This document shows positions 1 to 64,000 of a stretch of 64,000 nt of DNA, piece by piece (the stretch's first letter is position 1; every line of letters starts with the position of its first letter). The stretch is from Thomasclavelia spiroformis DSM 1552 (lineage in GTDB: Bacteria > Bacillota_I > Bacilli_A > Erysipelotrichales > Coprobacillaceae): NCBI RefSeq assembly GCF_025149465.1, contig NZ_CP102275.1, forward strand, positions 1,674,001 to 1,738,000, given 5' to 3'. A program made the translations under genes and the position numbers. The notes below the pieces were generated by a model that saw only the letters and a program-made list of their open reading frames with translations, was not told the DNA's origin and made no database searches.

Positions 1-531
1 ACTTAATTCACTACCAATAACTTTTCCAGCTTTAAATGCATTTTCTGGATCATTTGTAGCTCCTACAGCCATATTTCCTGGCAAAGCAGTTCCTCCCGTC
101 AATCGATAAACTATCCCCCCTTCTTGATCTGTTGCAATAATTAAAGGAATATTATTTTCTCCTAAATTTGGATCAATTGCTGCCTTTTGTAATCCATCTG
201 TCAATTCAACATTGATACTAGCATCAGACGCAAAATTTGCAGCAAACAAAATAACACTTCCAATATCATATTTTCCAATAATTTCGTAAATTTCATCGTT
301 TATATTTTGAACTGATGAAATTTTTGTACCATCTTTCATTGTCCACCCACTTCTAAATGAAAGCATGATTTTTTGACCAATTTTTTCTTCTAATGTCATT
401 TTCGCAACTAACTCTTGAGCTTTTTGTTCATTAGTTAAAGCTGCAGCATTAGAAATATTTACACTAAATATAGTTGCAGCAATCATTGCTAAAACCATCA
501 TTAATGAAACAATTTTCTTTCCTAATTTCAT
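1..531 (-). CDS. GH3 beta-N-acetylhexosaminidase-like protein (partial, N-terminal 177 residues)
   Basis: Open frame from an ATG at 531 running off the left edge of the window, so the C-terminus is missing. AAGGAG lies about 9 bases before the ATG. Residues 1-31 form a signal peptide (Lys-rich start, hydrophobic core, Ala-Ala-Ala end), so the enzyme is exported. The mature part begins with the typical GH3 helix (LVAKMTLEEKIGQ) and carries the DQEGG motif at residues 135-139 followed by a conserved GGTALPGNMAVGAT segment, as in GH3 NagZ-type N-acetylglucosaminidases that hydrolyse terminal GlcNAc from wall or host glycans. The catalytic nucleophile region is not in the window. Family assignment is firm; exact substrate is inference. 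Confidence 0.85.
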   Translation of the reverse strand, partial: MKLGKKIVSLMMVLAMIAATIFSVNISNAAALTNEQKAQELVAKMTLEEKIGQKIMLSFRSGWTMKDGTKISSVQNINDEIYEIIGKYDIGSVILFAANFASDASINVELTDGLQKAAIDPNLGENNIPLIIATDQEGGIVYRLTGGTALPGNMAVGATNDPENAFKAGKVIGSELS

Positions 532-641
532 TCTCTTTTTCTCCTTTTTAAATAATAATTCCCCAATTTACAATTAATTTATTGTCAGTCTAATCTTTTC
601 ATCCCTCCATTTCCTATTTTTAATTAGCATTAAAAATAAAA

Positions 642-687
642 CCCAAGCAATGTTAATAATACTATCATGTTATTAACAATACTTAGG
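642..687 (-). terminator. Terminator-like hairpin in the leader of the GH3 gene
   Basis: An 18-bp imperfect stem (arms 642-659 and 670-687) that pairs better as minus-strand RNA, because one mismatch becomes G-U, followed on the minus strand by TTTTATTTTT. It lies about 110 bases upstream of the GH3 start codon and over 800 bases downstream of the nearest minus-strand gene, which has its own terminator. It may be an attenuator or the end of a small transcript. Confidence 0.55.
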
Positions 688-1554
688 TCATGCCTGATTT
701 AACAGTAACATCTCTTTTATATTACTTTGTATATAATTATTTTACTATTTATAATTAAAGCAGTCAATATACAAAATATATAATTTCTTGAATAAATCAA
801 AATAATTTAAGTTGTTTTTAGTTGATTAATTATAAATAACAATATTATATTTCTTTTTTAGAGTATAATTATATTTATGTTTAATTATTAAAAAAATATT
901 GATTTCAAAAAGTTCCTATCTCATTTTCATTCTTACATAAATATTTTAACTGAATTTTATATTTAGAACCTTGTTTAACATAATCTCGATATCTGGAATA
1001 GCATAAATTCAAGCAATCATTACTGTTAAAGATTTTTCACCATTATATAAGTGTATAGCTACAAAACGCCTAAAATGACTTCTTATTTAAAACAGACAAA
1101 AGTCTATCAATTTTTAATTAATAGAACATCATTATCAATTATTTAACACTTTTTAGGACATTTTTCATACAGACAACTAAAATATATTTAAACGATACAT
1201 CTAAAGCAATAGAAAAACAAACTTTTCATTTTAAATTTTTTCATAGAAATTATCCAAAAAAGAAGTTTAATCATTAGTTAGCCACATATATCAAATATCA
1301 TGTCTGCATAATTTCTTAATTCATATTATCCGTTTATAAATTTAAGTAATATAATCATAGTATCATATTAAAATCATAATCTTTAGTATCTACATTGATG
1401 TCAATAAAATACTTTGAAGTGTTAATTTCTTTTATGATTTCTATTACTGATATTAATAAATGATCTATAAAAACAATTTAAAAAAAATCTAGAGAAGTTG
1501 ACATTGAAATGTACTATAACTAGATTTTTTTATATTTTATACAATCTAATAATA
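688..1554. other. AT-rich intergenic stretch with no recognisable gene
   Basis: About 870 bases with no convincing open frame on either strand. The only structure I see is a second possible hairpin near 1480-1531, with arms reading AAAAAAATCTAG and CTAGATTTTTTT. The promoter and leader of the GH3 gene must lie here, but I cannot place a convincing -35/-10 pair. Confidence 0.5.
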
Positions 1555-1587
1555 TCAAAAATAGCACTGTTTAAGTGCTATTTTTGA
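1555..1587 (-). terminator. Intrinsic terminator after the alcohol dehydrogenase
   Basis: Perfect 14-bp inverted repeat (1555-1568 and 1574-1587) with a 5-base loop, rich in A on one arm and T on the other, 16 bases after the stop codon of the minus-strand dehydrogenase. Confidence 0.85.
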
Positions 1588-1602
1588 TGTATTACAATCT
1601 TT

Positions 1603-2772
1603 TTATTGTAAACACATTTGATATATTTTTTTAATATCTTCTTGTTTTAATGGCTTAAAGCCATATAATACATCATTATTACATGATTTAGCTGCCATTA
1701 TATCAAAATATTGTTCATCAATATTAATTGCTTTAAAATTACTATCTAATTTACATGTCTCAAAGAAAAATTCTTCCAATTTTTTAATTGCAAGATTAGC
1801 AACTTCCATTGGTGGTAAGCTTTTGTCAATATCAAATACATTTATTCCAAATTGATAATATTTAGACACTGTTGTTTCATCTAAACAATATTTTAACCAT
1901 CTTGGTGTTAAGATTGCTAAACCTAGACCATGAGTAATATCATAATAAGCACTTAATTCATGTTCCATTGGATGACAACTCCATTCATGTTGTTTTCCAC
2001 CATTAACAAGTCCATTGATTGCCCATGATGAAGTCCACATTAAATTAGCTCTTGCTTCATAATTATCTGGTTCTTTAATTGCAATTGGCGTATATTTAAT
2101 AATTGTTTTCATCATTCCTTCCATAAATGTATCTAACATATATAGATCTTGTTCCATATTAAAATATACTTCCATAATATGTGACATCATATCAGCACTA
2201 CCACAGGCTGTTTGATAAGCACTGACACTGTATGTTAAAGTAGGATCTAAAAATGATGCTTTAGGTAGCATCGGTCTTGCCATTCTACCAATTTTATCTT
2301 TTGTTTCTAAATTAGTAATAACTCCGCCACTATCCATTTCTGAACCAGTTGCTGCAAGAGTTAAAATAGTTACAATTGGTAATGCTTTTTCAATAGGCGC
2401 ATTTTCACTTAAAAATAGCCATGGATCATGATCTACACATGCTCCTGCTGCCATAAATTTTGTTGCATCAAGAGTTGATCCACCACCTACTGCAAGTAAT
2501 ACATCAATATGTTCATCTTTACATATTTGTGCTCCTTTACGTACTGATTCAATTCTAGGATTTGGTTCAATTCCTGATAATTCAAATAAATTTAAACCAG
2601 CTTTTTTTATTTCATTAATGACTTTATCATATAAACCACTCTTTTTAATTGAACCCCCACCATAAGTCATTAAAACATTTTTTCCATATTTTTTTAATTC
2701 TGTTGTTAAATTTTTTAACTGATCTTTACCAAAATAAACAGTTACTGGAATATCATAAATAAAATCATTCAT
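1603..2772 (-). CDS. Iron-containing (NAD(P)H-dependent) alcohol/butanol dehydrogenase
   Basis: 389 residues, full length for the group III Fe-dependent alcohol dehydrogenases. Nucleotide-binding glycine motifs GGGS (38-41) and GGGST (96-100) are present, and the metal ligands expected for the family appear as Asp194 and His198 (GSADMMSH), His267 or His271, and His281. The sequence is closest in style to the clostridial BdhA/YqhD branch, which reduces short-chain aldehydes with NAD(P)H in the cytoplasm. The gene is monocistronic, ending in its own terminator, and starts downstream of a promoter with a 19-bp spacer and a dyad, suggesting MerR-type aldehyde or electrophile control. The precise aldehyde is not deducible. 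Confidence 0.9.
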   Translation of the reverse strand: MNDFIYDIPVTVYFGKDQLKNLTTELKKYGKNVLMTYGGGSIKKSGLYDKVINEIKKAGLNLFELSGIEPNPRIESVRKGAQICKDEHIDVLLAVGGGSTLDATKFMAAGACVDHDPWLFLSENAPIEKALPIVTILTLAATGSEMDSGGVITNLETKDKIGRMARPMLPKASFLDPTLTYSVSAYQTACGSADMMSHIMEVYFNMEQDLYMLDTFMEGMMKTIIKYTPIAIKEPDNYEARANLMWTSSWAINGLVNGGKQHEWSCHPMEHELSAYYDITHGLGLAILTPRWLKYCLDETTVSKYYQFGINVFDIDKSLPPMEVANLAIKKLEEFFFETCKLDSNFKAINIDEQYFDIMAAKSCNNDVLYGFKPLKQEDIKKIYQMCLQ

Positions 2773-2797
2773 ATATAGTTACCTCGCTTTCAATAAT

Positions 2798-2828
2798 ATT
2801 ATAAACTATAAAGTTTACTTTAGGTCAA
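2798..2828 (-). promoter_or_regulatory. MerR-type promoter/operator for the alcohol dehydrogenase
   Basis: On the minus strand TTGACC (2828-2823) and TATAAT (2803-2798) are separated by 19 bases, the long spacer typical of MerR-activated promoters. The spacer contains the dyad CTAAAGTAAACTTTATAG. The same core AAGTnAACTTTA occurs in the 38.0-kb promoter. No merR gene is in the window. Confidence 0.6.
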
Positions 2829-2872
2829 TCTTTATTTTATTTTTATGTAATCGTTTTCTATAATAACGCAAT

Positions 2873-2899
2873 AAAGATGAGTTAAACCAACTCATCTTT
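2873..2899 (-). terminator. Terminator overlapping the 3' end of VapD-like copy 1
   Basis: Perfect 11-bp stem with a 5-base loop; the last codons and the stop of the minus-strand gene form one arm. Copies 2 and 3 of the module end in the same kind of hairpin. Confidence 0.75.
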
Positions 2900-3220
2900 A
2901 CTAATAACTTTAGATTCTTTTTTAATTCTTGATATGAAACTATACTCATCACTTACTATTGTAACATCAAATTCCATTACACATTTATTAAGCCATGTCC
3001 ACTTCCTTGACATCTTTCCAATTATATTTCCTACTTCTGCCATACTTATTCCTGTTTTAAAAACATAACCTGAATATTGACGATGTATAAAATTACTACA
3101 AAGTAAAAACTTCTTTATATCTTTCCAAGCATTTTTGTAACTTTTTGAAGGATAATATTGCTTTAATAAATTATTATTTAAATCAAAATTAATTGCTTTT
3201 CGACTATGTAAAGTTTGCAT
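2882..3220 (-). CDS. VapD-like (Cas2-fold) putative endoribonuclease, copy 1
   Basis: 112 residues. The start RKAINFDLNNNLL matches the first beta strand and conserved Asp of VapD/Cas2-like proteins, which adopt a ferredoxin-like fold; several VapD proteins are RNases acting as toxins. A central segment (about residues 40-75) with FIHRQYSGYV, followed by WTWLNKCV, matches the VapD pattern of a strand, a helix and a second strand. The start overlaps the end of the upstream small gene by about 17 bases, so the two are translationally coupled. Near-identical to copy 2 (3653-4009) and clearly related to copy 3 (7149-7457). RNase or toxin activity is inferred from family resemblance only. Confidence 0.65.
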   Translation of the reverse strand: MQTLHSRKAINFDLNNNLLKQYYPSKSYKNAWKDIKKFLLCSNFIHRQYSGYVFKTGISMAEVGNIIGKMSRKWTWLNKCVMEFDVTIVSDEYSFISRIKKESKVISKDELV

Positions 3221-3515
3221 ATCTTGCCTTAATTCGATAATATGACTCTAACGCATCTTCTCGATATTCAATCGTATCACCTTCATATCTAAAATACCAT
3301 TTATCTATTATTTTTAAAAACCATGGTGTTTTTGGCAAATCCCACTGTGCTTCCATAAATGCATCAAAATCACTCTTTTTACCAAAATATACACCTTTAT
3401 CTAACTTTTTTACACCTCGTCTTTTAAAAAAACGATCTACTTTTAAATAACATTCTTCAATGTCTATATTATTTTCTTTTGCTTTCTGTTCATCTAAAAA
3501 CATTTCCATCATCAT
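3204..3515 (-). CDS. Small partner protein of VapD-like copy 1 (possible antitoxin)
   Basis: 103 residues beginning with three Met codons after AAGGAAGTGATATT. Soluble and charged, with the conserved central block TPWFLKIIDKWYFRYEGDTIE shared by all three copies (20 residues quoted or fewer in each case). I do not recognise a named domain. Because it always precedes and overlaps the VapD-like gene, a toxin-antitoxin partnership (as in the VapX-VapD pair of Haemophilus) is plausible, though this protein is longer than VapX and not evidently homologous to it. Confidence 0.55.
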   Translation of the reverse strand: MMMEMFLDEQKAKENNIDIEECYLKVDRFFKRRGVKKLDKGVYFGKKSDFDAFMEAQWDLPKTPWFLKIIDKWYFRYEGDTIEYREDALESYYRIKARYANFT

Positions 3516-3535
3516 AATATCACTTCCTTTAATAT

Positions 3536-3564
3536 ATAATACCTAAATTGGTCTATCATTGCAA
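3536..3564 (-). promoter_or_regulatory. Promoter of VapD module copy 1
   Basis: Minus strand TTGCAA (3564-3559), 17-base spacer, TATTAT (3541-3536), about 20 bases before the start codons. The same arrangement occurs before copies 2 and 3, so each module carries its own promoter. Confidence 0.7.
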
Positions 3565-3643
3565 TACGATCAATATATTACCCTTCGATAACATATACTT
3601 ATTTAATCATGTTTTTACTTGTAGTTTTATATATTAAAGCAAT

Positions 3644-3670
3644 AAAGATGAGTTAAACCAACTCATCTTT
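3644..3670 (-). terminator. Terminator overlapping the 3' end of VapD-like copy 2
   Basis: Same 27-base hairpin as in copy 1, again including the stop codon. Confidence 0.75.
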
Positions 3671-4009
3671 ACTAGTAACTTTAGATTCTTGTTTAATTCT
3701 TGATATAAAACTATACTCATCACTTACTATTGTAACATCAAATTCCATTACACATTTATTAAGCCATGTCCACTTCCTTGACATCTTTCCAATTATATTT
3801 CCTACTTCTGCCATACTTATTCCTGTTTTAGAAACATAACCTGAATATTGACGATGTATAAAATCATTGTTTTCTAAATATTTGTTTATATCTTTCCATG
3901 CTTTCTTATAATTTTTTGAAGGATAATATTGTTTTAATAAATTATTATTTAAATCAAAATTAATTGCTTTTCTACCATGGAAAATTTGCATTTCTTGCTT
4001 CGACTTCAT
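3653..4009 (-). CDS. VapD-like (Cas2-fold) putative endoribonuclease, copy 2
   Basis: 118 residues as an open frame; an internal Met at codon 7 (3991) gives a protein aligned with copy 1 and may be the true start. Apart from a divergent helix (about residues 40-55) it is nearly identical to copy 1, including the C-terminal SKDELV. The N-terminal AINFDL strand with its Asp and the HRQYSGYV segment support the VapD family. It overlaps the upstream partner gene by 20-38 bases depending on start. Copies 1 and 2 form a tandem repeat of about 770 bases that includes promoter and terminator, pointing to a recent duplication. Confidence 0.65.
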   Translation of the reverse strand: MKSKQEMQIFHGRKAINFDLNNNLLKQYYPSKNYKKAWKDINKYLENNDFIHRQYSGYVSKTGISMAEVGNIIGKMSRKWTWLNKCVMEFDVTIVSDEYSFISRIKQESKVTSKDELV

Positions 4010-4286
4010 AATATGATTTCAATGCATCTTCTCGATATTCAATCGTATCGCCTTCATATCTAAAATACCATTTATCTACTATTTTTAAAAACCATGGTGT
4101 TTCAGGTAAGTCCCACTGTGCTTCCATAAAGGCATCAAAATCACTCTTTTTACCAAAATATATACCTTTATCTAACTTTTTTACACCTCGTCTTTTAAAA
4201 AAACGATCTACTTTTAAATAACATTCTTCAATGTCTATATTATTTTCTTTTGCTTTCTGTTCATCTAAAAACATTTCCATCATCAT
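3972..4286 (-). CDS. Small partner protein of VapD-like copy 2
   Basis: 104 residues, differing from copy 1 at only a few positions plus the last dozen residues. Same triple-Met start and the same ribosome site. Unknown domain; function suggested only by its fixed place before a VapD-like gene. Confidence 0.55.
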   Translation of the reverse strand: MMMEMFLDEQKAKENNIDIEECYLKVDRFFKRRGVKKLDKGIYFGKKSDFDAFMEAQWDLPETPWFLKIVDKWYFRYEGDTIEYREDALKSYYEVEARNANFPW

Positions 4287-4306
4287 AATATCACTTCCTT
4301 TAATAC

Positions 4307-4335
4307 ATAATACCTAAATTGGTCTATTATTGCAA
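4307..4335 (-). promoter_or_regulatory. Promoter of VapD module copy 2
   Basis: Minus strand TTGCAA (4335-4330), 17-base spacer, TATTAT (4312-4307). Confidence 0.7.
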
Positions 4336-4427
4336 TACGATCAATATATTACCCTTCAGTATCATATACTTATTAAAATATATTTTTACTTATTTTAATG
4401 ATTAAATAGTTATAATTTCATCAGTCT

Positions 4428-4860
4428 TCATAAACATATACAGTAATAACGTCTTCTCTTTTTTACTGCATCATTTAATTCTTCTAATTTTATTAATCTA
4501 TATTCATAGTTTAATATTGCTTCATTTAAAATTAAATATGCTTTTCTAATTCCTAATAACTTCTTTTTAGGCACTAAATAATCTTTTGTGGCTAAAGTTA
4601 ATAAATTAATTATTGTATAAAAAGTTATTTTTGTTGTTAAAATATTTGCATCTACTATTTCAAAATATTTTGTTGTCTAAGTCATCTTTTTTCTAATTTT
4701 ATCAAAATACATATCACATTTAAATTTTCTTTATTTTCAATCAATCCAAACACACAATTATTACCTATACTTACCCAAATAATAAAGCAATTCCTGCTAC
4801 TACATAAATAATTGTTATCCAATCATATATTTCAAGATTTAATACAAAATTATTTATCAT
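4428..4860 (-). pseudogene. Decayed gene of unknown function
   Basis: Reading the minus strand from an ATG at 4860, a hydrophobic segment (DWITIIYVVAGIALLFG) is followed by a frame change, then SIGNNCVFGLIENKENL, a second frame change, MYFDKIRKKMT, an in-frame TAG, and then about 77 codons open to a TGA at 4428-4430 (ending RRRYYCICL). The pieces are contiguous and protein-like, so I read this as one small gene (about 140 residues, one N-terminal membrane helix, basic helical C-terminus) with two frameshifts and one nonsense codon. No family recognised. It sits between the capF remnant and VapD module 2. Confidence 0.45.
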
Positions 4861-5038
4861 TTTTATTTACTTCTTCATAATAAGTATCAGTATGATCAGG
4901 ATCAAATGATTCATTTGCCCACATTAGCGTTACTAAATCTTCACTGTCTGATAAGTTAATGATGTTATGTCTATATCCAGTTGGAATATTGTTAATTACT
5001 AAATTAATTGAATAGGGGTAAGCGCCAATGTTTATCAC
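4850..5038 (-). pseudogene. 3' fragment of a capF-like gene
   Basis: A 62-codon open frame whose last 40 or so residues (RHNIINLSDSEDLVTLMW, ANESFDPDHTDTYYEEV) almost match the C-terminal cupin end of the intact capF homologue at 7864-9063. The first 16 residues do not match. The catalytic reductase domain is absent, so this is a remnant of a duplicated or exchanged capF copy. It marks a recombination joint at the distal end of the capsule operon. Confidence 0.8.
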
Positions 5039-5045
5039 ACAACAA

Positions 5046-5095
5046 AAAGAGGCTGAAACGCATATGGTTTAACCATTAAACGTTACAGCCTCTTT
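5046..5095 (-). terminator. Terminator after the capG-linked hypothetical gene
   Basis: Long hairpin: outer 10-bp stem (5046-5055 with 5086-5095), inner AACG/CGTT, and an apical palindrome ATGGTT/AACCAT, followed on the minus strand by T-rich sequence. It lies just past the stop at 5107 and is the probable main end of the capsule transcript. Confidence 0.8.
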
Positions 5096-5106
5096 AATAT
5101 TTGTAA

Positions 5107-5910
5107 TTAATTAACTTCTATTTTAGAAATTAAACTATTCTCCTTAATTGTTTGATTATTTTTAATTCCAATGACAGGGTTATCATCATCAAAAATCGTA
5201 TTTTCATATTTATAGGCATATAATCTTTGTAATACTTTAACAACTAAATGATGCTGTTTTTCTTGATCATTTAATTCTTCATAGTTTTCAAACCATATTT
5301 GATTAAACGGTAATAAATAATCAAACTGATATAATTTACTATTTTCAATAAAATCATCAATTAAATCATCATCAACAAAATTATAAATAAACTGAAATAA
5401 TTCAGGTCCTACCTGAATTATTTCATAATTATCATTATTATATAAAGCATCTCCAAAGGCATATCCTTTAATACTATAATCCTTTATTACATAGCCAAAC
5501 CGATAACGTAAATAATTACATACTTCATCATCATTTAATAAATCAATTTCTAGATTATTTTTAAATATTCTAATTACACCATCATATTTAAAAGTTATTC
5601 CATACTTCTTAAAAAAAGCTGATAATGCTGTATCTTTAGTTAAAACATCAATTAAGTTATAACCATTGTTATCATCATCTAGTCTTCTTGATAAATGAAT
5701 AAAAAGGATTTCATCAAGATCAACAATTAAATGCTTTTTTACATAATCTAAAAAATACTGATACTGATCATCTAAAATAAAAACAGGTTGATTAGCCTGA
5801 AACTGCTGATAACACTTTTCAAGTAGATCATCTAGTTGCTTATTATCAATATTTAATATTTCACATATCGATATTTTCATTTCTTGATAAGATCTTGTAT
5901 TGATATACAT
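5107..5910 (-). CDS. Hypothetical acidic protein at the end of the capsule operon
   Basis: 267 residues, cytoplasmic-looking (no signal or membrane helix), very rich in Asp, Asn and Tyr. I do not recognise a domain. It starts one base after the stop of the capG homologue, with GGAGAAAG inside the end of that gene, so the two are translationally coupled and it belongs to the capsule transcript. A large terminator follows. A role in the polysaccharide pathway is implied by position alone. Confidence 0.6.
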   Translation of the reverse strand: MYINTRSYQEMKISICEILNIDNKQLDDLLEKCYQQFQANQPVFILDDQYQYFLDYVKKHLIVDLDEILFIHLSRRLDDDNNGYNLIDVLTKDTALSAFFKKYGITFKYDGVIRIFKNNLEIDLLNDDEVCNYLRYRFGYVIKDYSIKGYAFGDALYNNDNYEIIQVGPELFQFIYNFVDDDLIDDFIENSKLYQFDYLLPFNQIWFENYEELNDQEKQHHLVVKVLQRLYAYKYENTIFDDDNPVIGIKNNQTIKENSLISKIEVN

Positions 5911-5911
5911 G

Positions 5912-7096
5912 TTAGAACTTTCTCCATACCATCTTATTAACTACTCCAGTATATGATTGAATTAGTTTAACTACTTTTGTAGAAACATTTTCATCAACAT
6001 AATCTGGAACTGGAATACCTAAATCTTTTTCTTCATTCATAGCTACTGCTACATCTACAGCTTGTAGTAATGAATCACCATCAATACCAGCTAAAATAAA
6101 ATCAGCTTTATCTAAAGCTTCTGGTCTTTCTGTACTAGTTCTAATGCAAATAGCTGGAAAAGAATGTCCTGCACTTGTAAAGAAACTACTTTCTTCTGGT
6201 AATGTTCCACTATCACTTACTACTGCAAATGCATTCATTTGTAAACAATTATAATCATGGAAACCTAATGGTTCATGCATAACTACGCGTTTATCTAATT
6301 TAAAGCCAGTTTGTTCTAATCTTTTTTTACTGCGTGGATGACATGAATATAAGATTGGCATATCGTATTTTTCAGCCATTTTATTAATAGCAGAAAATAA
6401 TGATAAGAAATTCTTTTCAGTATCAATATTTTCTTCACGATGGGCACTTAATAAAATGTATCCTTTTTCTTTTAGATTCAGTTTTTCTAAGATCTTTGAT
6501 GATTTGATCTGTTCTAGATTATTATGTAATACTTCGGCCATCGGTGAACCTGTTACATATACCCTTTCTTTTGGCAGTCCACATTCATGTAAGTATTTTC
6601 TTGCATGTTCACTATATGCCAGATTCACATCACTAATAATATCGACAATTCTTCGATTTGTTTCTTCAGGTAAACATTCATCTTTACATCTGTTTCCTGC
6701 TTCCATATGGAAGATAGGAATATGTAATCTTTTAGCACTGATAGCACTTAAACAGCTATTAGTATCTCCTAAAATTAATAAAGCATCTGGTTTAATTTGA
6801 TTCATCAGTTTATAAGAACAGTTGATGATATTACCAACAGTTGCTCCTAAATCATCACCAACTGCATTCATATAAACATCAGGATCAGCTAGTTTTAAAT
6901 CATGAAAAAAGATCCCATTTAAATTATAATCATAGTTTTGACCAGTATGAGCTAAGATACAGTCAAAGTATTTACGACATTTATTAATTACAGCAGCTAA
7001 TCTAATAATTTCAGGTCTAGTTCCTACAATAATCAATAATTTTAATTTATCATTTTCTTGCCATTTAACATTTGAATAATCTGTAGTTATTTCCAT
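5912..7096 (-). CDS. capG: UDP-N-acetylglucosamine 2-epimerase family enzyme, UDP-L-FucNAc branch (CapG/WbjD-like)
   Basis: 394 residues, full length for non-hydrolysing UDP-HexNAc 2-epimerases. Family motifs are visible: VGTRPEIIRLA near the N-terminus, GDTNS and HMEAGNRC in the middle, LLSAHREENID, and SDSGTLPEES, which carry the UDP-binding and catalytic acids. In capsule loci that also encode CapE and CapF this enzyme catalyses the last step to UDP-L-FucNAc; both are present here (17756-18799 and 7864-9063). The CapG rather than WecB assignment rests on this context. Start is preceded by GGGAGG. Overlaps nothing upstream; VapD module 3 separates it from capF. Confidence 0.85.
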   Translation of the reverse strand: MEITTDYSNVKWQENDKLKLLIIVGTRPEIIRLAAVINKCRKYFDCILAHTGQNYDYNLNGIFFHDLKLADPDVYMNAVGDDLGATVGNIINCSYKLMNQIKPDALLILGDTNSCLSAISAKRLHIPIFHMEAGNRCKDECLPEETNRRIVDIISDVNLAYSEHARKYLHECGLPKERVYVTGSPMAEVLHNNLEQIKSSKILEKLNLKEKGYILLSAHREENIDTEKNFLSLFSAINKMAEKYDMPILYSCHPRSKKRLEQTGFKLDKRVVMHEPLGFHDYNCLQMNAFAVVSDSGTLPEESSFFTSAGHSFPAICIRTSTERPEALDKADFILAGIDGDSLLQAVDVAVAMNEEKDLGIPVPDYVDENVSTKVVKLIQSYTGVVNKMVWRKF

Positions 7097-7120
7097 TAGT
7101 TATACCTCCCTTTATATAAT

Positions 7121-7147
7121 AAAAATGAGTTAATTTAACTCATTTTT
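7121..7147 (-). terminator. Terminator of VapD module copy 3
   Basis: Perfect 13-bp inverted repeat around a single central base, A-rich and T-rich arms, just past the stop codon at 7149. It lies inside the capsule operon, between capF and capG, so read-through or antitermination would be needed to reach capG. Confidence 0.75.
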
Positions 7148-7148
7148 A

Positions 7149-7457
7149 TTATGTTTCATCTTTAATTATTGGCAAAAGATTATATTCATCACCAACAATA
7201 GTTACATCAAATATCATTACTGACATTTTTAACCATGGATACTGTCTTGATAGCTTGCCAACAAGATTAAAAACATCAGTCATCAAGATATCATCTTTAG
7301 ATACATAGCCTGAATACTGACGATGAATAAAATTTTCATCTTCAAAATATTTTTTAATATCTCGCCAAGCATTCTTATAATTTTTTGAAGGATAATTCTG
7401 TTTCAATAAATTATTATCTAAGTCAAAATTAATAGCTTTTCGCGTTTTTGTAATCAT
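7149..7457 (-). CDS. VapD-like (Cas2-fold) putative endoribonuclease, copy 3
   Basis: 102 residues. Same architecture as copies 1 and 2: TRKAINFDLDNNLL at the N-terminus, FIHRQYSGYVSKD in the middle, then a hydrophobic strand MSVMIFDVTIVGDEY. More diverged than copies 1 and 2 are from each other, so this is likely the older copy. It overlaps its partner gene by 29 bases and sits between capF and capG, with its own promoter and terminator. Confidence 0.65.
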   Translation of the reverse strand: MITKTRKAINFDLDNNLLKQNYPSKNYKNAWRDIKKYFEDENFIHRQYSGYVSKDDILMTDVFNLVGKLSRQYPWLKMSVMIFDVTIVGDEYNLLPIIKDET

Positions 7458-7764
7458 TGTTCTTCGTGAAAATTCTATAATAAGATTCTAATGCATCTTC
7501 TCGACATTCAATCGTATCACCAACATATCTAAAATACCAGCTATCTACTATTTTTAAAAACCATGGTGTTTTAGGTAATTCCCACTGTGCTTTAACCATT
7601 GCAAAAAGAGCGTCTTTAGTTCCTTTGTACACACCTTTTTCAACTTTCTTTACACCACGTTTTTCAAAAAATTGATCCACTTCTAAATAACATTCATCTA
7701 TATTGATATTATATTTTCTTGCCTTTTGTTCATCTAAAAACATTTCCATCATCATAACTATCAC
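7429..7764 (-). CDS. Small partner protein of VapD-like copy 3
   Basis: 111 residues as an open frame; the start is one of several Met codons (MIVMMMEMFLDEQ), most likely the ATG triplets that follow AAGGATGTGATAGTT. Shares the TPWFLKIVDSWYFRY block and MEMFLDEQKA start with copies 1 and 2. Function unknown; possible antitoxin by gene order. Confidence 0.55.
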   Translation of the reverse strand: MIVMMMEMFLDEQKARKYNINIDECYLEVDQFFEKRGVKKVEKGVYKGTKDALFAMVKAQWELPKTPWFLKIVDSWYFRYVGDTIECREDALESYYRIFTKNNDYKNAKSY

Positions 7765-7776
7765 ATCCTTAAATAT

Positions 7777-7805
7777 ATAATACTAAAGTTTTTTTCTTAT
7801 TACAA
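7777..7805 (-). promoter_or_regulatory. Promoter of VapD module copy 3
   Basis: Minus strand TTGTAA (7805-7800), 17-base spacer, TATTAT (7782-7777). Spacing and -10 are conserved with copies 1 and 2 although the spacer sequence differs. Confidence 0.65.
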
Positions 7806-7863
7806 TGACACGACTGTAATATTATCCTTCAGTAACTATATACGAAAAAAAGATGTCGTTACG

Positions 7864-9063
7864 TTATACTTTTTCAAAAAATGTATCAGGATGTTCTGGA
7901 TCAAATGATTCATTTGCCCACATTACTGTTACTAGATCTTCACTATCTGATAAATTAATGATGTTATGTGTATATCCTGGTAACATATGAATTGCTTCAA
8001 TCTTATCACCTGATACCTCAAACTCAATTACCTCATCACTATCGATCTTTCTTTCCTGAATCAGTCCATGTCCCGATACAACAATAAAGAACTCCCACTT
8101 GCTGTGATGCCAGTGCTGTCCTTTTGTGATTCCTGGTTTACTAATATTGACTGAAAACTGTCCACAGTTTTTTGTTTTAAGTAATTCAGTAAAACTTCCT
8201 CTTTCATCGATATTCATTTTCAAAGGAAATATTGTTTTTTCCTCTGGTAAATATGATAAATATGTACTGTACAGTTTCTTTGCAAAGCTGTTATTTGGGA
8301 TCTCCGGCATAACTAAGGTATTTGGCTGTGCTTTGAAGCTGTCTAACAGTTCAACAATATGTCCTAATGTTGCTTTATGAGTTGTCGGTACATAACAGTA
8401 TTTTCCATCTTTATCTTCAATTGCATCAACACCATCAAATATACAATGATGTTCTTTACCTTCTAAAATATCAAGCATTTCATTAACTAGATCATCAATA
8501 TATAATAATTCAAGTTCAACACTTGCATCATTTACCTGAATCTCTAAATCATGAGCATAATTGTAACAGAATGTTGCTACTGCACTGTTATAATTTGGTC
8601 TACACCACTTACCAAACAGATTAGGAAAACGATATACATATGCCTTACTTCCTACTTCATTTACATAATCAAAAAACAGATTTTCACCTGCAAGCTTACT
8701 TTTTCCATAATCACTGTCTGCATATCTGCCAATTAAGGTCGCTTGTATAGAACTTGATAACATCACGCCACATTTATTATCATATTTCCTTAATGTATTT
8801 AATAGCTTACTAGCAAAACCAAAGTTACCTTCCATAAATTCACTTTGCTCTTTAGGTCGATTAACTCCAGCTAAATTAAAGACAAAATCACAGTCTTTAC
8901 AGTATGTATCTAACAGTGATTCATCACTGTCGATATCATATTCATAGATATCTTCGATATTTAATGATGGTCTAGTTCTATCTTTACCATCTTTGATATT
9001 TTTTAATGTACTAACTAAGTTTTTTCCAACAAAACCTTTAGCTCCGGTTACTAAGATTTTCAT
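7864..9063 (-). CDS. capF: Bifunctional UDP-sugar reductase with C-terminal cupin (CapF/WbjC-like)
   Basis: 399 residues. N-terminal SDR domain with GAKGFVGKN (about 7-15) for NAD(P)H binding, and a YGKSKLAGE active-site block (about 120). The C-terminal part (from about residue 290) is a cupin with SKPGITKGQHWHHSKWEFFIVVSGHG, quoted here in pieces: the QHWHH metal-binding histidines and the WEF strand. This two-domain layout is characteristic of CapF, which epimerises and reduces the 4-keto sugar made by CapE on the way to UDP-L-FucNAc. Sits downstream of tagD in the capsule operon; a fragment of its 3' end is repeated at 4850-5038. Confidence 0.9.
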   Translation of the reverse strand: MKILVTGAKGFVGKNLVSTLKNIKDGKDRTRPSLNIEDIYEYDIDSDESLLDTYCKDCDFVFNLAGVNRPKEQSEFMEGNFGFASKLLNTLRKYDNKCGVMLSSSIQATLIGRYADSDYGKSKLAGENLFFDYVNEVGSKAYVYRFPNLFGKWCRPNYNSAVATFCYNYAHDLEIQVNDASVELELLYIDDLVNEMLDILEGKEHHCIFDGVDAIEDKDGKYCYVPTTHKATLGHIVELLDSFKAQPNTLVMPEIPNNSFAKKLYSTYLSYLPEEKTIFPLKMNIDERGSFTELLKTKNCGQFSVNISKPGITKGQHWHHSKWEFFIVVSGHGLIQERKIDSDEVIEFEVSGDKIEAIHMLPGYTHNIINLSDSEDLVTVMWANESFDPEHPDTFFEKV

Positions 9064-9081
9064 TTTATTTATTCTCCCAAC

Positions 9082-9471
9082 TTAACATTTATGTAAATCG
9101 TCTTTAATTTTAGTTGTAGAAATACCTTCAGTACGTGGTAAATACACAACTTCACAATATTCTTTTAAATAATCAAACTTACCTTCCCAATCATCGCCCA
9201 TAACAAAAACATCAATATCATGCTCTTTTATATCATTTATTTTTTGATCCCATGATTCTTCAAAAATCACTTCATCAACATATCTAATTGCTTCAAGAAT
9301 CAATTTATGATCTTGATCACAATGATATGCTTTTTTCCCCTTTTGAGCATTAAATTCATCTGAGCTAACAGCAACCACTAAATAATCTCCTAAAGCTTTA
9401 GCTCTTTTAATAATATTCAAATGTCCTACATGAAATAAATCAAATGTTCCATATGTAATAACCTTTTTCAT
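9082..9471 (-). CDS. tagD: Glycerol-3-phosphate cytidylyltransferase
   Basis: 129 residues, the usual TagD length. HVGH at 14-17 and RTEGIST at 113-119 are the two nucleotidyltransferase signature motifs. The enzyme makes CDP-glycerol from CTP and sn-glycerol-3-phosphate in the cytoplasm. In a capsule operon next to a LicD-family transferase it suggests that the polysaccharide carries glycerol phosphate. The CDP-glycerol transferase gene at 62.9 kb may use the same donor. Confidence 0.92.
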   Translation of the reverse strand: MKKVITYGTFDLFHVGHLNIIKRAKALGDYLVVAVSSDEFNAQKGKKAYHCDQDHKLILEAIRYVDEVIFEESWDQKINDIKEHDIDVFVMGDDWEGKFDYLKEYCEVVYLPRTEGISTTKIKDDLHKC

Positions 9472-9504
9472 TAACTATTCTCCACTATGAAAATTTATTT
9501 ACCT

Positions 9505-10350
9505 TTATTTATCATTAACCTTAATCTTATATGGTTTATGTCCAATTTGTTTATCTTCTTCTGGTAATTTCATATAATCACCATAATGAGTTTTTAGATA
9601 TTGATTATAATTATTTGGAATCGGAAAAAAATCCATTACAAATTTATGATTTCTTAAAGGATACAAATCCTCTTTTTTTATATATTCAGTTTTAAAAATA
9701 GGAAAATTCAAACAACAGTAAGAACTATTATTACTGTCATTATACTGTGTTGCTACTTTATATAATTTCCTTTTGAAAAAATCAGCAGGTATAATCTTTA
9801 AAATAAAATGAAGTATTTTTCTTATAAAATACTTTATTATTCCTAATAAACTACTAGGTTTTGATGCTAAATCTGGAATTTGTCTTAATGAATATAATCT
9901 AATTAAATGTTGAAATTCATCAAACATCTTTTTATATTCAACATCATCATCAGGAACAATATCAAATGGAAAAACATCTATGTATATCCCATGATGCATA
10001 TTAATTTTACGATTACAATACTCCATAAAAATAGTATCATTGATTCTAATTTTAGAATAAAAATATGGTATATTTTTATCATTATTTGGTGTTTGTAATT
10101 GATATTTATCTTTTAAGAAAAGTGGGGCTAATTTCAAAAATTTTTCATAATTAGCCCTTGTCATCCCTATATCTATATCATCATCCCATGGTATAAAACC
10201 TTTATGTCGTATTGCTCCCAAAGTTGTTCCACCTATTAAAAAATATTCTATGTTGTGAGCTTCACATACCTTTTTTACTTCTACCAATAATTCGTATTCT
10301 ACTCTTTGTATTTGTTTTAACTCTTCACTAGAATAAATTTGATTATTCAT
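9505..10350 (-). CDS. LicD-family phosphotransferase
   Basis: 281 residues. The LicD/fukutin signature is clear: GGTTLGAIRHKGFIPWDDDID at about 40-60, with the acidic WDDDID triad (55-60) that binds metal. LicD proteins transfer phosphocholine or other phospho-alcohol groups from CDP-linked donors to surface sugars. With tagD directly downstream, glycerol phosphate is the likeliest group, but no experiment supports that here. Its ATG overlaps the stop of the upstream glycosyltransferase by 4 bases (ATGA). Confidence 0.85.
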   Translation of the reverse strand: MNNQIYSSEELKQIQRVEYELLVEVKKVCEAHNIEYFLIGGTTLGAIRHKGFIPWDDDIDIGMTRANYEKFLKLAPLFLKDKYQLQTPNNDKNIPYFYSKIRINDTIFMEYCNRKINMHHGIYIDVFPFDIVPDDDVEYKKMFDEFQHLIRLYSLRQIPDLASKPSSLLGIIKYFIRKILHFILKIIPADFFKRKLYKVATQYNDSNNSSYCCLNFPIFKTEYIKKEDLYPLRNHKFVMDFFPIPNNYNQYLKTHYGDYMKLPEEDKQIGHKPYKIKVNDK

Positions 10351-11630
10351 AATACTTCCACCTTTTTATTTTTTTCATTTAACCAATCCATTATAATAGT
10401 ACTCATTTTAATATTATATAAATCCCATGAATATTCTTTAACAGAATTGATTGCATTCATCCTCATATTTGGAATTAAATCTTTATTTTCCAAAAACCAT
10501 AATACCTTTTCTTTAATTTGTTTTTGACTTTGAATATCTATTACAAAACCATTTTTGCCATCAATAATAGCATCATTTGCTCCACTATTTTTACTAACAA
10601 TACACGGTAACCCACATGATAGTGCTTCTAAAACAGATAAACTTAACCCTTCTCCTAGAGAAGGAAATACAAAAATATCCGAATTATCTAAAAACTCTTT
10701 AACTTTAGCATGATTAACTCTTCCTATAAAATTTATATGTTGAAAATATCTATCAAACAATCCATCACTATTGTCATAATGACCAACAACTGTTAATTCT
10801 ACTTTTTCTTTAGGAATTTCTAAAAAAGCTTCTAATAAATAATATATGCCTTTCATCTCTGTCACATTACCGACATATATTGCTTTTAAAGGAATATGAA
10901 AAGAATTATTTTTTTTACTTGTAGTAATATTAAAATTTGTCCCATAAGGACAGATTTTAATATTATCCTCTTTCACACCACTAAATAATAAAGATTCTTT
11001 TACAAAGTTTGAAGGAACTAAAAATTTATGTGCTAATTTAATTTCTTTATTTAACCTATCACAACTATTTTCATTCCATAAAAAAAATCTTTCTTCTTTT
11101 AATTTTTTTGCAAATTCACCTGATAATTTAAAATCTTTTTCATATATATCTTTCATATATAACCTATTGGCCGCACTAACATCCATTATTCTTAATATGG
11201 ATGGAGCTTTTTTTTCTAAAATTTCAAAACATTTATAAGCATTAGTATCATAATTAATAACCGCATCAACATTGTATTTGATAGCAAATCTTGCCACTTT
11301 TCTACCAAATGCGTCTGAGGTCAGTTGTTGCCATTTTGTATATATCTTTCTAGATTTATCAAACCTTGCTAAAAATATTTCTACTAATCCTCTAAATTTA
11401 TATAATTCTACTACATCAGAATCAGCTAAATCATTATTTCTTCTATTTTCAATTCTAGCCTTTTCATTTAAACTAAGTATTTTTTTCAAAAAATTTAATA
11501 GCATTGAATCATTTTTATAGTAAATAGTTGTCATATACTTATATAATATTCCACTTTTTTTTAGTGATGATGCAAGCCTAAATGAATGTTGCTTCCCAGG
11601 ATGTGCCACAATTACTTTATATTTTTCCAT
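10347..11630 (-). CDS. Glycosyltransferase family 4 (capsule)
   Basis: About 427 residues, taking the ATG at 11630, which follows GGAGG at good spacing; an in-frame ATG at 11642 lies before that site. C-terminal GT-B half shows the retaining GT4 pattern: a hinge segment (PLKAIYVGNVTEMKG), then FVFPSLGEGLSLSVLEALSCGLP, where the EGLSLSVLE block supplies the E-x7-E motif that contacts the nucleotide-sugar. No membrane segment. It presumably adds one sugar of the capsule repeat unit; donor unknown. Confidence 0.85.
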   Translation of the reverse strand: MEKYKVIVAHPGKQHSFRLASSLKKSGILYKYMTTIYYKNDSMLLNFLKKILSLNEKARIENRRNNDLADSDVVELYKFRGLVEIFLARFDKSRKIYTKWQQLTSDAFGRKVARFAIKYNVDAVINYDTNAYKCFEILEKKAPSILRIMDVSAANRLYMKDIYEKDFKLSGEFAKKLKEERFFLWNENSCDRLNKEIKLAHKFLVPSNFVKESLLFSGVKEDNIKICPYGTNFNITTSKKNNSFHIPLKAIYVGNVTEMKGIYYLLEAFLEIPKEKVELTVVGHYDNSDGLFDRYFQHINFIGRVNHAKVKEFLDNSDIFVFPSLGEGLSLSVLEALSCGLPCIVSKNSGANDAIIDGKNGFVIDIQSQKQIKEKVLWFLENKDLIPNMRMNAINSVKEYSWDLYNIKMSTIIMDWLNEKNKKVEVL

Positions 11631-11686
11631 AAAATCCTCCATAATATATCAATATAACTAATTTAGAGATCATAGTTATATTTTTT

Positions 11687-12451
11687 CTATTTGCTATTAT
11701 TAATTAAATAAATGTTATTGAATATTAATTGAGCTATTTTTTTATATCCATTTTCATTAGGATGAAAATAATCTTCGTAGTAAAAATCATCATTTAAATA
11801 AAATTTTGAATATTTATACATGTCAATAAATTTTACATTATCAAAATTTATAGATAAATTTTTAATAATAGAATTATACTTCAAATACTTAAAATTTGTC
11901 CCTGGAAAATATTTATCATCTACATATACAGTGGAAATAGTAATAACATTTGTATCCACTTCCTTAAAATATTCTAAATATTTCTTATATATATTCTCAA
12001 ATGTATCAATATCACATAAAACTGTTGTTCCTTGTAAATTCAAAAGCAATTTATTTAAAAAACACCGAAAATTTGAATCAAGTTTTTGGATGAATCTTTT
12101 ATATTTATTTGAAGAAAAATATGGCCTAGGATTTAACATTCCATTTTGTTTATATCTTTTAGGTAAATATTTAAAATAATTTGGTTTATGCAATTGATTT
12201 GGCCTTAACATTCCGTCTACATTACCATAAAAAATAATTACATAATCATAGTATTTTGATTTCCACTCAGACTCTAATGTTTCCATATATTTTATAGTAG
12301 TCCCCGTGTATGCATAATTATATATTTTACATTTCAAGCCTTTGTCTTCGATTTTTTCTTTTAAAAAATTACTATAATTAATTTTTCTACTACCAATTCC
12401 CTCACTTATACTATCACCAAAAATGGCAATTTTGATTATTTCTTCTTCCAA
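11687..12451 (-). CDS. SGNH/GDSL-family hydrolase or acyltransferase
   Basis: 254 residues starting at a TTG that follows AAGGAAAATATT and lies inside the end of wzx. Block I is IAIFGDSISEGIG with the nucleophile Ser in GDS (about residue 13), and block V is DYFHPNENGY near 226, giving the Asp-x-x-His pair. The block III Asn is seen in YGNVDG. No signal peptide, so a cytoplasmic enzyme acting on acetyl or other ester groups of sugar precursors is most likely. It overlaps wzx by 16 bases. Confidence 0.75.
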   Translation of the reverse strand: MEEEIIKIAIFGDSISEGIGSRKINYSNFLKEKIEDKGLKCKIYNYAYTGTTIKYMETLESEWKSKYYDYVIIFYGNVDGMLRPNQLHKPNYFKYLPKRYKQNGMLNPRPYFSSNKYKRFIQKLDSNFRCFLNKLLLNLQGTTVLCDIDTFENIYKKYLEYFKEVDTNVITISTVYVDDKYFPGTNFKYLKYNSIIKNLSINFDNVKFIDMYKYSKFYLNDDFYYEDYFHPNENGYKKIAQLIFNNIYLINNSK

Positions 12452-13872
12452 AATATTTTCCTTCCTTCATCTAATATATAGAGTAACATTTCATCTTTAG
12501 TCAAATAGCTAATCAACATATATATCACGATTCCCAATATAACTTGAAAAAATGTTGTAAATATTGTTGCATTCATCCCATAGGTTACTATCACAATAAG
12601 AATACCCATAATCAACGAATTAAACAAATTTATCATTCCATTTTTTAAACAAATACTTAATCTAATTTGTTTATTTATATAATAAAATTGAAAGCAAACT
12701 GCAAATAATAAGCAAATTATTGTTGCAATAGCAGCACCAATACATCCATATTTTGGTATTAATAAAAAATTTAATAAAATATTAATTGTAGCTGCTCCAT
12801 AATATGCAACTGTTAAAATTTTCGTTTTATTTGTAGCTGTTAAATATTGTGTTCCAAATATATTGTTCAAGGCATTTAAAATAATCATTGGTGATAAAAA
12901 ACACAAAGTATTTATTACAAAAGTATATTCAGATCCCAAATACCAAGGAATAAATTGTTTAGAAATAACAAAAATTCCTATCATCATTGGCATAGATAAA
13001 AATAATGCAAACTTTAGTGTCTTTGTAACATAAATAGATATTGATTCAACTTCATGATTTGAATATAAATTAGATAATCTCGGCATCATTACTGTACCTA
13101 ATGCAGTGATCAGTGCTAGAGGTATATTTATTATTTTATCAGCATAATCATAATATGCCACTTGAGAAGCAGAAGAAGTTATTTGTAGTAGCATTACTTT
13201 ATCGAATTGCAAATATAATAATGTAGCAATTTGTGGTATAAATAATTTTATTGATGGTATTAAATGAAAAAATATATCTCTTATATAGTAAAATGAAAAC
13301 GAAACGTATTTTTTCAGTCTGTTATAAATAGATATTGTTGTAATTAAAGTTGTTAAAGAAAATGTCATAAAATATATCCATAAGTCTTCATTTTCTTTAA
13401 CAAATAAAAATATTCCAATAACTGTAATAATTTTAGCTACAAAATTTCTTAATGTTACAATTCCCAAATCTTCAAACCCAATAAACACCCAAGAAATATC
13501 AATAAATTGTGCTACTATTAATAAATATTGAATTAAATAATATATCATATCTTCTGAAGAAGATATGATAAGAAAATAAAAAATAGATATGATAATCAAC
13601 AATACAATTCTTAATATATAAATTTCAGAAAAAGTTTTAGATACTTTATGCTTATCATTTCTATCATATGCTATTTGTCTATAGCCATAACTATTTAATC
13701 CTAGTAATCCTACAGTTGTTATAATACTAATAACAGAATTTATATAACCATATTTTCCTAAATATTCAGGACTCATTACTCTTGTCAAATAAGGCGCAGT
13801 AATCAAAGGAATTATTATCAAAAAAAACTGATATATTATATTATATATATAATTTTTTATTATCTTATTCAT
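12436..13872 (-). CDS. wzx: Wzx-type lipid-linked oligosaccharide flippase
   Basis: About 478 residues from the ATG at 13872 (a TTG start at 13881 is also possible). Hydrophobic throughout, with about 12-14 membrane helices; the N-terminal QFFLIIIPLITAPYLTRV is typical of the polysaccharide_synt/MOP superfamily. It would move undecaprenyl-linked repeat units across the membrane before polymerisation by the Wzy protein encoded just upstream. Start codon overlaps the wzy stop by 8 bases. Confidence 0.88.
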   Translation of the reverse strand: MNKIIKNYIYNIIYQFFLIIIPLITAPYLTRVMSPEYLGKYGYINSVISIITTVGLLGLNSYGYRQIAYDRNDKHKVSKTFSEIYILRIVLLIIISIFYFLIISSSEDMIYYLIQYLLIVAQFIDISWVFIGFEDLGIVTLRNFVAKIITVIGIFLFVKENEDLWIYFMTFSLTTLITTISIYNRLKKYVSFSFYYIRDIFFHLIPSIKLFIPQIATLLYLQFDKVMLLQITSSASQVAYYDYADKIINIPLALITALGTVMMPRLSNLYSNHEVESISIYVTKTLKFALFLSMPMMIGIFVISKQFIPWYLGSEYTFVINTLCFLSPMIILNALNNIFGTQYLTATNKTKILTVAYYGAATINILLNFLLIPKYGCIGAAIATIICLLFAVCFQFYYINKQIRLSICLKNGMINLFNSLIMGILIVIVTYGMNATIFTTFFQVILGIVIYMLISYLTKDEMLLYILDEGRKIFWKKK

Positions 13873-15274
13873 TTCTTTCAATCACCTTTTTCTTAAAAAA
13901 TCGTTTTATAAACCAATATGGTAACATACAAAAAACAATCATCCAAAAATTACTTGGAGTATAACCTCTAATTACTAATTGTAGTATTATCCCTAAAATT
14001 GTAGAATATATCATTAAATCAATTACTGATTCACTTTTTATTCGATATTTAATATAAACTTTCTTTAGCCACCAACCTAAAATACTAGACCACATTATTA
14101 CTCCAAATAATCCACTATCATAATAATATTCTCCTAAACCCGGATATGCACTTCCTCCGTCGACTGCGTACTGATTAATTCCCAACCTTTGTGCTTCAGT
14201 CCCAGGGTTACTTGGTTTACCTTTCCAAAGCATTCTTGGGATAAACATTATCATTGTATAAATAATCATTTGTGCACCAAATAAATAATTTGTTAAATTA
14301 GGAACTGCTTTAATTAAACCATAGTAAGTTTTATATATACGAAAATTATCCCACAGTGCTTCATCAAAAGCTTTTTTTATTACATCAAGTGAGATTATAG
14401 ATAAATCCATCCCACTTCCGCTTCTAATAGTATTTCTAAACAAAGTCATTAATAATGTCGGAATTAAAATACAAATCGCTATTGATATCAAATCACGAAT
14501 TTTTAATTTTTTCCCACTTTTTAAAATATAGTATGAAAAAAACATAATAATAATTTGTATAATAAAAAACCTAAATCCCCTTGCTACTTGTAAAACAAAC
14601 ATTGCACTAAAAAAAACAAATTTTAAAAATTTATTATTCCCATACTCCATATATAATAATGTTATTGAGGGTAAAGCATATGAGAACATTGAAATAGCTC
14701 CTAAATTTGCATCCGAAACAGAAAATCCTCCACTTCCTAATATACCTAAAGTAAATATATATAAAATACTATTACTTCTTGTAAGATAATAAACATTTGC
14801 AATAAAACAAACTACATACATTGATACAATAAACACAACTATTTTTTTTCCATAATACTCATATTTTATATTTATTTTATTTTGTTTAGATGATGGAACG
14901 TTTAAATTATTAAATATCATAAATGATAAATAACCAACAAACGCTATAGTAGATCCTTTAATTCCAAATTTAAACAAATCCACACCAAACCATAAGTATT
15001 CTTCGCATAAAATATCATACATCGGAGTTACAAAAAACATAGTAAGATATAAAAGCGAAAAAATAATGGTCGGTGAAAAAAAATCATATTTATTTTTCAA
15101 GATACTAAATCCAAGAATAAAATATGATATTAATAAATATGTGAAATCAATCAAATAATTATTTAAATATATTTCATTTTGATTATTTGGAATCAAAAGA
15201 ATACCTAAAATAAATATTATAATTAAAGATAAACAAAATATCAAAAGATGATTTTTTTTTATTTTAAAATACAT
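13865..15274 (-). CDS. wzy: Wzy-type polysaccharide polymerase (O-antigen polymerase family)
   Basis: 469 residues with about 11 hydrophobic helices and a large loop (about residues 300-390) containing PRMLWKGKPSNPG, as in oligosaccharide repeat-unit polymerases. No strong sequence motif exists for this family; assignment rests on topology, length and its position between wzx and glycosyltransferases. Preceded by AGAGGTGAG. It would link repeat units at the outer membrane face. Confidence 0.8.
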   Translation of the reverse strand: MYFKIKKNHLLIFCLSLIIIFILGILLIPNNQNEIYLNNYLIDFTYLLISYFILGFSILKNKYDFFSPTIIFSLLYLTMFFVTPMYDILCEEYLWFGVDLFKFGIKGSTIAFVGYLSFMIFNNLNVPSSKQNKINIKYEYYGKKIVVFIVSMYVVCFIANVYYLTRSNSILYIFTLGILGSGGFSVSDANLGAISMFSYALPSITLLYMEYGNNKFLKFVFFSAMFVLQVARGFRFFIIQIIIMFFSYYILKSGKKLKIRDLISIAICILIPTLLMTLFRNTIRSGSGMDLSIISLDVIKKAFDEALWDNFRIYKTYYGLIKAVPNLTNYLFGAQMIIYTMIMFIPRMLWKGKPSNPGTEAQRLGINQYAVDGGSAYPGLGEYYYDSGLFGVIMWSSILGWWLKKVYIKYRIKSESVIDLMIYSTILGIILQLVIRGYTPSNFWMIVFCMLPYWFIKRFFKKKVIERNE

Positions 15275-15289
15275 TAAAATTTCTCACCT

Positions 15290-16438
15290 CTAATCTTTCT
15301 TCATTTCTTCATAAATTCTCTTTATCACGTCCTCTGTCATATAGTTATTTTTGGCTAATTGATAAGATGTATTTTTAGCGTTTTTATATTGTATATCTGT
15401 CCAATTAATAATATTTTTAAAAATATTTTCAATACTTTCAGTATTTGAATAACTAAAAACAAATCCATTAACTAATTGTTGAATTACTTCCTTATGATTA
15501 CCAACATGTTCTGATACAATTAAAGGCAAACCTGCCCATAGCGCTTCAATACAAGTCAAAGGATTTGCATCCGACCTTGAGGGCATTAAAAAGAAATCAG
15601 AAATAGAATATAACTTAGCAACAACAGATTGTTCTAAATAACCTAGAATTTTAATATCTATATCATATTGTTTAGCTTTTTCCATGATAATTTCTTTCAA
15701 TTCTCCTTCTCCTGGAATTATAATAGAAATTCTTTTCTTATATTTAGACATACTAATTAAATCCAAAAATTTATCTATCCCCTTTACATAAGTTAATCTT
15801 GCAGGACAAATAAAAAGAATTTTATCATCTTTTATATCAAATTCTTCTTTTATTTTTTGTTTATCATTTTGATTATATAGATGATAATCGAATATATGAT
15901 AATCAACTAAATTAGGAACATAAATTTTTTTAAAATTATCTTTAGCATATTTTTTTATAAAATCTAAAGAAAATTCTCCCGCATACCAAAAGCCATCAAA
16001 CTTTTTATATATTTTATTTTTAATACAACAACTAATATTTTTCTTTAAAAATCCATTGTTTTTATCTTCATTCAAATGAGACTCACTCCAAAAATATATT
16101 ATGTAATTGAATTTTTCTTTAAGTTTTGATAATTTATATACTCCTGGACACAAATAACTTCCTGCACAAACAACATGTGTTGGTCTCAAACCTTCTATCG
16201 TATTTTTTAAATTTTTATTAATATGAATATAAATACCTTTTACAGAAATAGTTTTTCCCTCTAATAATATAGTATAATCTCCTTTAAGATCATCATAATT
16301 CCAATTTCTATCTGGTTCTGTTTTTGACATTACTAAAACCTTAAAGAAAATATTTCGTTCTTTACAAAATTCATTTAATACATCAAAAAAATATTTTCTA
16401 TAAGGTGTTAATATATTAGTATATATAACTAATCTCAT
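15290..16438 (-). CDS. Glycosyltransferase family 4 (capsule)
   Basis: About 382 residues from the ATG at 16438, which has GAGGAGG 7 bases upstream; the longer open frame to 16471 lacks a ribosome site. GT-B fold: N-terminal RLVIYTNILTPYRKYFFDVL, hinge ILFICPARLTYVKGIDKFLDL, then MPSRSDANPLTCIEALWAGLP with the E-x7-E-like nucleotide-sugar site. No membrane helix. Sugar donor and linkage unknown. Confidence 0.85.
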   Translation of the reverse strand: MRLVIYTNILTPYRKYFFDVLNEFCKERNIFFKVLVMSKTEPDRNWNYDDLKGDYTILLEGKTISVKGIYIHINKNLKNTIEGLRPTHVVCAGSYLCPGVYKLSKLKEKFNYIIYFWSESHLNEDKNNGFLKKNISCCIKNKIYKKFDGFWYAGEFSLDFIKKYAKDNFKKIYVPNLVDYHIFDYHLYNQNDKQKIKEEFDIKDDKILFICPARLTYVKGIDKFLDLISMSKYKKRISIIIPGEGELKEIIMEKAKQYDIDIKILGYLEQSVVAKLYSISDFFLMPSRSDANPLTCIEALWAGLPLIVSEHVGNHKEVIQQLVNGFVFSYSNTESIENIFKNIINWTDIQYKNAKNTSYQLAKNNYMTEDVIKRIYEEMKKD

Positions 16439-16604
16439 AAAGTACCTCCTCACAAATATAAACAATATCAAATTATTTAGATACTATTAAACATTTTTTT
16501 AAATAGGTATAATTAATTTTTCTCATAAAATATTTTTATAAGTGTAAAATAGATATGCATTCAAACTAGGTATATCTTATAAAAATTTATCATTACTACA
16601 AACA

Positions 16605-17756
16605 TCAGCAATAAAGCTTAAAATAATTTTTATTCATATCATCAAGATCACCTATCATATATTCCAAATTTCTAAAATCTACATTTTTTATTCTATCAAC
16701 ATAAGTACTACTAAAAGCAATATTTGTTTTAAGACAACTCTCGGGACTTCCTCCTGTTTCAAATGTAACTACAGGTGTTCCACAACTAATAGCTTCTAAA
16801 TTTGTTGTGGGGTAATTATCTTCAAGTGTAGGGTTAAAATAAACATACGCAGCACTATACCATTTAACTAATTCTTGAACACTCTCTGTACGTGATATAC
16901 CAATAATATTTGATGGTAATTGTTTGATTTGTTTCGAATTTAAACCAATCAAAACAATTTGATAATCATCATCTAATTGTTTTGATAATTCAATAAAGAT
17001 ATCTAAACCTTTTCTTTTATCCCATACGGAAGCTACACCCAATATTATTTTTTTATTTTCTACTCCATATTGTTGTCTAATATCTGATGAAGTTGGTTTA
17101 AAAACACTTGTATCTACACCATTATGTATTACTACTGTTTCATAATTTTTTAAACATGATTTTTTCACTTCATTTTTTAGCCATTTACTTGGTGTTACTA
17201 AAATCATATTTTCTACATTACTAAATATATTTTTTTTATTTGTATAATTCCTTGTTACACATGAAAAAATCGTTTTAGGATATTCATTTCTATTAAGACA
17301 ATATCCTTTACAACATGTTTTCCATTTATCACATTTGGCATAAGTGTAATAAGCACAATGACCAGTAAATGCCCAACAATCATGTAGTGTCCATATCTTC
17401 TTTATTTCTGGATGTGCTTTTAAATATTTAAACAATATTTCAATATTTACATAATATCCATGGATATTATGTAAATGGATAATATCTGGTTTAAATTCAT
17501 CTATTTTTTTTATAAATTCTTTTGTTGCATGCTTACTACCAAATCCACTTGCATCAAATAATCTAGCTTTTAGTACATGTAAATAGATGTCTAATTTATT
17601 TCCTATTTTAATTGTTTTAAATCCTTTTGGTGCTTCTCCTCTCCCATATGCTATACAGCATTCATGTCCAGCTTCAACAGCCGCTTTATAAAGGTTTTTG
17701 CAAATTGTTCCAGTTGATCCATTACAGACCGAATTAATAAATAATATTCGAGACAT
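16605..17756 (-). CDS. Glycosyltransferase family 4 (WcaL-like, capsule)
   Basis: 383 residues. N-terminal half carries IHLHNIHGYYVN and WTLHDCWAFTGHCAYY followed by a Cys-rich patch (CDKWKTCCKGYC), a hallmark of one GT4 branch found in exopolysaccharide loci. C-terminal half has GVASVWDKRKGLDIFI and NPTLEDNYPTTNLEAISCGTPV. The start ATG overlaps the capE stop by one base (TAATG). The 130-base gap after the gene (16472-16604) holds no gene and may contain a secondary promoter. Confidence 0.85.
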   Translation of the reverse strand: MSRILFINSVCNGSTGTICKNLYKAAVEAGHECCIAYGRGEAPKGFKTIKIGNKLDIYLHVLKARLFDASGFGSKHATKEFIKKIDEFKPDIIHLHNIHGYYVNIEILFKYLKAHPEIKKIWTLHDCWAFTGHCAYYTYAKCDKWKTCCKGYCLNRNEYPKTIFSCVTRNYTNKKNIFSNVENMILVTPSKWLKNEVKKSCLKNYETVVIHNGVDTSVFKPTSSDIRQQYGVENKKIILGVASVWDKRKGLDIFIELSKQLDDDYQIVLIGLNSKQIKQLPSNIIGISRTESVQELVKWYSAAYVYFNPTLEDNYPTTNLEAISCGTPVVTFETGGSPESCLKTNIAFSSTYVDRIKNVDFRNLEYMIGDLDDMNKNYFKLYC

Positions 17757-18799
17757 TATCTATTCTCCCATTCACTCAATTCATCTCTTACTAACTTGAC
17801 TTCCATTAATTTTTCTTTTACTTCTTCTAAAGTCATTAATTTAGTATTATGTGAATTAAATTGTTGTAAATTAGTTCTTGCTATCCCTTCAAAGAAATAC
17901 TTGTCATAATTTAAATCTCTTTTATCCGCTGGTACTCGATAGAAGTTTCCTAAGTCAATTGCATTGGCACATTCTTCATCAGTAAGTAATGTTTCATACA
18001 TCTTTTCACCATGTCTAATACCAATTACTTTTATTTCATTATCAACATTAAATAATCCTTTAACGGCTTTAGCTAGTACTTCAATCGTACAAGCAGGTGC
18101 TTTTTGAACAAAGATATCTCCACTTTCACCATTTTCAAAAGCAAATAATACTAAATCTACTGCTTCTTCTAATGTCATAACAAATCTTGTCATCGTTGGA
18201 TCGGTTACAGTTAGATCATTTCCTTCTTTTATCTGGTTAATAAAAAGAGGTACTACACTACCTCTTGATGCTAATACATTTCCATATCTTGTACACATGA
18301 TTGCTGTTTTATCTGGATCTACTGTTCTAGACTTAGCAACGATTACTTTTTCCATCATCGCTTTACTTGTTCCCATTGCATTTACAGGATAAGCTGCTTT
18401 ATCGGTACTTAAACATACTACCCTTTTAACACCACATTCAATTGCTGCTGTTAAAACATTTTCTGTTCCCAAAACGTTTGTTTTAACAGCTTCAATTGGA
18501 AAGAACTCACAGGATGGTACCTGTTTTAAAGCGGCTGCATGATAAACATAATCAACACCATGCATAGCATTTTTGATACTGTTTATATCACGGACATCAC
18601 CGATATAAAACTTAAGTTTATGAAAAACATCAGGATATTTAGCCTGATATTCATGTCTCATATTATCCTGTTTTAATTCGTCTCTAGAAAACACTCTGAT
18701 TTCTTTGATATCAGTTTCTAGAAATCTGTTTAATACTGCATTACCAAAGGAACCAGTTCCTCCGGTAATCAGTAATGTTTTATTTTTGAATTGCGTCAT
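17756..18799 (-). CDS. capE: UDP-GlcNAc 4,6-dehydratase, inverting (CapE/WbjB-like)
   Basis: 347 residues. SDR/Rossmann start LLITGGTGSFGNAVL (about 9-23), GDVRDINS, and the dehydratase active-site region YVYHAAALKQVPSCEFFP, with CLSTDKAAYPVNAMGTSKAMMEK giving the modified Tyr/Met-Lys catalytic block of the FlaA1/CapE family. It catalyses the first step from UDP-GlcNAc to UDP-L-FucNAc. Partners capF (7864-9063) and capG (5912-7096) lie about 9 and 11 kb further along the same operon, an unusual separation. ATGA overlap with the upstream gene. Confidence 0.9.
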   Translation of the reverse strand: MTQFKNKTLLITGGTGSFGNAVLNRFLETDIKEIRVFSRDELKQDNMRHEYQAKYPDVFHKLKFYIGDVRDINSIKNAMHGVDYVYHAAALKQVPSCEFFPIEAVKTNVLGTENVLTAAIECGVKRVVCLSTDKAAYPVNAMGTSKAMMEKVIVAKSRTVDPDKTAIMCTRYGNVLASRGSVVPLFINQIKEGNDLTVTDPTMTRFVMTLEEAVDLVLFAFENGESGDIFVQKAPACTIEVLAKAVKGLFNVDNEIKVIGIRHGEKMYETLLTDEECANAIDLGNFYRVPADKRDLNYDKYFFEGIARTNLQQFNSHNTKLMTLEEVKEKLMEVKLVRDELSEWENR

Positions 18800-19980
18800 A
18801 CTAGTTCCTCCATTTTATTAGATATTTGATTTACATACTTTTCTATTGTGAAATTTTCCAAAAAATATTTACGACTATTAACTGCATACTCCACTAATTT
18901 CTTTTCATTATTTAATAATTCAATTATTATTTTTGATAAGGCAGTATAATCTCCAGCACTACAAACTTTTCCTGCTCTAGCATTTTTTATAATATCAGCA
19001 GTTGCACCATCAATACTCCCAATTATCCCTCTTCCAGCCGACATATATGTCTGCAATTTAGAAGGAATCGTTTTGCCAACAGTACTCCCTTTTTCAAGCG
19101 ATAATAAAAAAACAGAAGCATCATTGTAATATTCTTTTAATTCCTCTACTTTTTTTCTACCTGTAAAAACAAATACTTCTTCAAATTGATTTTCTTTAAC
19201 TTTATTTTTCAATTCTTCTAAATATGAACCACTGCCAATAATTGTAATTTTTATCTTACTTCTATGTTCATCAGATAAGAGACTAATTGCCTTTACTAAG
19301 CAATCAAAATCTTGTACTTTACCAATATTTCCAGCAAAAACAATATTTAACTTACTTTGTTTAACATATGGCTTAACATTTAAAAACATTTTTTCACCAT
19401 GTTGATAAATAACATCTAACTTATCCTTATTCACACCATTTATTTCTTCTAAATACTCTAAAAATGCAGGTGAAGTAACACTAATGAAATCACATTTTCT
19501 ATAAAGATTATTAGAAATTTTTAACATAATGCGATAGATTGGATTATTTTCATGTAATTTTAATGCTTTTAAAGACTCAGGCCATAAATCTAGACAGTAT
19601 ACATAAACTTTTTTTCCAAACAACTTTTTATAATATAATGCTGGTTTAATCATTAAAACAGGCGATAATTGATAAACAAATACAATATCGTATCTTTTGT
19701 CTAATTTTTTTATTTCTTTTTTTGCAAATTTTGGATAACTTAAATAATTCAAAATTAATGAAACAGGATTATGTCCACGAAGTACTATATTAGCTCGAAT
19801 TATTTGTACACCATTTAAGTTTTGTGACATTGGATAACCATCAATTAAATCACCATCAGGATAATTAGGTCTCCCAGTTATTACAGTTACTTCATTACCT
19901 CTTTTTACCAATTCTTCACAAATTTCATGAATCTTAAATGGTTCAGGATAATAATATTGTGAAATAACTAGTATTTTCAT
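18796..19980 (-). CDS. Glycosyltransferase family 4, WbuB-like
   Basis: 394 residues. Begins ILVISQYYYPEPFKIHEICEELVKRG, then TGRPNYPDGDL, as in WbuB-type transferases that often add L-FucNAc; YCLDLWPESLKAL follows. C-terminal half: FAGNIGKVQDFDCLVKA and SLEKGSTVGKTIPSKLQTYMSAGRG. Presence of the UDP-L-FucNAc pathway in the same operon fits a FucNAc transferase role, which remains inference. Start overlaps the upstream sugar transferase stop by one base. Confidence 0.85.
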   Translation of the reverse strand: MKILVISQYYYPEPFKIHEICEELVKRGNEVTVITGRPNYPDGDLIDGYPMSQNLNGVQIIRANIVLRGHNPVSLILNYLSYPKFAKKEIKKLDKRYDIVFVYQLSPVLMIKPALYYKKLFGKKVYVYCLDLWPESLKALKLHENNPIYRIMLKISNNLYRKCDFISVTSPAFLEYLEEINGVNKDKLDVIYQHGEKMFLNVKPYVKQSKLNIVFAGNIGKVQDFDCLVKAISLLSDEHRSKIKITIIGSGSYLEELKNKVKENQFEEVFVFTGRKKVEELKEYYNDASVFLLSLEKGSTVGKTIPSKLQTYMSAGRGIIGSIDGATADIIKNARAGKVCSAGDYTALSKIIIELLNNEKKLVEYAVNSRKYFLENFTIEKYVNQISNKMEELV

Positions 19981-20594
19981 TATTTCTTATCTCCATTCAT
20001 TGAACCTGTTCCACCTTCAACTACACCATCTGATTTAAGAACTGATGTAATTGTTCCAAAAAAGCATTTTACATCAAATAAAAAAGAGATACATTTAACA
20101 TATTCTCCATCTAATCTGGCTTTTACATCTATTTCTAATTCATCACGACCATTTATCTGTGCCCATCCGGTAAGACCTGGTCTTACATCATTGGCATGAT
20201 ATTTATCTCTTTCGGCAATCAAATCATCCTGATTCCATAAAGCAGGTCTTGGCCCAATAATCGCCATTTCACCTTTAATAATATTAATGATCTGTGGCAA
20301 TTCATCAAGCGATGTCTTTCTTAAAAACTTTCCAGCTCTGGTAATAAATTGATCAGGATCTTTTAACATATGTGTTGGCATATCTTTTGGCGTATCAATA
20401 TACATTGTTCTAAACTTATAGATATTAAAATATGTTTTATTAATCCCAACTCTTTTTTGTTTAAACAAAATTGGACCTTTGCTGTCCAATTTTACCCAAA
20501 TACATAAAATAATAAAAACAGGACTTAAAACAATAAGTCCACACAACGCTAAAACAAAATCAATTAATCTTTTAACAAATCCTCTATACATCAA
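19980..20594 (-). CDS. Initiating sugar-phosphate transferase (bacterial sugar transferase)
   Basis: 204 residues. One N-terminal hydrophobic segment (FVLALCGLIVLSPVFIILCIWV, residues about 13-34) followed by the catalytic domain with KRVG, YKFRTMY, LRKTSLDELPQ, GPRPAL and RPGLTGWAQINGR, all conserved in PF02397 phosphoglycosyl transferases. This short (PglC/WcaJ C-domain) form loads the first sugar phosphate onto undecaprenyl phosphate at the inner membrane face. ATGA overlap with the pglD-like gene upstream. Confidence 0.93.
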   Translation of the reverse strand: MMYRGFVKRLIDFVLALCGLIVLSPVFIILCIWVKLDSKGPILFKQKRVGINKTYFNIYKFRTMYIDTPKDMPTHMLKDPDQFITRAGKFLRKTSLDELPQIINIIKGEMAIIGPRPALWNQDDLIAERDKYHANDVRPGLTGWAQINGRDELEIDVKARLDGEYVKCISFLFDVKCFFGTITSVLKSDGVVEGGTGSMNGDKK

Positions 20595-21226
20595 ACACCC
20601 ACCTCAAAACTATATTCGCTAGATGATTTTATAACCAAACCATCTTCAATATCACTACTAGCTTTTATTTTAGTATTGAAAGTAACTGTACAGTTACTAC
20701 CAATTCTTGACATTGAACCAATTAATGTATTAGGTCTAATTACACTGTTTGAATAAATTAAGCAATAATCTTCAATTACTGCATCATGATTAATTGTAGC
20801 ATTAGATGTAACAATACAACCTTTACCAATAACTGCATTAGCTTCGACTACTACATTATCAAAAATAATTGTTCCTTCATTAATTGAGGCATAATTAGAT
20901 ACAATACTGTGTGCTGAAATAATTGTTTCAACACAGTATCCAATTTCTTTAGCCTGACTAATAAGCTTTTTTCTAAGCTCATTATTACCAATAGCAATAA
21001 AGATATGTTGATAAGCTGGATAGTAACTAGCCATCTTATCGACAGTATCAATGACTTTACAGTCATTGATTATGTTATTTACATTGCCATCATCAAGAAA
21101 AACAATCTCCTGATAACAATTTAAATTTCTAATAATATCCAGGCAACATCTACCATGTCCGCCTGCTCCCACAATCAATAACTTTTTAATAAAATTCCCC
21201 CTCCTTATATCATCAAATACAGACAT
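20591..21226 (-). CDS. PglD/NeuD-family sugar O-/N-acyltransferase
   Basis: 211 residues from the ATG at 21226. A Rossmann-like N-terminal part (KKLLIVGAGGHGRCCLDII) is followed by a left-handed beta helix of hexapeptide repeats (residues about 95-200), the NeuD/PglD layout of acetyl-CoA sugar acyltransferases. It is the first structural gene after the leader hairpin. Start is doubtful: AAGGAGGGGG lies inside the frame 9 bases before an ATT codon just ahead of KKLLIVGAGG, the usual family N-terminus, so an AUU start at about 21190 is possible. Confidence 0.82.
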   Translation of the reverse strand: MSVFDDIRRGNFIKKLLIVGAGGHGRCCLDIIRNLNCYQEIVFLDDGNVNNIINDCKVIDTVDKMASYYPAYQHIFIAIGNNELRKKLISQAKEIGYCVETIISAHSIVSNYASINEGTIIFDNVVVEANAVIGKGCIVTSNATINHDAVIEDYCLIYSNSVIRPNTLIGSMSRIGSNCTVTFNTKIKASSDIEDGLVIKSSSEYSFEVGV

Positions 21227-21245
21227 AATTTTTATATAAAATAAA

Positions 21246-21292
21246 AGTTTCTATGTGCTTTTGGGTACAGTTTCCCCTACCCCATAGAAACT
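21246..21292 (-). promoter_or_regulatory. Leader hairpin before the capsule genes (candidate LoaP target)
   Basis: On minus-strand RNA a perfect 10-bp stem (21292-21283 with 21255-21246) is stacked directly on a 5-bp GGGUA/UACCC stem capped by a 10-base loop, with a 7-base one-sided bulge. A T-rich stretch follows. It lies between the antiterminator genes and the first capsule gene, the place where LoaP-controlled operons carry their recognition hairpin. It might also act as a terminator that antitermination overrides. Confidence 0.55.
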
Positions 21293-21340
21293 AATAATAT
21301 GTTCCAAAAATCATTGAAGGCGGATTACCAAGCGCTTCAA

Positions 21341-21838
21341 CTATTTCTTGCCTAAAATGTCTATACCTAATTTAATTCTTCGGTCAAAAAAGATTAGGTC
21401 TAAAAAAGCACAACAATTATGTTTATCAACTTTTACAATATGATTTTCATAAGCTACTAATGGTCCACTTATTACCCTAGTAATGCCATTTTCCTGATAA
21501 CCATGTGATAATCTAACAACATGTTTACTATCTAAAACTAAATTAAAGAATTCAATTTCTTTTTTTGTTAATGCTGAAGTATCAGCATTTTTAAGTTGTC
21601 TGATTAATCCATTATTATCTTCTTTCATATTGAATAATAAAGTATTAAATTCTTCTTGATTCAACATTGTTTTTATAAAAATATAATTATTAAACATAGG
21701 TTTAATTGTTATTTCTTTAGTATAACGATGACATACTTCATAACTTGGAATAAATGCTTCTAATTCTTTCTTTTTATTCAAGTTTCCAAGAATACGTTGA
21801 GTCCGATGACTCAACGTATATAATACATACCAATTCAT
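21341..21838 (-). CDS. loaP: NusG-paralogue antiterminator, LoaP-like (second of a tandem pair)
   Basis: 165 residues. N-terminal NGN domain opens with NWYVLYTLSHRTQRI (the WY-V-T-x-x-R pattern of NusG/RfaH/LoaP) and has FIPSYEVCHRYTKEI and FNNYIFIKT; C-terminal KOW-type segment is VISGPLVAYENHIVKVDKHN. Too short and too diverged to be the housekeeping NusG. LoaP proteins ride on RNA polymerase and suppress termination over long biosynthetic operons. Start touches the stop of its paralogue upstream. A small hairpin (about 21315-21340) follows the stop. Confidence 0.82.
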   Translation of the reverse strand: MNWYVLYTLSHRTQRILGNLNKKKELEAFIPSYEVCHRYTKEITIKPMFNNYIFIKTMLNQEEFNTLLFNMKEDNNGLIRQLKNADTSALTKKEIEFFNLVLDSKHVVRLSHGYQENGITRVISGPLVAYENHIVKVDKHNCCAFLDLIFFDRRIKLGIDILGKK

Positions 21839-22335
21839 TAATCTACCATCTCAATTGCAACATTAAATTTACCATTAAAGATCTTACAATCTAATGTTAC
21901 AAAACGATCATGTCGATTCAATTTAATAATTCTATCTTCTAATCCAATTAATGGTCCTTTAATTGCATTAAAACGTGAATTGATTATATTACCTAATGTA
22001 TGCTTAATAACATAACCACCATCGAATAATCTTTCTAAAAAACTTTGTTCATCAAGTGTTAAAGGATATACATCTTTATAATCAAGTAATTCGATTAACC
22101 CTTCAATTGTTCTAAAGAAAACTTTGAACTTTTCATCGAATTTATCTTTATTAAGTTTACTTTTAATAAAAACATAATCGGGATATAGCTCTTTAATAAC
22201 ATATGTTCTTTTATCTCTAGCTCTATACCACTGCTCTTTTTTGGGAACAAATGCTTCAATATCCTCTTGTTTATTAAGCGAGCCAACTAACTTGCTAGCT
22301 TGACCAGCTTTTACATGAGCAATATACCAATACAT
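21838..22335 (-). CDS. NusG-paralogue antiterminator, LoaP-like (first of a tandem pair)
   Basis: 165 residues, paralogous to the next gene: YWYIAHVKAGQASKLVGSL at the N-terminus, AFVPKKEQWYR, YPDYVFIKS, and the KOW-like NAIKGPLIGLEDRIIKLNRHD near the C-terminus. Ribosome site GAGGGAT. It lies 29 bases from the 18-bp inverted repeat and is the first gene that an inverted promoter would transcribe. Having two NusG-like genes in tandem is unusual and may mean a heteromeric or antagonistic pair. Confidence 0.8.
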   Translation of the reverse strand: MYWYIAHVKAGQASKLVGSLNKQEDIEAFVPKKEQWYRARDKRTYVIKELYPDYVFIKSKLNKDKFDEKFKVFFRTIEGLIELLDYKDVYPLTLDEQSFLERLFDGGYVIKHTLGNIINSRFNAIKGPLIGLEDRIIKLNRHDRFVTLDCKIFNGKFNVAIEMVD

Positions 22336-22358
22336 TTTTATCCCTCATTTCTTCTTTT

Positions 22359-23312
22359 TCACAGAACATAGAGTTCTGCGACATAAGAAGGGGTTTTAAG
22401 TTTATTAATTTGAGATTTCTTAAATTCCAATGATGAATGAACATAAAGTTCTAATGTAATTGAAACATTAGAATGACCAAGCATTTCTGATAATGATTTA
22501 ATATCGATATCATTCATAACGCAATTGGTAGCATAAGTATGTCTTAAAGTATGATAATTGCATTTGAATTCTAATGTGTTACATATTTTATGAAAATGAT
22601 ATTGAATGTTACGAGGGTCTGGTATTTTTATTGAATTAGTATAGATATAGTTTTGTTTTTTAGGATTAGATTGTTTTTTGTAATATTTTATTAAAAAGTC
22701 AATAATGAATTCAGGCATTGGAACAATTCGTTTAGAAGTATGAGTTTTTGGGTCCAATGCCATTAATGTTGTTTTAGAATTAGAATTAGTTGTTTTTAAT
22801 CTTTCAATCGTACGATTAATACTAATACAGTGATTTTCAAAATCAACATCACACCATTTTAAACCAGCGACTTCACCTAAACGAAAGCCTCCATATAATG
22901 ACAAAATAATTACAAGTGTATAGTTTTTTTGATGATTAAAACAATATTGTTCTAATTGTTTTTTTTGTTTTAAGGTTAAAATCTTAATTACTGGTTTTGA
23001 TTTTTTTAGTTTAATGTATTGAAAGCTATTATTATTAAAATTATATTTTTTTTGAGCGTAATCTAATATTGCTTTTAAAACATAACGTAATGTTTTAATT
23101 GTACTAGTTGCATAAATTTTATTATTTAATAAATCATTGAAATAGGAAATAACTATTTTTTCACTGATTTCATTAATATTCATGTTGTTAAATTGTTTAT
23201 TTAAATGGTTTGTAATAATTGTTTCATATTTTGTATATGTAGAATATTTAATTGAAAATTTTTTAATTATTAACCATTCTTTTGCTACCTCATTAAATTT
23301 TTTTTGTTGCAT
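22359..23312 (-). CDS. Tyrosine site-specific recombinase (promoter invertase)
   Basis: 317 residues. N-terminal SAM-like core-binding domain (about 1-100). Catalytic domain (about 110-300) with Arg144 (GGFRLGEV), His254-x-x-Arg257 (HTLRH), His280 (LGHSNV) and Tyr290 (LELYVH), so the active site is complete. It lies within an 18-bp inverted repeat: one copy (22364-22381) encodes its last residues (VAELYVL), the other lies upstream of its promoter (23456-23473). No other phage or plasmid gene is near, so a DNA-inversion role fits better than prophage integration. Start preceded by AAAGGAATATGAATT. Confidence 0.9.
   Translation of the reverse strand: MQQKKFNEVAKEWLIIKKFSIKYSTYTKYETIITNHLNKQFNNMNINEISEKIVISYFNDLLNNKIYATSTIKTLRYVLKAILDYAQKKYNFNNNSFQYIKLKKSKPVIKILTLKQKKQLEQYCFNHQKNYTLVIILSLYGGFRLGEVAGLKWCDVDFENHCISINRTIERLKTTNSNSKTTLMALDPKTHTSKRIVPMPEFIIDFLIKYYKKQSNPKKQNYIYTNSIKIPDPRNIQYHFHKICNTLEFKCNYHTLRHTYATNCVMNDIDIKSLSEMLGHSNVSITLELYVHSSLEFKKSQINKLKTPSYVAELYVL
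22364..22381. repeat. Inverted repeat left (IRL) of the invertible segment
   Basis: GAACATAGAGTTCTGCGA, the exact reverse complement of 23456-23473. The inner part GAAC-5-GTTC is itself a dyad, as expected for a tyrosine-recombinase crossover site. It overlaps the 3' end of the recombinase gene. Confidence 0.9.
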
Positions 23313-23409
23313 AATTCATATTCCTTTCTTTATTAAAAATTTATTTAATTTTCAATAAAAGTAGCGATTATTACAACAAAAAAATAAAAAGAACATCTTT
23401 GTTAATAAA

Positions 23410-23450
23410 CTGACAAATTTACTTGAAAATATAAATATATATGATAAAAT
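23410..23450 (+). promoter_or_regulatory. Outward-facing promoter inside the invertible segment
   Basis: Plus strand: TTGAAA (23423-23428), 16-base spacer, TAAAAT (23445-23450); an alternative is TTTACT with TATGAT (23440-23445). The -10 lies just before the right inverted repeat. In this orientation it points right into the terminator at 23480-23534. Inversion would place it next to 22364 pointing at the two antiterminator genes. Confidence 0.65.
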
Positions 23451-23455
23451 AATTT

Positions 23456-23473
23456 TCGCAGAACTCTATGTTC
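23456..23473. repeat. Inverted repeat right (IRR) of the invertible segment
   Basis: TCGCAGAACTCTATGTTC, exact reverse complement of 22364-22381, 18 of 18 bases. The invertible segment between the repeat outer ends is 1110 bp. Confidence 0.9.
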
Positions 23474-23479
23474 CACGAC

Positions 23480-23534
23480 AAAAAAGGCTGTAACAAATAA
23501 AAATTTTTTATCTTTAAATGTTACACCTTTTTTT
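23480..23534 (+). terminator. Terminator just outside the right inverted repeat
   Basis: Stem of about 14 bp (AAAAAAGGcTGTAACA with TGTTACACC plus T run), one bulged C, followed by seven T on the plus strand. It would stop transcription from the outward promoter in the present orientation, making this the OFF state for the antiterminators. The stretch 23535-23688 holds nothing I recognise. Confidence 0.8.
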
Positions 23535-23688
23535 GCTTAAGATGGTATATTTAGAAAAAATAAAGTTATCCAAATATAATTAACTAAAAACCTTATTCTA
23601 CCTTGGTTTTATATATTTTGATTAATCCCGTTTGCAATCAATTATAAACTTAGCTAATTTAAATACAAAAAAGGTAATTACATCCTAT

Positions 23689-23723
23689 AAAAATGCCTAG
23701 ATCTACAAATTCTAGGCATTTTT
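23689..23723. terminator. Hairpin terminator upstream of the yitT-like gene
   Basis: Perfect 13-bp stem with a 9-base loop and A/T-rich flanks, usable on either strand. It insulates the yitT-like gene from the switch region. Confidence 0.7.
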
Positions 23724-23774
23724 ATTTCTAATATGTTATACTATTATAGAATTTTTTAAAAAGGAAGAAAAGTA

Positions 23775-24635
23775 ATGAATAAACAAAAAATAAATTATTA
23801 TGAATTAATTAAAGAAACGACAATTCTTACAATTGCAATTGCGATTATTGCTTCAGCTGTATACTTGTTTTTAGTTCCCAGTCAAACTTCAATTAGCAGT
23901 ATTTCTGGATTAGCTATCATTATCAGCCACTATATTCCTTTATCATTATCAATGATTACAATGATTTTAAATATTGTTTTATTAATTATTGGATTTATTT
24001 TATGTGGTAAAGAATTTGGGATTAAAACATTTTATACGAGTATTCTTTTACCAATATTTATTGGGATATATGAAACCATTTTACCTAATTATCATTCTAT
24101 TACTAATAGTCAAGAACTTGATGTTATTTGTTATGTTTTATTAGTTAGTATTGGTCTTGCAATTTTATTTAATCGTAATGCCTCATCAGGTGGTTTGGAT
24201 ATTGTTGCTAAAATTATGAATAAGTATTTATATATTGATTTAGGCAAAGCAATGTTTTTATCAGGAATGTGTATAGCTTTAATGTCAGCATTAATTTATG
24301 ATGAAAAAGCTGTTGTTTTAAGTGTTTTAGGAACATACTTTAATGGAATTGTCTTAGATCATTTTATTTTTGGGCAAAATATTAAAAGAAGAGTTTGTAT
24401 TATTAGTAAAAAAGAAAATGAACTTCGTGATTTTATTATTAATACTTTACATAGTGGAGCAACGATCTACCAAGCTATTGGTGCTTATAACTTAGAAAAA
24501 AGAAATGAAATTATAACAATTGTTGATAATGATGAATATCAAAAACTAATGAATTATTTAAATCACGAAGATCCTGAAGCTTTCGTAACAATTTATACAG
24601 TATCAAATATGCGTTATCAACCTAAAAAAATATAA
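23775..24635 (+). CDS. YitT-family membrane protein (DUF161/DUF2179)
   Basis: 286 residues. Five or six hydrophobic helices in residues 15-200 include the conserved block NASSGGLDIVAKIMNKYL (about 135-152); the soluble C-terminal DUF2179-like domain (about 210-280) has VCIISKKENELRDFI and GATIYQAIGAYN. Full length for YitT/YqfU proteins, whose transport or sensing role is not established. Monocistronic: AAGGAAGAAAAGTA before the ATG and a bidirectional terminator after. It is one of few plus-strand genes here. Confidence 0.85.
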   Translation: MNKQKINYYELIKETTILTIAIAIIASAVYLFLVPSQTSISSISGLAIIISHYIPLSLSMITMILNIVLLIIGFILCGKEFGIKTFYTSILLPIFIGIYETILPNYHSITNSQELDVICYVLLVSIGLAILFNRNASSGGLDIVAKIMNKYLYIDLGKAMFLSGMCIALMSALIYDEKAVVLSVLGTYFNGIVLDHFIFGQNIKRRVCIISKKENELRDFIINTLHSGATIYQAIGAYNLEKRNEIITIVDNDEYQKLMNYLNHEDPEAFVTIYTVSNMRYQPKKI

Positions 24636-24646
24636 ATATATTAATA

Positions 24647-24669
24647 ATACCGTGATTTCAGCACGGTAT
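24647..24669. terminator. Bidirectional terminator between convergent genes
   Basis: 8-bp stem ATACCGTG/CACGGTAT with a 7-base loop between the yitT-like gene (+) and the HAD fragment (-), T-rich on both sides. Confidence 0.8.
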
Positions 24670-25262
24670 TTATTTTAATATGATATTTTGTTTTAAAAGT
24701 GCATCATAGATTCCATCATGATCATTATCAAGCGTATGCAAACTAATTTCCTCTTTCAATTTTTCAGGAGCATTATCCATAAGATAACCATAATGAACCA
24801 TCTTTAACATTTTTGCATCATTATAATTATCACCAAATGCAATTGTATCATCAAGCGCAATATCCCATTGCTTACACAACCTCTTAACTGCTGTCGCTTT
24901 AGAAATTCCATCAGCCATAATTTCTAATAAAATGTCAGATGATTTTACAATAGAACAATCTAAAAAAGTTTCTTTCAGTTTTTGTTCAATTTGCAAAATT
25001 TGATTTGGATTACATATACAAAGAATTTTATGAACTTCATCTTTATCTATTGTATCAAGATTTCCTTGTATTGCCTGTACTTTTACAATATTTTCTTCTC
25101 TTATTATACGTTTATCACTTTTATCTTTTACAATCCATTGATCAAAAGAATAAATTCCCCAAGCTAAATCAAAATTATTTTCTTCAATAAACATTATAAT
25201 TTCTCTTATTTTTGCTTTATCAATTCCTTTATGAAAAAGAATGTTGATGCTAGAATAAAAAC
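24670..25262 (-). pseudogene. Cof-type HAD phosphatase, C-terminal part (gene split by an IS)
   Basis: The open frame continues upstream of the ATG at 25194 to the IS edge at 25262, reading SFYSSINILFHKGIDKAKI before the ATG. It contains the cap domain end and HAD motifs III/IV: GISKATAVKRLC with the conserved Lys and IAFGDNYNDAKMLKM with the acidic GDxxND. The missing N-terminus is at 26556-26793. Joining the two halves across the IS restores one frame without gap, so this was a roughly 275-residue cytoplasmic sugar-phosphate phosphatase. Confidence 0.85.
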
Positions 25263-25339
25263 TGTACCAGTTAAATGGAAGAACTAGCTAGTATATGATA
25301 CAATGTCATAAGCTTAAATCAAAAATAGAAAAGGGGTAT

Positions 25340-25576
25340 ATGATGATGACTAAACCAACATTTACAGATGAATTTAAACAGGGAGTTGTTCAATATGTTT
25401 TAGAACATCCTGATGAATCTAAAGTAGCTATAGCTAAACAGTTTGGTATTGCTGATAGCACTGTTCATAAATGGCTTAAAGATGCCAGTAGTAATGACGG
25501 CGTAATTAATTCAAGAGGAAGCGGTAATTATTCAAGTGATGAAGCTAAAGAAATTGCCAGATTAAAAAAGAACTGA
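25340..25576 (+). CDS. IS3-family transposase OrfA
   Basis: About 78 residues from the ATG run at 25340-25348, after AAGGGG; an upstream in-frame ATG at 25295 lacks a ribosome site. Helix-turn-helix of the HTH_Tnp type: FTDEFKQGVVQYVLEHP, then VAIAKQFGIADSTVHKWLK. It ends just after A-AAA-AAG at 25564-25570, the canonical -1 frameshift site by which IS3 elements make the OrfAB fusion transposase. OrfA itself looks intact. Confidence 0.85.
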   Translation: MMMTKPTFTDEFKQGVVQYVLEHPDESKVAIAKQFGIADSTVHKWLKDASSNDGVINSRGSGNYSSDEAKEIARLKKN

Positions 25577-26517
25577 AAGATACACAGGATGCTTTAGAAG
25601 TCCTAAAAAAGGCTATTGGCATACTGGGCAATTAACTAAGCAGGATCTTTATAAAAGGATAAAAGAAAAATCTAAAAAAGATAAACAGACTTCAGTTACC
25701 GGTATGCTAAAAAAATTACAACTGAGTAAATCAGGATATTATGAATATTTGAAAAGAAAACCATGTAAACGAAAAATCAGAAAAGCTAGAATCACAGAAA
25801 GAATCAAGAAGATCTATAAGGATTCAAAAGAAATATATGGAGCTCCTAAAATAACTGAAATACTAAAAAAAGAGGGAGAAAAAATAAGTGAAAAATATGT
25901 AGGAAACATAATGAGGGAAAACAATATTAAAGCTCATTATATCAAACCATATACAATAACAACAAAAGACTGTGATTTTTCAAATAAACTAAAAAATATT
26001 CTAAACCGAGATTTTAATCCAAAAGCACCAAATCGCATGGTGTACTGATATAACATATATCTGGACAGCAGATGAAGAATTTGTATATTTAACCAGTATA
26101 ATGGATCTCTATTCAAGAAAAATAATAGCATGGACATTAAGCAAAACATTAGAAGTAGATGAAGTATTAAAATGTCTGGAAACAGCTAAAAAAAGAAGAA
26201 AAAGCGCAAAACCAATAGTAATCCATGCAGATTGCGGAGTGCACTATACATCGAAGAAATACAAAAGATTAACTAAGCAGATGAAAAGAAGCTATTCACA
26301 AAAAGGAACACCGTGGGATAATGCGTGTATAGAATCATATCATGCATTGATAAAAAGGGAATGGCTGAACAGATTTAAGATTATAAATTATAATCATGCA
26401 TATAAGCTGGTATTTGAATACATAGAAGGATTTTATAATACAATAAGAGTACATTCACATTGTGATTATAAATCACCTAATGAATATGAGCATGATTATT
26501 TAATTAGTATCAATTAA
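25570..26517 (+). pseudogene. IS3-family transposase OrfB, frameshifted
   Basis: After the -1 slip the frame reads ELKDTQDALEVLKKAIGILG and hits TAA near 25634; a one-base change of frame gives QLTKQDLYKRIKEKS through GYYEYLKRKPCK to PNRMV, which hits TGA at about 26048; another frame change gives CTDITYIWTADEEF and runs to the stop at 26517. The DDE residues are all still encoded: Asp in TDITYI, Asp in HADCGVHYTS, Glu in WDNACIESYHA. At least two frameshifts make it inactive. Confidence 0.85.
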
Positions 26518-26555
26518 TTAAATTTCTTACATTTATGTAGTCCAAAATCTTGACA

Positions 26556-26793
26556 TAGTACCAATGTCTCTATTTTCATCCATAATTAATGCCCCACTAT
26601 ATGCAATAATAGGTACATTGAATTGATATTCATCTAAAATTGGATAAATGCAAGAAGGACTTCGAGAAGATGTTATAACAAAAGGAATTTTTTGTTCTTT
26701 CAACTTTTTTATAGCTATCAATGTTAATGATGTAATTTCATGTTTAGAATTTAATAAAGTACCATCTATATCACTAAATACAATTTTCCCCAT
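26556..26793 (-). pseudogene. Cof-type HAD phosphatase, N-terminal part (gene split by an IS)
   Basis: Codons MGKIVFSDIDGTLLNSKHEI give HAD motif I with the DxDGT nucleophile, and FVITSSRSP gives motif II. The host frame stops at the IS edge after NRDIGT; the open frame continues 8 codons into IS sequence. The matching C-terminal half is 24670-25262. The truncated product lacks motifs III and IV and should be inactive. Confidence 0.88.
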
Positions 26794-26868
26794 TTCTTTT
26801 TTTCCTTTCCAACAATTCTTAATATCTTAATAATACATCAATATTCAAATAATTTCTAATCATAATGC

Positions 26869-26892
26869 AAAAACGCACATAAGTGCGTTTTT
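26869..26892 (-). terminator. Terminator after the transaldolase-like gene
   Basis: 10-bp stem AAAAACGCAC/GTGCGTTTTT with a 4-base loop; the right arm overlaps the stop of the minus-strand gene. Confidence 0.85.
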
Positions 26893-27577
26893 AGTCTTTT
26901 AAATCACAGATTCCAATATTATCACCATACATTGCATACCAGTCTTGATTAAAATCATTTACAGCTTTTTCTATATTTGGATTAGCAAATATCTGTTTCA
27001 ATACTTCTACTGGTACTGTTACTGCCTGAGCTCCATTATTTAAGGCATCTTTTACTTGTTGCACTCCTTTAAATGATGCTGCCACTATTTTACTTTCATA
27101 GCCATCCATCATAATTCGATTTGATAATTCAGCAATTAATTCAAATGGATCGGCTCCTAAGTTTCCAATTCGATTTACATATGGCGCAATATAATCCGCC
27201 TTTGCCTCTAAAGCCATATATGCCTGCATCAAATCATACACTGCAGTTGCCGTAACATTGATTCCTTCTGCTTTTAAAAGCTTGATAGCTTTGATTCCTT
27301 CATATGATACCGGTACTTTGATATATACTTTATCATCTACTTCTTTTAAGATACGATGCGCTTCTTTAATAATTGTATCACAGTCTGTAGAAATTACTTG
27401 AATATGTAAGCTTCTTTCTTGACCGATGATTTTTCTGATTTCTTTCATATGTTTAAAGAAATCTTGAGGATTAGTTTTTTTAACAATTGATGGATTGCTG
27501 GTTACTCCAACAATCGGTAAGTATTCAACTGCTTCTTTGATTTCTTCTAAATTTACTGTATCAATTATAAATTCCAT
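26891..27577 (-). CDS. Fructose-6-phosphate aldolase / transaldolase-like (FSA/TalC family)
   Basis: 228 residues from the ATG at 27577, which follows AAGGAGAAATACA; the longer frame to 27649 overlaps the previous gene and has no ribosome site. FSA features: MEFIIDTVNLEEIKEAVEYLPIVGVTSNPSI at the N-terminus (given in two runs: DTVNLEEI and GVTSNPSIV), the Schiff-base Lys in KVPVSYEGIKAI (about residue 86), and VTATAVYDLMQA. Short FSA enzymes cleave fructose-6-phosphate or 1-deoxy-sugar phosphates to glyceraldehyde-3-phosphate and a hydroxyketone. It follows a glycyl-radical enzyme by 13 bases, so its true substrate may be that enzyme's product. Confidence 0.88.
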   Translation of the reverse strand: MEFIIDTVNLEEIKEAVEYLPIVGVTSNPSIVKKTNPQDFFKHMKEIRKIIGQERSLHIQVISTDCDTIIKEAHRILKEVDDKVYIKVPVSYEGIKAIKLLKAEGINVTATAVYDLMQAYMALEAKADYIAPYVNRIGNLGADPFELIAELSNRIMMDGYESKIVAASFKGVQQVKDALNNGAQAVTVPVEVLKQIFANPNIEKAVNDFNQDWYAMYGDNIGICDLKD

Positions 27578-27590
27578 TGTATTTCTCCTT

Positions 27591-30002
27591 TTATAATGTC
27601 TGTTCTGTTCTTTCAATAATATCATCTTGAGTAGCTTTTGATAAAACATTAAAGAATGCTGAATATCCTGCCACCCTTACAATTAAATCTTTATGTTTTT
27701 CAGGATGCTTTTGAGCATCAATTAATGTTTCTCTTGAAACTACATTATATTGAACATGATAGCCATCAAGACGATTGAAAAATGTTTTAATTAACATTTC
27801 CAATTTTTCCTTATTTTCATCATTTGCAAGTAATTGTGGCGTAACTTTTTGATTCAATAATACACCACCAGTAATTTCATGAGTTGGTAATTTAGAAACA
27901 GATTTAAATACTGCAGTTGGTCCATTTTTATCCATTGAATGAGCCGGTGAACATCCTTCAGCAAGAGGGCTACGAGCCTTACGTCCATCAGGTGTTGCCA
28001 TAGTTGAAAAACCTTGTCCTACGTTTGCTGAAATACTTGAAGTACCAGCATAACGAATCCCACCAATTGGTCCTCTATTATAACGTGTATTTGGATATTT
28101 TTTCATTTCATCAATATAAACGTTATATACTTCAACAACTAAATTATCAACATAATCATCATCATTACCATATTTTGGGGCATCATTAATTAACATTTGT
28201 TGAATTTTTTGATTTTCTTCACTAGTAAAATTATCTTCTAGTGCATTATATAATTGTTCAGGAGTAATTTTCTTTTCTTCAAATACTAATTTTTTTATCG
28301 CCGCTAAACTATCAGCCATATTGGCGATTCCTACTTGTAAACCAGAAATAAAGTCATAAATTGCTCCACCTTCTTTAAGCGTTTTACCTCTACCAATACA
28401 ATCTTGAACAAGAGCTGAACATAAAATATCCGGTACATCTCTTTCTAATGCTAAGTCAATAGCATTTTCTACAATTACACTCATTCTTGTTAATTTTCTA
28501 ATCGTCATATTAATTGCATTCATTAATTCATCAAAAGATTTCATCTCTTTAAAATGTCCACAACCTTCAACAAAACGTTTATTAGAAGTAAGATCAATAC
28601 CATCATTCATTACAATTAATAAAATTCTTGGGAAATTCATATAACTCATTCCTGTACAACGATATCCCCATTTACCAGGAACAGCAGTTTCAACACAACC
28701 AATTGCAGAATAATTATAAGCATCTTCTTCTTTAACACCTTTTTCAATAAATGAAGGAATAATAACTTCATCTGAATTAAATGCTGGCATACCAGTTCCT
28801 AATTTCATTACCTCAATTGCTTCATCTAAAAAAGCTTTAGGCATGTTACGGTGATATCGAACAGTTAGATTTGGTTGTGGTAATCTTGTTTGCGCAACTG
28901 ATTTTAACACTAAATATGATAATTTATTTGTTGCATCTTTTTTATCAGGCGTTTGTCCACCAATTGTAACATTTTGATACATTGGACTTCCAGCACTACT
29001 AAAGGTATGAGCTTGACTCCTTACTTTATTAATTGTCATTGTTTTAATCCATAAGTTTGTAAGTAATTCTACTGCTTCATCATCAGTAATTAAGCCGTTA
29101 TCAATGTCGTGTTGATAATATGGATAAATATATTGATCAAAGCGACCATATGATAGTGAGTGTCCATTTGATTCAATTTGTAAAATCAGTTGAATAAACC
29201 ATGTAGATTGTAAAGCTTCTTGAAAAGTTTCAGCCGGATAATATGGTACTTTTTGACAAATTTGACTTATTTTTAATAACTCTTCTTTACGTTTACCAGT
29301 ATGTTTATTAGCTAACTCTTTAGCTAATTTAGAAAAACGATTTGCATAAGTTTTAACCGCCTCAATTACAACTAATACTGCTTTATAAAACTGATATTTA
29401 TCAATATTTTCACTAATACATAAATCCAAATTAGCCTTTAATTCTAAAACTCGTTTTTCATAACTAATTAATCCCTTTTTTAAAACTTCTTGATAATCAA
29501 CTGCTAGATGAGCATCACCAGAATTTAATTTACCTTCCATTCCAAAAAAACCAGTTTCCATAAATACACTTACTTCTTCTGGAAGCAAGGCAGCACCTTT
29601 ACTTCTTAAATTATTATTTTCCCAAAAAGGTGCAATTGAACGAATTGCTTCTTTAGTTTCTTCTCTAATATAAAAAACATCCCCATCACGTTTTTCAAAT
29701 AAATCTAATTCATTAAGAACAAACTCTAAAGTATATTCAGGAAAAATCGGAGCATCACGATTAGAAGATGCCTGATTTCCAACAAGCAACGTTTCATCTT
29801 CAATATAAATAGACATTTTTTCTAAAATATTTTTTAACATCAAAGCTCGTTTCATAACTACTGGTTGATTTTGATTTTCTTGATAAGCCTCTGTTGCAAG
29901 CAATGCTCTTTGAGCACAAATATAGGGTTTTTTATCCAAAAGTTTTTCTCTAAATTCATTCATTCTTGGTGTTAATGTTCCAAAATGCGCTTGATTATTC
30001 AT
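27591..30002 (-). CDS. Glycyl-radical enzyme, PflD/YbiW group
   Basis: 803 residues, full length. Thiyl Cys436 and Glu438 sit in the GCVET motif (435-439), followed by AVPGKWGYRCTGMSY. The radical Gly779 is in VRVAGYSAFF near the C-terminus. GCVE with a Glu two residues on marks a dehydratase or lyase branch, not pyruvate formate-lyase, which has CC. With the FSA-type aldolase downstream and the activase divergently upstream, the cluster resembles E. coli talC-pflD and ybiW loci; related enzymes have been reported to open 1,5-anhydrohexitol phosphates. That substrate is inference. Oxygen-sensitive, anaerobic. Confidence 0.88.
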   Translation of the reverse strand: MNNQAHFGTLTPRMNEFREKLLDKKPYICAQRALLATEAYQENQNQPVVMKRALMLKNILEKMSIYIEDETLLVGNQASSNRDAPIFPEYTLEFVLNELDLFEKRDGDVFYIREETKEAIRSIAPFWENNNLRSKGAALLPEEVSVFMETGFFGMEGKLNSGDAHLAVDYQEVLKKGLISYEKRVLELKANLDLCISENIDKYQFYKAVLVVIEAVKTYANRFSKLAKELANKHTGKRKEELLKISQICQKVPYYPAETFQEALQSTWFIQLILQIESNGHSLSYGRFDQYIYPYYQHDIDNGLITDDEAVELLTNLWIKTMTINKVRSQAHTFSSAGSPMYQNVTIGGQTPDKKDATNKLSYLVLKSVAQTRLPQPNLTVRYHRNMPKAFLDEAIEVMKLGTGMPAFNSDEVIIPSFIEKGVKEEDAYNYSAIGCVETAVPGKWGYRCTGMSYMNFPRILLIVMNDGIDLTSNKRFVEGCGHFKEMKSFDELMNAINMTIRKLTRMSVIVENAIDLALERDVPDILCSALVQDCIGRGKTLKEGGAIYDFISGLQVGIANMADSLAAIKKLVFEEKKITPEQLYNALEDNFTSEENQKIQQMLINDAPKYGNDDDYVDNLVVEVYNVYIDEMKKYPNTRYNRGPIGGIRYAGTSSISANVGQGFSTMATPDGRKARSPLAEGCSPAHSMDKNGPTAVFKSVSKLPTHEITGGVLLNQKVTPQLLANDENKEKLEMLIKTFFNRLDGYHVQYNVVSRETLIDAQKHPEKHKDLIVRVAGYSAFFNVLSKATQDDIIERTEQTL

Positions 30003-30024
30003 ATGACTTCTCCTCTTCTTTTTA

Positions 30025-30050
30025 TTTCATTTGAAAGTAATATTACTTTC
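30025..30050. promoter_or_regulatory. Operator-like palindromes before the glycyl-radical enzyme gene
   Basis: TTTCATTTGAAA (30025-30036) overlaps a perfect 18-bp palindrome GAAAGTAATATTACTTTC (30033-30050). The 12-mer recurs reversed at 30118-30129 before the activase and, with 10 of 12 bases, at 31900-31909 before the deoR gene. Likely DeoR-family binding sites. Confidence 0.6.
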
Positions 30051-30117
30051 ATTATCTAATTAAATTATATATTTTTTTAATTTAAAGTCAATATATTTCA
30101 TATATAAATAACAACTA

Positions 30118-30129
30118 TTTCAAATGAAA
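30118..30129. promoter_or_regulatory. Operator-like repeat before the activase gene
   Basis: TTTCAAATGAAA, exact reverse complement of 30025-30036. The two copies bracket the divergent promoter region between the glycyl-radical enzyme and its activase. Confidence 0.6.
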
Positions 30130-30185
30130 TTATTATTTTACTTTTGATAATCATCATGTTATGATGTAAACAAAGGAGCGATAAT

Positions 30186-31082
30186 ATGAATAAAGGAATC
30201 ATCTTTAATATCCAAAAATTTAGTATTCATGATGGTCCGGGAATTAGAACAACCTTATTTTTTAAAGGTTGTCCTTTAAAATGTGCTTGGTGTTCTAATC
30301 CAGAATCACAGTTAGAAAAAGTACAGATTTTATATGATAAACATAAATGCCATCATTGTCTTACATGTATCAATACATGTAAATACCATGCAATTTCATT
30401 GATTGATAATCAAATTAAAATTGATTTTGATAAATGTGTCGGCTGTTTACAATGTGTATCTAGTTGTTTTAATAATGCTTTATCACATGAAGGTAAATAC
30501 CAGGAAATTGATGAAATTGTTGATATTTGTTTACAAGATCAAGATTTTTATGAAGAATCTGGTGGTGGGGTTACCATTTCTGGTGGTGAAGGGATGGCTC
30601 AACCAAAATTTTTAAAAGAACTAGTAACTAAATTAAAGAAACATAATTTACATGTTGCCATTGAAACTACAGGTTATATTCAAAGTGATATTTTTAGGGA
30701 ATTAGCTGTAATGTTTGATTTATTATTATTTGATGTTAAGCATTATGATACAAATAAGCACTATGAAGGTACCAAAGTACATAATGAATTAATTATTGAT
30801 AATTTAACATGGGCCATTGATCACGGATTAACGCTATTACCAAGAATTCCTGTTATTCCTGATTTTAATGACTCTTTAAATGATGCTATTAATCTTAGTG
30901 AGCTTTTAATTAAAGTTAAAGCAAAAAAAGTTCAGTTATTGCCTTTCCATCAATTTGGTGAAAAAAAATACGAGCTTTTACAAAAAGAATATGCTTTAAA
31001 AAATAAAAAAGCCCTTTACCCAGAAGATTTAAAAGCATATCAAAAAATCTTCTTAGATAAAGGAATCGATTGTTTTTTTTAA
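30186..31082 (+). CDS. Glycyl-radical enzyme activating enzyme (radical SAM)
   Basis: 298 residues. CPLKCAWC (about 29-36) is the radical SAM CX3CX2C cluster site after HDGPGIRTTLFFKG, the GRE-activase signature. Two extra ferredoxin-like cysteine sets follow: CHHCLTCINTC (about 56-66) and CVGCLQCVSSC (about 83-93), typical of dehydratase-type activases rather than PflA. SGGE motif at VTISGGEGMAQ. It would abstract H from Gly779 of the divergently encoded enzyme using AdoMet. Ribosome site AAAGGAGCG. Confidence 0.93.
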   Translation: MNKGIIFNIQKFSIHDGPGIRTTLFFKGCPLKCAWCSNPESQLEKVQILYDKHKCHHCLTCINTCKYHAISLIDNQIKIDFDKCVGCLQCVSSCFNNALSHEGKYQEIDEIVDICLQDQDFYEESGGGVTISGGEGMAQPKFLKELVTKLKKHNLHVAIETTGYIQSDIFRELAVMFDLLLFDVKHYDTNKHYEGTKVHNELIIDNLTWAIDHGLTLLPRIPVIPDFNDSLNDAINLSELLIKVKAKKVQLLPFHQFGEKKYELLQKEYALKNKKALYPEDLKAYQKIFLDKGIDCFF

Positions 31083-31087
31083 ATTCA

Positions 31088-31837
31088 TTATTCAGCTTTA
31101 ATTACCTTAATATTGCATTTATTCAAATAATCTTCAATTATACTAGGAATCTTATCATCTGTATAAACACAAGCAACTTTTTCAATTTCAATTAAATTAA
31201 CAACACCCTTTTGGCTAAACTTGTCTGAATCAGTTACAATCATAACTTGTGACGCTTGTTTAGCCATATCTTTTACTGCTTCACTGCGCATATAATCATT
31301 ACCAGTAAATCCCGTTTCAATTGTAAATCCATCTGTACCTATAAATAATTTATCCACAAAAAATGCTTCAACACATTTTCTAGTCAAAGGGCCAACCATT
31401 ACTTGTGATTCATTTTGATACTCTCCACCAAGCAAAATAACTTTCACACTACCAATTTTTCTAATATAATCAGCAATAAATGCTGAATTAGTAATTAAAG
31501 TTACATCTTTTTTACTTCTTGCAATTTCCATAGCAACTAATGCACAACAAGAACCAGATTCAATCATAACTGTTTCACCATTTTCAATACTTTCTACAGC
31601 CAATTTAGCAATTTTCTGTTTTGTTTCATAGTGACGAGCTAAACGATTATTAATATCATCACTCTCATTTAATTTAGCATAACCATGTTCTCTGACAATA
31701 ATTCCACTATTTTCTAAAATTACTAAATCTTTTCTAATTGTTACTTGTGATACATTTAATAATTCAGATAATTTAGTAACTTCCATCTTTTTATTTTTTG
31801 CAAGTAAATCTAAAATTTGTGATTGTCTTTTATTCAT
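31088..31837 (-). CDS. DeoR/GlpR-family transcriptional regulator
   Basis: 249 residues. N-terminal HTH: RQSQILDLLAKNKKMEV then LSELLNVSQVTIRKDLVILE; C-terminal DeoRC sugar-phosphate sensor domain with VMIESGSCCALVA, LITNSAFIA and FIGTDGFTIETGFT. It is convergent with the activase gene and probably represses the adjacent glycyl-radical cluster, with a phosphorylated sugar as inducer. Its first 53 codons and 96 bases of upstream DNA are duplicated at 33854-34107 on the other side of the IS1634-type element, so this copy keeps its proximal control region. Confidence 0.9.
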   Translation of the reverse strand: MNKRQSQILDLLAKNKKMEVTKLSELLNVSQVTIRKDLVILENSGIIVREHGYAKLNESDDINNRLARHYETKQKIAKLAVESIENGETVMIESGSCCALVAMEIARSKKDVTLITNSAFIADYIRKIGSVKVILLGGEYQNESQVMVGPLTRKCVEAFFVDKLFIGTDGFTIETGFTGNDYMRSEAVKDMAKQASQVMIVTDSDKFSQKGVVNLIEIEKVACVYTDDKIPSIIEDYLNKCNIKVIKAE

Positions 31838-31933
31838 GTGATCACCCTTTCTTTTTATAAGAATAGCATATTTAATGTTACAATTACAATATTATTAAAT
31901 TTCATTTGATATATTTAGAGATAACTTATATTA
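31680..31933. repeat. 254-bp direct repeat, copy A (left of IS1634-type element)
   Basis: Identical by eye to 33854-34107 over the full 254 bases; contains the 5' end of deoR and 96 bases upstream. Repeats end exactly at the edges of the insertion sequence, so this looks like a very long target-site duplication. Confidence 0.85.
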
Positions 31934-33853
31934 CCTGACTTTGGTATCCAACATTAAAACATAGTGATAGTTTAAAAAAACAGCAGAAAATCAATTTGAG
32001 ATTTCCTGCTATTTTTTTATATTTTGTAATTAAATATTTGTTTGATTTGTCTTTCTGTAAGGTAATAATTTGTTAAAGGTAAGTTTGTTATATTTTCAAA
32101 ATCTTTTATAAAGTTACTTGATGAAGTGATGTTGATATACTTATTTTCACCTTTTACGGCTCTAAAGCTTCTTATGAATTTTATAATATCTGAAGTACTA
32201 TATTTGTTGTCTAATATTTTAAATTGTAATATTCTTTCCAATAAGATAGAGAGGTAACAGATTAAGAAGTGTCCTTTAATTGTATTTTCTTTTTGTAAAA
32301 ATACTGGTCTTGCATCTAAGTCGCTTTTCATTATTTTAAAGGATTCTTCTATTCTCCATAAATTATGATAAGTATTATATATATCTTGATCCTCCATTTT
32401 TATTTCTGATGTAACCAACAAATTGTATCCCGCAAATTGAAGCTCTTTTTCTATTATCGAATGATTAATCGTTGCTTTTGCCTTTTCTCCTTCATCATCT
32501 ACGAATTGGACATATTTGCCTAAGTCTCCATATTCCGTACGTTTAGCTTGAGAATAACATAAAGCTTTTGCTTTTTCGATTTGTTTATTAATCTCATATT
32601 TTTTCTTAGAAGCTAATTTTGGATTATACGTTAAGAGTCTTTTTTCGGTTAAAGAGACAGTTTTCTTTTTGCCGTCTACTTCAATTGTATAAGGGAATTT
32701 ATCAATACATGATTTATATTTGTATAATAATGTCCCATTATTACTTCTAACTTCTTGCCAGTCATCATTATCAAGCAAAACCCATATTTTTTCTTTTTCT
32801 GGTAATCCCTTTATTGATTTAGAAAAGAGATATCCATCTCCGTTTTCTTTAGAAAAAGCAATGTTTTGAGCACAGTTTAATCCTTTATCTGCCACATGGA
32901 TGGTTTTACCATCTATGTGGTTTTTCTTTTTTAAATCATTGATGATATCACGTAATATTGGTTTTTCACTTTCATTACCTGGATAGAGCTTCATACCAAT
33001 AGGTATTTGATTGGCATCAAGTAATAAACCCATTCCTACAATTGGATCTTTTCTGTTTTCTTTACTAGGACCTTTACGTCTAAAATCATCTTCTTTATCA
33101 ATTTCAAAATAGAAATTTGTGCAGTCAAAATATGTTTTATCGGTATTGATTTTATATAGAGATTTAAGTTGTTCATTGAATATTTCAATGAACTTATGAT
33201 AATCATTACCAATAAATTCAAGAGCATCTAATAATTGATCATATGAGTAATGAATAGGGTCTTTAAGTAGAGGAAGAACTTCATGAAAGGTCTTATATTT
33301 ACTGCAAGGGCAAACCAGGCGAGCATAGATAAGAGATGATAAAATTTCATAAAGGTCATATTGAAATTGATGACCTAAATGAAAATAATTAACATTTTTT
33401 TGAATATTCATTTGATTCAAAAGTGAAACAAAAGGGAAATACCCAAGATAAAGTTCAGGAGAGACATTAGAGATTTTAGGTACATCCTCATTTTTACGAG
33501 AGTTATTGAGTTCATCTACCTGCTTTTGAAAATAAGCAATAGGATCATCGATACCTTTAGCTTTCCATGTTTCAACAGAAGCAAGAGATTTATAAGTACG
33601 GTGGGCAGCCCCACGTTTATCATGAGAATAAAAGCTTTCGACAATAGATAAATAAGTACGTCCTTTAAGAGTCGATTTTTTAAGGAAATACGCCATGAAA
33701 ACACCTCCAAATAATATATCACTACTACCACTATGAATATTATATCCTAAAAAATAAATAAAAAAAATCAAAAACACTGAAAAAATCAGTATTTTTGATA
33801 TTAAAATTGGACATAAGTTCTAAAGAAATGTAGTGATAGTTTCGAAAGACGGG
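31934..33853 (-). mobile_element. IS1634-family insertion sequence
   Basis: About 1920 bp between two 254-bp direct repeats. Imperfect inverted ends: CCTGACTTTGG at the left and, reverse complemented, CCCGTCTTTCG at the right. One transposase gene (32017-33696) and an internal terminator hairpin after it (31978-32016). Long, variable target duplications are a published trait of IS1634 and IS1549. Confidence 0.88.
32017..33696 (-). CDS. IS1634-family transposase (IS4-type DDE)
   Basis: 559 residues from the ATG at 33696, which follows GGAGGTGTTTTC; the longer frame to 33777 adds an unlikely hydrophobic leader. DDE residues: Asp in KTYFDCTNFYFE, Asp in IHVADKGLNC, and Glu in LWRIEESFKIMKSDL, the last being the Y/W-(2)-R-(3)-E-(6)-K signature of the IS4 superfamily. 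Ends with the conserved ENTIKGHFLICYLSILLERIL. Frame is intact, so the element may be active. Confidence 0.9.
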   Translation of the reverse strand: MAYFLKKSTLKGRTYLSIVESFYSHDKRGAAHRTYKSLASVETWKAKGIDDPIAYFQKQVDELNNSRKNEDVPKISNVSPELYLGYFPFVSLLNQMNIQKNVNYFHLGHQFQYDLYEILSSLIYARLVCPCSKYKTFHEVLPLLKDPIHYSYDQLLDALEFIGNDYHKFIEIFNEQLKSLYKINTDKTYFDCTNFYFEIDKEDDFRRKGPSKENRKDPIVGMGLLLDANQIPIGMKLYPGNESEKPILRDIINDLKKKNHIDGKTIHVADKGLNCAQNIAFSKENGDGYLFSKSIKGLPEKEKIWVLLDNDDWQEVRSNNGTLLYKYKSCIDKFPYTIEVDGKKKTVSLTEKRLLTYNPKLASKKKYEINKQIEKAKALCYSQAKRTEYGDLGKYVQFVDDEGEKAKATINHSIIEKELQFAGYNLLVTSEIKMEDQDIYNTYHNLWRIEESFKIMKSDLDARPVFLQKENTIKGHFLICYLSILLERILQFKILDNKYSTSDIIKFIRSFRAVKGENKYINITSSSNFIKDFENITNLPLTNYYLTERQIKQIFNYKI

Positions 33854-34011
33854 TAACCATGTTCTCTGACAATAATTCCACTATTTTCTAAAATTACTAA
33901 ATCTTTTCTAATTGTTACTTGTGATACATTTAATAATTCAGATAATTTAGTAACTTCCATCTTTTTATTTTTTGCAAGTAAATCTAAAATTTGTGATTGT
34001 CTTTTATTCAT
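33820..34011 (-). pseudogene. deoR 5' fragment created by IS insertion
   Basis: The first 53 codons equal those of the intact deoR gene at 31088-31837 (HTH domain only), then the frame runs into IS sequence (PSFETITTFL) and stops. It keeps the original ribosome site and upstream region. A free HTH peptide could in principle be made, but it is best read as a duplication by-product. Confidence 0.85.
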
Positions 34012-34107
34012 GTGATCACCCTTTCTTTTTATAAGAATAGCATATTTAATGTTACAATTACAATATTATTAAATTTCATTTGATATATTTAGAGATAACT
34101 TATATTA
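33854..34107. repeat. 254-bp direct repeat, copy B (right of IS1634-type element)
   Basis: Same 254 bases as 31680-31933, beginning TAACCATGTTCTCTG and ending AACTTATATTA. Confidence 0.85.
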
Positions 34108-34141
34108 TAATAATAACTATATTAATAAATGAGGGATGTAA

Positions 34142-35062
34142 ATGATTTTACAAGTTTCTGGAAGAAGTGATATATGTGCATTATATCCAAAATGGTTTAT
34201 TAATCGTTTAAAAGCTGGATATGTGTTAGTTAGAAATCCGTATAATAGTCAACAAGTAAGTTATGTTGAAATTAATCAAGATGTGGTTGATTGTATTGCT
34301 TTTTGTACTAAAGATCCAAAAGCAATTATACCGTATTTAAAAGAAATTGAACAAATGGGTTATCAGTATTTTTTTATGGTTACAATTACCCCTTATGATA
34401 AAGACATTGAACCAAATGTAAGATTGAAGTTAGAGATTATTAAAACATTTATTGAACTTAGTAATTTAATTGGAAAAAATCGAATAATTTGGCGCTATGA
34501 TCCAATTTTATTAAATGAACGTTATACCATTAAATTTCATCTTCAAATGTTTAAAAAAATGTGTCAGCTTTTATATAAGTATACTAATACGGTAATAATT
34601 AGTTTTTTAGATATTTATAAAAATATTATTAATAAATTCAATGAATTAAATGATGATGATGTTTATTTATTAGCTGATCATTTAGGTAAAATTGCTAAAA
34701 AATATCATTTAGAAATTAAAACATGTAGTGAAAAGTATCATTTAGAACAATACGGTATTAAAAAAGGCAGTTGTTTAGAGAAAAGTTATATTGAAGAGTT
34801 AATTGGCTATCCTTTGAATATTAAAACTAATCAAAATCGTGCTAATTGTTCTTGTTTAGCCAGCATCGATATTGGTGCATATAGTTGTTGTAATCATGGC
34901 TGTTTATATTGTTATGCCTGTAATCATCAATTGGTTGCTAAAAATATGAAAAGTCATGATGAAAATAGTGAAATGCTATTAGGTTATTTAACTAGTCATG
35001 ATAAAGTTATTAAGCGTAATGTTTCTTCTAATAAAGAAAACCAATTAAAATTTGATTTCTAA
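34142..35062 (+). CDS. DUF1848 family protein
   Basis: 306 residues. Starts ILQVSGRSDICALYPKWF and has RIIWRYDPILL and the C-terminal cysteine cluster CNHGCLYCYACN (CX3CX2C, about residues 253-260), similar to the radical SAM cluster site but at the wrong end of the protein. These are features of DUF1848, a widespread anaerobe family of unknown function that probably binds an Fe-S cluster. Monocistronic, GAGGGATGTAA before the ATG. It was the divergent neighbour of deoR before the IS inserted. Confidence 0.8.
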   Translation: MILQVSGRSDICALYPKWFINRLKAGYVLVRNPYNSQQVSYVEINQDVVDCIAFCTKDPKAIIPYLKEIEQMGYQYFFMVTITPYDKDIEPNVRLKLEIIKTFIELSNLIGKNRIIWRYDPILLNERYTIKFHLQMFKKMCQLLYKYTNTVIISFLDIYKNIINKFNELNDDDVYLLADHLGKIAKKYHLEIKTCSEKYHLEQYGIKKGSCLEKSYIEELIGYPLNIKTNQNRANCSCLASIDIGAYSCCNHGCLYCYACNHQLVAKNMKSHDENSEMLLGYLTSHDKVIKRNVSSNKENQLKFDF

Positions 35063-35248
35063 AATGTGATTAAAACAACATACTACAAAATATTTATAAT
35101 ATAACAATTAATTTAACAAAAATTTTATTATTTTCGATATCTCTTCTAAGAAAAATTATTATGTATCTTTTAAACTACTTTATATTTAAATTTCATTAGT
35201 TAGAATAAAAAATATTATTAAATCATAATGATAGTAAGGGGGGATTTT

Positions 35249-35710
35249 TTGAAAATTCAATGGAAAACTTTAGTTACATGTCTTATTATACCACTTGCAA
35301 TCGGGATTATATCTGCACTTCTAACACGAAATAATATGGAAACTTTTGATTTAATTAATAAACCGTTTTTAGCTCCACCAAGTTGGCTGTTTCCAGTGGT
35401 TTGGACGATTCTATATATTCTCATGGGAATTGCATCATATCTAGTATTTATATCTAAAAAACCAAATAAAACTGCTTTAACTGTATATGGAATTCAACTT
35501 ATATTTAATTTCTTTTGGTCGATTATCTTTTTCAATTTAGAATTATATTTATTTGCGTTTATTTGGCTTGTTTTATTATGGTTGTTGATTTTTAAAACAA
35601 CTATTTTATTTTATCAAATATCAAAACCTGCTGGATATTTGATGATCCCATATTTATTATGGGTAACTTTTGCGGGATACTTAAATTTTTCCATCTATTT
35701 ATTAAATTAA
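35249..35710 (+). CDS. TspO/MBR family membrane protein
   Basis: About 153 residues from a TTG at 35249, chosen because AAGGGGGGA lies just before it; an ATG at 35228 precedes that site. Five membrane helices with the conserved blocks LINKPFLAPPSWLFPVVWTIL (cited as PFLAPPSWLFPVVW) and IQLIFNFFWSIIFF, including the TspO Trp residues. TspO proteins bind porphyrins and act in tetrapyrrole or stress metabolism at the membrane. Monocistronic with a terminator after. Confidence 0.88.
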   Translation: MKIQWKTLVTCLIIPLAIGIISALLTRNNMETFDLINKPFLAPPSWLFPVVWTILYILMGIASYLVFISKKPNKTALTVYGIQLIFNFFWSIIFFNLELYLFAFIWLVLLWLLIFKTTILFYQISKPAGYLMIPYLLWVTFAGYLNFSIYLLN

Positions 35711-35718
35711 AAAAACAA

Positions 35719-35760
35719 AAAATAACCATCGATATTCCTTAGAATTTCAATGGTTGTTTT
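35719..35760. terminator. Bidirectional terminator between convergent genes
   Basis: Stem AATAACCATcGA with TcaATGGTTgTT, A-rich and T-rich flanks, between tspO (+) and 35770-36204 (-). Confidence 0.7.
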
Positions 35761-35769
35761 ATTTTATAC

Positions 35770-36204
35770 TTATAAAAAGCATCTAATATCAATAACAAGT
35801 TTTTCTTCAAGATTTATTAATCGCTTTGTAATATCCTTACTTATTTCATCAGCAGCTTTATATTGATTCAAATACTTATTAAGCGATTTTACTCCCATGT
35901 TACATCCATCTGTCATTAGATCGGCAATAGTTTCATCGGATTCATCCATAACTAATTTTACATTTGTTTTTATCCATGACATCCCTTTTGCCATTGGATT
36001 AGGTTCTTTTCCATCATCATGATATTTATCCAAAAGAACCTGAATTTCTTCTTTAAGTTTATCATGTCCATCTTTACAATTTACAAGATATTTAAAAAAT
36101 GTCTTATCATGTACATAATCTAAAACATCATCAATAGATGCAACCCCCATTTTAATACCTGCATCGCATTCACGTAATAACTTTATTGTATCAGATTCAA
36201 TCAT
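35770..36204 (-). CDS. Hypothetical helical protein
   Basis: 144 residues, predicted all-helical and soluble, with GIKMGVASIDDVLD and a repeated pattern of conserved Asp/Glu/His that might bind metal as in ferritin-like four-helix bundles; I am not certain of any family. ATG preceded by AAGGAGTTGGAAATAATT. Monocistronic between two terminators. The function is unknown. Confidence 0.6.
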   Translation of the reverse strand: MIESDTIKLLRECDAGIKMGVASIDDVLDYVHDKTFFKYLVNCKDGHDKLKEEIQVLLDKYHDDGKEPNPMAKGMSWIKTNVKLVMDESDETIADLMTDGCNMGVKSLNKYLNQYKAADEISKDITKRLINLEEKLVIDIRCFL

Positions 36205-36301
36205 TAATTATTTCCAACTCCTTTTGTATCTTAAAAAATTATTCCCATTTTTATAAACATTATTCTATTATTTTGTAAAATAAATTAATAGTACAAAAAA
36301 A

Positions 36302-36342
36302 AGCTATAAAGAATTTAGTTTAAAAAACTATTTCTTTACAGC
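36302..36342 (-). terminator. Terminator of the flavodoxin operon
   Basis: Imperfect stem GCTGTAAAGAAATAG with CTAAATTCTTTATAGC, followed by seven T on the minus strand, just past the stop at 36351. Confidence 0.75.
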
Positions 36343-36350
36343 CATATTAT

Positions 36351-36836
36351 TTATATATTTAAACTATTTATCCAATTTAATATATCTTGATCACTCATAT
36401 TACTTTTTAATAATTTACATGGTTTCCAATTTACTAAATCATTACATGATTGATGAAGAATTGAATCAGTTTTACCTACACCACTACCTCCTGATGTACA
36501 AAATGGAACAATTGTTTTATTTGAAAAATCGTAACTTTCTAAAAAAGTATTAATGATTGTTGGAGCAACATACCACCAAATTGGAAAACCAACAAAAATT
36601 ACATCATATTCGTCCATATTTGTACAAGTATCCCCAATTTCTGGACGAGATGAAGCATCTTTCATTTCAATTGTACTGCGACTATTTTTATCCATCCAAT
36701 TTAAATCAGCTGCAGTATATGGGATTTTCGGCTTAATTTCATATTCATCACCTTCTATTAATGAAGCAATACGATGACCAACATTTTTAGTAACTCCACT
36801 ACATGAAAAATAACTAACTAATATTTTTTTCTCCAT
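36351..36836 (-). CDS. Flavodoxin
   Basis: 161 residues from the ATG at 36836, which follows GGAGGTATTAAAA. FMN phosphate loop SYFSCSGVTKNVGHRIA at about 7-23 and the flavin-stacking segment GFPIWWYVAP (about 84-93), then CTSGGSGVGKT. It is of the YSF-S-G-T flavodoxin type often encoded beside aldo-keto reductases and cupins in gut Firmicutes and carries electrons in the cytoplasm. Last gene of a three-gene unit under a MerR-type promoter at 38027-38057. Confidence 0.88.
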   Translation of the reverse strand: MEKKILVSYFSCSGVTKNVGHRIASLIEGDEYEIKPKIPYTAADLNWMDKNSRSTIEMKDASSRPEIGDTCTNMDEYDVIFVGFPIWWYVAPTIINTFLESYDFSNKTIVPFCTSGGSGVGKTDSILHQSCNDLVNWKPCKLLKSNMSDQDILNWINSLNI

Positions 36837-36850
36837 TTTTAATACCTCCA

Positions 36851-37576
36851 TTAATTTTTTATAAGATAACGTAACCAAATACCACCATTTTCTAATACTT
36901 CAACATTTTTTAATTCAAAACCAACTGGTTTATCACTAGTTAAATCTTCTTTAGTTTCAAAAATTGAAGGTGATTGGCTGGCCCCATCAGCAACTGGCGC
37001 CATTACTAAACTTAATTCATCACATAATCCTGTTTGAATAAATGACCAGTTTAAAACACCTCCTCCACCTAACATTAATGTCTTTATATTAAATTTATGA
37101 TATAGTTTTTCCATTAAAAGTTTATAATCCAACTCATCTTTTCCAACAATAACATATGAAATATTTAATTTTCTAAGCATTGCTTTATAAGCACTACTAG
37201 CTTTTTCAGTTAAAACCTCTAGTACATGAGCTGTAGTAGTTTCATATGTCAAAGTGTTACTTTGCCACCCTAATTTACCTAATGGATCAATAGATACATA
37301 ATACATTGAATAATTACCATCTGCAATAAAATCACCTGATGGCACTATTGGTGCTGTCTTATCTAACTTAGGTTTACGATACATTGTAAAATTATCATCT
37401 GTTGTTACCCTTCCAGAAAGCCACCCTTGATGTTTATAATATGCATTTTTACCAAAAGCAATTTCATAAAATTGCTCACTAGGCTCATCACATTCTTTTG
37501 TATCCATATATTTTCCAACGATCTTTCCATCAAGTGACATTAACATATGACAAAATATATACGGTCTATCCATCAT
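36851..37576 (-). CDS. RibD C-terminal/dihydrofolate-reductase-like protein
   Basis: 241 residues. MSLDGKIVG near the N-terminus and LMLGGGGVLNWSFIQTGLCDELSLVMAPV in the C-terminal half (cited as LMLGGGGVLNW and DELSLVMAPV) are the RibD_C/DHFR-like NADPH fold motifs. The deaminase half of RibD is missing, so it is not the riboflavin enzyme itself; a reductase of a small substrate is likely. Middle gene of the cupin-reductase-flavodoxin operon. Confidence 0.8.
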   Translation of the reverse strand: MMDRPYIFCHMLMSLDGKIVGKYMDTKECDEPSEQFYEIAFGKNAYYKHQGWLSGRVTTDDNFTMYRKPKLDKTAPIVPSGDFIADGNYSMYYVSIDPLGKLGWQSNTLTYETTTAHVLEVLTEKASSAYKAMLRKLNISYVIVGKDELDYKLLMEKLYHKFNIKTLMLGGGGVLNWSFIQTGLCDELSLVMAPVADGASQSPSIFETKEDLTSDKPVGFELKNVEVLENGGIWLRYLIKN

Positions 37577-37586
37577 AATTTTACTC

Positions 37587-37976
37587 CTATTTTAATTTTA
37601 AATAATCTTCATCACTTACTGGTTCTAACCATTCATTTGATGCATCTTTAGCTGGAACCTCGATTGCTAAATGGCAAAACCAACTATCCTTAGCTGCCCC
37701 ATGCCAATGCTTAACTTCTGGAGGAATATTCACCACATCACCAGGTTTTAATTCTTGAGCTGGTTTTCCCCATTCTTGATAATATCCACGACCATTAGTT
37801 ACTAGTAAGATTTGTCCTCCTTTATGATGAATGTGCCAGTTATTGCGACATCCAGGTTCAAAAGTTACATTTCCAATTGCTACCCCTATTGTTGTTAGCA
37901 TATTTAAATAACTTTGTCCTACAAAATATTCTTTAAAAGCTTCGTTTTTTTCTCCTCTAGGAAATAATGTGTCCAT
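37587..37976 (-). CDS. Cupin-domain protein (mandelonitrile-lyase/CMD-associated type)
   Basis: 129 residues from the ATG at 37976 following AAAGGAGGACAAAAA. Cupin motif 1 is NNWHIHHKGGQILLVTNGRGYYQ (metal His in HIHH), motif 2 is PPEVKHWHGA. Such small cupins sit next to carboxymuconolactone-decarboxylase-like or aldo-keto genes in MerR-controlled stress operons. First gene of the operon, 10 bases before the reductase gene. Confidence 0.85.
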   Translation of the reverse strand: MDTLFPRGEKNEAFKEYFVGQSYLNMLTTIGVAIGNVTFEPGCRNNWHIHHKGGQILLVTNGRGYYQEWGKPAQELKPGDVVNIPPEVKHWHGAAKDSWFCHLAIEVPAKDASNEWLEPVSDEDYLKLK

Positions 37977-38026
37977 TTTTTGTCCTCCTTTTATATAATA
38001 TAAAGAGTACTTCAAAACTCTCTATT

Positions 38027-38057
38027 ATTTTACAACTTAAAGTTGACTTCAAGTCAA
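38027..38057 (-). promoter_or_regulatory. MerR-type promoter/operator for the cupin operon
   Basis: Minus strand TTGACT (38057-38052), 19-base spacer, TAAAAT (38032-38027). The spacer holds the dyad ACTTGAAGTCAACTTTAAGT. Same design and shared core AAGTnAACTTTA as the promoter at 2798-2828. Confidence 0.65.
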
Positions 38058-38085
38058 TAGTAATCTAAAAATAAAAGATGTATTT

Positions 38086-38528
38086 CTACATCTTTAATAA
38101 TTTGATTGCTTTTTGTAATTCAACTTCTGTAAAACCATGATTAAAATCACATTTAATTAAACGATCTTTTATTTCACTAATCATACCATCATCAATAACT
38201 AAAATATCTAAAAATGAAATTTGATGTTTATTACAATATTCAATAATTAACTCACCTTTATTTTTTTGATTATCTATTTTTAAATAATCATCAATTCTTA
38301 AATCATATTTATTTAAATAACTTTTTAAAATATCTATATTTTCATTGACAAGTTGCCATGATGAATTAAGGATAATTGAACAATTATCCTCTTTTTTTAT
38401 AGTCTTAATTAATTTATTTAAATTAATCAAATTCTGTTCATCGATAACTTGCATTTTTTTACTTTCTTGAATTATCTTTTGATTATTTAAAACACCGTCT
38501 AAATCTAAAAAAGATAAATTGTTTTCAT
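38086..38528 (-). pseudogene. Small HAD-like protein with an N-terminal frameshift
   Basis: The long open part (ATG at 38454) lacks a HAD motif I, but the same frame upstream reads FLDLDGVLNNQKI, the missing motif. It has no start codon. An ATG at 38528 overlaps the stop of the upstream gene (TGATG) and reads KTIYLF before stopping; one extra T in the T6 tract (38498-38503) would join them into MKTIYLFLDLDGVLNN. So this is either a real one-base frameshift or a sequence error. Intact it would be about 147 residues, similar to HAD domains of the Swiss Army Knife RNA-repair type (LNSSWQ motif). Last gene of the his transcript. Confidence 0.6.
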
Positions 38529-39316
38529 CACTTATCTATAATTCGATTAGTAAAAGTACTAATTTCTTTAAAACCTATTTTTTCTAAATTTTCTTTTACA
38601 TCTTCTACATGTTGACCGATTCGCTCAACTGTATGACTATCAGTTCCAATAGTAATTACGCTTCCCCCTAAATCAAAATAACGTTTTACTTGATTATAAT
38701 TTGGAAAACCACAATTTCCATTAACAGCATAACCTGATGTATTTACCTCAATCCCTTTACCTTTATCAATTAATGTTTTAAATATTTCATCAATAATATC
38801 TTGATATTTAGCATGTTCAACTTTTTTATTATCATAAGGACCATAACGCATAATATAATCTAAATGTCCTAAAACATTAAAACAATCAAATGCTTTAACA
38901 CATTTTAATGTTTCTTCAAAAAAATGACGATGGGCCTGCTCTTTTGATAGTCCTTTAAAAAAGTCACCATAATAAAATTCCGTATGATTAATTACATGAA
39001 TTGAACCGATAACAAAATCGAATGGATATTGATTGATTAAATTATTGATTTCTTGAAAAGAATTTAAATCTAAACCAATTTCAATTCCCCATTTAATTTT
39101 AATTTTATCTTGATATTCTTTTTTTAATGCCATAATGGCCTGATAATATGTTGCTATATCTAAATCAAATGAATCAATTGGATAATCAAAATCACGATGA
39201 TCTGTAAAACAGATTTCTTCTAATTGCATTTTAATTGCTTGTTTTACATAGTCAGCAGGACTTGCATCACTATCACCAGAAAATTTAGTATGAATATGAT
39301 AATCAATTGATTTCAT
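38528..39316 (-). CDS. hisJ: PHP-family histidinol-phosphatase
   Basis: 262 residues from the ATG at 39316, which has GGAGAA upstream within hisIE; a GTG at 39331 is a longer alternative. PHP metal motifs: YHIHTKFSGD at the N-terminus, EEICFTDHRDF, the GIEIGLDL block, GSIHV, GHLDYIMRYG and GTDSH near the C-terminus. It dephosphorylates histidinol phosphate before HisD. No hisC aminotransferase is in this operon. Overlaps the hisIE stop. Confidence 0.88.
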   Translation of the reverse strand: MKSIDYHIHTKFSGDSDASPADYVKQAIKMQLEEICFTDHRDFDYPIDSFDLDIATYYQAIMALKKEYQDKIKIKWGIEIGLDLNSFQEINNLINQYPFDFVIGSIHVINHTEFYYGDFFKGLSKEQAHRHFFEETLKCVKAFDCFNVLGHLDYIMRYGPYDNKKVEHAKYQDIIDEIFKTLIDKGKGIEVNTSGYAVNGNCGFPNYNQVKRYFDLGGSVITIGTDSHTVERIGQHVEDVKENLEKIGFKEISTFTNRIIDK

Positions 39317-39317
39317 C

Positions 39318-39956
39318 TTAATATTCTCCACGTGTATGAAATTCTTTTTTATTACCAGTAATTTTATGACGTTCTTTTAATTTATTTTCAATATCTTCTA
39401 AACTAATTCCTTGATTATTCATTAAAACAAAGACATGATAAAATAAATCACCAATTTCACCAATCAATTCTTCTTTATCATTATTTTTAGCAGCAATAAT
39501 CGTTTCACTAGCCTCTTCTCCAACTTTTTTACAAATTTTATCAACACCTTGATCTAGTAAATAATTAGTATATGATTTTTCAATTGGATTAATTTTGCGA
39601 TCATTAATTAAGGTTTCTAAGCTTTTAAAAATATTAATATTATTAAATGGCTTTATTTCATTAAAGAAACAAGAATAAGCACCAGTATGACAAGCTGCTC
39701 CGATTTGTTCAACATAAATCAATAAAGTATCCAAATCACAGTCTAAATACATTCCTTTAATATTTTGAAAATGTCCAGATGTTTGACCCTTATGCCAAAG
39801 TTCATCTCGACTACGTGAATAAAAATATGTTTGGTTTGTCTCTAACATTTTTTTATATGCTTCTTCATTAACATAAGCAAGCATCAATACTTCATTAGTT
39901 CGATAATCTTGGATAATTGCAGGAATTAGCTCCATCTTTTTAAAATCTGGTTTCAT
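39318..39956 (-). CDS. hisIE: Bifunctional phosphoribosyl-AMP cyclohydrolase / phosphoribosyl-ATP pyrophosphatase
   Basis: 212 residues. N-terminal HisI domain (about 1-115): [35 protein letters not shown], and the Zn/Mg site [22 protein letters not shown]-terminal HisE domain (about 120-205): [16 protein letters not shown]. It catalyses steps 2 and 3 of histidine synthesis. One-base overlap with hisF. Confidence 0.95.
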
Positions 39957-40720
39957 TATACTGCCCTCCTTACATTTATATTATGTTTTCTAAGTTCTTT
40001 TCGAACGTCTTCAACTGTTGCTTCGCCAAAATGGAATAATGAAGCGACCAATGCTGCATCACAGTTTGTTTTTTCAAAAACATCAACAATATCTTGAATA
40101 CTACCACAGCCACCACTGGCAATAACGGGAATATCAACAACATTACATACTGCATTTATCATTTCTAAATCATAACCGGCTTTTGTTCCATCAGCATCCA
40201 TTGAAGTAAGCAAGATTTCTCCAGCTCCAAGTTCTTGACATTTAGTTACCCATTCAATTAAATCAATTCCGGTATTTTCACGACCACCTTTAACATATAC
40301 ATCATAACCGCCACCATCTCTTTTTTTAGCATCAATTGCAACAACTACACATTGTACACCAAATTCATCAGCTGCTTCTTTAATTAAATTAGGGTTATTG
40401 ATGGCTGCTGAATTTATTGATACTTTATCAGCACCACTAGCTAAAATCATTCTAAAATCATCAAGCGTTCTAATTCCGCCACCTACAGCAAGGGGTATCG
40501 TTAATTCTTTAGCACCACGTTCAATTAAATCTTTAATAATATCTCTTTCTTCATAACTTGCAGTAATATCTAAAAATACTACTTCATCAGCACATTGTTC
40601 ATCATAACGTTTAGCTAAATCAATGGGATCACCAACATCTTTTAATCCCACAAAATTAACCCCTTTTACAACTTTACCATTTTTTATATCTAAACAAGGA
40701 ATTATCCGTTTTGTAAGCAT
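39956..40720 (-). CDS. hisF: Imidazole glycerol phosphate synthase, cyclase subunit
   Basis: 254 residues, standard length. [19 protein letters not shown] at the N-terminus with the catalytic Asp of CLDIKNG, and the second catalytic Asp in [15 protein letters not shown]. Partner of hisH two genes upstream. Overlaps hisA by 19 bases. Confidence 0.97.
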
Positions 40721-41427
40721 GCGATAACCTCCTTTAGATCAACTTTTCCTTCATAATATGCTTTTCCTACAATGCAAGCATAGTAATCTTTTTTTGCAAC
40801 ATCTAAAATATTTTGTTTATCTTTAATCCCTCCTGATACAACAAAATTAATTTTAGACTCACTCGTAATTTGTTCATACATCTTAAAATTTGGTCCTTGT
40901 AAAGTTCCATCTTTACTAATATCTGTAACAACTATATACTCAACACCTATTTTTTCTAGTTCTTTAATAAAATCTAAATATGGTACATCACTTGTTTTTA
41001 ACCAACCAGAAGTTGAAACATATCCATTTTTAACATCAACTCCAACGACAATTTTCTTTGCTCCATATTTACTTATTGCTTCTTTTAAAAATTTTGAATC
41101 ATTAAGAGCTGCAGTTCCTAAAATTACACGATCAATTCCTACTTCATCTAAATATAAAGCAACTGTTTCCATATTTCTAATCCCACCACCTAATTCCACA
41201 GCCATATTAGTAGTTTGTTTTATTTTTTTTATTGTTTCTAAATTAATACATTTTCCATCTTTAGCTCCATCTAAATCTACAACATGAAGCCATTTTGCTC
41301 CCATTGTTTCAAACTCTCTAGCTAATTCTTCAGGATTATTACTATAAACTGTCTTTTGATTATAATCTCCTTTATATAATCTAACAGCTTGACCATCTTT
41401 TAAATCAATCGCTGGAATAACTAACAT
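40702..41427 (-). CDS. hisA: ProFAR isomerase
   Basis: 241 residues, (beta-alpha)8 barrel. [20 protein letters not shown] with the catalytic Asp of AIDLKDG and [15 protein letters not shown] with the second Asp. Converts ProFAR to PRFAR. Overlaps hisH by 7 bases. Confidence 0.97.
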
Positions 41428-42029
41428 TCAATCATCTCCTTAAACGCTAATAAAATTTGTTTACCTACTGCTCCACTTTTTTCTGGATGAAACTGACACC
41501 CAATAACATTTTCTTTAGCTGCTATTGCAGTTATTTTTGTAGTACCATAATCTGTATAAGCAATTAACTGGTCATCAGGACATTTAGCCATAAATGAATG
41601 GACAAAGTAAACATCATCATTTTCATGAATATTTTTTAAAATTGGATGTTCATGATTAAAATGTAATTGATTCCATCCCATATGCGGAATTTTTTCATCA
41701 ATATCCATAAATACTATTTCACCATTTAAAAATCCTAATCCTTTAGTTTCCTTAACTTCATAACCTTTTTCAAAAAGAATTTGCATCCCTAAACATATTC
41801 CTAAAATCGGTGTTCCAGCATCTTTTTTTTGATTTAATAAATCAATTAAATCATATTTCTTTAAATTACTCATTGCTACTGGAAAAGCCCCTACACCTGG
41901 TAAAACAAGAGCATCAGCATTTAAGATTTCTTCTTTATCGCGACTAATAATTGCTTCGATTCCTACTCGCTTTAAAGCCGATGCCACACTACTTAAATTA
42001 CCAATATTGTAATCAATAATTACAACCAT
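41421..42029 (-). CDS. hisH: Imidazole glycerol phosphate synthase, glutamine amidotransferase subunit
   Basis: 202 residues, class I glutaminase. IIDYNIGNLSSV, oxyanion strand LPGVGAFPVAM, nucleophile Cys in GICLGMQILFEKG, and GCQFHPEKSG with the His-Glu pair. Supplies ammonia to HisF. Confidence 0.97.
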   Translation of the reverse strand: MVVIIDYNIGNLSSVASALKRVGIEAIISRDKEEILNADALVLPGVGAFPVAMSNLKKYDLIDLLNQKKDAGTPILGICLGMQILFEKGYEVKETKGLGFLNGEIVFMDIDEKIPHMGWNQLHFNHEHPILKNIHENDDVYFVHSFMAKCPDDQLIAYTDYGTTKITAIAAKENVIGCQFHPEKSGAVGKQILLAFKEMIEC

Positions 42030-42050
42030 ATTTTTACCCCCTTCTTGATT

Positions 42051-42638
42051 TTAAAGTACCCCTTTTGATGATACGATTTTATCTTTATTTGATTCATCAA
42101 TACTAATAGCTTCTTTTAAAGCACGACCTAAACTTTTAAAAATAGCTTCAACAATATGATGATTATTAGTTCCATATTGTTCATTAATATGAAGTGTAAT
42201 TAGTGAATTGAATGCAAATGCACGGAAAAATTCTTCAGTCATTTCAGTTTCAAACGTACCAATTCTTTCACATGTTAAATCTACATTAAAAACCAAAAAT
42301 TGACGACCACTTATATCTAAATTAGTTGTAACTAAAGCTTCATCCATAGGAATTGTAAATGCCCCATAGCGCCTAATTCCTCGCTTATCCCCTAAAGCTT
42401 CTTTTAAACATGTACCAAGAGCAATTCCAATATCTTCAATAGTATGATGACAATCGACATTTAAATCCCCATCACATTTAACAATTAAATCAAAATTTCC
42501 ATGAAATGCCAGTAATGTCAACATATGATCAAAAAAACCAATTCCTGTATCAATCTCACTTTTACCACTACCATCTAAGTCTAATTGAACAATAATTTTA
42601 GTTTCTAATGTTTCTCTTTCTATTTTACCAATTCGCAT
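42051..42638 (-). CDS. hisB: Imidazoleglycerol-phosphate dehydratase
   Basis: 195 residues from the ATG at 42638, with GAGGAGGAG formed by the end of hisD just upstream; the frame to 42653 lies within hisD. Mn-binding motifs DGIGFFDHML-like (DTGIGFFDHMLTLLA), CHHTIEDIGIALG, and NNHHIVEAIFKSLGRAL. Monofunctional form without the phosphatase domain, consistent with the separate PHP enzyme. Confidence 0.97.
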   Translation of the reverse strand: MRIGKIERETLETKIIVQLDLDGSGKSEIDTGIGFFDHMLTLLAFHGNFDLIVKCDGDLNVDCHHTIEDIGIALGTCLKEALGDKRGIRRYGAFTIPMDEALVTTNLDISGRQFLVFNVDLTCERIGTFETEMTEEFFRAFAFNSLITLHINEQYGTNNHHIVEAIFKSLGRALKEAISIDESNKDKIVSSKGVL

Positions 42639-42639
42639 A

Positions 42640-43938
42640 TTACTCCTCCTCAAATCTTATTGCAATTGAATTAGCATGTCCATCTAACCCTTCACTTTTT
42701 GCAAATTTAATTACATCATCTTTAAATTCACTTAAAACATTTTTAGGATAATAACTATATGATGAGTATTTAACAAAATCATATACACCCAAAGCTGAAT
42801 AAAATTTAGCTGTTCCACCAGTTGGTAAAACATGATTTGTTCCACTCATATAATCTCCTAAAGGTTCTGGTGAGTATTCCCCTAAAAAAATCGAACCGGC
42901 ATTTTTTATTTTTGGTAATGTATTTACTGGATTATCTACTAATACTTCTAAATGTTCAGGAGCTAAATAATTAGATACTTCAAAAGCTTTATCAATATCT
43001 TTAACAATAATTGCACCACCATAGTTTTTTAATGATTCTTCAATAATTTCTTTTCTTGATAAAGTTTCTATTTGTCGTTTTAATTCCTGATTAACTTTTT
43101 CAACTAAATCTTTACTTGTTGTAACGAGCAAAGCACTAGCTAATTTATCATGTTCTGCCTGACTCATTAAATCAGCCGCAATATATTTACTATTAGCATT
43201 TTCATCAGCAATTACTAGTACTTCACTAGGTCCTGCAACCATATCAATATCAACTAAACCATAACTTAACTTCTTAGCAGTAGCTACAAAGATATTTCCA
43301 GGTCCTACAATTTTATCAACTTTTTTAATTGTTTTAGTCCCCCGTGCGATGGCTACAACACCTTGAGCACCACCGAATTTATAAATTGTTTCAATACCAC
43401 AAACCTTAGCAGCAGCAATAATAATTGGATTAACTTTACCATCTGCTTTAACCGGTGTAATAATTACTAAATCTTTAACTCCGGCTAATTTAGCTGGCAG
43501 GGCATTCATTAATACCGTTGAAGGATAACTAGCTGTTCCACCTGGTACATATAAAGCAACCCGTTCAATTGGACGAACCATTTGCCCCATAATCACACCA
43601 TTATCTTTAAATAATGACCATGATTTATCTACTTGATTTTTGTGGAATTCAATTATTTGATTTTTAGTTCTTTCAAGAATTCGTAAATAATCTTCATCAA
43701 CTTGTTTTAAAGCTTCTTCTTTTTCACTTTCACTAACAACTAAATCTTTTTGATCATTAATTTTATAACCATCAAATTTTAAACAATATTCAAATAATGC
43801 TTCATCCCCACGTTTATTAATATCATCAATTATTTTTAAAACTATTTCATTTACTTCATTACTTACACTTTCTTTACGATTATCTAATTTGGCTGCAATT
43901 GCCTCTAAATTACCATTATAATTAATAACTTTTAACAT
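42640..43938 (-). CDS. hisD: Histidinol dehydrogenase
   Basis: 432 residues. ALYVPGGTASYPSTVLM, VAGPSEVLVIADENAN, LMSQAEHDKLASALLVT with the Zn/catalytic Glu-His, and GTNHVLPTGGTAKF are all HisD signatures. Last two oxidation steps to histidine with NAD. Two bases separate it from hisG. Confidence 0.97.
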   Translation of the reverse strand: MLKVINYNGNLEAIAAKLDNRKESVSNEVNEIVLKIIDDINKRGDEALFEYCLKFDGYKINDQKDLVVSESEKEEALKQVDEDYLRILERTKNQIIEFHKNQVDKSWSLFKDNGVIMGQMVRPIERVALYVPGGTASYPSTVLMNALPAKLAGVKDLVIITPVKADGKVNPIIIAAAKVCGIETIYKFGGAQGVVAIARGTKTIKKVDKIVGPGNIFVATAKKLSYGLVDIDMVAGPSEVLVIADENANSKYIAADLMSQAEHDKLASALLVTTSKDLVEKVNQELKRQIETLSRKEIIEESLKNYGGAIIVKDIDKAFEVSNYLAPEHLEVLVDNPVNTLPKIKNAGSIFLGEYSPEPLGDYMSGTNHVLPTGGTAKFYSALGVYDFVKYSSYSYYPKNVLSEFKDDVIKFAKSEGLDGHANSIAIRFEEE

Positions 43939-43940
43939 CT

Positions 43941-44567
43941 TTATTCCCCCGTTACTGCTTCTAATTTATTTACTAAATTCATTATCTCATCTTTTTTAAA
44001 CTTAAAACTTACTTTATTGACAATCAATCTAGTTGAAATATCACTTATCTTTTCAATTACTTCTAATCCATTTGCTTTTAAAGTTGACCCTGTCTCGACA
44101 ATATCAACAATTGCATCACTAATTCCCGTTACTGGTCCTAATTCCACAGAACCTTCTAGCTTAATAATTTCGACATCTTCGCCTTTTTTACCAAAATAAT
44201 TTTTAGCCACCTTAGGATACTTACTTGCTATTTTTTTCCTACGTTCATATTTTTTATTACGATATTGTGGATATGCAGCAACTGCAAAATAACATTTACC
44301 AATATTTAAATCTATTAAATCATAATAATCTTCAAAATCACTTTCATCCAATGTATCTTTTCCAACAAAACCAATATCAACAATTCCATGTTCTAAAAAA
44401 GTCACGACATCATTAGCCTTACCAAAAATCATTTCCAATCCATCTTTAGTTGCAATTAATAACTCGCGATCTTTATTAATAATCGGTTCCATATCAAATC
44501 CAGCTTGTTGTAACAATTTACATACTTGCTTTTCAATTCTTCCCTTAGTAATCGCAATTTTAATCAT
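43941..44567 (-). CDS. hisG: ATP phosphoribosyltransferase, short form
   Basis: 208 residues, the short HisG that needs His[12 protein letters not shown] at the N-terminus, [12 protein letters not shown], and [14 protein letters not shown]-like ([17 protein letters not shown]) for PRPP binding. Lacks the C-terminal ACT-like regulatory domain. First committed step; overlaps hisZ by 8 bases. Confidence 0.96.
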
Positions 44568-45537
44568 GATTGTCCCCCTCCTTATCTAAAGCTTTCAAAA
44601 TATGATTCATGTGATAACAAAAACCAATTGCACCAACGTTTTTATTAAATCGTGGTAATAAATCATCATATCTTCCCCCAGAAATGATTGGTTGTGCACA
44701 TTTATCACTATAACCTTTAATCATCAAACCAGTGTAGTATTTCATTGTCGGTACCATTCCTAAATCAAAGATAATACTTTGTTGATTATCCAATGAATTG
44801 TATAATTCTTTTAAATGTTTCATTGCTTCTTGAAGAATTTCATCATCGATATTAGCAATAATTGGTTCTAATGATTCCAAAGAACCAAAAGCTGTTGGTA
44901 ATGTTAATAGTAATGAATTTAATTTACTATCAAAGTTATTTTTAGCAACAAATCTTTTCATTTTACTAATATCACGATATTTCAATATTTCCTTTAATTC
45001 ATCAGTATTATCACCAACTAAAGAACATAAGCGATTAAAAAATGCGGCTGATCCTAACTCAATTAAGATATTACTTAATCCTAAATGTGGTAATGATTCT
45101 TGAATCATATTCAAACATTCTTTATCACCAGCAATTCCTGCTTTATTAATCAACTCTACACCACCTTGAAAAAACTCACTAGAACGTCCTTTATGCATTG
45201 TTTCTTTACGATACACTTTACCAAAATAACAATATCTAGCTTCCTCATTTTCATAACTATTAGTTGAATAAAATCGAGCTAAAGGAATTGTAAAATCACA
45301 ACGCATCGCTACATTTTTTCCTTCATGATTAATATATTGAAACATCTTTTCTTGTTCAAAACCACTATCTAATTGTTTATACAAATCAACGTATTCAAAT
45401 GAAGGCATTAATACTTCTTTATAATTGTTTTTTGAAAAAATATTTCTTAAATCATTTTCAATTTCTCTTAACCTTGATACATTACTAATAATTGCATCAA
45501 TACTCTCTTCTGGTATTAAATACTTAAATTCTTCCAC
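44560..45537 (-). CDS. hisZ: ATP phosphoribosyltransferase regulatory subunit
   Basis: 325 residues, paralogue of histidyl-tRNA synthetase catalytic core: [29 protein letters not shown] (class II motif 2 like), YTGLMIKGY and [11 protein letters not shown] (motif 3 like), with no anticodon domain. Forms the HisGZ complex and senses histidine. Start is a GTG at 45537 preceded by GAAGGGGGAATTTAG. First structural gene after the leader. Confidence 0.93.
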
Positions 45538-45560
45538 CTAAATTCCCCCTTCTATTAAAA

Positions 45561-45588
45561 AAACGAGTCATTTACTAATGACTCGTTT
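45561..45588 (-). terminator. his attenuator terminator
   Basis: Perfect 12-bp stem with a 4-base loop, followed on the minus strand by a run of T, 24 bases before the hisZ start and about 73 bases after the leader-peptide stop. Confidence 0.88.
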
Positions 45589-45660
45589 ATAAACAAATTG
45601 CCATTAGATACACCCATAAATATTATACACAAAATGGGTTGTATCAACGTTGATAGAACC
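45589..45660 (-). promoter_or_regulatory. his leader: pause/antiterminator region
   Basis: Between leader peptide and terminator, minus-strand RNA can form GATACAACCCAU with AUGGGUGUAUC and the palindrome UAUCAACGUUGAUA. The base run AUUGCC at the end of the leader ORF can pair with GGCAAU just before the terminator, giving mutually exclusive folds as attenuation requires. Confidence 0.6.
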
Positions 45661-45711
45661 CTAGGCAATCCAATGATGGTGATGTAATTGTAAATTAATT
45701 AGTTTTTTCAT
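45661..45711 (-). CDS. hisL: his operon leader peptide
   Basis: 16 codons, MKKLINLQLHHHHWIA, then TAG. Four successive His codons (CAT CAC CAT CAT) lie seven to four codons before the stop. A good ribosome site (GAGAGGTGGATAAT) precedes the ATG. Too short for routine gene finders. With the terminator and alternative pairings downstream it fits ribosome-mediated attenuation: stalling at His codons when charged tRNA-His is scarce would block the terminator and allow transcription of hisZ onward. Confidence 0.88.
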   Translation of the reverse strand: MKKLINLQLHHHHWIA

Positions 45712-45798
45712 ATTATCCACCTCTCATTGTATACAATATATCATATTTTTTATTAAATTAAAAGATAAATTTTATTTAATTTGATAAATTTTTATATT

Positions 45799-45825
45799 AA
45801 AAGACTGAGTATAACTCAGCCTTTT
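45799..45825 (-). terminator. Terminator after the GH84 gene
   Basis: 12-bp stem with one mismatch (AAAAGACTGAGT with ACTCAGCCTTTT), just past the stop at 45829. Confidence 0.8.
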
Positions 45826-45828
45826 AAA

Positions 45829-48800
45829 TTAAATATTTTCTTTTTTACAAATTGTAAGTAAACATACAATACTTAACATTGCAAGTAATACAAATGGTGT
45901 AATCGATATATCTCCAGTTTTTAAAGCTGTTTGTTTTGATGATATTTCTTGATTAACTTTTACTAAATTTTTAATTGCATTGTTTAAGTTATTATATGCT
46001 TGATTTATTTGTTCTTGACTTGCAGTTTCGCTTATTAAAACATTATTTGCTTCTTTTAAAACTGTTTGTAATAAATTATATGTTTCAACTGTATAATCTT
46101 TAGCATTTAATTTAGAAGCCGTATTAATTAAATCTTCTAATAAATCTTTATTTGGTTTATATCTTAAATTTAAATATGCTCTAACTAATGCTTCGTATGC
46201 ATCATTTACTTCTTTTACTAAAGCATTTTCATTTGCTAAGATTTGATTGGCGATATTTAATACAGGTATTAATTGATCCCAGCTTATTTTAGTAAAATCG
46301 TTAGAATTTAGTAATGTAATTTTATTAACTAATTCTTGTAATGCCTTTTTATCACCTTTATAGAATTCTAATTTTTGCATTACACTTGCAAGTCGATCAA
46401 ATGATGCATTGATTTTAGATTGAGTTGCATTATCATCAGCTAAAATTTCTGTAGCTTCTTCTAAAGCTGCTTTAAATTCTTCAACAACGATTGGTACAAC
46501 TTTATTTAATTGTTCATCTGTAATCTTTTTAGCTTCTTCTATAGCAATTTGTAACAATGATTTATCAGCTTTAATCTCTAAATTAGATATAGCTTCATCT
46601 AATTTATTAATAATACTAGACACTTCTTCTAATGTAATTTCAGCTGCATCTTTATTTAATAACTCACTAGCTTCATTGACAACTACTTGTAATTTTTGCC
46701 ATGATTCTGGTGAATAATCTGTTTCAATTAATGCTTCAATTTCGGTTAATTTATCTTTAATTAATTGTGTATTACCACGTTTTACTAAATTATTTACAGC
46801 TTCTTTTAAATCAGCTAAAGCTTTATCAACACTACTTGCACTACTATTATTATCACTATTAATAGCTTTTGCTTCAGCTAATACTTTTGAAAATGCTTGA
46901 TATGATGAAGCTGTATATTCTAATTCATTAATTTCTAAACTATTGATATAGTTTGTTAATTCACTATGATCAACCCCATATTTTGAATCATTTAATAAAA
47001 CTATTTCAGCAATTGTAGGTATATTATTTACTTCCCATTCAATCTTTAATTCATAGATATTATTCCAGAATGGTAAGTATATTTCATTTAATGATTTATC
47101 CAATGCTCCAACTTCTACCCATTGTCTTTGACCATCTTGGTCAACTAACACTAAAACTTTAGCCTTAGATACACTACCACTTTGAACAATATTTATTTTT
47201 TTAACATCCAATTTTTCAGATAATGTATAACTAATATATCCAGCATCTTTAGTATTTGGTTTATATGCCGATGTTAAATCACCATCAAACATATTTTCTG
47301 GGACAAAACCTGCTACTTCAATTACGTTTGATGCAAATGTTGGATTGTTTGAAACTTTAACATATTCACCATCATTAATAACAATTTCATTAAATACAAC
47401 AGCACGATTATTATTAGTTGCAGTAGCTAAGATTTTTAAATAACGAGCTTCGATGTTATCTACATTACCTTCTACATATACTTTATTAGGATATGTACTT
47501 GAAGCTTTATACCCAGCATCTGAATCGATACATTTTACATTAGCATCATTTTTATTTTCAATACCATCTCCAATTGTAATAACTTTAGTCCATTCATTTA
47601 AATCATTTGAAATCAAGATTTCTGCATCACGAAGATAGTTAACAGCCGAATCTTGACAATACATTGCAATTTTATTGATATTACGTACTTGACCTAAATC
47701 ATAAATTGCATATTGACCTTTTTGTGGTAAAGTACCAAATTCAGTAATTGTATCAATGTTATTATCAAATGCTGCTCCATTATCACGACAGTCTTCACTT
47801 TCTCCCCATCCTGGAGTGATTCCAAAGTTTGTATCATATAATGTTGGTGTTGTAATTTCAAAAGATGTAACTACAAATTTTGTAATATTAAAAGTAATCG
47901 CTTTATCTGTTTGATTGATTAATCTTATATAACGTCCATCAGGCAATTCATTAAAATCAATATTTTGCCAATCAACATTATTTTTTGATACTTGTAATGT
48001 TAAATCTTCACCATTTACTAATTGTAAATCAATATTAGATAAATCTCTAATTCTTGGTAAAGTTAAACCAATATATTCTTGAGGATTTAATGTAATATTA
48101 TCACTTGGAGTAATTGATCCTGTATCATTTGTAATATCAATTGTAATTGATTTTAAATCATCATTATTTGTATCAACATTACCACTAGATAAAATTGGTG
48201 TTACTTCAAATGCTGACATTTTTAACCAAGTATGTTTATCTTTAGTATTTTTAACTCTAACATAACGAGCTTGAATACCATTAAAATCTTCTTCAACAAT
48301 TTTTTTATTCGTGTCTTGACTATAAGATTTAAATTTAGTGTATTCATTACCATCTAATGAATATTCCAAATCATAATTACTCCAATAATCACCATTTCCC
48401 ATAATAAAACGAACATTATCAATAGGAACTACTTTACCTAGATCTAATCCAACATAATCACCAACTAAACTCATATCACCACTATTAGTTTGATACCATA
48501 CAAATGTATTATCATTTCCATCTGTTAAATTTGATTCATTGTATGATTGATATACACGATATGTATTAGTTTTAATAACAGTTGGATTAAATTGATCTTC
48601 CACACTATTTATGCTTTTACCGTTTACATAAATTTCACGAATTGCTAGCCAAATATCTGGTGTAGCTTCACTACAAATAACTCTAATTCCTTTAACCGAT
48701 AAATTTAAACCAGTTGCACTAAGTTGTAATGCCTTGTTTCCAACTTCACTTCCTTCAATATCTTTCCAAATTTTTCCATCTTCAGTATATTGAAGTTTTG

Positions 48801-50967
48801 CTTTAATAAAAGTATTTTTATTGTTTGTTGCAGAATTTGACATCAAGAATTTAACTTCTTTTAAATCAATTGCTTTAGTATATGTAATTCCTACATATTC
48901 TCCAACTTTAGATGAATTAGGTGTTTTCCATTGAGCAAAAGTATCATCTTTACCATCTAACATTAAATCAGTTGATTGCGTTGGTGTATCATTGCGGTTA
49001 GTAATAACTGAAATTACTTGCTTATCTGGATCAACAATTGTTGAAACTTTAAGCGATAAATAAGATTCCATTGCTTTAATAAATGGTACGATATGTTGTA
49101 CCCCTACTTCAGCATATTCAAGGTGATCAACATAATGAAAGCCATATGTTTTAGATTTTGCAAAAGCACTTTGTCCAGCTGAAAAGTTTTCCCAAATCAA
49201 TGAACTATCAGCACCTTGCTGTAAAGCTTTAATACCGTTTAAAAATGATAATGCAGCATTTGTTGTATCATCCCAACAATTTAACCAATAAATGATTTGA
49301 TCTCTAATTCGCTTATCTCCAGCGTTTTCACGATAAACTTTTGCAGCACTTTGTAAAATTTTAAATTCATTAATTAAATCATCAATAAGTTCTTCATCGA
49401 TTGTAGCATCTTTATTTAATAAATCCTTAAATGTTGTTAAACGATCTTTTAAATCAACTGATTCTTGTAATGCTGTTACACGGCTATCCATATTTTGATT
49501 AATCATATGTTTAGAAAGTTCACGTAATGCATTTGAAGCTTCAGTTTCAGTTGAATTATTATGATCAACATATTTAAATGAATCATTCCAGCATTGATTT
49601 GCTTCTTCTTTAGATTCCCAAATATTCCATGAATAGCAGGCGTTACCAAAAATTGCAACTTTACTTGGTTCTGATTGTTGCATTGGATTTAATACAATTC
49701 CTTGAATCTTTTCAGGATCTACATTTGGATGTAAGAAAGTATCATATCCACCCATAATTAAATGTTTTTTTGAATTATCTGTACACGGCCAGTTAATCCA
49801 TAAATATGGACCACGTCCTGTATTATTTGTAAAAGTATTAGTAAAATTTTGTGATACTTCTCCCCAAATTCTTCCACCAGTCATAACAATTTGAACATTT
49901 TCAGGAAAATCACGATAATAGCTTTCTCCATTATACATGTACTCTTGAGTACAAAATGGTAATGTAAGTTTTAAATCTGGATAAGATTTTTGCATTTCTT
50001 TGATCCAAGCAGTCATATCATTTAATGTTCTTATATAATTTTGGCTTCCGACATTTCCAGCATCATCAGCTAAAATTGCAATTTGACGTACACCAGCTTC
50101 AATAACTTGAGCAAATTTTGCCTGCATAACTTTTAAATCCGCTTGATAATTGTCTTCAGAATTATAACGAATTGGATTATTCATATATGGATGTAAAGCA
50201 AAAACAAAACGACATTTTGATTCATTACCAGCTTTTGCTAATGGTTTAATTTTTGTTTCAATTTCTTCTTGACTATATAACTCACGCCATTTTGCATTAT
50301 GTTTAGGATCATCTTTAGGAGCATAAAAATATGAATTTAATTTATAATATCCTCCCCATTTCATCAATTGAACACGATCTTCAGTTGACCAAGGATTTCC
50401 ATAATATCCTTCAATAAATCCACGACTAGCTACATCTGCATAGTCTTCAATTGTAAAATTACAAATTGAATTATTATCTAATTGATTAAAAATATGATAT
50501 AAACTTGTAATTCCATAAAATGCAGCATCGCTGTCTTTACCAAGAATTGTAATAATATCATTTCTTGATGTTAATAAATATGAATCTAATTTTGAAAATA
50601 AATCTGGATCATTCAATAAATAATTTGCTTTAACATATTCATCAACAAATTCACCTGAATTATTAATTCCAACTAAAATGTTAGTTTTTCCATTTTGAAT
50701 TTCTTTTGAAACACTTCCTTCAATTTCATATGTTGTCAAAATTTCGTTCAGTCTAATTTTAGTATCAGCATCAATTCCATTTTCATATACAATATTAATA
50801 GCATCGATACTATAATTGCCCTCTTCGTAATTAATCGAGTGTGGCTTTGGATAAATCTCATACTCTTTTTGAGTAGTTTTTGCTTTAACCGGATATACAT
50901 TTACACATCCAAATATCATGAAAAAAGTCAAAACTACTAAAAGAAGTTTACTTCCCTGTTTTCTCAT
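45829..50967 (-). CDS. GH84 beta-N-acetylglucosaminidase (hyaluronidase/NagH-like), wall-attached, multidomain
   Basis: 1712 residues. Signal peptide 1-30. GH20b-like N domain (about 35-175), GH84 catalytic barrel (about 180-470) with RGFIEGYYGNPWS at 182-194 and catalytic Asp301-Asp302 in ILADDAGNVGS. A helical domain follows (to about 640), then two or three F5/8 type C carbohydrate-binding modules (about 650-1250; e.g. DGKDDTFAQWK, GDYVGLDLGKV, GQYAIYDLGQV), and a string of four or five helical FIVAR repeats (about 1310-1670). C-terminus: LKTGD (about 1682-1686), a hydrophobic helix and KKENI, a degenerate sortase signal. Family members release GlcNAc from host glycans. Confidence 0.9.
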   Translation of the reverse strand: MRKQGSKLLLVVLTFFMIFGCVNVYPVKAKTTQKEYEIYPKPHSINYEEGNYSIDAINIVYENGIDADTKIRLNEILTTYEIEGSVSKEIQNGKTNILVGINNSGEFVDEYVKANYLLNDPDLFSKLDSYLLTSRNDIITILGKDSDAAFYGITSLYHIFNQLDNNSICNFTIEDYADVASRGFIEGYYGNPWSTEDRVQLMKWGGYYKLNSYFYAPKDDPKHNAKWRELYSQEEIETKIKPLAKAGNESKCRFVFALHPYMNNPIRYNSEDNYQADLKVMQAKFAQVIEAGVRQIAILADDAGNVGSQNYIRTLNDMTAWIKEMQKSYPDLKLTLPFCTQEYMYNGESYYRDFPENVQIVMTGGRIWGEVSQNFTNTFTNNTGRGPYLWINWPCTDNSKKHLIMGGYDTFLHPNVDPEKIQGIVLNPMQQSEPSKVAIFGNACYSWNIWESKEEANQCWNDSFKYVDHNNSTETEASNALRELSKHMINQNMDSRVTALQESVDLKDRLTTFKDLLNKDATIDEELIDDLINEFKILQSAAKVYRENAGDKRIRDQIIYWLNCWDDTTNAALSFLNGIKALQQGADSSLIWENFSAGQSAFAKSKTYGFHYVDHLEYAEVGVQHIVPFIKAMESYLSLKVSTIVDPDKQVISVITNRNDTPTQSTDLMLDGKDDTFAQWKTPNSSKVGEYVGITYTKAIDLKEVKFLMSNSATNNKNTFIKAKLQYTEDGKIWKDIEGSEVGNKALQLSATGLNLSVKGIRVICSEATPDIWLAIREIYVNGKSINSVEDQFNPTVIKTNTYRVYQSYNESNLTDGNDNTFVWYQTNSGDMSLVGDYVGLDLGKVVPIDNVRFIMGNGDYWSNYDLEYSLDGNEYTKFKSYSQDTNKKIVEEDFNGIQARYVRVKNTKDKHTWLKMSAFEVTPILSSGNVDTNNDDLKSITIDITNDTGSITPSDNITLNPQEYIGLTLPRIRDLSNIDLQLVNGEDLTLQVSKNNVDWQNIDFNELPDGRYIRLINQTDKAITFNITKFVVTSFEITTPTLYDTNFGITPGWGESEDCRDNGAAFDNNIDTITEFGTLPQKGQYAIYDLGQVRNINKIAMYCQDSAVNYLRDAEILISNDLNEWTKVITIGDGIENKNDANVKCIDSDAGYKASSTYPNKVYVEGNVDNIEARYLKILATATNNNRAVVFNEIVINDGEYVKVSNNPTFASNVIEVAGFVPENMFDGDLTSAYKPNTKDAGYISYTLSEKLDVKKINIVQSGSVSKAKVLVLVDQDGQRQWVEVGALDKSLNEIYLPFWNNIYELKIEWEVNNIPTIAEIVLLNDSKYGVDHSELTNYINSLEINELEYTASSYQAFSKVLAEAKAINSDNNSSASSVDKALADLKEAVNNLVKRGNTQLIKDKLTEIEALIETDYSPESWQKLQVVVNEASELLNKDAAEITLEEVSSIINKLDEAISNLEIKADKSLLQIAIEEAKKITDEQLNKVVPIVVEEFKAALEEATEILADDNATQSKINASFDRLASVMQKLEFYKGDKKALQELVNKITLLNSNDFTKISWDQLIPVLNIANQILANENALVKEVNDAYEALVRAYLNLRYKPNKDLLEDLINTASKLNAKDYTVETYNLLQTVLKEANNVLISETASQEQINQAYNNLNNAIKNLVKVNQEISSKQTALKTGDISITPFVLLAMLSIVCLLTICKKENI

Positions 50968-51034
50968 AATTTTCTTTCCTTTCCTTCATCATAGTCTAAT
51001 GATTATATATTTTGATGGATCATTAAAAAAATAA

Positions 51035-51077
51035 AGACCAAATATAAGTATGCAAAAAAGCATATTATATTTGGTCT
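51035..51077 (-). terminator. Hairpin with T run in the GH84 leader
   Basis: Long stem (13 bp outer plus TATGC/GCATA inner) followed on the minus strand by TTATTTTTTT, about 70 bases before the GH84 start. As in front of the GH3 gene, a terminator-like element lies in the 5' leader. The rest of the 300-base gap to gdhA holds only AT-rich promoter DNA. Confidence 0.6.
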
Positions 51078-51272
51078 TGCCTGCTTAAAGTAACAATCCA
51101 TACCCTAATATCCTATCAAAATAAATAATTAAGGTCAAGAAATAATTTGTAGATTATTAATTAAATTATTAACTTAAATAATAAAATATTATTATCTTAA
51201 TATTTATTTTTTAAAATGTTTATTTATTATCACTTTAATAGTATTATATTAAATATATAAGGAGGAAACAAT

Positions 51273-52616
51273 ATGGATTATATTACTAAAGTATTAACAC
51301 AAGTAAAAGAAAAAAATGCAGATCAACCGGAATTTATTCAAGCTGTTGAAGAAGTACTTGAAAGTTTAAAACCGGTAATTGAAGCTCATCCTGAATATGA
51401 AAAACAAGCTATTTTAGAAAGATTAGTAGAACCAGAAAGAACTTTAATGTTTAAAGTACCATGGATGGATGATAATGGACAGGTTCATGTTAACCGTGGT
51501 TATCGTGTTCAATTTTCAAGTGCAATTGGACCATATAAAGGTGGTTTAAGATTACATCCAAGTGTAAATTTAGGAATTATCAAATTTTTAGGATTCGAAC
51601 AAATATTTAAAAACTCTTTAACTACATTACCTATCGGTGGTGGTAAAGGAGGTTCTGATTTTGATCCACAAGGAAAATCAGACAATGAAATTATGCGTTT
51701 CTGCCAAAGCTTTATGACTGAATTATATCGTCATATTGGACCAGATGTAGACGTACCAGCTGGAGATATTGGAACAGGTGCTCGTGAAATTGGATATTTA
51801 TACGGACAATATAAACGTATTAAAGGGGCATTTGAAAACGGCGTATTAACTGGTAAACCAATGCCATATGGTGGAAGTTTAATTAGACCAGAAGCAACAG
51901 GTTTTGGAGCTGTATATTTTGGAAAAGAAGTTTTAGCTCATTTTAATGATACTTATGAAGGTAAAACAATCGCATGTTCCGGATATGGAAATGTTGCATG
52001 GGGAGTTTGTTTAAAAGCAAGAGAATATGGTGCTAAAGTTGTATCAATTTCTGGACGTGATGGATATGTATATGATCCAGAAGGAATTACTACTGATGAA
52101 AAAATTGATTTCTTATGCAAAATCCGTGAATCAAATGATATTAAATTAAAAGATTATGCTGAAAAATTTGGTTGTGAATTCCATCCAGGTGAAAAACCAT
52201 GGGGATTAAAAGTTGATATGGCTTTCCCATGTGCTACACAAAATGAAATCGGTGAAGAAGAAGCTAAACAATTGATCGCTAACGGTGTTAAATATATCGT
52301 TGAAGGTGCAAATATGCCAACAACTCCTGAAGCAGTACATTACTTCTTAGCAAATGGTGGTATTTTAGCTCCTGCTAAAGCTGCTAATGCTGGTGGTGTT
52401 GCTGTATCTGCATTAGAAATGTCACAAAACTCTATGCGTTATAATTGGACAGCAAAAGAAGTTGATGAAAAACTTCATAATATTATGATTGATATCCATA
52501 ATTCATCAGTTGCTGCTGCTGAAAAATATGGATTAGGATATGACTTAATCAAAGGAGCAAATATCGCTGGATTTGAAAAAGTCGTAGCTGCAATGATATC
52601 TCAAGGAATTTATTAA
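51273..52616 (+). CDS. gdhA: NADP-type glutamate dehydrogenase
   Basis: 447 residues, the hexameric GDH class. PYKGGLRLHPSVN with Lys89, LPIGGGKGGSDFDP with catalytic Lys125, and the Rossmann segment ACSGYGNVAWG (about 230-240). Makes glutamate from 2-oxoglutarate and ammonia. GGAGGAAACAAT before the ATG; monocistronic with a terminator after. Codon use is the most regular in the window, suggesting high expression. Confidence 0.97.
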   Translation: MDYITKVLTQVKEKNADQPEFIQAVEEVLESLKPVIEAHPEYEKQAILERLVEPERTLMFKVPWMDDNGQVHVNRGYRVQFSSAIGPYKGGLRLHPSVNLGIIKFLGFEQIFKNSLTTLPIGGGKGGSDFDPQGKSDNEIMRFCQSFMTELYRHIGPDVDVPAGDIGTGAREIGYLYGQYKRIKGAFENGVLTGKPMPYGGSLIRPEATGFGAVYFGKEVLAHFNDTYEGKTIACSGYGNVAWGVCLKAREYGAKVVSISGRDGYVYDPEGITTDEKIDFLCKIRESNDIKLKDYAEKFGCEFHPGEKPWGLKVDMAFPCATQNEIGEEEAKQLIANGVKYIVEGANMPTTPEAVHYFLANGGILAPAKAANAGGVAVSALEMSQNSMRYNWTAKEVDEKLHNIMIDIHNSSVAAAEKYGLGYDLIKGANIAGFEKVVAAMISQGIY

Positions 52617-52623
52617 GATAACT

Positions 52624-52648
52624 AAAAAGCACTTAACAGTGCTTTTTT
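52624..52648. terminator. Terminator after gdhA
   Basis: 10-bp stem AAAAAGCACT/AGTGCTTTTT with a 4-base loop and T run on the plus strand; may also serve the convergent gene at 52647. Confidence 0.85.
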
Positions 52649-53048
52649 ATTTTTTATTTACTTTTGCAATTTGATCTTTATATTCATTCATTCTTTCCAT
52701 CAGTTCATTATAAAACTCTTGAGCATTCAATATATATAAAGTAGATGAAGTTCGATGCTTTATTTTTATTTTATGCTTACTAATTAATTCAACATCTTTA
52801 ATATCCTTATAATCAATTAATGCCGGTAAAATTCCAATTCCTTTGTATTCATAAATCATCATTGAATCATTAAATATCTTCATATTATACTTAGTTGTTA
52901 TTATTGATAAAAGCACAAATAATAATATTAGACCAATAATTACTTTTGATTTATTATGGTCTATTGCAAAATAAACACATGCTCCGCTAATCAATAAAAA
53001 CATAACAATCGAAAAAATCATCATCCTAAATTCTTTATATTTCATCAT
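52647..53048 (-). CDS. Small membrane protein with PH-like cytoplasmic domain
   Basis: 133 residues. Two hydrophobic helices (about 10-28 and 36-52), then a beta-rich segment (about 55-110: MMIYEYKGIGILPALIDYKDIKDVELI) that resembles bacterial PH-like domains in membrane proteins, then a charged helix. Family not certain. Lies just downstream of the tRNA array on the same strand. Confidence 0.6.
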   Translation of the reverse strand: MMKYKEFRMMIFSIVMFLLISGACVYFAIDHNKSKVIIGLILLFVLLSIITTKYNMKIFNDSMMIYEYKGIGILPALIDYKDIKDVELISKHKIKIKHRTSSTLYILNAQEFYNELMERMNEYKDQIAKVNKK

Positions 53049-53072
53049 AACACCTCTTTATATAAAATAAAA

Positions 53073-53088
53073 ACAACCTAAAGGTTGT
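53073..53088 (-). terminator. Terminator of the tRNA array
   Basis: 7-bp stem ACAACCT/AGGTTGT followed on the minus strand by a T run, after the last tRNA gene. Confidence 0.7.
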
Positions 53089-53099
53089 AATTTACTAAA

Positions 53100-53175
53100 T
53101 GGTGACCTGTACGGGATTCGAACCCGTGAATGCATGCGTGAAAGGCATGTGAGTTAACCGTTTCTCCAACAGGCC
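53100..53175 (-). tRNA. tRNA-Glu (TTC)
   Basis: Full cloverleaf; anticodon TTC in CTTTCAC; CCA encoded; acceptor GGCCTGT pairs with ACAGGTC. Confidence 0.95.
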
Positions 53176-53203
53176 AAAATAAAAACTGTTAACACAGTTA
53201 TAA

Positions 53204-53279
<76 letters not shown>

Positions 53280-53282
53280 AAT

Positions 53283-53359
53283 TGGCGGTCTGGACGGGAC
53301 TCGAACCCGCGACCTCCGCCGTGACAGGGCGGCATTCTAACCAACTGAACTACCAGACC
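53283..53359 (-). tRNA. tRNA-Asp (GTC), copy 1
   Basis: Cloverleaf with anticodon GTC (CTGTCAC); discriminator G; CCA encoded. Confidence 0.95.
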
Positions 53360-53363
53360 ATTT

Positions 53364-53440
<77 letters not shown>

Positions 53441-53460
53441 ATATTCTTTTTTTAAATAAA

Positions 53461-53553
53461 TGGCGAGGGATGAGGGATTCGAACCCCCGCGGGACGTTAA
53501 TCCCCTGTCGGTTTTCAAGACCGATCCCTTCAGCCGGACTTGGGTAATCCCTC
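53461..53553 (-). tRNA. tRNA-Ser (TGA), copy 1
   Basis: Long variable arm, anticodon TGA (CTTGAAA), acceptor GAGGGAT pairs with ATCCCTC, discriminator G, CCA encoded. Confidence 0.94.
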
Positions 53554-53560
53554 GCATTAT

Positions 53561-53637
53561 TGGTGGACCCTGTTGGACTCGAACCAACGACCGATCGGTT
53601 ATGAGCCGATAGCTCTAACCAACTGAGCTAAGGGTCC
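53561..53637 (-). tRNA. tRNA-Ile2 (CAT, lysidine type), copy 1
   Basis: Anticodon CAT in GGCTCATAACC; the GGACCCT acceptor and overall sequence resemble Firmicute tRNA-Ile(CAT), which needs TilS, rather than elongator Met. Met remains possible. Confidence 0.8.
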
Positions 53638-53673
53638 TTGTTGTTTGTCTCTTACGGGTACCTCATATTTAAT

Positions 53674-53750
53674 TGGTAGCGGGGAAGGGATTCGAACCCC
53701 CGACCCACCGGGTATGAACCGATTGCTCTAGCCAACTGAGCTACCCCGCC
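53674..53750 (-). tRNA. tRNA-Met (CAT, elongator), copy 1
   Basis: Anticodon CAT in GGTTCATACCC; acceptor GGCGGGG with a G-U closing pair; CCA encoded. Confidence 0.9.
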
Positions 53751-53783
53751 GTAATCAACTACAGCAATGCTATAATCTAATAT

Positions 53784-53859
53784 TGGTGGAGCCTAGCGGG
53801 ATCGAACCGCTGACCCCCTGCGTGCAAGGCAGGTGCTCTCCCAGCTGAGCTAAGGCCCC
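53784..53859 (-). tRNA. tRNA-Ala (TGC), copy 1
   Basis: Anticodon TGC (CTTGCAC); acceptor GGGGCCT with the G3-U70 pair (AGGCTCC) that marks tRNA-Ala; CCA encoded. Confidence 0.95.
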
Positions 53860-53876
53860 AATTCTTATTTTTTAAA

Positions 53877-53953
53877 TGGTCGGGAAGACAGGATTTGAAC
53901 CTGCGACCCCCTGGTCCCAAACCAGGTGCACTACCAAGCTGTGCTACTTCCCG
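53877..53953 (-). tRNA. tRNA-Pro (TGG), copy 1
   Basis: Anticodon TGG (TTTGGGA); acceptor CGGGAAG; CCA encoded. Confidence 0.95.
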
Positions 53954-53970
53954 CTTTTTGCTTTTTTAAA

Positions 53971-54047
53971 TGGCGCGCTAGGCAGGAATCGAACCCACAA
54001 CCTCTTGATCCGTAGTCAAGCACTCTATCCAGTTGAGCTACTAGCGC
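53971..54047 (-). tRNA. tRNA-Arg (ACG), copy 1
   Basis: Anticodon ACG (CTACGGA), to be read as ICG; acceptor GCGCTAG; CCA encoded. Confidence 0.95.
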
Positions 54048-54151
54048 TTCTTCTTCCTTACAACGCTTCCATATTCTAACATCTTTCTCAAGCTTTTGCA
54101 AGTCCTTTTTTTGTTAAATGACCAAAATAAAAACTGTTAACACAGTTATAA

Positions 54152-54227
<76 letters not shown>

Positions 54228-54230
54228 AAT

Positions 54231-54307
54231 TGGCGGTCTGGACGGGACTCGAACCCGCGACCTCCGCCGTGACAGGGCGGCATTCTAACCAACTGAACTA
54301 CCAGACC
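54231..54307 (-). tRNA. tRNA-Asp (GTC), copy 2
   Basis: Same sequence as 53283-53359. Confidence 0.95.
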
Positions 54308-54311
54308 ATTT

Positions 54312-54388
<77 letters not shown>

Positions 54389-54408
54389 ATATTCTTTTTT
54401 TAAATAAA

Positions 54409-54501
54409 TGGCGAGGGATGAGGGATTCGAACCCCCGCGGGACGTTAATCCCCTGTCGGTTTTCAAGACCGATCCCTTCAGCCGGACTTGGGTAATCCCT
54501 C
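54409..54501 (-). tRNA. tRNA-Ser (TGA), copy 2
   Basis: Same sequence as 53461-53553. Confidence 0.94.
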
Positions 54502-54508
54502 GCATTAT

Positions 54509-54585
54509 TGGTGGACCCTGTTGGACTCGAACCAACGACCGATCGGTTATGAGCCGATAGCTCTAACCAACTGAGCTAAGGGTCC
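54509..54585 (-). tRNA. tRNA-Ile2 (CAT, lysidine type), copy 2
   Basis: Same sequence as 53561-53637. Confidence 0.8.
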
Positions 54586-54621
54586 TTGTTGTTTGTCTCT
54601 TACGGGTACCTCATATTTAAT

Positions 54622-54698
54622 TGGTAGCGGGGAAGGGATTCGAACCCCCGACCCACCGGGTATGAACCGATTGCTCTAGCCAACTGAGCTACCCCGCC
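54622..54698 (-). tRNA. tRNA-Met (CAT, elongator), copy 2
   Basis: Same sequence as 53674-53750. Confidence 0.9.
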
Positions 54699-54731
54699 GT
54701 AATCAACTACAGCAATGCTATAATCTAATAT

Positions 54732-54807
54732 TGGTGGAGCCTAGCGGGATCGAACCGCTGACCCCCTGCGTGCAAGGCAGGTGCTCTCCCAGCTGAGCTA
54801 AGGCCCC
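54732..54807 (-). tRNA. tRNA-Ala (TGC), copy 2
   Basis: Same sequence as 53784-53859. Confidence 0.95.
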
Positions 54808-54824
54808 AATTCTTATTTTTTAAA

Positions 54825-54901
54825 TGGTCGGGAAGACAGGATTTGAACCTGCGACCCCCTGGTCCCAAACCAGGTGCACTACCAAGCTGTGCTACTTCCC
54901 G
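54825..54901 (-). tRNA. tRNA-Pro (TGG), copy 2
   Basis: Same sequence as 53877-53953. Confidence 0.95.
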
Positions 54902-54918
54902 CTTTTTGCTTTTTTAAA

Positions 54919-54995
54919 TGGCGCGCTAGGCAGGAATCGAACCCACAACCTCTTGATCCGTAGTCAAGCACTCTATCCAGTTGAGCTACTAGCGC
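54919..54995 (-). tRNA. tRNA-Arg (ACG), copy 2
   Basis: Same sequence as 53971-54047. Confidence 0.95.
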
Positions 54996-55066
54996 TTCTT
55001 CTTCCTTACAACGCTTCCATATTCTAACATCTTTCTCAAGCTTTTGCAAGTCCTTTTTTTGTTAAA

Positions 55067-55155
55067 TGGTGCCCAGGGCCGGAATCGAACCGGCACGGAT
55101 TTTAAGGTCCGCAGGATTTTAAGTCCTGTGCGTCTACCAGTTTCGCCACCTGGGC
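55067..55155 (-). tRNA. tRNA-Leu (TAA)
   Basis: Long variable arm; anticodon TAA (CTTAAAA); acceptor GCCCAGG pairs with CCTGGGC; CCA encoded. Confidence 0.95.
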
Positions 55156-55161
55156 ACTTAA

Positions 55162-55236
55162 TGGAGGTTCCAACCGGACTCGAACCGATGATAACAGAGT
55201 TGCAGTCTGCTGCCTTACCAACTTGGCCATGGAACC
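55162..55236 (-). tRNA. tRNA-Cys (GCA)
   Basis: Anticodon GCA (CTGCAAC); discriminator T73, the tRNA-Cys identity base; acceptor GGTTCCA; CCA encoded. First gene of the array, whose promoter must lie in 55237-55330. Confidence 0.95.
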
Positions 55237-55392
55237 ATTAATATTTTTTCTTCACTTTTCCGTGTCTTTCACCGGACTGCCTTTATATAATATAACATAT
55301 ATATTAATTTTGCAAGACTTTTCTTCAAAAAAATTACACTTTTCTTCTTTTGATAAAAAAAACTTTGATTAAATCAATTCTTTTTTTTAAAA

Positions 55393-55418
55393 AAACTGCT
55401 GGTTTTTACCAACAGTTT
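55393..55418 (-). terminator. Terminator of the pot operon
   Basis: Stem AAACTGcTGGT/ACCAACAGTTT followed by a T8 run on the minus strand, directly after the stop at 55423. Confidence 0.85.
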
Positions 55419-55422
55419 AAGA

Positions 55423-57273
55423 TTATTTTGACTTTACTTTTGTCCAACGTAGATTATACATTTCTTTTACTTCATTTGTTTGATATGCAAATATTTCATC
55501 TTTTGAATCAGTACGAATATCATAAGCACTAATTCCTTTAAAATCATTTTGAGAAGCTTTTTTTGCTGCTTTTACATTAGCAGTCAAATAACCAACTTCA
55601 ATAGTGTTTTTATATGAATTACTATTTGAAATCATATGATTAATAAATTCATTTGCCAATTTAGTATTTTTACACTCCTTAGAAATAACAAATCCATCAA
55701 ACCAAACATTAGTTCCTTCTTCAGGTAAATAATATTCCATATTAGGATTTTCACTCATTACAGTTGTTGCATCCCCTGAATACATAATAGCCATTGCTTT
55801 TACACCACTACTCATAGTATCAATAACTTCATCACCTACATATACAGGATCCATTTCACTTCTTTGATCAATCAACCAATTATAAGCATCATCTATTTCT
55901 TTTCTATCAGTTGTATTCATTGAATAACCTAATGCCTTTAAAGCAACCATAAAACTATCTCGTTCTGAATCATACATATATATTTGTCCTTTATATTTTG
56001 GATTACGAAGAATATTCCATCCTTCTTTTAAATCATTTTTATCAACAACAGTTTTATCATATAAAATCCCAACGTTTCCACAAAAATAAGGTACCCAATA
56101 ATCATTATTAGGATCAAACGACTGCCCTAATATTCCTTTATTTATATTATCGAAATTAGTAACTATTGATTTATCAATTGGCTGTAAGCGTTCTTCTTTA
56201 ATCAATCTTTCAATCATATATTCTGAAGGGACCATAATATCATAGCTATTGCCACTTACATATTTAGTATACATAATCTCATTAGAATCAAATGTTTCAT
56301 ATACAACTTTACAATCATACTTATCTTCAAAATCACTTATAACTGACTTATCAATATATTCACCCCAATTATACACTCTTAAAGTCTTTTTTCCTATTCC
56401 AGCTGAAATTGACCAACCTACCGATATTAATAAACATCCTGCTAAAATAACTTTAACAACTTTACTTTTTAATAACTTATCAGTCGCTTTAGGAAAAACT
56501 CGAGGAATAATTGTTCCTAACACAACAACAATCAATACAACAACTAAAATAATCGTTGCTAATGCATAAATACTAGGATTAGTACGTTTTGACATGTTAT
56601 AAATAACAATTGAAATATTCTCAATTCCATTACCACTAACAAAATACGAAACAATAAAATCATCAAATGATAATGTAAATGCCAATAATACTCCAGATAT
56701 AATCCCTGGTTTAATCTGTGGAATAATCACTTTAGTAAGTGCCTGAAACGGTGTTGCTCCTAAATCCATTGCTGCATCAGCTAAATTATCATCAAGTTGT
56801 CTTACTTTTGGTAAAACATTAGTAATAACAAAAGGGGTACACAATACAATATGTGCTATTAACATTGTGATATACCCTTTTTCTATTTTCATAAACGAAA
56901 ATAATAACATTAATGAAATTCCAGTTACAATTTCTGGATTCATAATTGGTATATTATTAACTTGTAATAATATTTTTCGCAATATCGGTTTTGATTTTGA
57001 AACTCCAATTGCTGTAATTGTCCCCAAAATCGTTGAAATAACTGTTGAAAGAATTGCAATACTTACCGAAACAATGATTGCATCAATCATTTGTTGATTG
57101 GCAAATAATTCTTGATACCAACGTAATGAAAAGCCACTCCAATTAGATAATGATTTCGAATCATTAAAAGAAAAAATTGTCATCACTAACAACGGTAAAT
57201 ATAAGAATACTAAAGCTAAACCAATCCATAAACTACTATTAAAACTAGGTTTATAATTTTTTAGTTTTTTCAC
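55423..57273 (-). CDS. potCD: Spermidine/putrescine ABC transporter: permease PotC fused to binding protein PotD
   Basis: 616 residues from a GTG at 57273 that has CCAGGAGGAAACTAAAC before it; the ATG at 57300 lies before that site. Residues 1-260: PotC-type permease with six helices and the EAA-like loop DAAMDLGATPFQALTKVIIPQIKPG (cited as AAMDLGATPFQALTKV). A seventh helix (about 270-290) then acts as an anchor for a PotD-like solute-binding domain (about 295-610) with LRVYNWGEYIDKSVISDFE, SYDIMVPSEYM, WVPYFCGNVGILYDK and GDATTVMSEN. The tethered binding protein is on the outer face. Overlaps potB by 23 bases. Confidence 0.9.
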   Translation of the reverse strand: MKKLKNYKPSFNSSLWIGLALVFLYLPLLVMTIFSFNDSKSLSNWSGFSLRWYQELFANQQMIDAIIVSVSIAILSTVISTILGTITAIGVSKSKPILRKILLQVNNIPIMNPEIVTGISLMLLFSFMKIEKGYITMLIAHIVLCTPFVITNVLPKVRQLDDNLADAAMDLGATPFQALTKVIIPQIKPGIISGVLLAFTLSFDDFIVSYFVSGNGIENISIVIYNMSKRTNPSIYALATIILVVVLIVVVLGTIIPRVFPKATDKLLKSKVVKVILAGCLLISVGWSISAGIGKKTLRVYNWGEYIDKSVISDFEDKYDCKVVYETFDSNEIMYTKYVSGNSYDIMVPSEYMIERLIKEERLQPIDKSIVTNFDNINKGILGQSFDPNNDYWVPYFCGNVGILYDKTVVDKNDLKEGWNILRNPKYKGQIYMYDSERDSFMVALKALGYSMNTTDRKEIDDAYNWLIDQRSEMDPVYVGDEVIDTMSSGVKAMAIMYSGDATTVMSENPNMEYYLPEEGTNVWFDGFVISKECKNTKLANEFINHMISNSNSYKNTIEVGYLTANVKAAKKASQNDFKGISAYDIRTDSKDEIFAYQTNEVKEMYNLRWTKVKSK

Positions 57274-58111
57274 GTTTAGTTTCCTCCTGGTATCCCGCAT
57301 ATTTTTCTACCTTGTTAATAAGTCCCATAAGAACGATAACTAAAACAGCAAGAATCAATGATACAGCACTACCAAAATGCCAATCACCTACATTAATAAA
57401 TTGTTGTTCAATAAAATTACCAATTAATGCATATTGTCCGCCACCTAATAATTTTGGAATAACGAACGATGAAACTGCTGGTAAAAAAACCATTGTAATT
57501 CCGGTTAAAACACCACCTAATGATAATCTAAAAGTAATTTTCCAAAAAGTAGTAATTGGATTAGCTCCTAAATCATTGCTTGCTTCAATCAAAGATTTAT
57601 CCATTTTTGATAATGAAGCATGAATCGGTAAAATCATAAATGGTAAAAAATCATATACCATCCCTAATACCACTGCAAAATCAGTATATAAAAAACTGAC
57701 CTCACCAAAGCCTAGAAGCTGAAATACATTACTTATTATTCCCTTACTACTAAGTATATTTATCCAAGCATATGTACGCATCAACATATTGATCCATGTC
57801 GGAAATGTAATTAATAAAATAAGGATAGTTTGCGTATTTTCTTTACATTTAGAAATTGCATAAGCAACTGGATAACCAATTAATAAACATAACACAGTCG
57901 TAATAATTCCTAAAATAAATGATTTAATTAATACAGAAACAAAAATTGGATCAAAAAATTTTGAAAAATTATCTAATGTAAAACTAAATGTTGTTATTGC
58001 ATTACCTTTTTGTATAAAAGCATACATCATTATTAAAAACATTGGTATAATCGTTAAAATAAATAACCAAAAACAATAAGGGCCAACTAATTTACGAAAA
58101 TGTTTCATCAA
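57251..58111 (-). CDS. potB: Spermidine/putrescine ABC transporter permease
   Basis: 286 residues, six membrane helices, with the EAA loop [19 protein letters not shown] (about 175-193) that contacts the ATPase. Starts within the potA stop (ATGA overlap). Forms the channel with the PotC half of the fusion protein. Confidence 0.93.
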
Positions 58112-59151
58112 TAACTACCCATTTTATCCATCACATGAATATCTTCAGGCCAAAAATCTAAATTAACTTTTTTCCCTACTTCACTAATATCCGTTGTATG
58201 TACTTTATAATTACGATTTTTTGCTTTTACCATTATTTCATAATGTACACCTTTAAATACAATAGAAGTGACTACTCCTTCTATCTTTCCCTTACCAACA
58301 TCTACAATATCTAAATCCTCTGGTCTTAATACAATATCAACTTCTTGTCCTTCATCAAACCCTTTATCAACACATTCGAAACATTGTCCATCAAATTCAA
58401 CTAAATAATCTTCAATAAAAATTCCTTCAATAATATTAGATTCACCAATAAACTGTGCCACAAAACGGTTTTCTGGTTCATTATAAATATCAGTAGGTGA
58501 ACCAATTTGTTGAATCTGCCCCTCATTCATAACAACAATTGTATCAGACATTGTTAATGCTTCTTCTTGATCATGAGTTACATATACAAAAGTAATTCCT
58601 ACTTCTTGTTGGATATTTTTTAATTCAATTTGCATTGTCTTTCTAAGTTTTAAATCTAGCGCTCCTAGTGGTTCATCAAGCAATAAAACTTTTGGTTCAT
58701 TTACCAATGCTCTAGCAATGGCAACGCGTTGTTGTTGACCTCCAGATAATTGATTAATATTTCTTAATCCAAATCCTTCTAAACCAACAAGCTTAAGCAT
58801 GCGATTCACTTTATGTTCAATCGTGTCTTTATCCATCTTTTTAATTTTTAAACCAAAAGCAATATTATCAAAAACATTCATATGCGGAAATAAAGCATAC
58901 TTTTGAAAAACTGTATTTAATTCTCTTTTATATGGCGGTAATTTACTAATGTCTTGCCCATTGAATAATACAGTTCCACCATTAGCTTCTTCAAATCCAC
59001 CCATAATTCTTAAAGTAGTCGTTTTACCACAACCACTAGGTCCTAATAAAGTAACAAATTCTTTTTCATTAATATCTAGATGTATTCCCTTTAAAACTAC
59101 TTGTCCATTATATTCTTTCGTTAAATTATCTAATTCAATTAATTTTTCCAT
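58108..59151 (-). CDS. potA: Spermidine/putrescine ABC transporter ATPase
   Basis: 347 residues. Walker [10 protein letters not shown] (about 37-45), Q-loop [10 protein letters not shown], signature [15 protein letters not shown], Walker [13 protein letters not shown], switch His in VTHDQEEA. C-terminal TOBE-type regulatory domain (about 240-340) with [10 protein letters not shown]. First transporter gene, 8 bases after the regulator gene. Confidence 0.95.
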
Positions 59152-59159
59152 AATACCTC

Positions 59160-59693
59160 CTAAAATACCGGTGGTGTCGATACCCAGATAACTTTTGCTT
59201 TAGTTTCACTATTGTTAACCAAATAATGTGATACTAACCCTTTTAAATAAAAAGTTTCACCTTTTTTTAATACAAATTCATTTTCTCCATATACTAACTT
59301 AACTTTTCCTTGAACAACATAGCCAAATTCTTGACCCTCATGAGGGTCAAGAGCCATCGATTGTTTACCTGGAGCTATTTCGATTAAAATAGGTTCCATA
59401 TCATTTTTTTGAGCATTAGGAATAATATATGAAATAATATAATCATCCTGCTCATTTACAAAAAAATCATCTTTTTTAAAAACAATTTGTTCTGCTGGTT
59501 TTTCACTAAAAAATTCCTGCAAATTAGTTCCTAAAGCTTCTAAAATATCTTCTAAAGTTGTTATTGAAGGTGATGTTAAATCACGTTCTAATTGCGAAAG
59601 AAACCCCTTTGTTAATTCACTTCGATTAGCTAATTCTTCTAATGTAAGGCCATTTGCTTGGCGTAACATTTTGATCTTACCTCCTATATCCAT
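59160..59693 (-). CDS. XRE-family regulator with C-terminal cupin (PuuR-like)
   Basis: 177 residues from the ATG at 59693, which has AGGAGGTGATATT before it. HTH at residues about 6-60: [20 protein letters not shown], then [21 protein letters not shown]. Cupin at about 105-175: [22 protein letters not shown]. This PuuR/ClrR layout controls polyamine uptake genes by sensing the ligand. First gene of the potABCD operon, so probably autoregulatory. Confidence 0.9.
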
Positions 59694-59795
59694 AATATCA
59701 CCTCCTATTTTTAACATACTAATTATATCTATTTATAGTAATAATGCAACAATATTTAACAAATTGTTTAATATATTATACTAATTATAAAAAAA

Positions 59796-59816
59796 CGCTG
59801 ATACAATGTATCAACG
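59796..59816 (-). terminator. Terminator after tyrA
   Basis: 9-bp near-perfect stem CGCTGATAC/GTATCAACG, T-rich on the minus strand, overlapping the tyrA end. Confidence 0.75.
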
Positions 59817-59819
59817 ATT

Positions 59820-60644
59820 TCATAATTTTTCTCTTCTTTTAGATGATTTAATAAATAACTGTTTTAATAAAGATTCATCTTCATCCAACAAAGCTTGCTT
59901 TATTAAATCTAATTGGATTTCAAAAGAATCAATCGAATTCAATAAATTATCTCGATTCTTTAAAAACAATTCTGACCACAAACTTTCATTAATATTTGCA
60001 ATTCTTGTCAAATCACGATATGAATCACCAATATATTTTCCTGTATTATATTTTTCATTATCACTATTTATAAGTGCTACAGCAAGAGCATGTGGCAATT
60101 GTGATGTAAAAGAAATAATTTCATCATGAGCCTCAGGCGACATGATTTTAACACTTTTAAATCCTAATTTAGCTACAAATCCTTCCATAAATGTAATACT
60201 TTCTTTTTTATTAACAGGATGTTCAATTAAAATATAATTTGCATTTTTAAACACTTCTTTACTGGCATATTCAAAACCTTTTTTTTCTCGTCCAGCCATT
60301 GGATGCCCACTTACAAATTCAACATCTTTATCAATAATATTGATTGCTTCTTGTAAAAAATATGATTTGATTCCTATTGCATCAGTTATAATACTTCCTT
60401 TTTTAAACTGATTGTTTTTCAAAAATTCTAAAACTAAAGATGGATACAAACAAATAATCGTTAAATCTGATTTACTAATAATTTCTTTATCATCTTGATA
60501 ACCTTCAATAATATATCCACCATCTTTAGCACTTTTTAAAGTCTTTTGATCAATATCAATTCCATAAACTTGATGTCCTAGGCCCTTTAATGCTTTAACA
60601 AAGCTTCCTCCAATAACACCTAATCCTACTACTGTAATAATCAT
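59820..60644 (-). CDS. tyrA: Prephenate dehydrogenase
   Basis: 274 residues, the monofunctional TyrA without a mutase domain. Rossmann motif VVGLGVIGGSFV (about 5-16), GIDID acidic end of strand 2, and the active-site segments GHPMAGREKKGFEYA (catalytic His) and SFTSQLPHALAVAL. Converts prephenate to 4-hydroxyphenylpyruvate for tyrosine. No other aromatic-pathway gene is in the window. Confidence 0.93.
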   Translation of the reverse strand: MIITVVGLGVIGGSFVKALKGLGHQVYGIDIDQKTLKSAKDGGYIIEGYQDDKEIISKSDLTIICLYPSLVLEFLKNNQFKKGSIITDAIGIKSYFLQEAINIIDKDVEFVSGHPMAGREKKGFEYASKEVFKNANYILIEHPVNKKESITFMEGFVAKLGFKSVKIMSPEAHDEIISFTSQLPHALAVALINSDNEKYNTGKYIGDSYRDLTRIANINESLWSELFLKNRDNLLNSIDSFEIQLDLIKQALLDEDESLLKQLFIKSSKRREKL

Positions 60645-60653
60645 ATTGACCTC

Positions 60654-61034
60654 TTATACTAATAATCCAGCTATAAATGATGTAATTGATAATAAAATAA
60701 CTAGAAAGCAGTATCTACCCAACAATTGCCAAAAAACTGTTTTTTCTTTATTAATTAATTTAAAAGTAATAACAACTAAAAAACTAGTAATAAATCCATG
60801 ACCTAAAACAAAAGCCATTCTCGCTCCAACAACATTCATCAATAAAGGAATAAAAATAATACTTACTAAAATAAAATCCAACATTAAAACAATAGTTGAT
60901 TTTATATTTATTTTCATCCATCTAAAACCAAAATTTTCTTTAAATAATTGAAATTTAGTTTTTTGCGGCTCTACTTTTTTCGTAAATTCAAATTCTTTTT
61001 TTTGTCTTTCAACTTTACGTTCAAATCTTGACAT
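60654..61034 (-). CDS. Hypothetical three-helix membrane protein
   Basis: 126 residues. A highly charged N-terminus (about 1-35, Lys/Glu/Phe-rich) then three hydrophobic helices (about 48-66, 72-90, 102-123). No recognised family. It lies between pncB and tyrA on the same strand, 20 bases and 9 bases apart, so is likely co-transcribed. Confidence 0.6.
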   Translation of the reverse strand: MSRFERKVERQKKEFEFTKKVEPQKTKFQLFKENFGFRWMKINIKSTIVLMLDFILVSIIFIPLLMNVVGARMAFVLGHGFITSFLVVITFKLINKEKTVFWQLLGRYCFLVILLSITSFIAGLLV

Positions 61035-61054
61035 CTTTAACTACCTCAATTAAA

Positions 61055-62515
61055 TTACTTTCTTTTTTCTTCAAGCATTTTTATTTTATGATCTAATAAG
61101 TTTTTCGTTAAATCCACATAATAATCATGAGGATATTCTAAACGGAATACTTCATCCCAAATACGTTGTTTTTGAATATTTGAATACTCTCTGATTTCAT
61201 CAAGAGTATATTCAGGATAAACCTTTTTTCCATCAACAAATACCGGTACTTGTAGTTCTTCAACTGTGTATGTATTGGCAAAAATTGTTTTAAATTTCCA
61301 AATATTGGATTGATGATAAATAGTTAAATCTTGATCACTTGTTATTTTTTCATCATGGAAAGCAATAACATCACCGATTGCTTTTCCAGTTTCATTCTCA
61401 AATAAACGATATACTTTTTTATATCCAGGATTTGTTATTTTTTCAACATTTTCAGAAATCTTTATTTTTGAAATAATTTTATTATCTTTTTCAATTGCTA
61501 CAAGTTTATATACACCACCAAATACTGGAGAATTTTTTGAAACAATTAAGTTTTCACCAACTCCAAAAGAATCAATTTTTGCTCCTTGATCTAATAAAGA
61601 ACGAATTAAATATTCGTCCAATGAATTAGATGCTGTAATCTTTGTATCAACTAAACCAGCAATATCTAACATCATTCTTGCTTTTTTAGATAAATAAGCA
61701 ATATCACCACTATCAAGTCTAATCCCTTTTAATTTTTTACCTATTGGTGCTAACACTTCATTTGCAATTCTTATTGCGTTTGGTACCCCACTTTTTAATG
61801 TATCATAAGTATCAACTAATAAAACGCAATCATCAGGATATGTAAGTGCATATGTTTTAAAAGCTTCATATTCACTATCAAACGATTGTACAAATGAATG
61901 TGCCATTGTTCCTACCACGGGAATATTAAACATCATTCCCGCTGAAACGGTTGCAGTTCCTGCAACTCCTCCAATATATGCTGCTCTTGCTCCATAAGTA
62001 GCACTATCATAACCTTGCGCTCTTCTTGCTCCAAATTCCATTACCGGACGACCTTTTGCTTCTTTTACAATTCGATTGGCTTTTGTCGCAATTAAACTTT
62101 GGTGATTTACTGTTACTAATAATAAAGTTTCAATTAATTGTGCTTCGATAAATTTAGCTCGAATAGTTACTAACGGTTCATTAGGAAATACAGGTGTTCC
62201 TTCTTTAACCGCATAGATTGTTCCAGTAAAATGAAAATCTCTTAAATAATCAAAAAATTCTTCATCAAATTTATTTAGTGAGCGGAGATATTCAATATCT
62301 CCCTCACTAAAATGCAAATGATCAATACATTCAATCAATTGCTGTAACCCTGCAAAAATAGAGTATCCCCCATTATCCGGATTTTTACGATAATACATGT
62401 CAAAATAAACATACTGATCTTTATTACCTTGTTTAAAATAATTATATGCCATTGTTAATTCATATAAATCCATTACCAATGTTAAATTACGTTTACTTCC
62501 TGCGTGCAATTTCAT
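61055..62515 (-). CDS. pncB: Nicotinate phosphoribosyltransferase
   Basis: 486 residues from the ATG at 62515, with AAGGAGAATAAT before it; the upstream ATG at 62542 has no site. LVMDLYELTMAYNYF at the N-terminus, FDMYYRKNPDNGGYSIFAGL, the catalytic-His region GTMAHSFVQSFDSEYEAF, and IRLDSGDIAYLSKKAR for PRPP. Converts nicotinate to NaMN in NAD salvage. Full length for the long bacterial form. Confidence 0.95.
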   Translation of the reverse strand: MKLHAGSKRNLTLVMDLYELTMAYNYFKQGNKDQYVYFDMYYRKNPDNGGYSIFAGLQQLIECIDHLHFSEGDIEYLRSLNKFDEEFFDYLRDFHFTGTIYAVKEGTPVFPNEPLVTIRAKFIEAQLIETLLLVTVNHQSLIATKANRIVKEAKGRPVMEFGARRAQGYDSATYGARAAYIGGVAGTATVSAGMMFNIPVVGTMAHSFVQSFDSEYEAFKTYALTYPDDCVLLVDTYDTLKSGVPNAIRIANEVLAPIGKKLKGIRLDSGDIAYLSKKARMMLDIAGLVDTKITASNSLDEYLIRSLLDQGAKIDSFGVGENLIVSKNSPVFGGVYKLVAIEKDNKIISKIKISENVEKITNPGYKKVYRLFENETGKAIGDVIAFHDEKITSDQDLTIYHQSNIWKFKTIFANTYTVEELQVPVFVDGKKVYPEYTLDEIREYSNIQKQRIWDEVFRLEYPHDYYVDLTKNLLDHKIKMLEEKRK

Positions 62516-62578
62516 ATTATTCTCCTTGTTTATATTTAACATTATAATAAACTCTTTTACTCAAAAAATCTAGTTATT

Positions 62579-62878
62579 TTAAAAATATAGTTCATATGAT
62601 TGTCGTGGTTGAATAGGTGGTTGTGGTGGTTGTGGTTTTACTGGTGGTATTTTTTCAAATAATACCGGAATTAATAATTGTTGACCAGGAAAAATCATCA
62701 TTTGATTATCTAGATCATTCATATTTTTAATATAATCTACTCGAGTATTGAATCTTCTAGAAATCGCATATACATTATCACCTCTTCTTACTGTATACAA
62801 AAATATTTCTCCAACTTTTGGTGCGACAATCGGCATAGGTCTTCGATCAAATAAATTTTCCATGTAATCTTCGTACAT
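62579..62878 (-). CDS. LysM-domain protein
   Basis: About 99 residues from the ATG at 62878 (GGAGGG lies 8 bases before it; the ATG at 62884 is too close). One LysM repeat at about 27-72: LYTVRRGDNVYAISRRFNTRVDYI then NMMIFPGQQLLIPV-like (QMMIFPGQQLLIP), followed by a Pro/Gln-rich tail. No signal peptide, so it resembles spore-coat or cell-division LysM proteins (SafA-type) more than secreted ones. Function not certain. Confidence 0.8.
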   Translation of the reverse strand: MYEDYMENLFDRRPMPIVAPKVGEIFLYTVRRGDNVYAISRRFNTRVDYIKNMNDLDNQMMIFPGQQLLIPVLFEKIPPVKPQPPQPPIQPRQSYELYF

Positions 62879-62930
62879 GTACATCCCTCCTACTCTAACC
62901 TATTCATGTACGAAAAATATCTCTAGGCAG

Positions 62931-62964
62931 AAAAGTACATCATTTTTACTCATGACGTACTTTT
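62931..62964 (-). terminator. Terminator after the glycerophosphotransferase gene
   Basis: Stem AAGTACgTCAT/ATGAtGTACTT, T run on the minus strand; the stop codon at 62946 lies inside the loop. Confidence 0.75.
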
Positions 62965-64000
62965 TTTATTAATTCAACAACTCTTTCAATATTTTTACCA
63001 TCATGATATTTAAAAAACATTTTTGAAAATGCTTCAATATCATATTGTTTATTAACAATGATGGCATCAGCAAGCTGATTTTCATTTAAACAGATTGCTC
63101 CTGGCATTATTTTTTGATAATCAACAAAACATCCTAAAGTAGATAAATATTCATCTAAATCCGGAACAAAAAAATACATTGGTTTATTAAAAAAAGAATA
63201 ATCAAAGATAATTGAAGAAAAATCCGATATCAACATATCACTAATCGTAAATAAATCATGAGTATCTTCATGATTTAAATTAATAATTCTTTGATCATCT
63301 GTAATTGGTACATCTAATAAAAGTGGGTGTAATTTATAAACTAAAACATATTGATCATTTAGTTGATCTAATAATTTTTTAGCATCAAAATCCACACTTT
63401 TCATTCCTTGATAAATATTTCCTCTAAATGTTGGGGCATATAAAATAACCCTTTTATTTTTTAAAAGTGGATATTTATTTAGTAACTTTAATTTAGTTTT
63501 TTCAATATAGTTTTGATCAACCAAATGATCAACACGTGGCATTCCAGTTACTACAACATTTTCTTTATTTACATTAAAAGCTTCTTGATAGGGAACTTTC
63601 CAATATACACTATTAGCAATAACATAATCATAATTTTTAATTGGGTATTCTCGTTTAATTGCATTTCCAAATTTTTTGATTGCACCTGTTGCATGCCAAA
63701 TTTGAATTACTTTTACACCTTCTCGTTTAAAGTTACTAATAACATAGTTATTATCAGTAATTAAAACTATTTTAGATGTATTAATTACATATATTTGCTT
63801 AATACAATTAAGCAAATATAAAAAATTATTAATTAAATTTTTTTTATTATAATTAATCAAAACTGTTTTTAAGACAAAACTATGATCTTGACTTAATTTA
63901 TCATAAATCAATTTCAAATCACTTTCTAATTTATTAGCTTCTAAAGAAACAAATGCCACTTGATTATTTTTTATCGAAAAAAAACCAACAAATACATTAA
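62946..64000 (-). CDS. CDP-glycerol:poly(glycerophosphate) glycerophosphotransferase family protein (partial)
   Basis: Frame open through the right edge: before the GTG at 63959 it reads NVFVGFFSIKNNQ without a start, so the true N-terminus is beyond the window. TagB/TagF family motifs: VIQIWHATGAIKKFG (catalytic His), VTGMPRVDHL, ILYAPTFRGN, YVLVYKLHPLL, ISDFSSIIFDYSFFNKPMYFF (cited in part). It transfers glycerol phosphate from CDP-glycerol to a wall teichoic acid or similar polymer. Donor could come from the tagD product at 9 kb. Confidence 0.9.
   Translation of the reverse strand, partial: NVFVGFFSIKNNQVAFVSLEANKLESDLKLIYDKLSQDHSFVLKTVLINYNKKNLINNFLYLLNCIKQIYVINTSKIVLITDNNYVISNFKREGVKVIQIWHATGAIKKFGNAIKREYPIKNYDYVIANSVYWKVPYQEAFNVNKENVVVTGMPRVDHLVDQNYIEKTKLKLLNKYPLLKNKRVILYAPTFRGNIYQGMKSVDFDAKKLLDQLNDQYVLVYKLHPLLLDVPITDDQRIINLNHEDTHDLFTISDMLISDFSSIIFDYSFFNKPMYFFVPDLDEYLSTLGCFVDYQKIMPGAICLNENQLADAIIVNKQYDIEAFSKMFFKYHDGKNIERVVELIKKVRHE

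Follow-up and report, generated by a model that had tools for sequence, protein, structure and literature searches.

A predicted promoter-inversion switch upstream of LoaP-like genes and a surface-polysaccharide operon in Thomasclavelia spiroformis and its relatives

Results

Organisation of the locus

The window analysed here, a 64,000-nucleotide stretch of the Thomasclavelia spiroformis DSM 1552 genome, contains a surface-polysaccharide operon on the reverse strand (5107-21226). The operon encodes a PglD-like protein, an initial sugar transferase, glycosyltransferases, dehydratase/epimerases, Wzy, Wzx, and GDSL and LicD proteins. Among the genes scanned we identified no module for export or anchoring, which makes 'surface polysaccharide' a safer term than the 'capsule' of the initial annotation, although the polysaccharide operon it described is present and is of the Wzx/Wzy type. 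Upstream of the operon, and on the same strand, are two genes for LoaP/NusG-like antiterminators, loaP1 (21838-22335) and loaP2 (21341-21838). Both proteins match the LoaP profile (NF033641) over their full length and better than any other family, but the score of 94 bits is below the curated cut-off of 125, and for this reason we refer to them as LoaP-like. Against the UpxY family (NF033644) they score 36 and 50 bits, under its cut-off of 100. Elsewhere in the window, a pair of small ORFs without a Pfam family is present twice in tandem (2869-4286), accompanied by near-identical hairpins at 2869-2903 and 3640-3674, and another pair of similar-sized small ORFs lies at 7149-7764.

The start of loaP1 is 29 bases from a 1110-bp segment (22364-23473, repeats included) that is bounded by an exact 18-bp inverted repeat, GAACATAGAGTTCTGCGA at 22364-22381 being the reverse complement of 23456-23473. 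Allowing up to three mismatches, the repeat has two copies in the 2.53-Mb genome, both of them here, and a reversed control gave none. Within the segment we observed a complete gene for a tyrosine recombinase of 317 amino acids (22359-23312, reverse strand; Pfam Phage_integrase, E 2.9e-21), in which the catalytic R, H-x-x-R, H and Y are all conserved. At the other end an outward promoter on the forward strand, TTGAAA-16-TAAAAT with the extended -10 element TGATAAAAT (23423-23450), ends 5 nt before the right repeat and is predicted to be active. Just beyond that repeat is an intrinsic terminator on the same strand (23479-23535; -14.7 kcal/mol, z -3.1), which the promoter faces in the orientation as drawn, here called promoter-away or, by its predicted effect, OFF.

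These features bear out most of what the initial annotation had read at this site, namely the exact inverted repeat, now backed by the genome-wide search, the outward promoter beside its right copy, the strong terminator outside it on the promoter's strand and the NusG/LoaP paralogue 29 bases outside the left copy, the first of two antiterminator genes. Its description of a 1110-bp segment holding a complete recombinase needs one correction, as the 3' end of the gene crosses the left repeat and its stop codon lies at 22359-22361. Because the repeat overlaps the last codons, the C-terminus of the recombinase would differ between orientations, and the sequence predicts a change from ...AELYVL (stop) to ...AELYVPRQKRL (stop) on flipping.

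Both repeats form part of near-palindromic recombinase sites, built from a half-site, a 7-nt spacer and a second half-site. The left site reads CACAGAA-CATAGAG-TTCTGCG (22360-22380, forward strand) and the right, inverted site CGCAGAA-CTCTATG-TTCCACG (23457-23477, forward strand). The window thus has inverted recombination sites flanking a promoter, an arrangement expected of a promoter-inversion phase switch, and the recombinase presumably acts on these sites.

A family of LoaP-linked switches

Across Thomasclavelia and the family to which it belongs we identified 24 LoaP-linked switches, each placed before LoaP-like genes that head a polysaccharide operon; the relatives within the genus include Thomasclavelia saccharogumia DSM 17460. 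For one locus (L156, locus 1 of G006) the automated repeat pick was a chance 13-mer, and a manual pair, read by eye, was used instead. A 25th locus (L019), whose degenerate repeats were left unpaired by the script, is outside this count. Most sites share the form CRYAGAA-N7-TTCTRYG, with half-sites somewhat variable between loci, and such sites were found in 20 of 43 family genomes. The spacer is the same within a locus, in inverted orientation, at 17 of the 17 loci whose sites both match a slightly looser form of this consensus, two of which (L183 and L182) stand beside large ORFs and not loaP. Between loci of one genome, spacers differ at two or more of the seven positions. Identity within a locus is a requirement of strand exchange in the spacer, and the differences between loci would discourage recombination from one locus to another.

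An outward extended -10 element abuts one arm in all 24 loci and agrees with the consensus at 7 or 8 of its 8 positions. The opposite arm has a lower -10 score in every locus (at most 6 in all but two). In 20 loci this promoter is directed away from loaP, and in the other four it faces loaP. Of the 19 loci tested, 18 have an intrinsic terminator in the distal flank. A recombinase is encoded inside 15 of the 24 segments. The other nine are short (about 140-360 bp) and have none, so that some switches must be flipped in trans. The same conclusion follows from an orthologous pair of loci in G028 and G012 (85% identical on the distal side and 74% on the loaP side), where the recombinase is present in G028 and missing in G012; a switch can therefore lack a recombinase of its own, in which case one must be supplied in trans. 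In G012 a single close recombinase and two more distant ones accompany six LoaP switches. Two switches of the window genome are intact, the one in the window (1.696 Mb) and L036 (1.486 Mb), and both are promoter-away; one more is apparently fixed ON.

A solitary close relative of the recombinase (L168, G006:C1:1918669-1919583), with no sites or loaP detected nearby, might be the enzyme that flips the short switch at 894636-895011 in trans. At 3188-7668 of L171 (G012:C5) a switch has grown to 4.4 kb by extra DNA that includes a second recombinase fragment, and matching spacers are still found at both ends. A search of viral contigs gave mostly distant integrases; one match, L192, has 100% identity with the G002 locus and is not independent of it.

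A two-hairpin RNA element follows loaP2

Directly 3' of loaP2 is a hairpin, HP1 (21314-21340, reverse strand), followed before the first polysaccharide gene by a second, HP2 (21247-21292, reverse strand), which carries the GGGGUAGGGG motif and a U-rich, terminator-like tail. The six-pair stem of HP1 covaries among relatives: in 14 distinct stems, 81 of 84 cells are paired, whereas the highest count in 10,000 shuffles was 72. HP2, with its motif GGGGUARGGG, is nearly invariant, which leaves its covariation counts weak; a terminator-like run of U is present in many loci and an additional terminator stands right behind HP2 in several. We found the motif 16 times, in 11 of the 60 relatives, and not at all in the reversed control. 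Each copy follows a LoaP-like gene that either heads a polysaccharide operon or stands at a contig end. A search of Rfam returned no credible match to the element. We consider it a likely antitermination target, on which the LoaP-like proteins may act.

Both orientations occur among relatives

The initial annotation had suggested looking for both orientations in related genomes, and beyond the 20 loci facing away and four facing toward loaP, two comparisons speak to inversion itself. Between loci of two species, L162 (G007) and L156 (G006), the flanks are collinear (79% identical on the loaP side) and the 1.4-kb segment, 74% identical, is reversed exactly from repeat to repeat. These loci carry a longer member of the recombinase family, with the same 7-nt-spacer geometry. 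On one scaffold of the T. saccharogumia assembly (G004), the promoter end of the segment is joined to the distal flank and also to loaP, the latter by 20 identical bases that lie ahead of an assembly gap. As one chromosome with a single copy of the locus cannot carry both junctions, the culture probably contained both orientations. In these relatives, then, both orientations occur in nature, as a phase switch would demand.

Discussion

A model for switching and its polarity

We consider it probable, at about 0.88 and judging from sequence comparison, that flipping of the 1.1-kb promoter segment controls loaP and the polysaccharide operon. Strand exchange in the 7-nt spacer that the inverted sites have in common, catalysed by the recombinase or in trans by one of its relatives, would flip the segment. 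In the orientation as drawn the promoter would fire into the terminator, leaving the polysaccharide operon OFF or at a leaky, low level. Once flipped, it would lie directly upstream of loaP1 and transcribe loaP1, loaP2 and the polysaccharide genes. The two-hairpin RNA element would be where the LoaP-like proteins join the transcribing polymerase, allowing it to pass the terminator-like hairpin and to continue along the whole of the long operon. That a flipped segment would aim its promoter at the antiterminators had been proposed in the initial annotation, and the layout of the 24 loci, the inverted ortholog, the assembly with both junctions and the recombinase-free switches all point the same way.

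The initial annotation had also warned that the recombinase's own promoter could read through into the antiterminators, and this caution stands. As drawn, the recombinase gene lies upstream of loaP1, co-directional and 23 bases apart, and with no terminator between them a recombinase transcript can reach loaP, making OFF possibly leaky. Taken further, such readthrough might mean that inversion tunes expression and does not switch it, a reading with which the predominance of the drawn orientation at recombinase-bearing loci would agree. We think this unlikely. We recognised no promoter in the window that is directed toward the recombinase, and the nine recombinase-free switches keep the same promoter layout, with the outward promoter as the one recognisable promoter, which fixes the polarity. 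The degenerate loci, too, are fixed with the promoter toward loaP. In G002 the recombinase is broken by stop codons and the promoter faces loaP, and at the third LoaP/polysaccharide locus of the window genome (L155, G000:C1:860500-880000, at 5300-6500) the promoter remains with a single remnant site, a decayed first loaP, an intact second loaP and the RNA element. These locked-ON remnants agree with the polarity proposed above. At L155 a group II intron is inserted between the RNA element and the operon.

A different concern is that the anatomy is real but the window strain has been frozen OFF by its right outer half-site, which reads CGTGGAA where the family has CRYAGAA. Frozen loci are known both in relatives and in the window genome, and the window's promoter, right half-site and HP2 are each somewhat off the family consensus. 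Nevertheless, the recombinase is intact and retains its catalytic residues, both sites have the same spacer, and an ortholog from another species shares the change in this half-site, which speaks against simple decay; we regard a frozen switch as distinctly improbable. The idea that an integrase cassette landed by the polysaccharide locus, with the repeats as its ends, we reject as highly implausible: the recombinase does resemble integrases, both in Pfam and in 'Int protein' entries of the PDB, and is present at only one of the two orthologous G028 and G012 loci, but inverted palindromic repeats are kept at recombinase-free loci, the placement of promoter and terminator is conserved, a plasmid search found no copy of the switch, and relatives differ by inversion at the repeats.

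Beyond the single promoter-inversion switch, we lean, with less assurance, towards a multi-locus system in Bacillota, in which up to six LoaP-headed operons per genome would each have their own inverton. A few recombinases, working partly in trans and recognising a common half-site, would serve them. Being private to each locus, the 7-nt spacers would prevent cross-recombination, and each switch would act together with a new antitermination RNA, the covarying two-hairpin element.

Relation to known systems

The Salmonella Hin/H segment is about 1 kb long and carries the recombinase gene together with an outward promoter, and the window segment resembles it in all three respects. Hin, however, is a serine recombinase with a flagellin target and no antiterminators, whereas the enzyme encoded within the window segment is a tyrosine recombinase. 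The likeness to the capsule loci of Bacteroides is of another kind: in both, an invertible promoter precedes a polysaccharide operon led by the gene for a NusG paralogue, a genome has several such loci and, as we infer for the Thomasclavelia family, some of them are switched in trans. The Bacteroides capsule invertase Mpi is a serine recombinase (PMC5903667), in contrast to the tyrosine recombinase often found inside the segment in Thomasclavelia, a member of the Bacillota. LoaP-like proteins take the place of UpxY here, in keeping with the low UpxY scores given above, and the conserved two-hairpin RNA element and locus-specific spacers are further differences from Bacteroides.

In Bacillus velezensis, LoaP acts on the dfn and mln operons, and the leader hairpin that it binds precedes a terminator (PMC12691694). 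The window shares with that system a NusG paralogue, a long operon and a small hairpin followed by a terminator-like one, but its hairpin loops are not of the UNCG type, its antiterminator genes form a tandem pair inside the operon, and control would be by DNA inversion. RecV of Clostridioides difficile is a tyrosine recombinase that inverts several surface-gene switches in a Gram-positive organism (PMC5903667). Its targets, unlike that of the window switch, are the flagellum and CwpV. We know of no LoaP or polysaccharide operon among the RecV switches. The nearest report that we found is a preprint on Eggerthella lenta, in which megabase inversions at short repeats reposition CPS clusters relative to loaP (PMC13174815). 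Short-repeat inversion, CPS clusters and loaP are common to both cases; E. lenta, however, belongs to the Actinomycetota, and its megabase inversions have no adjacent recombinase and do not form a simple promoter switch.

Each component of the present locus has precedent, and what is proposed here is Bacteroides-style capsule switching with a Hin-like anatomy and LoaP-like proteins in the Bacillota. The initial annotation had suspected that such a recombinase, LoaP and capsule combination in a Firmicute was undescribed. We found no description of the combination of LoaP, capsule and invertible promoter in Bacillota, of the cross-locus spacer rule or of the RNA element in the open-access literature, to which the search was confined, so that priority is uncertain.

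Such a switch can mean that genetically identical cells carry a surface-polysaccharide coat or lack it. If the model is correct, gut Bacillota would share with Bacteroides the strategy of combinatorial on/off surface polysaccharides, reached through a tyrosine recombinase and LoaP-like proteins, with a bearing on phage resistance and on the immune interaction of Thomasclavelia and its relatives. The system would also provide LoaP-like proteins with a set of natural targets that carry a defined RNA element, and the spacer-identity rule may explain how one recombinase could serve many loci without scrambling the chromosome.

The same type of switch also occurs in another setting. In L183 (G004:C21) a recombinase-bearing switch at 7186-8287 lies between two divergent giant ORFs of at least 2309 and 2856 amino acids, the first with Cna_B surface-protein repeats, an arrangement which suggests that this switch may choose between adhesins.
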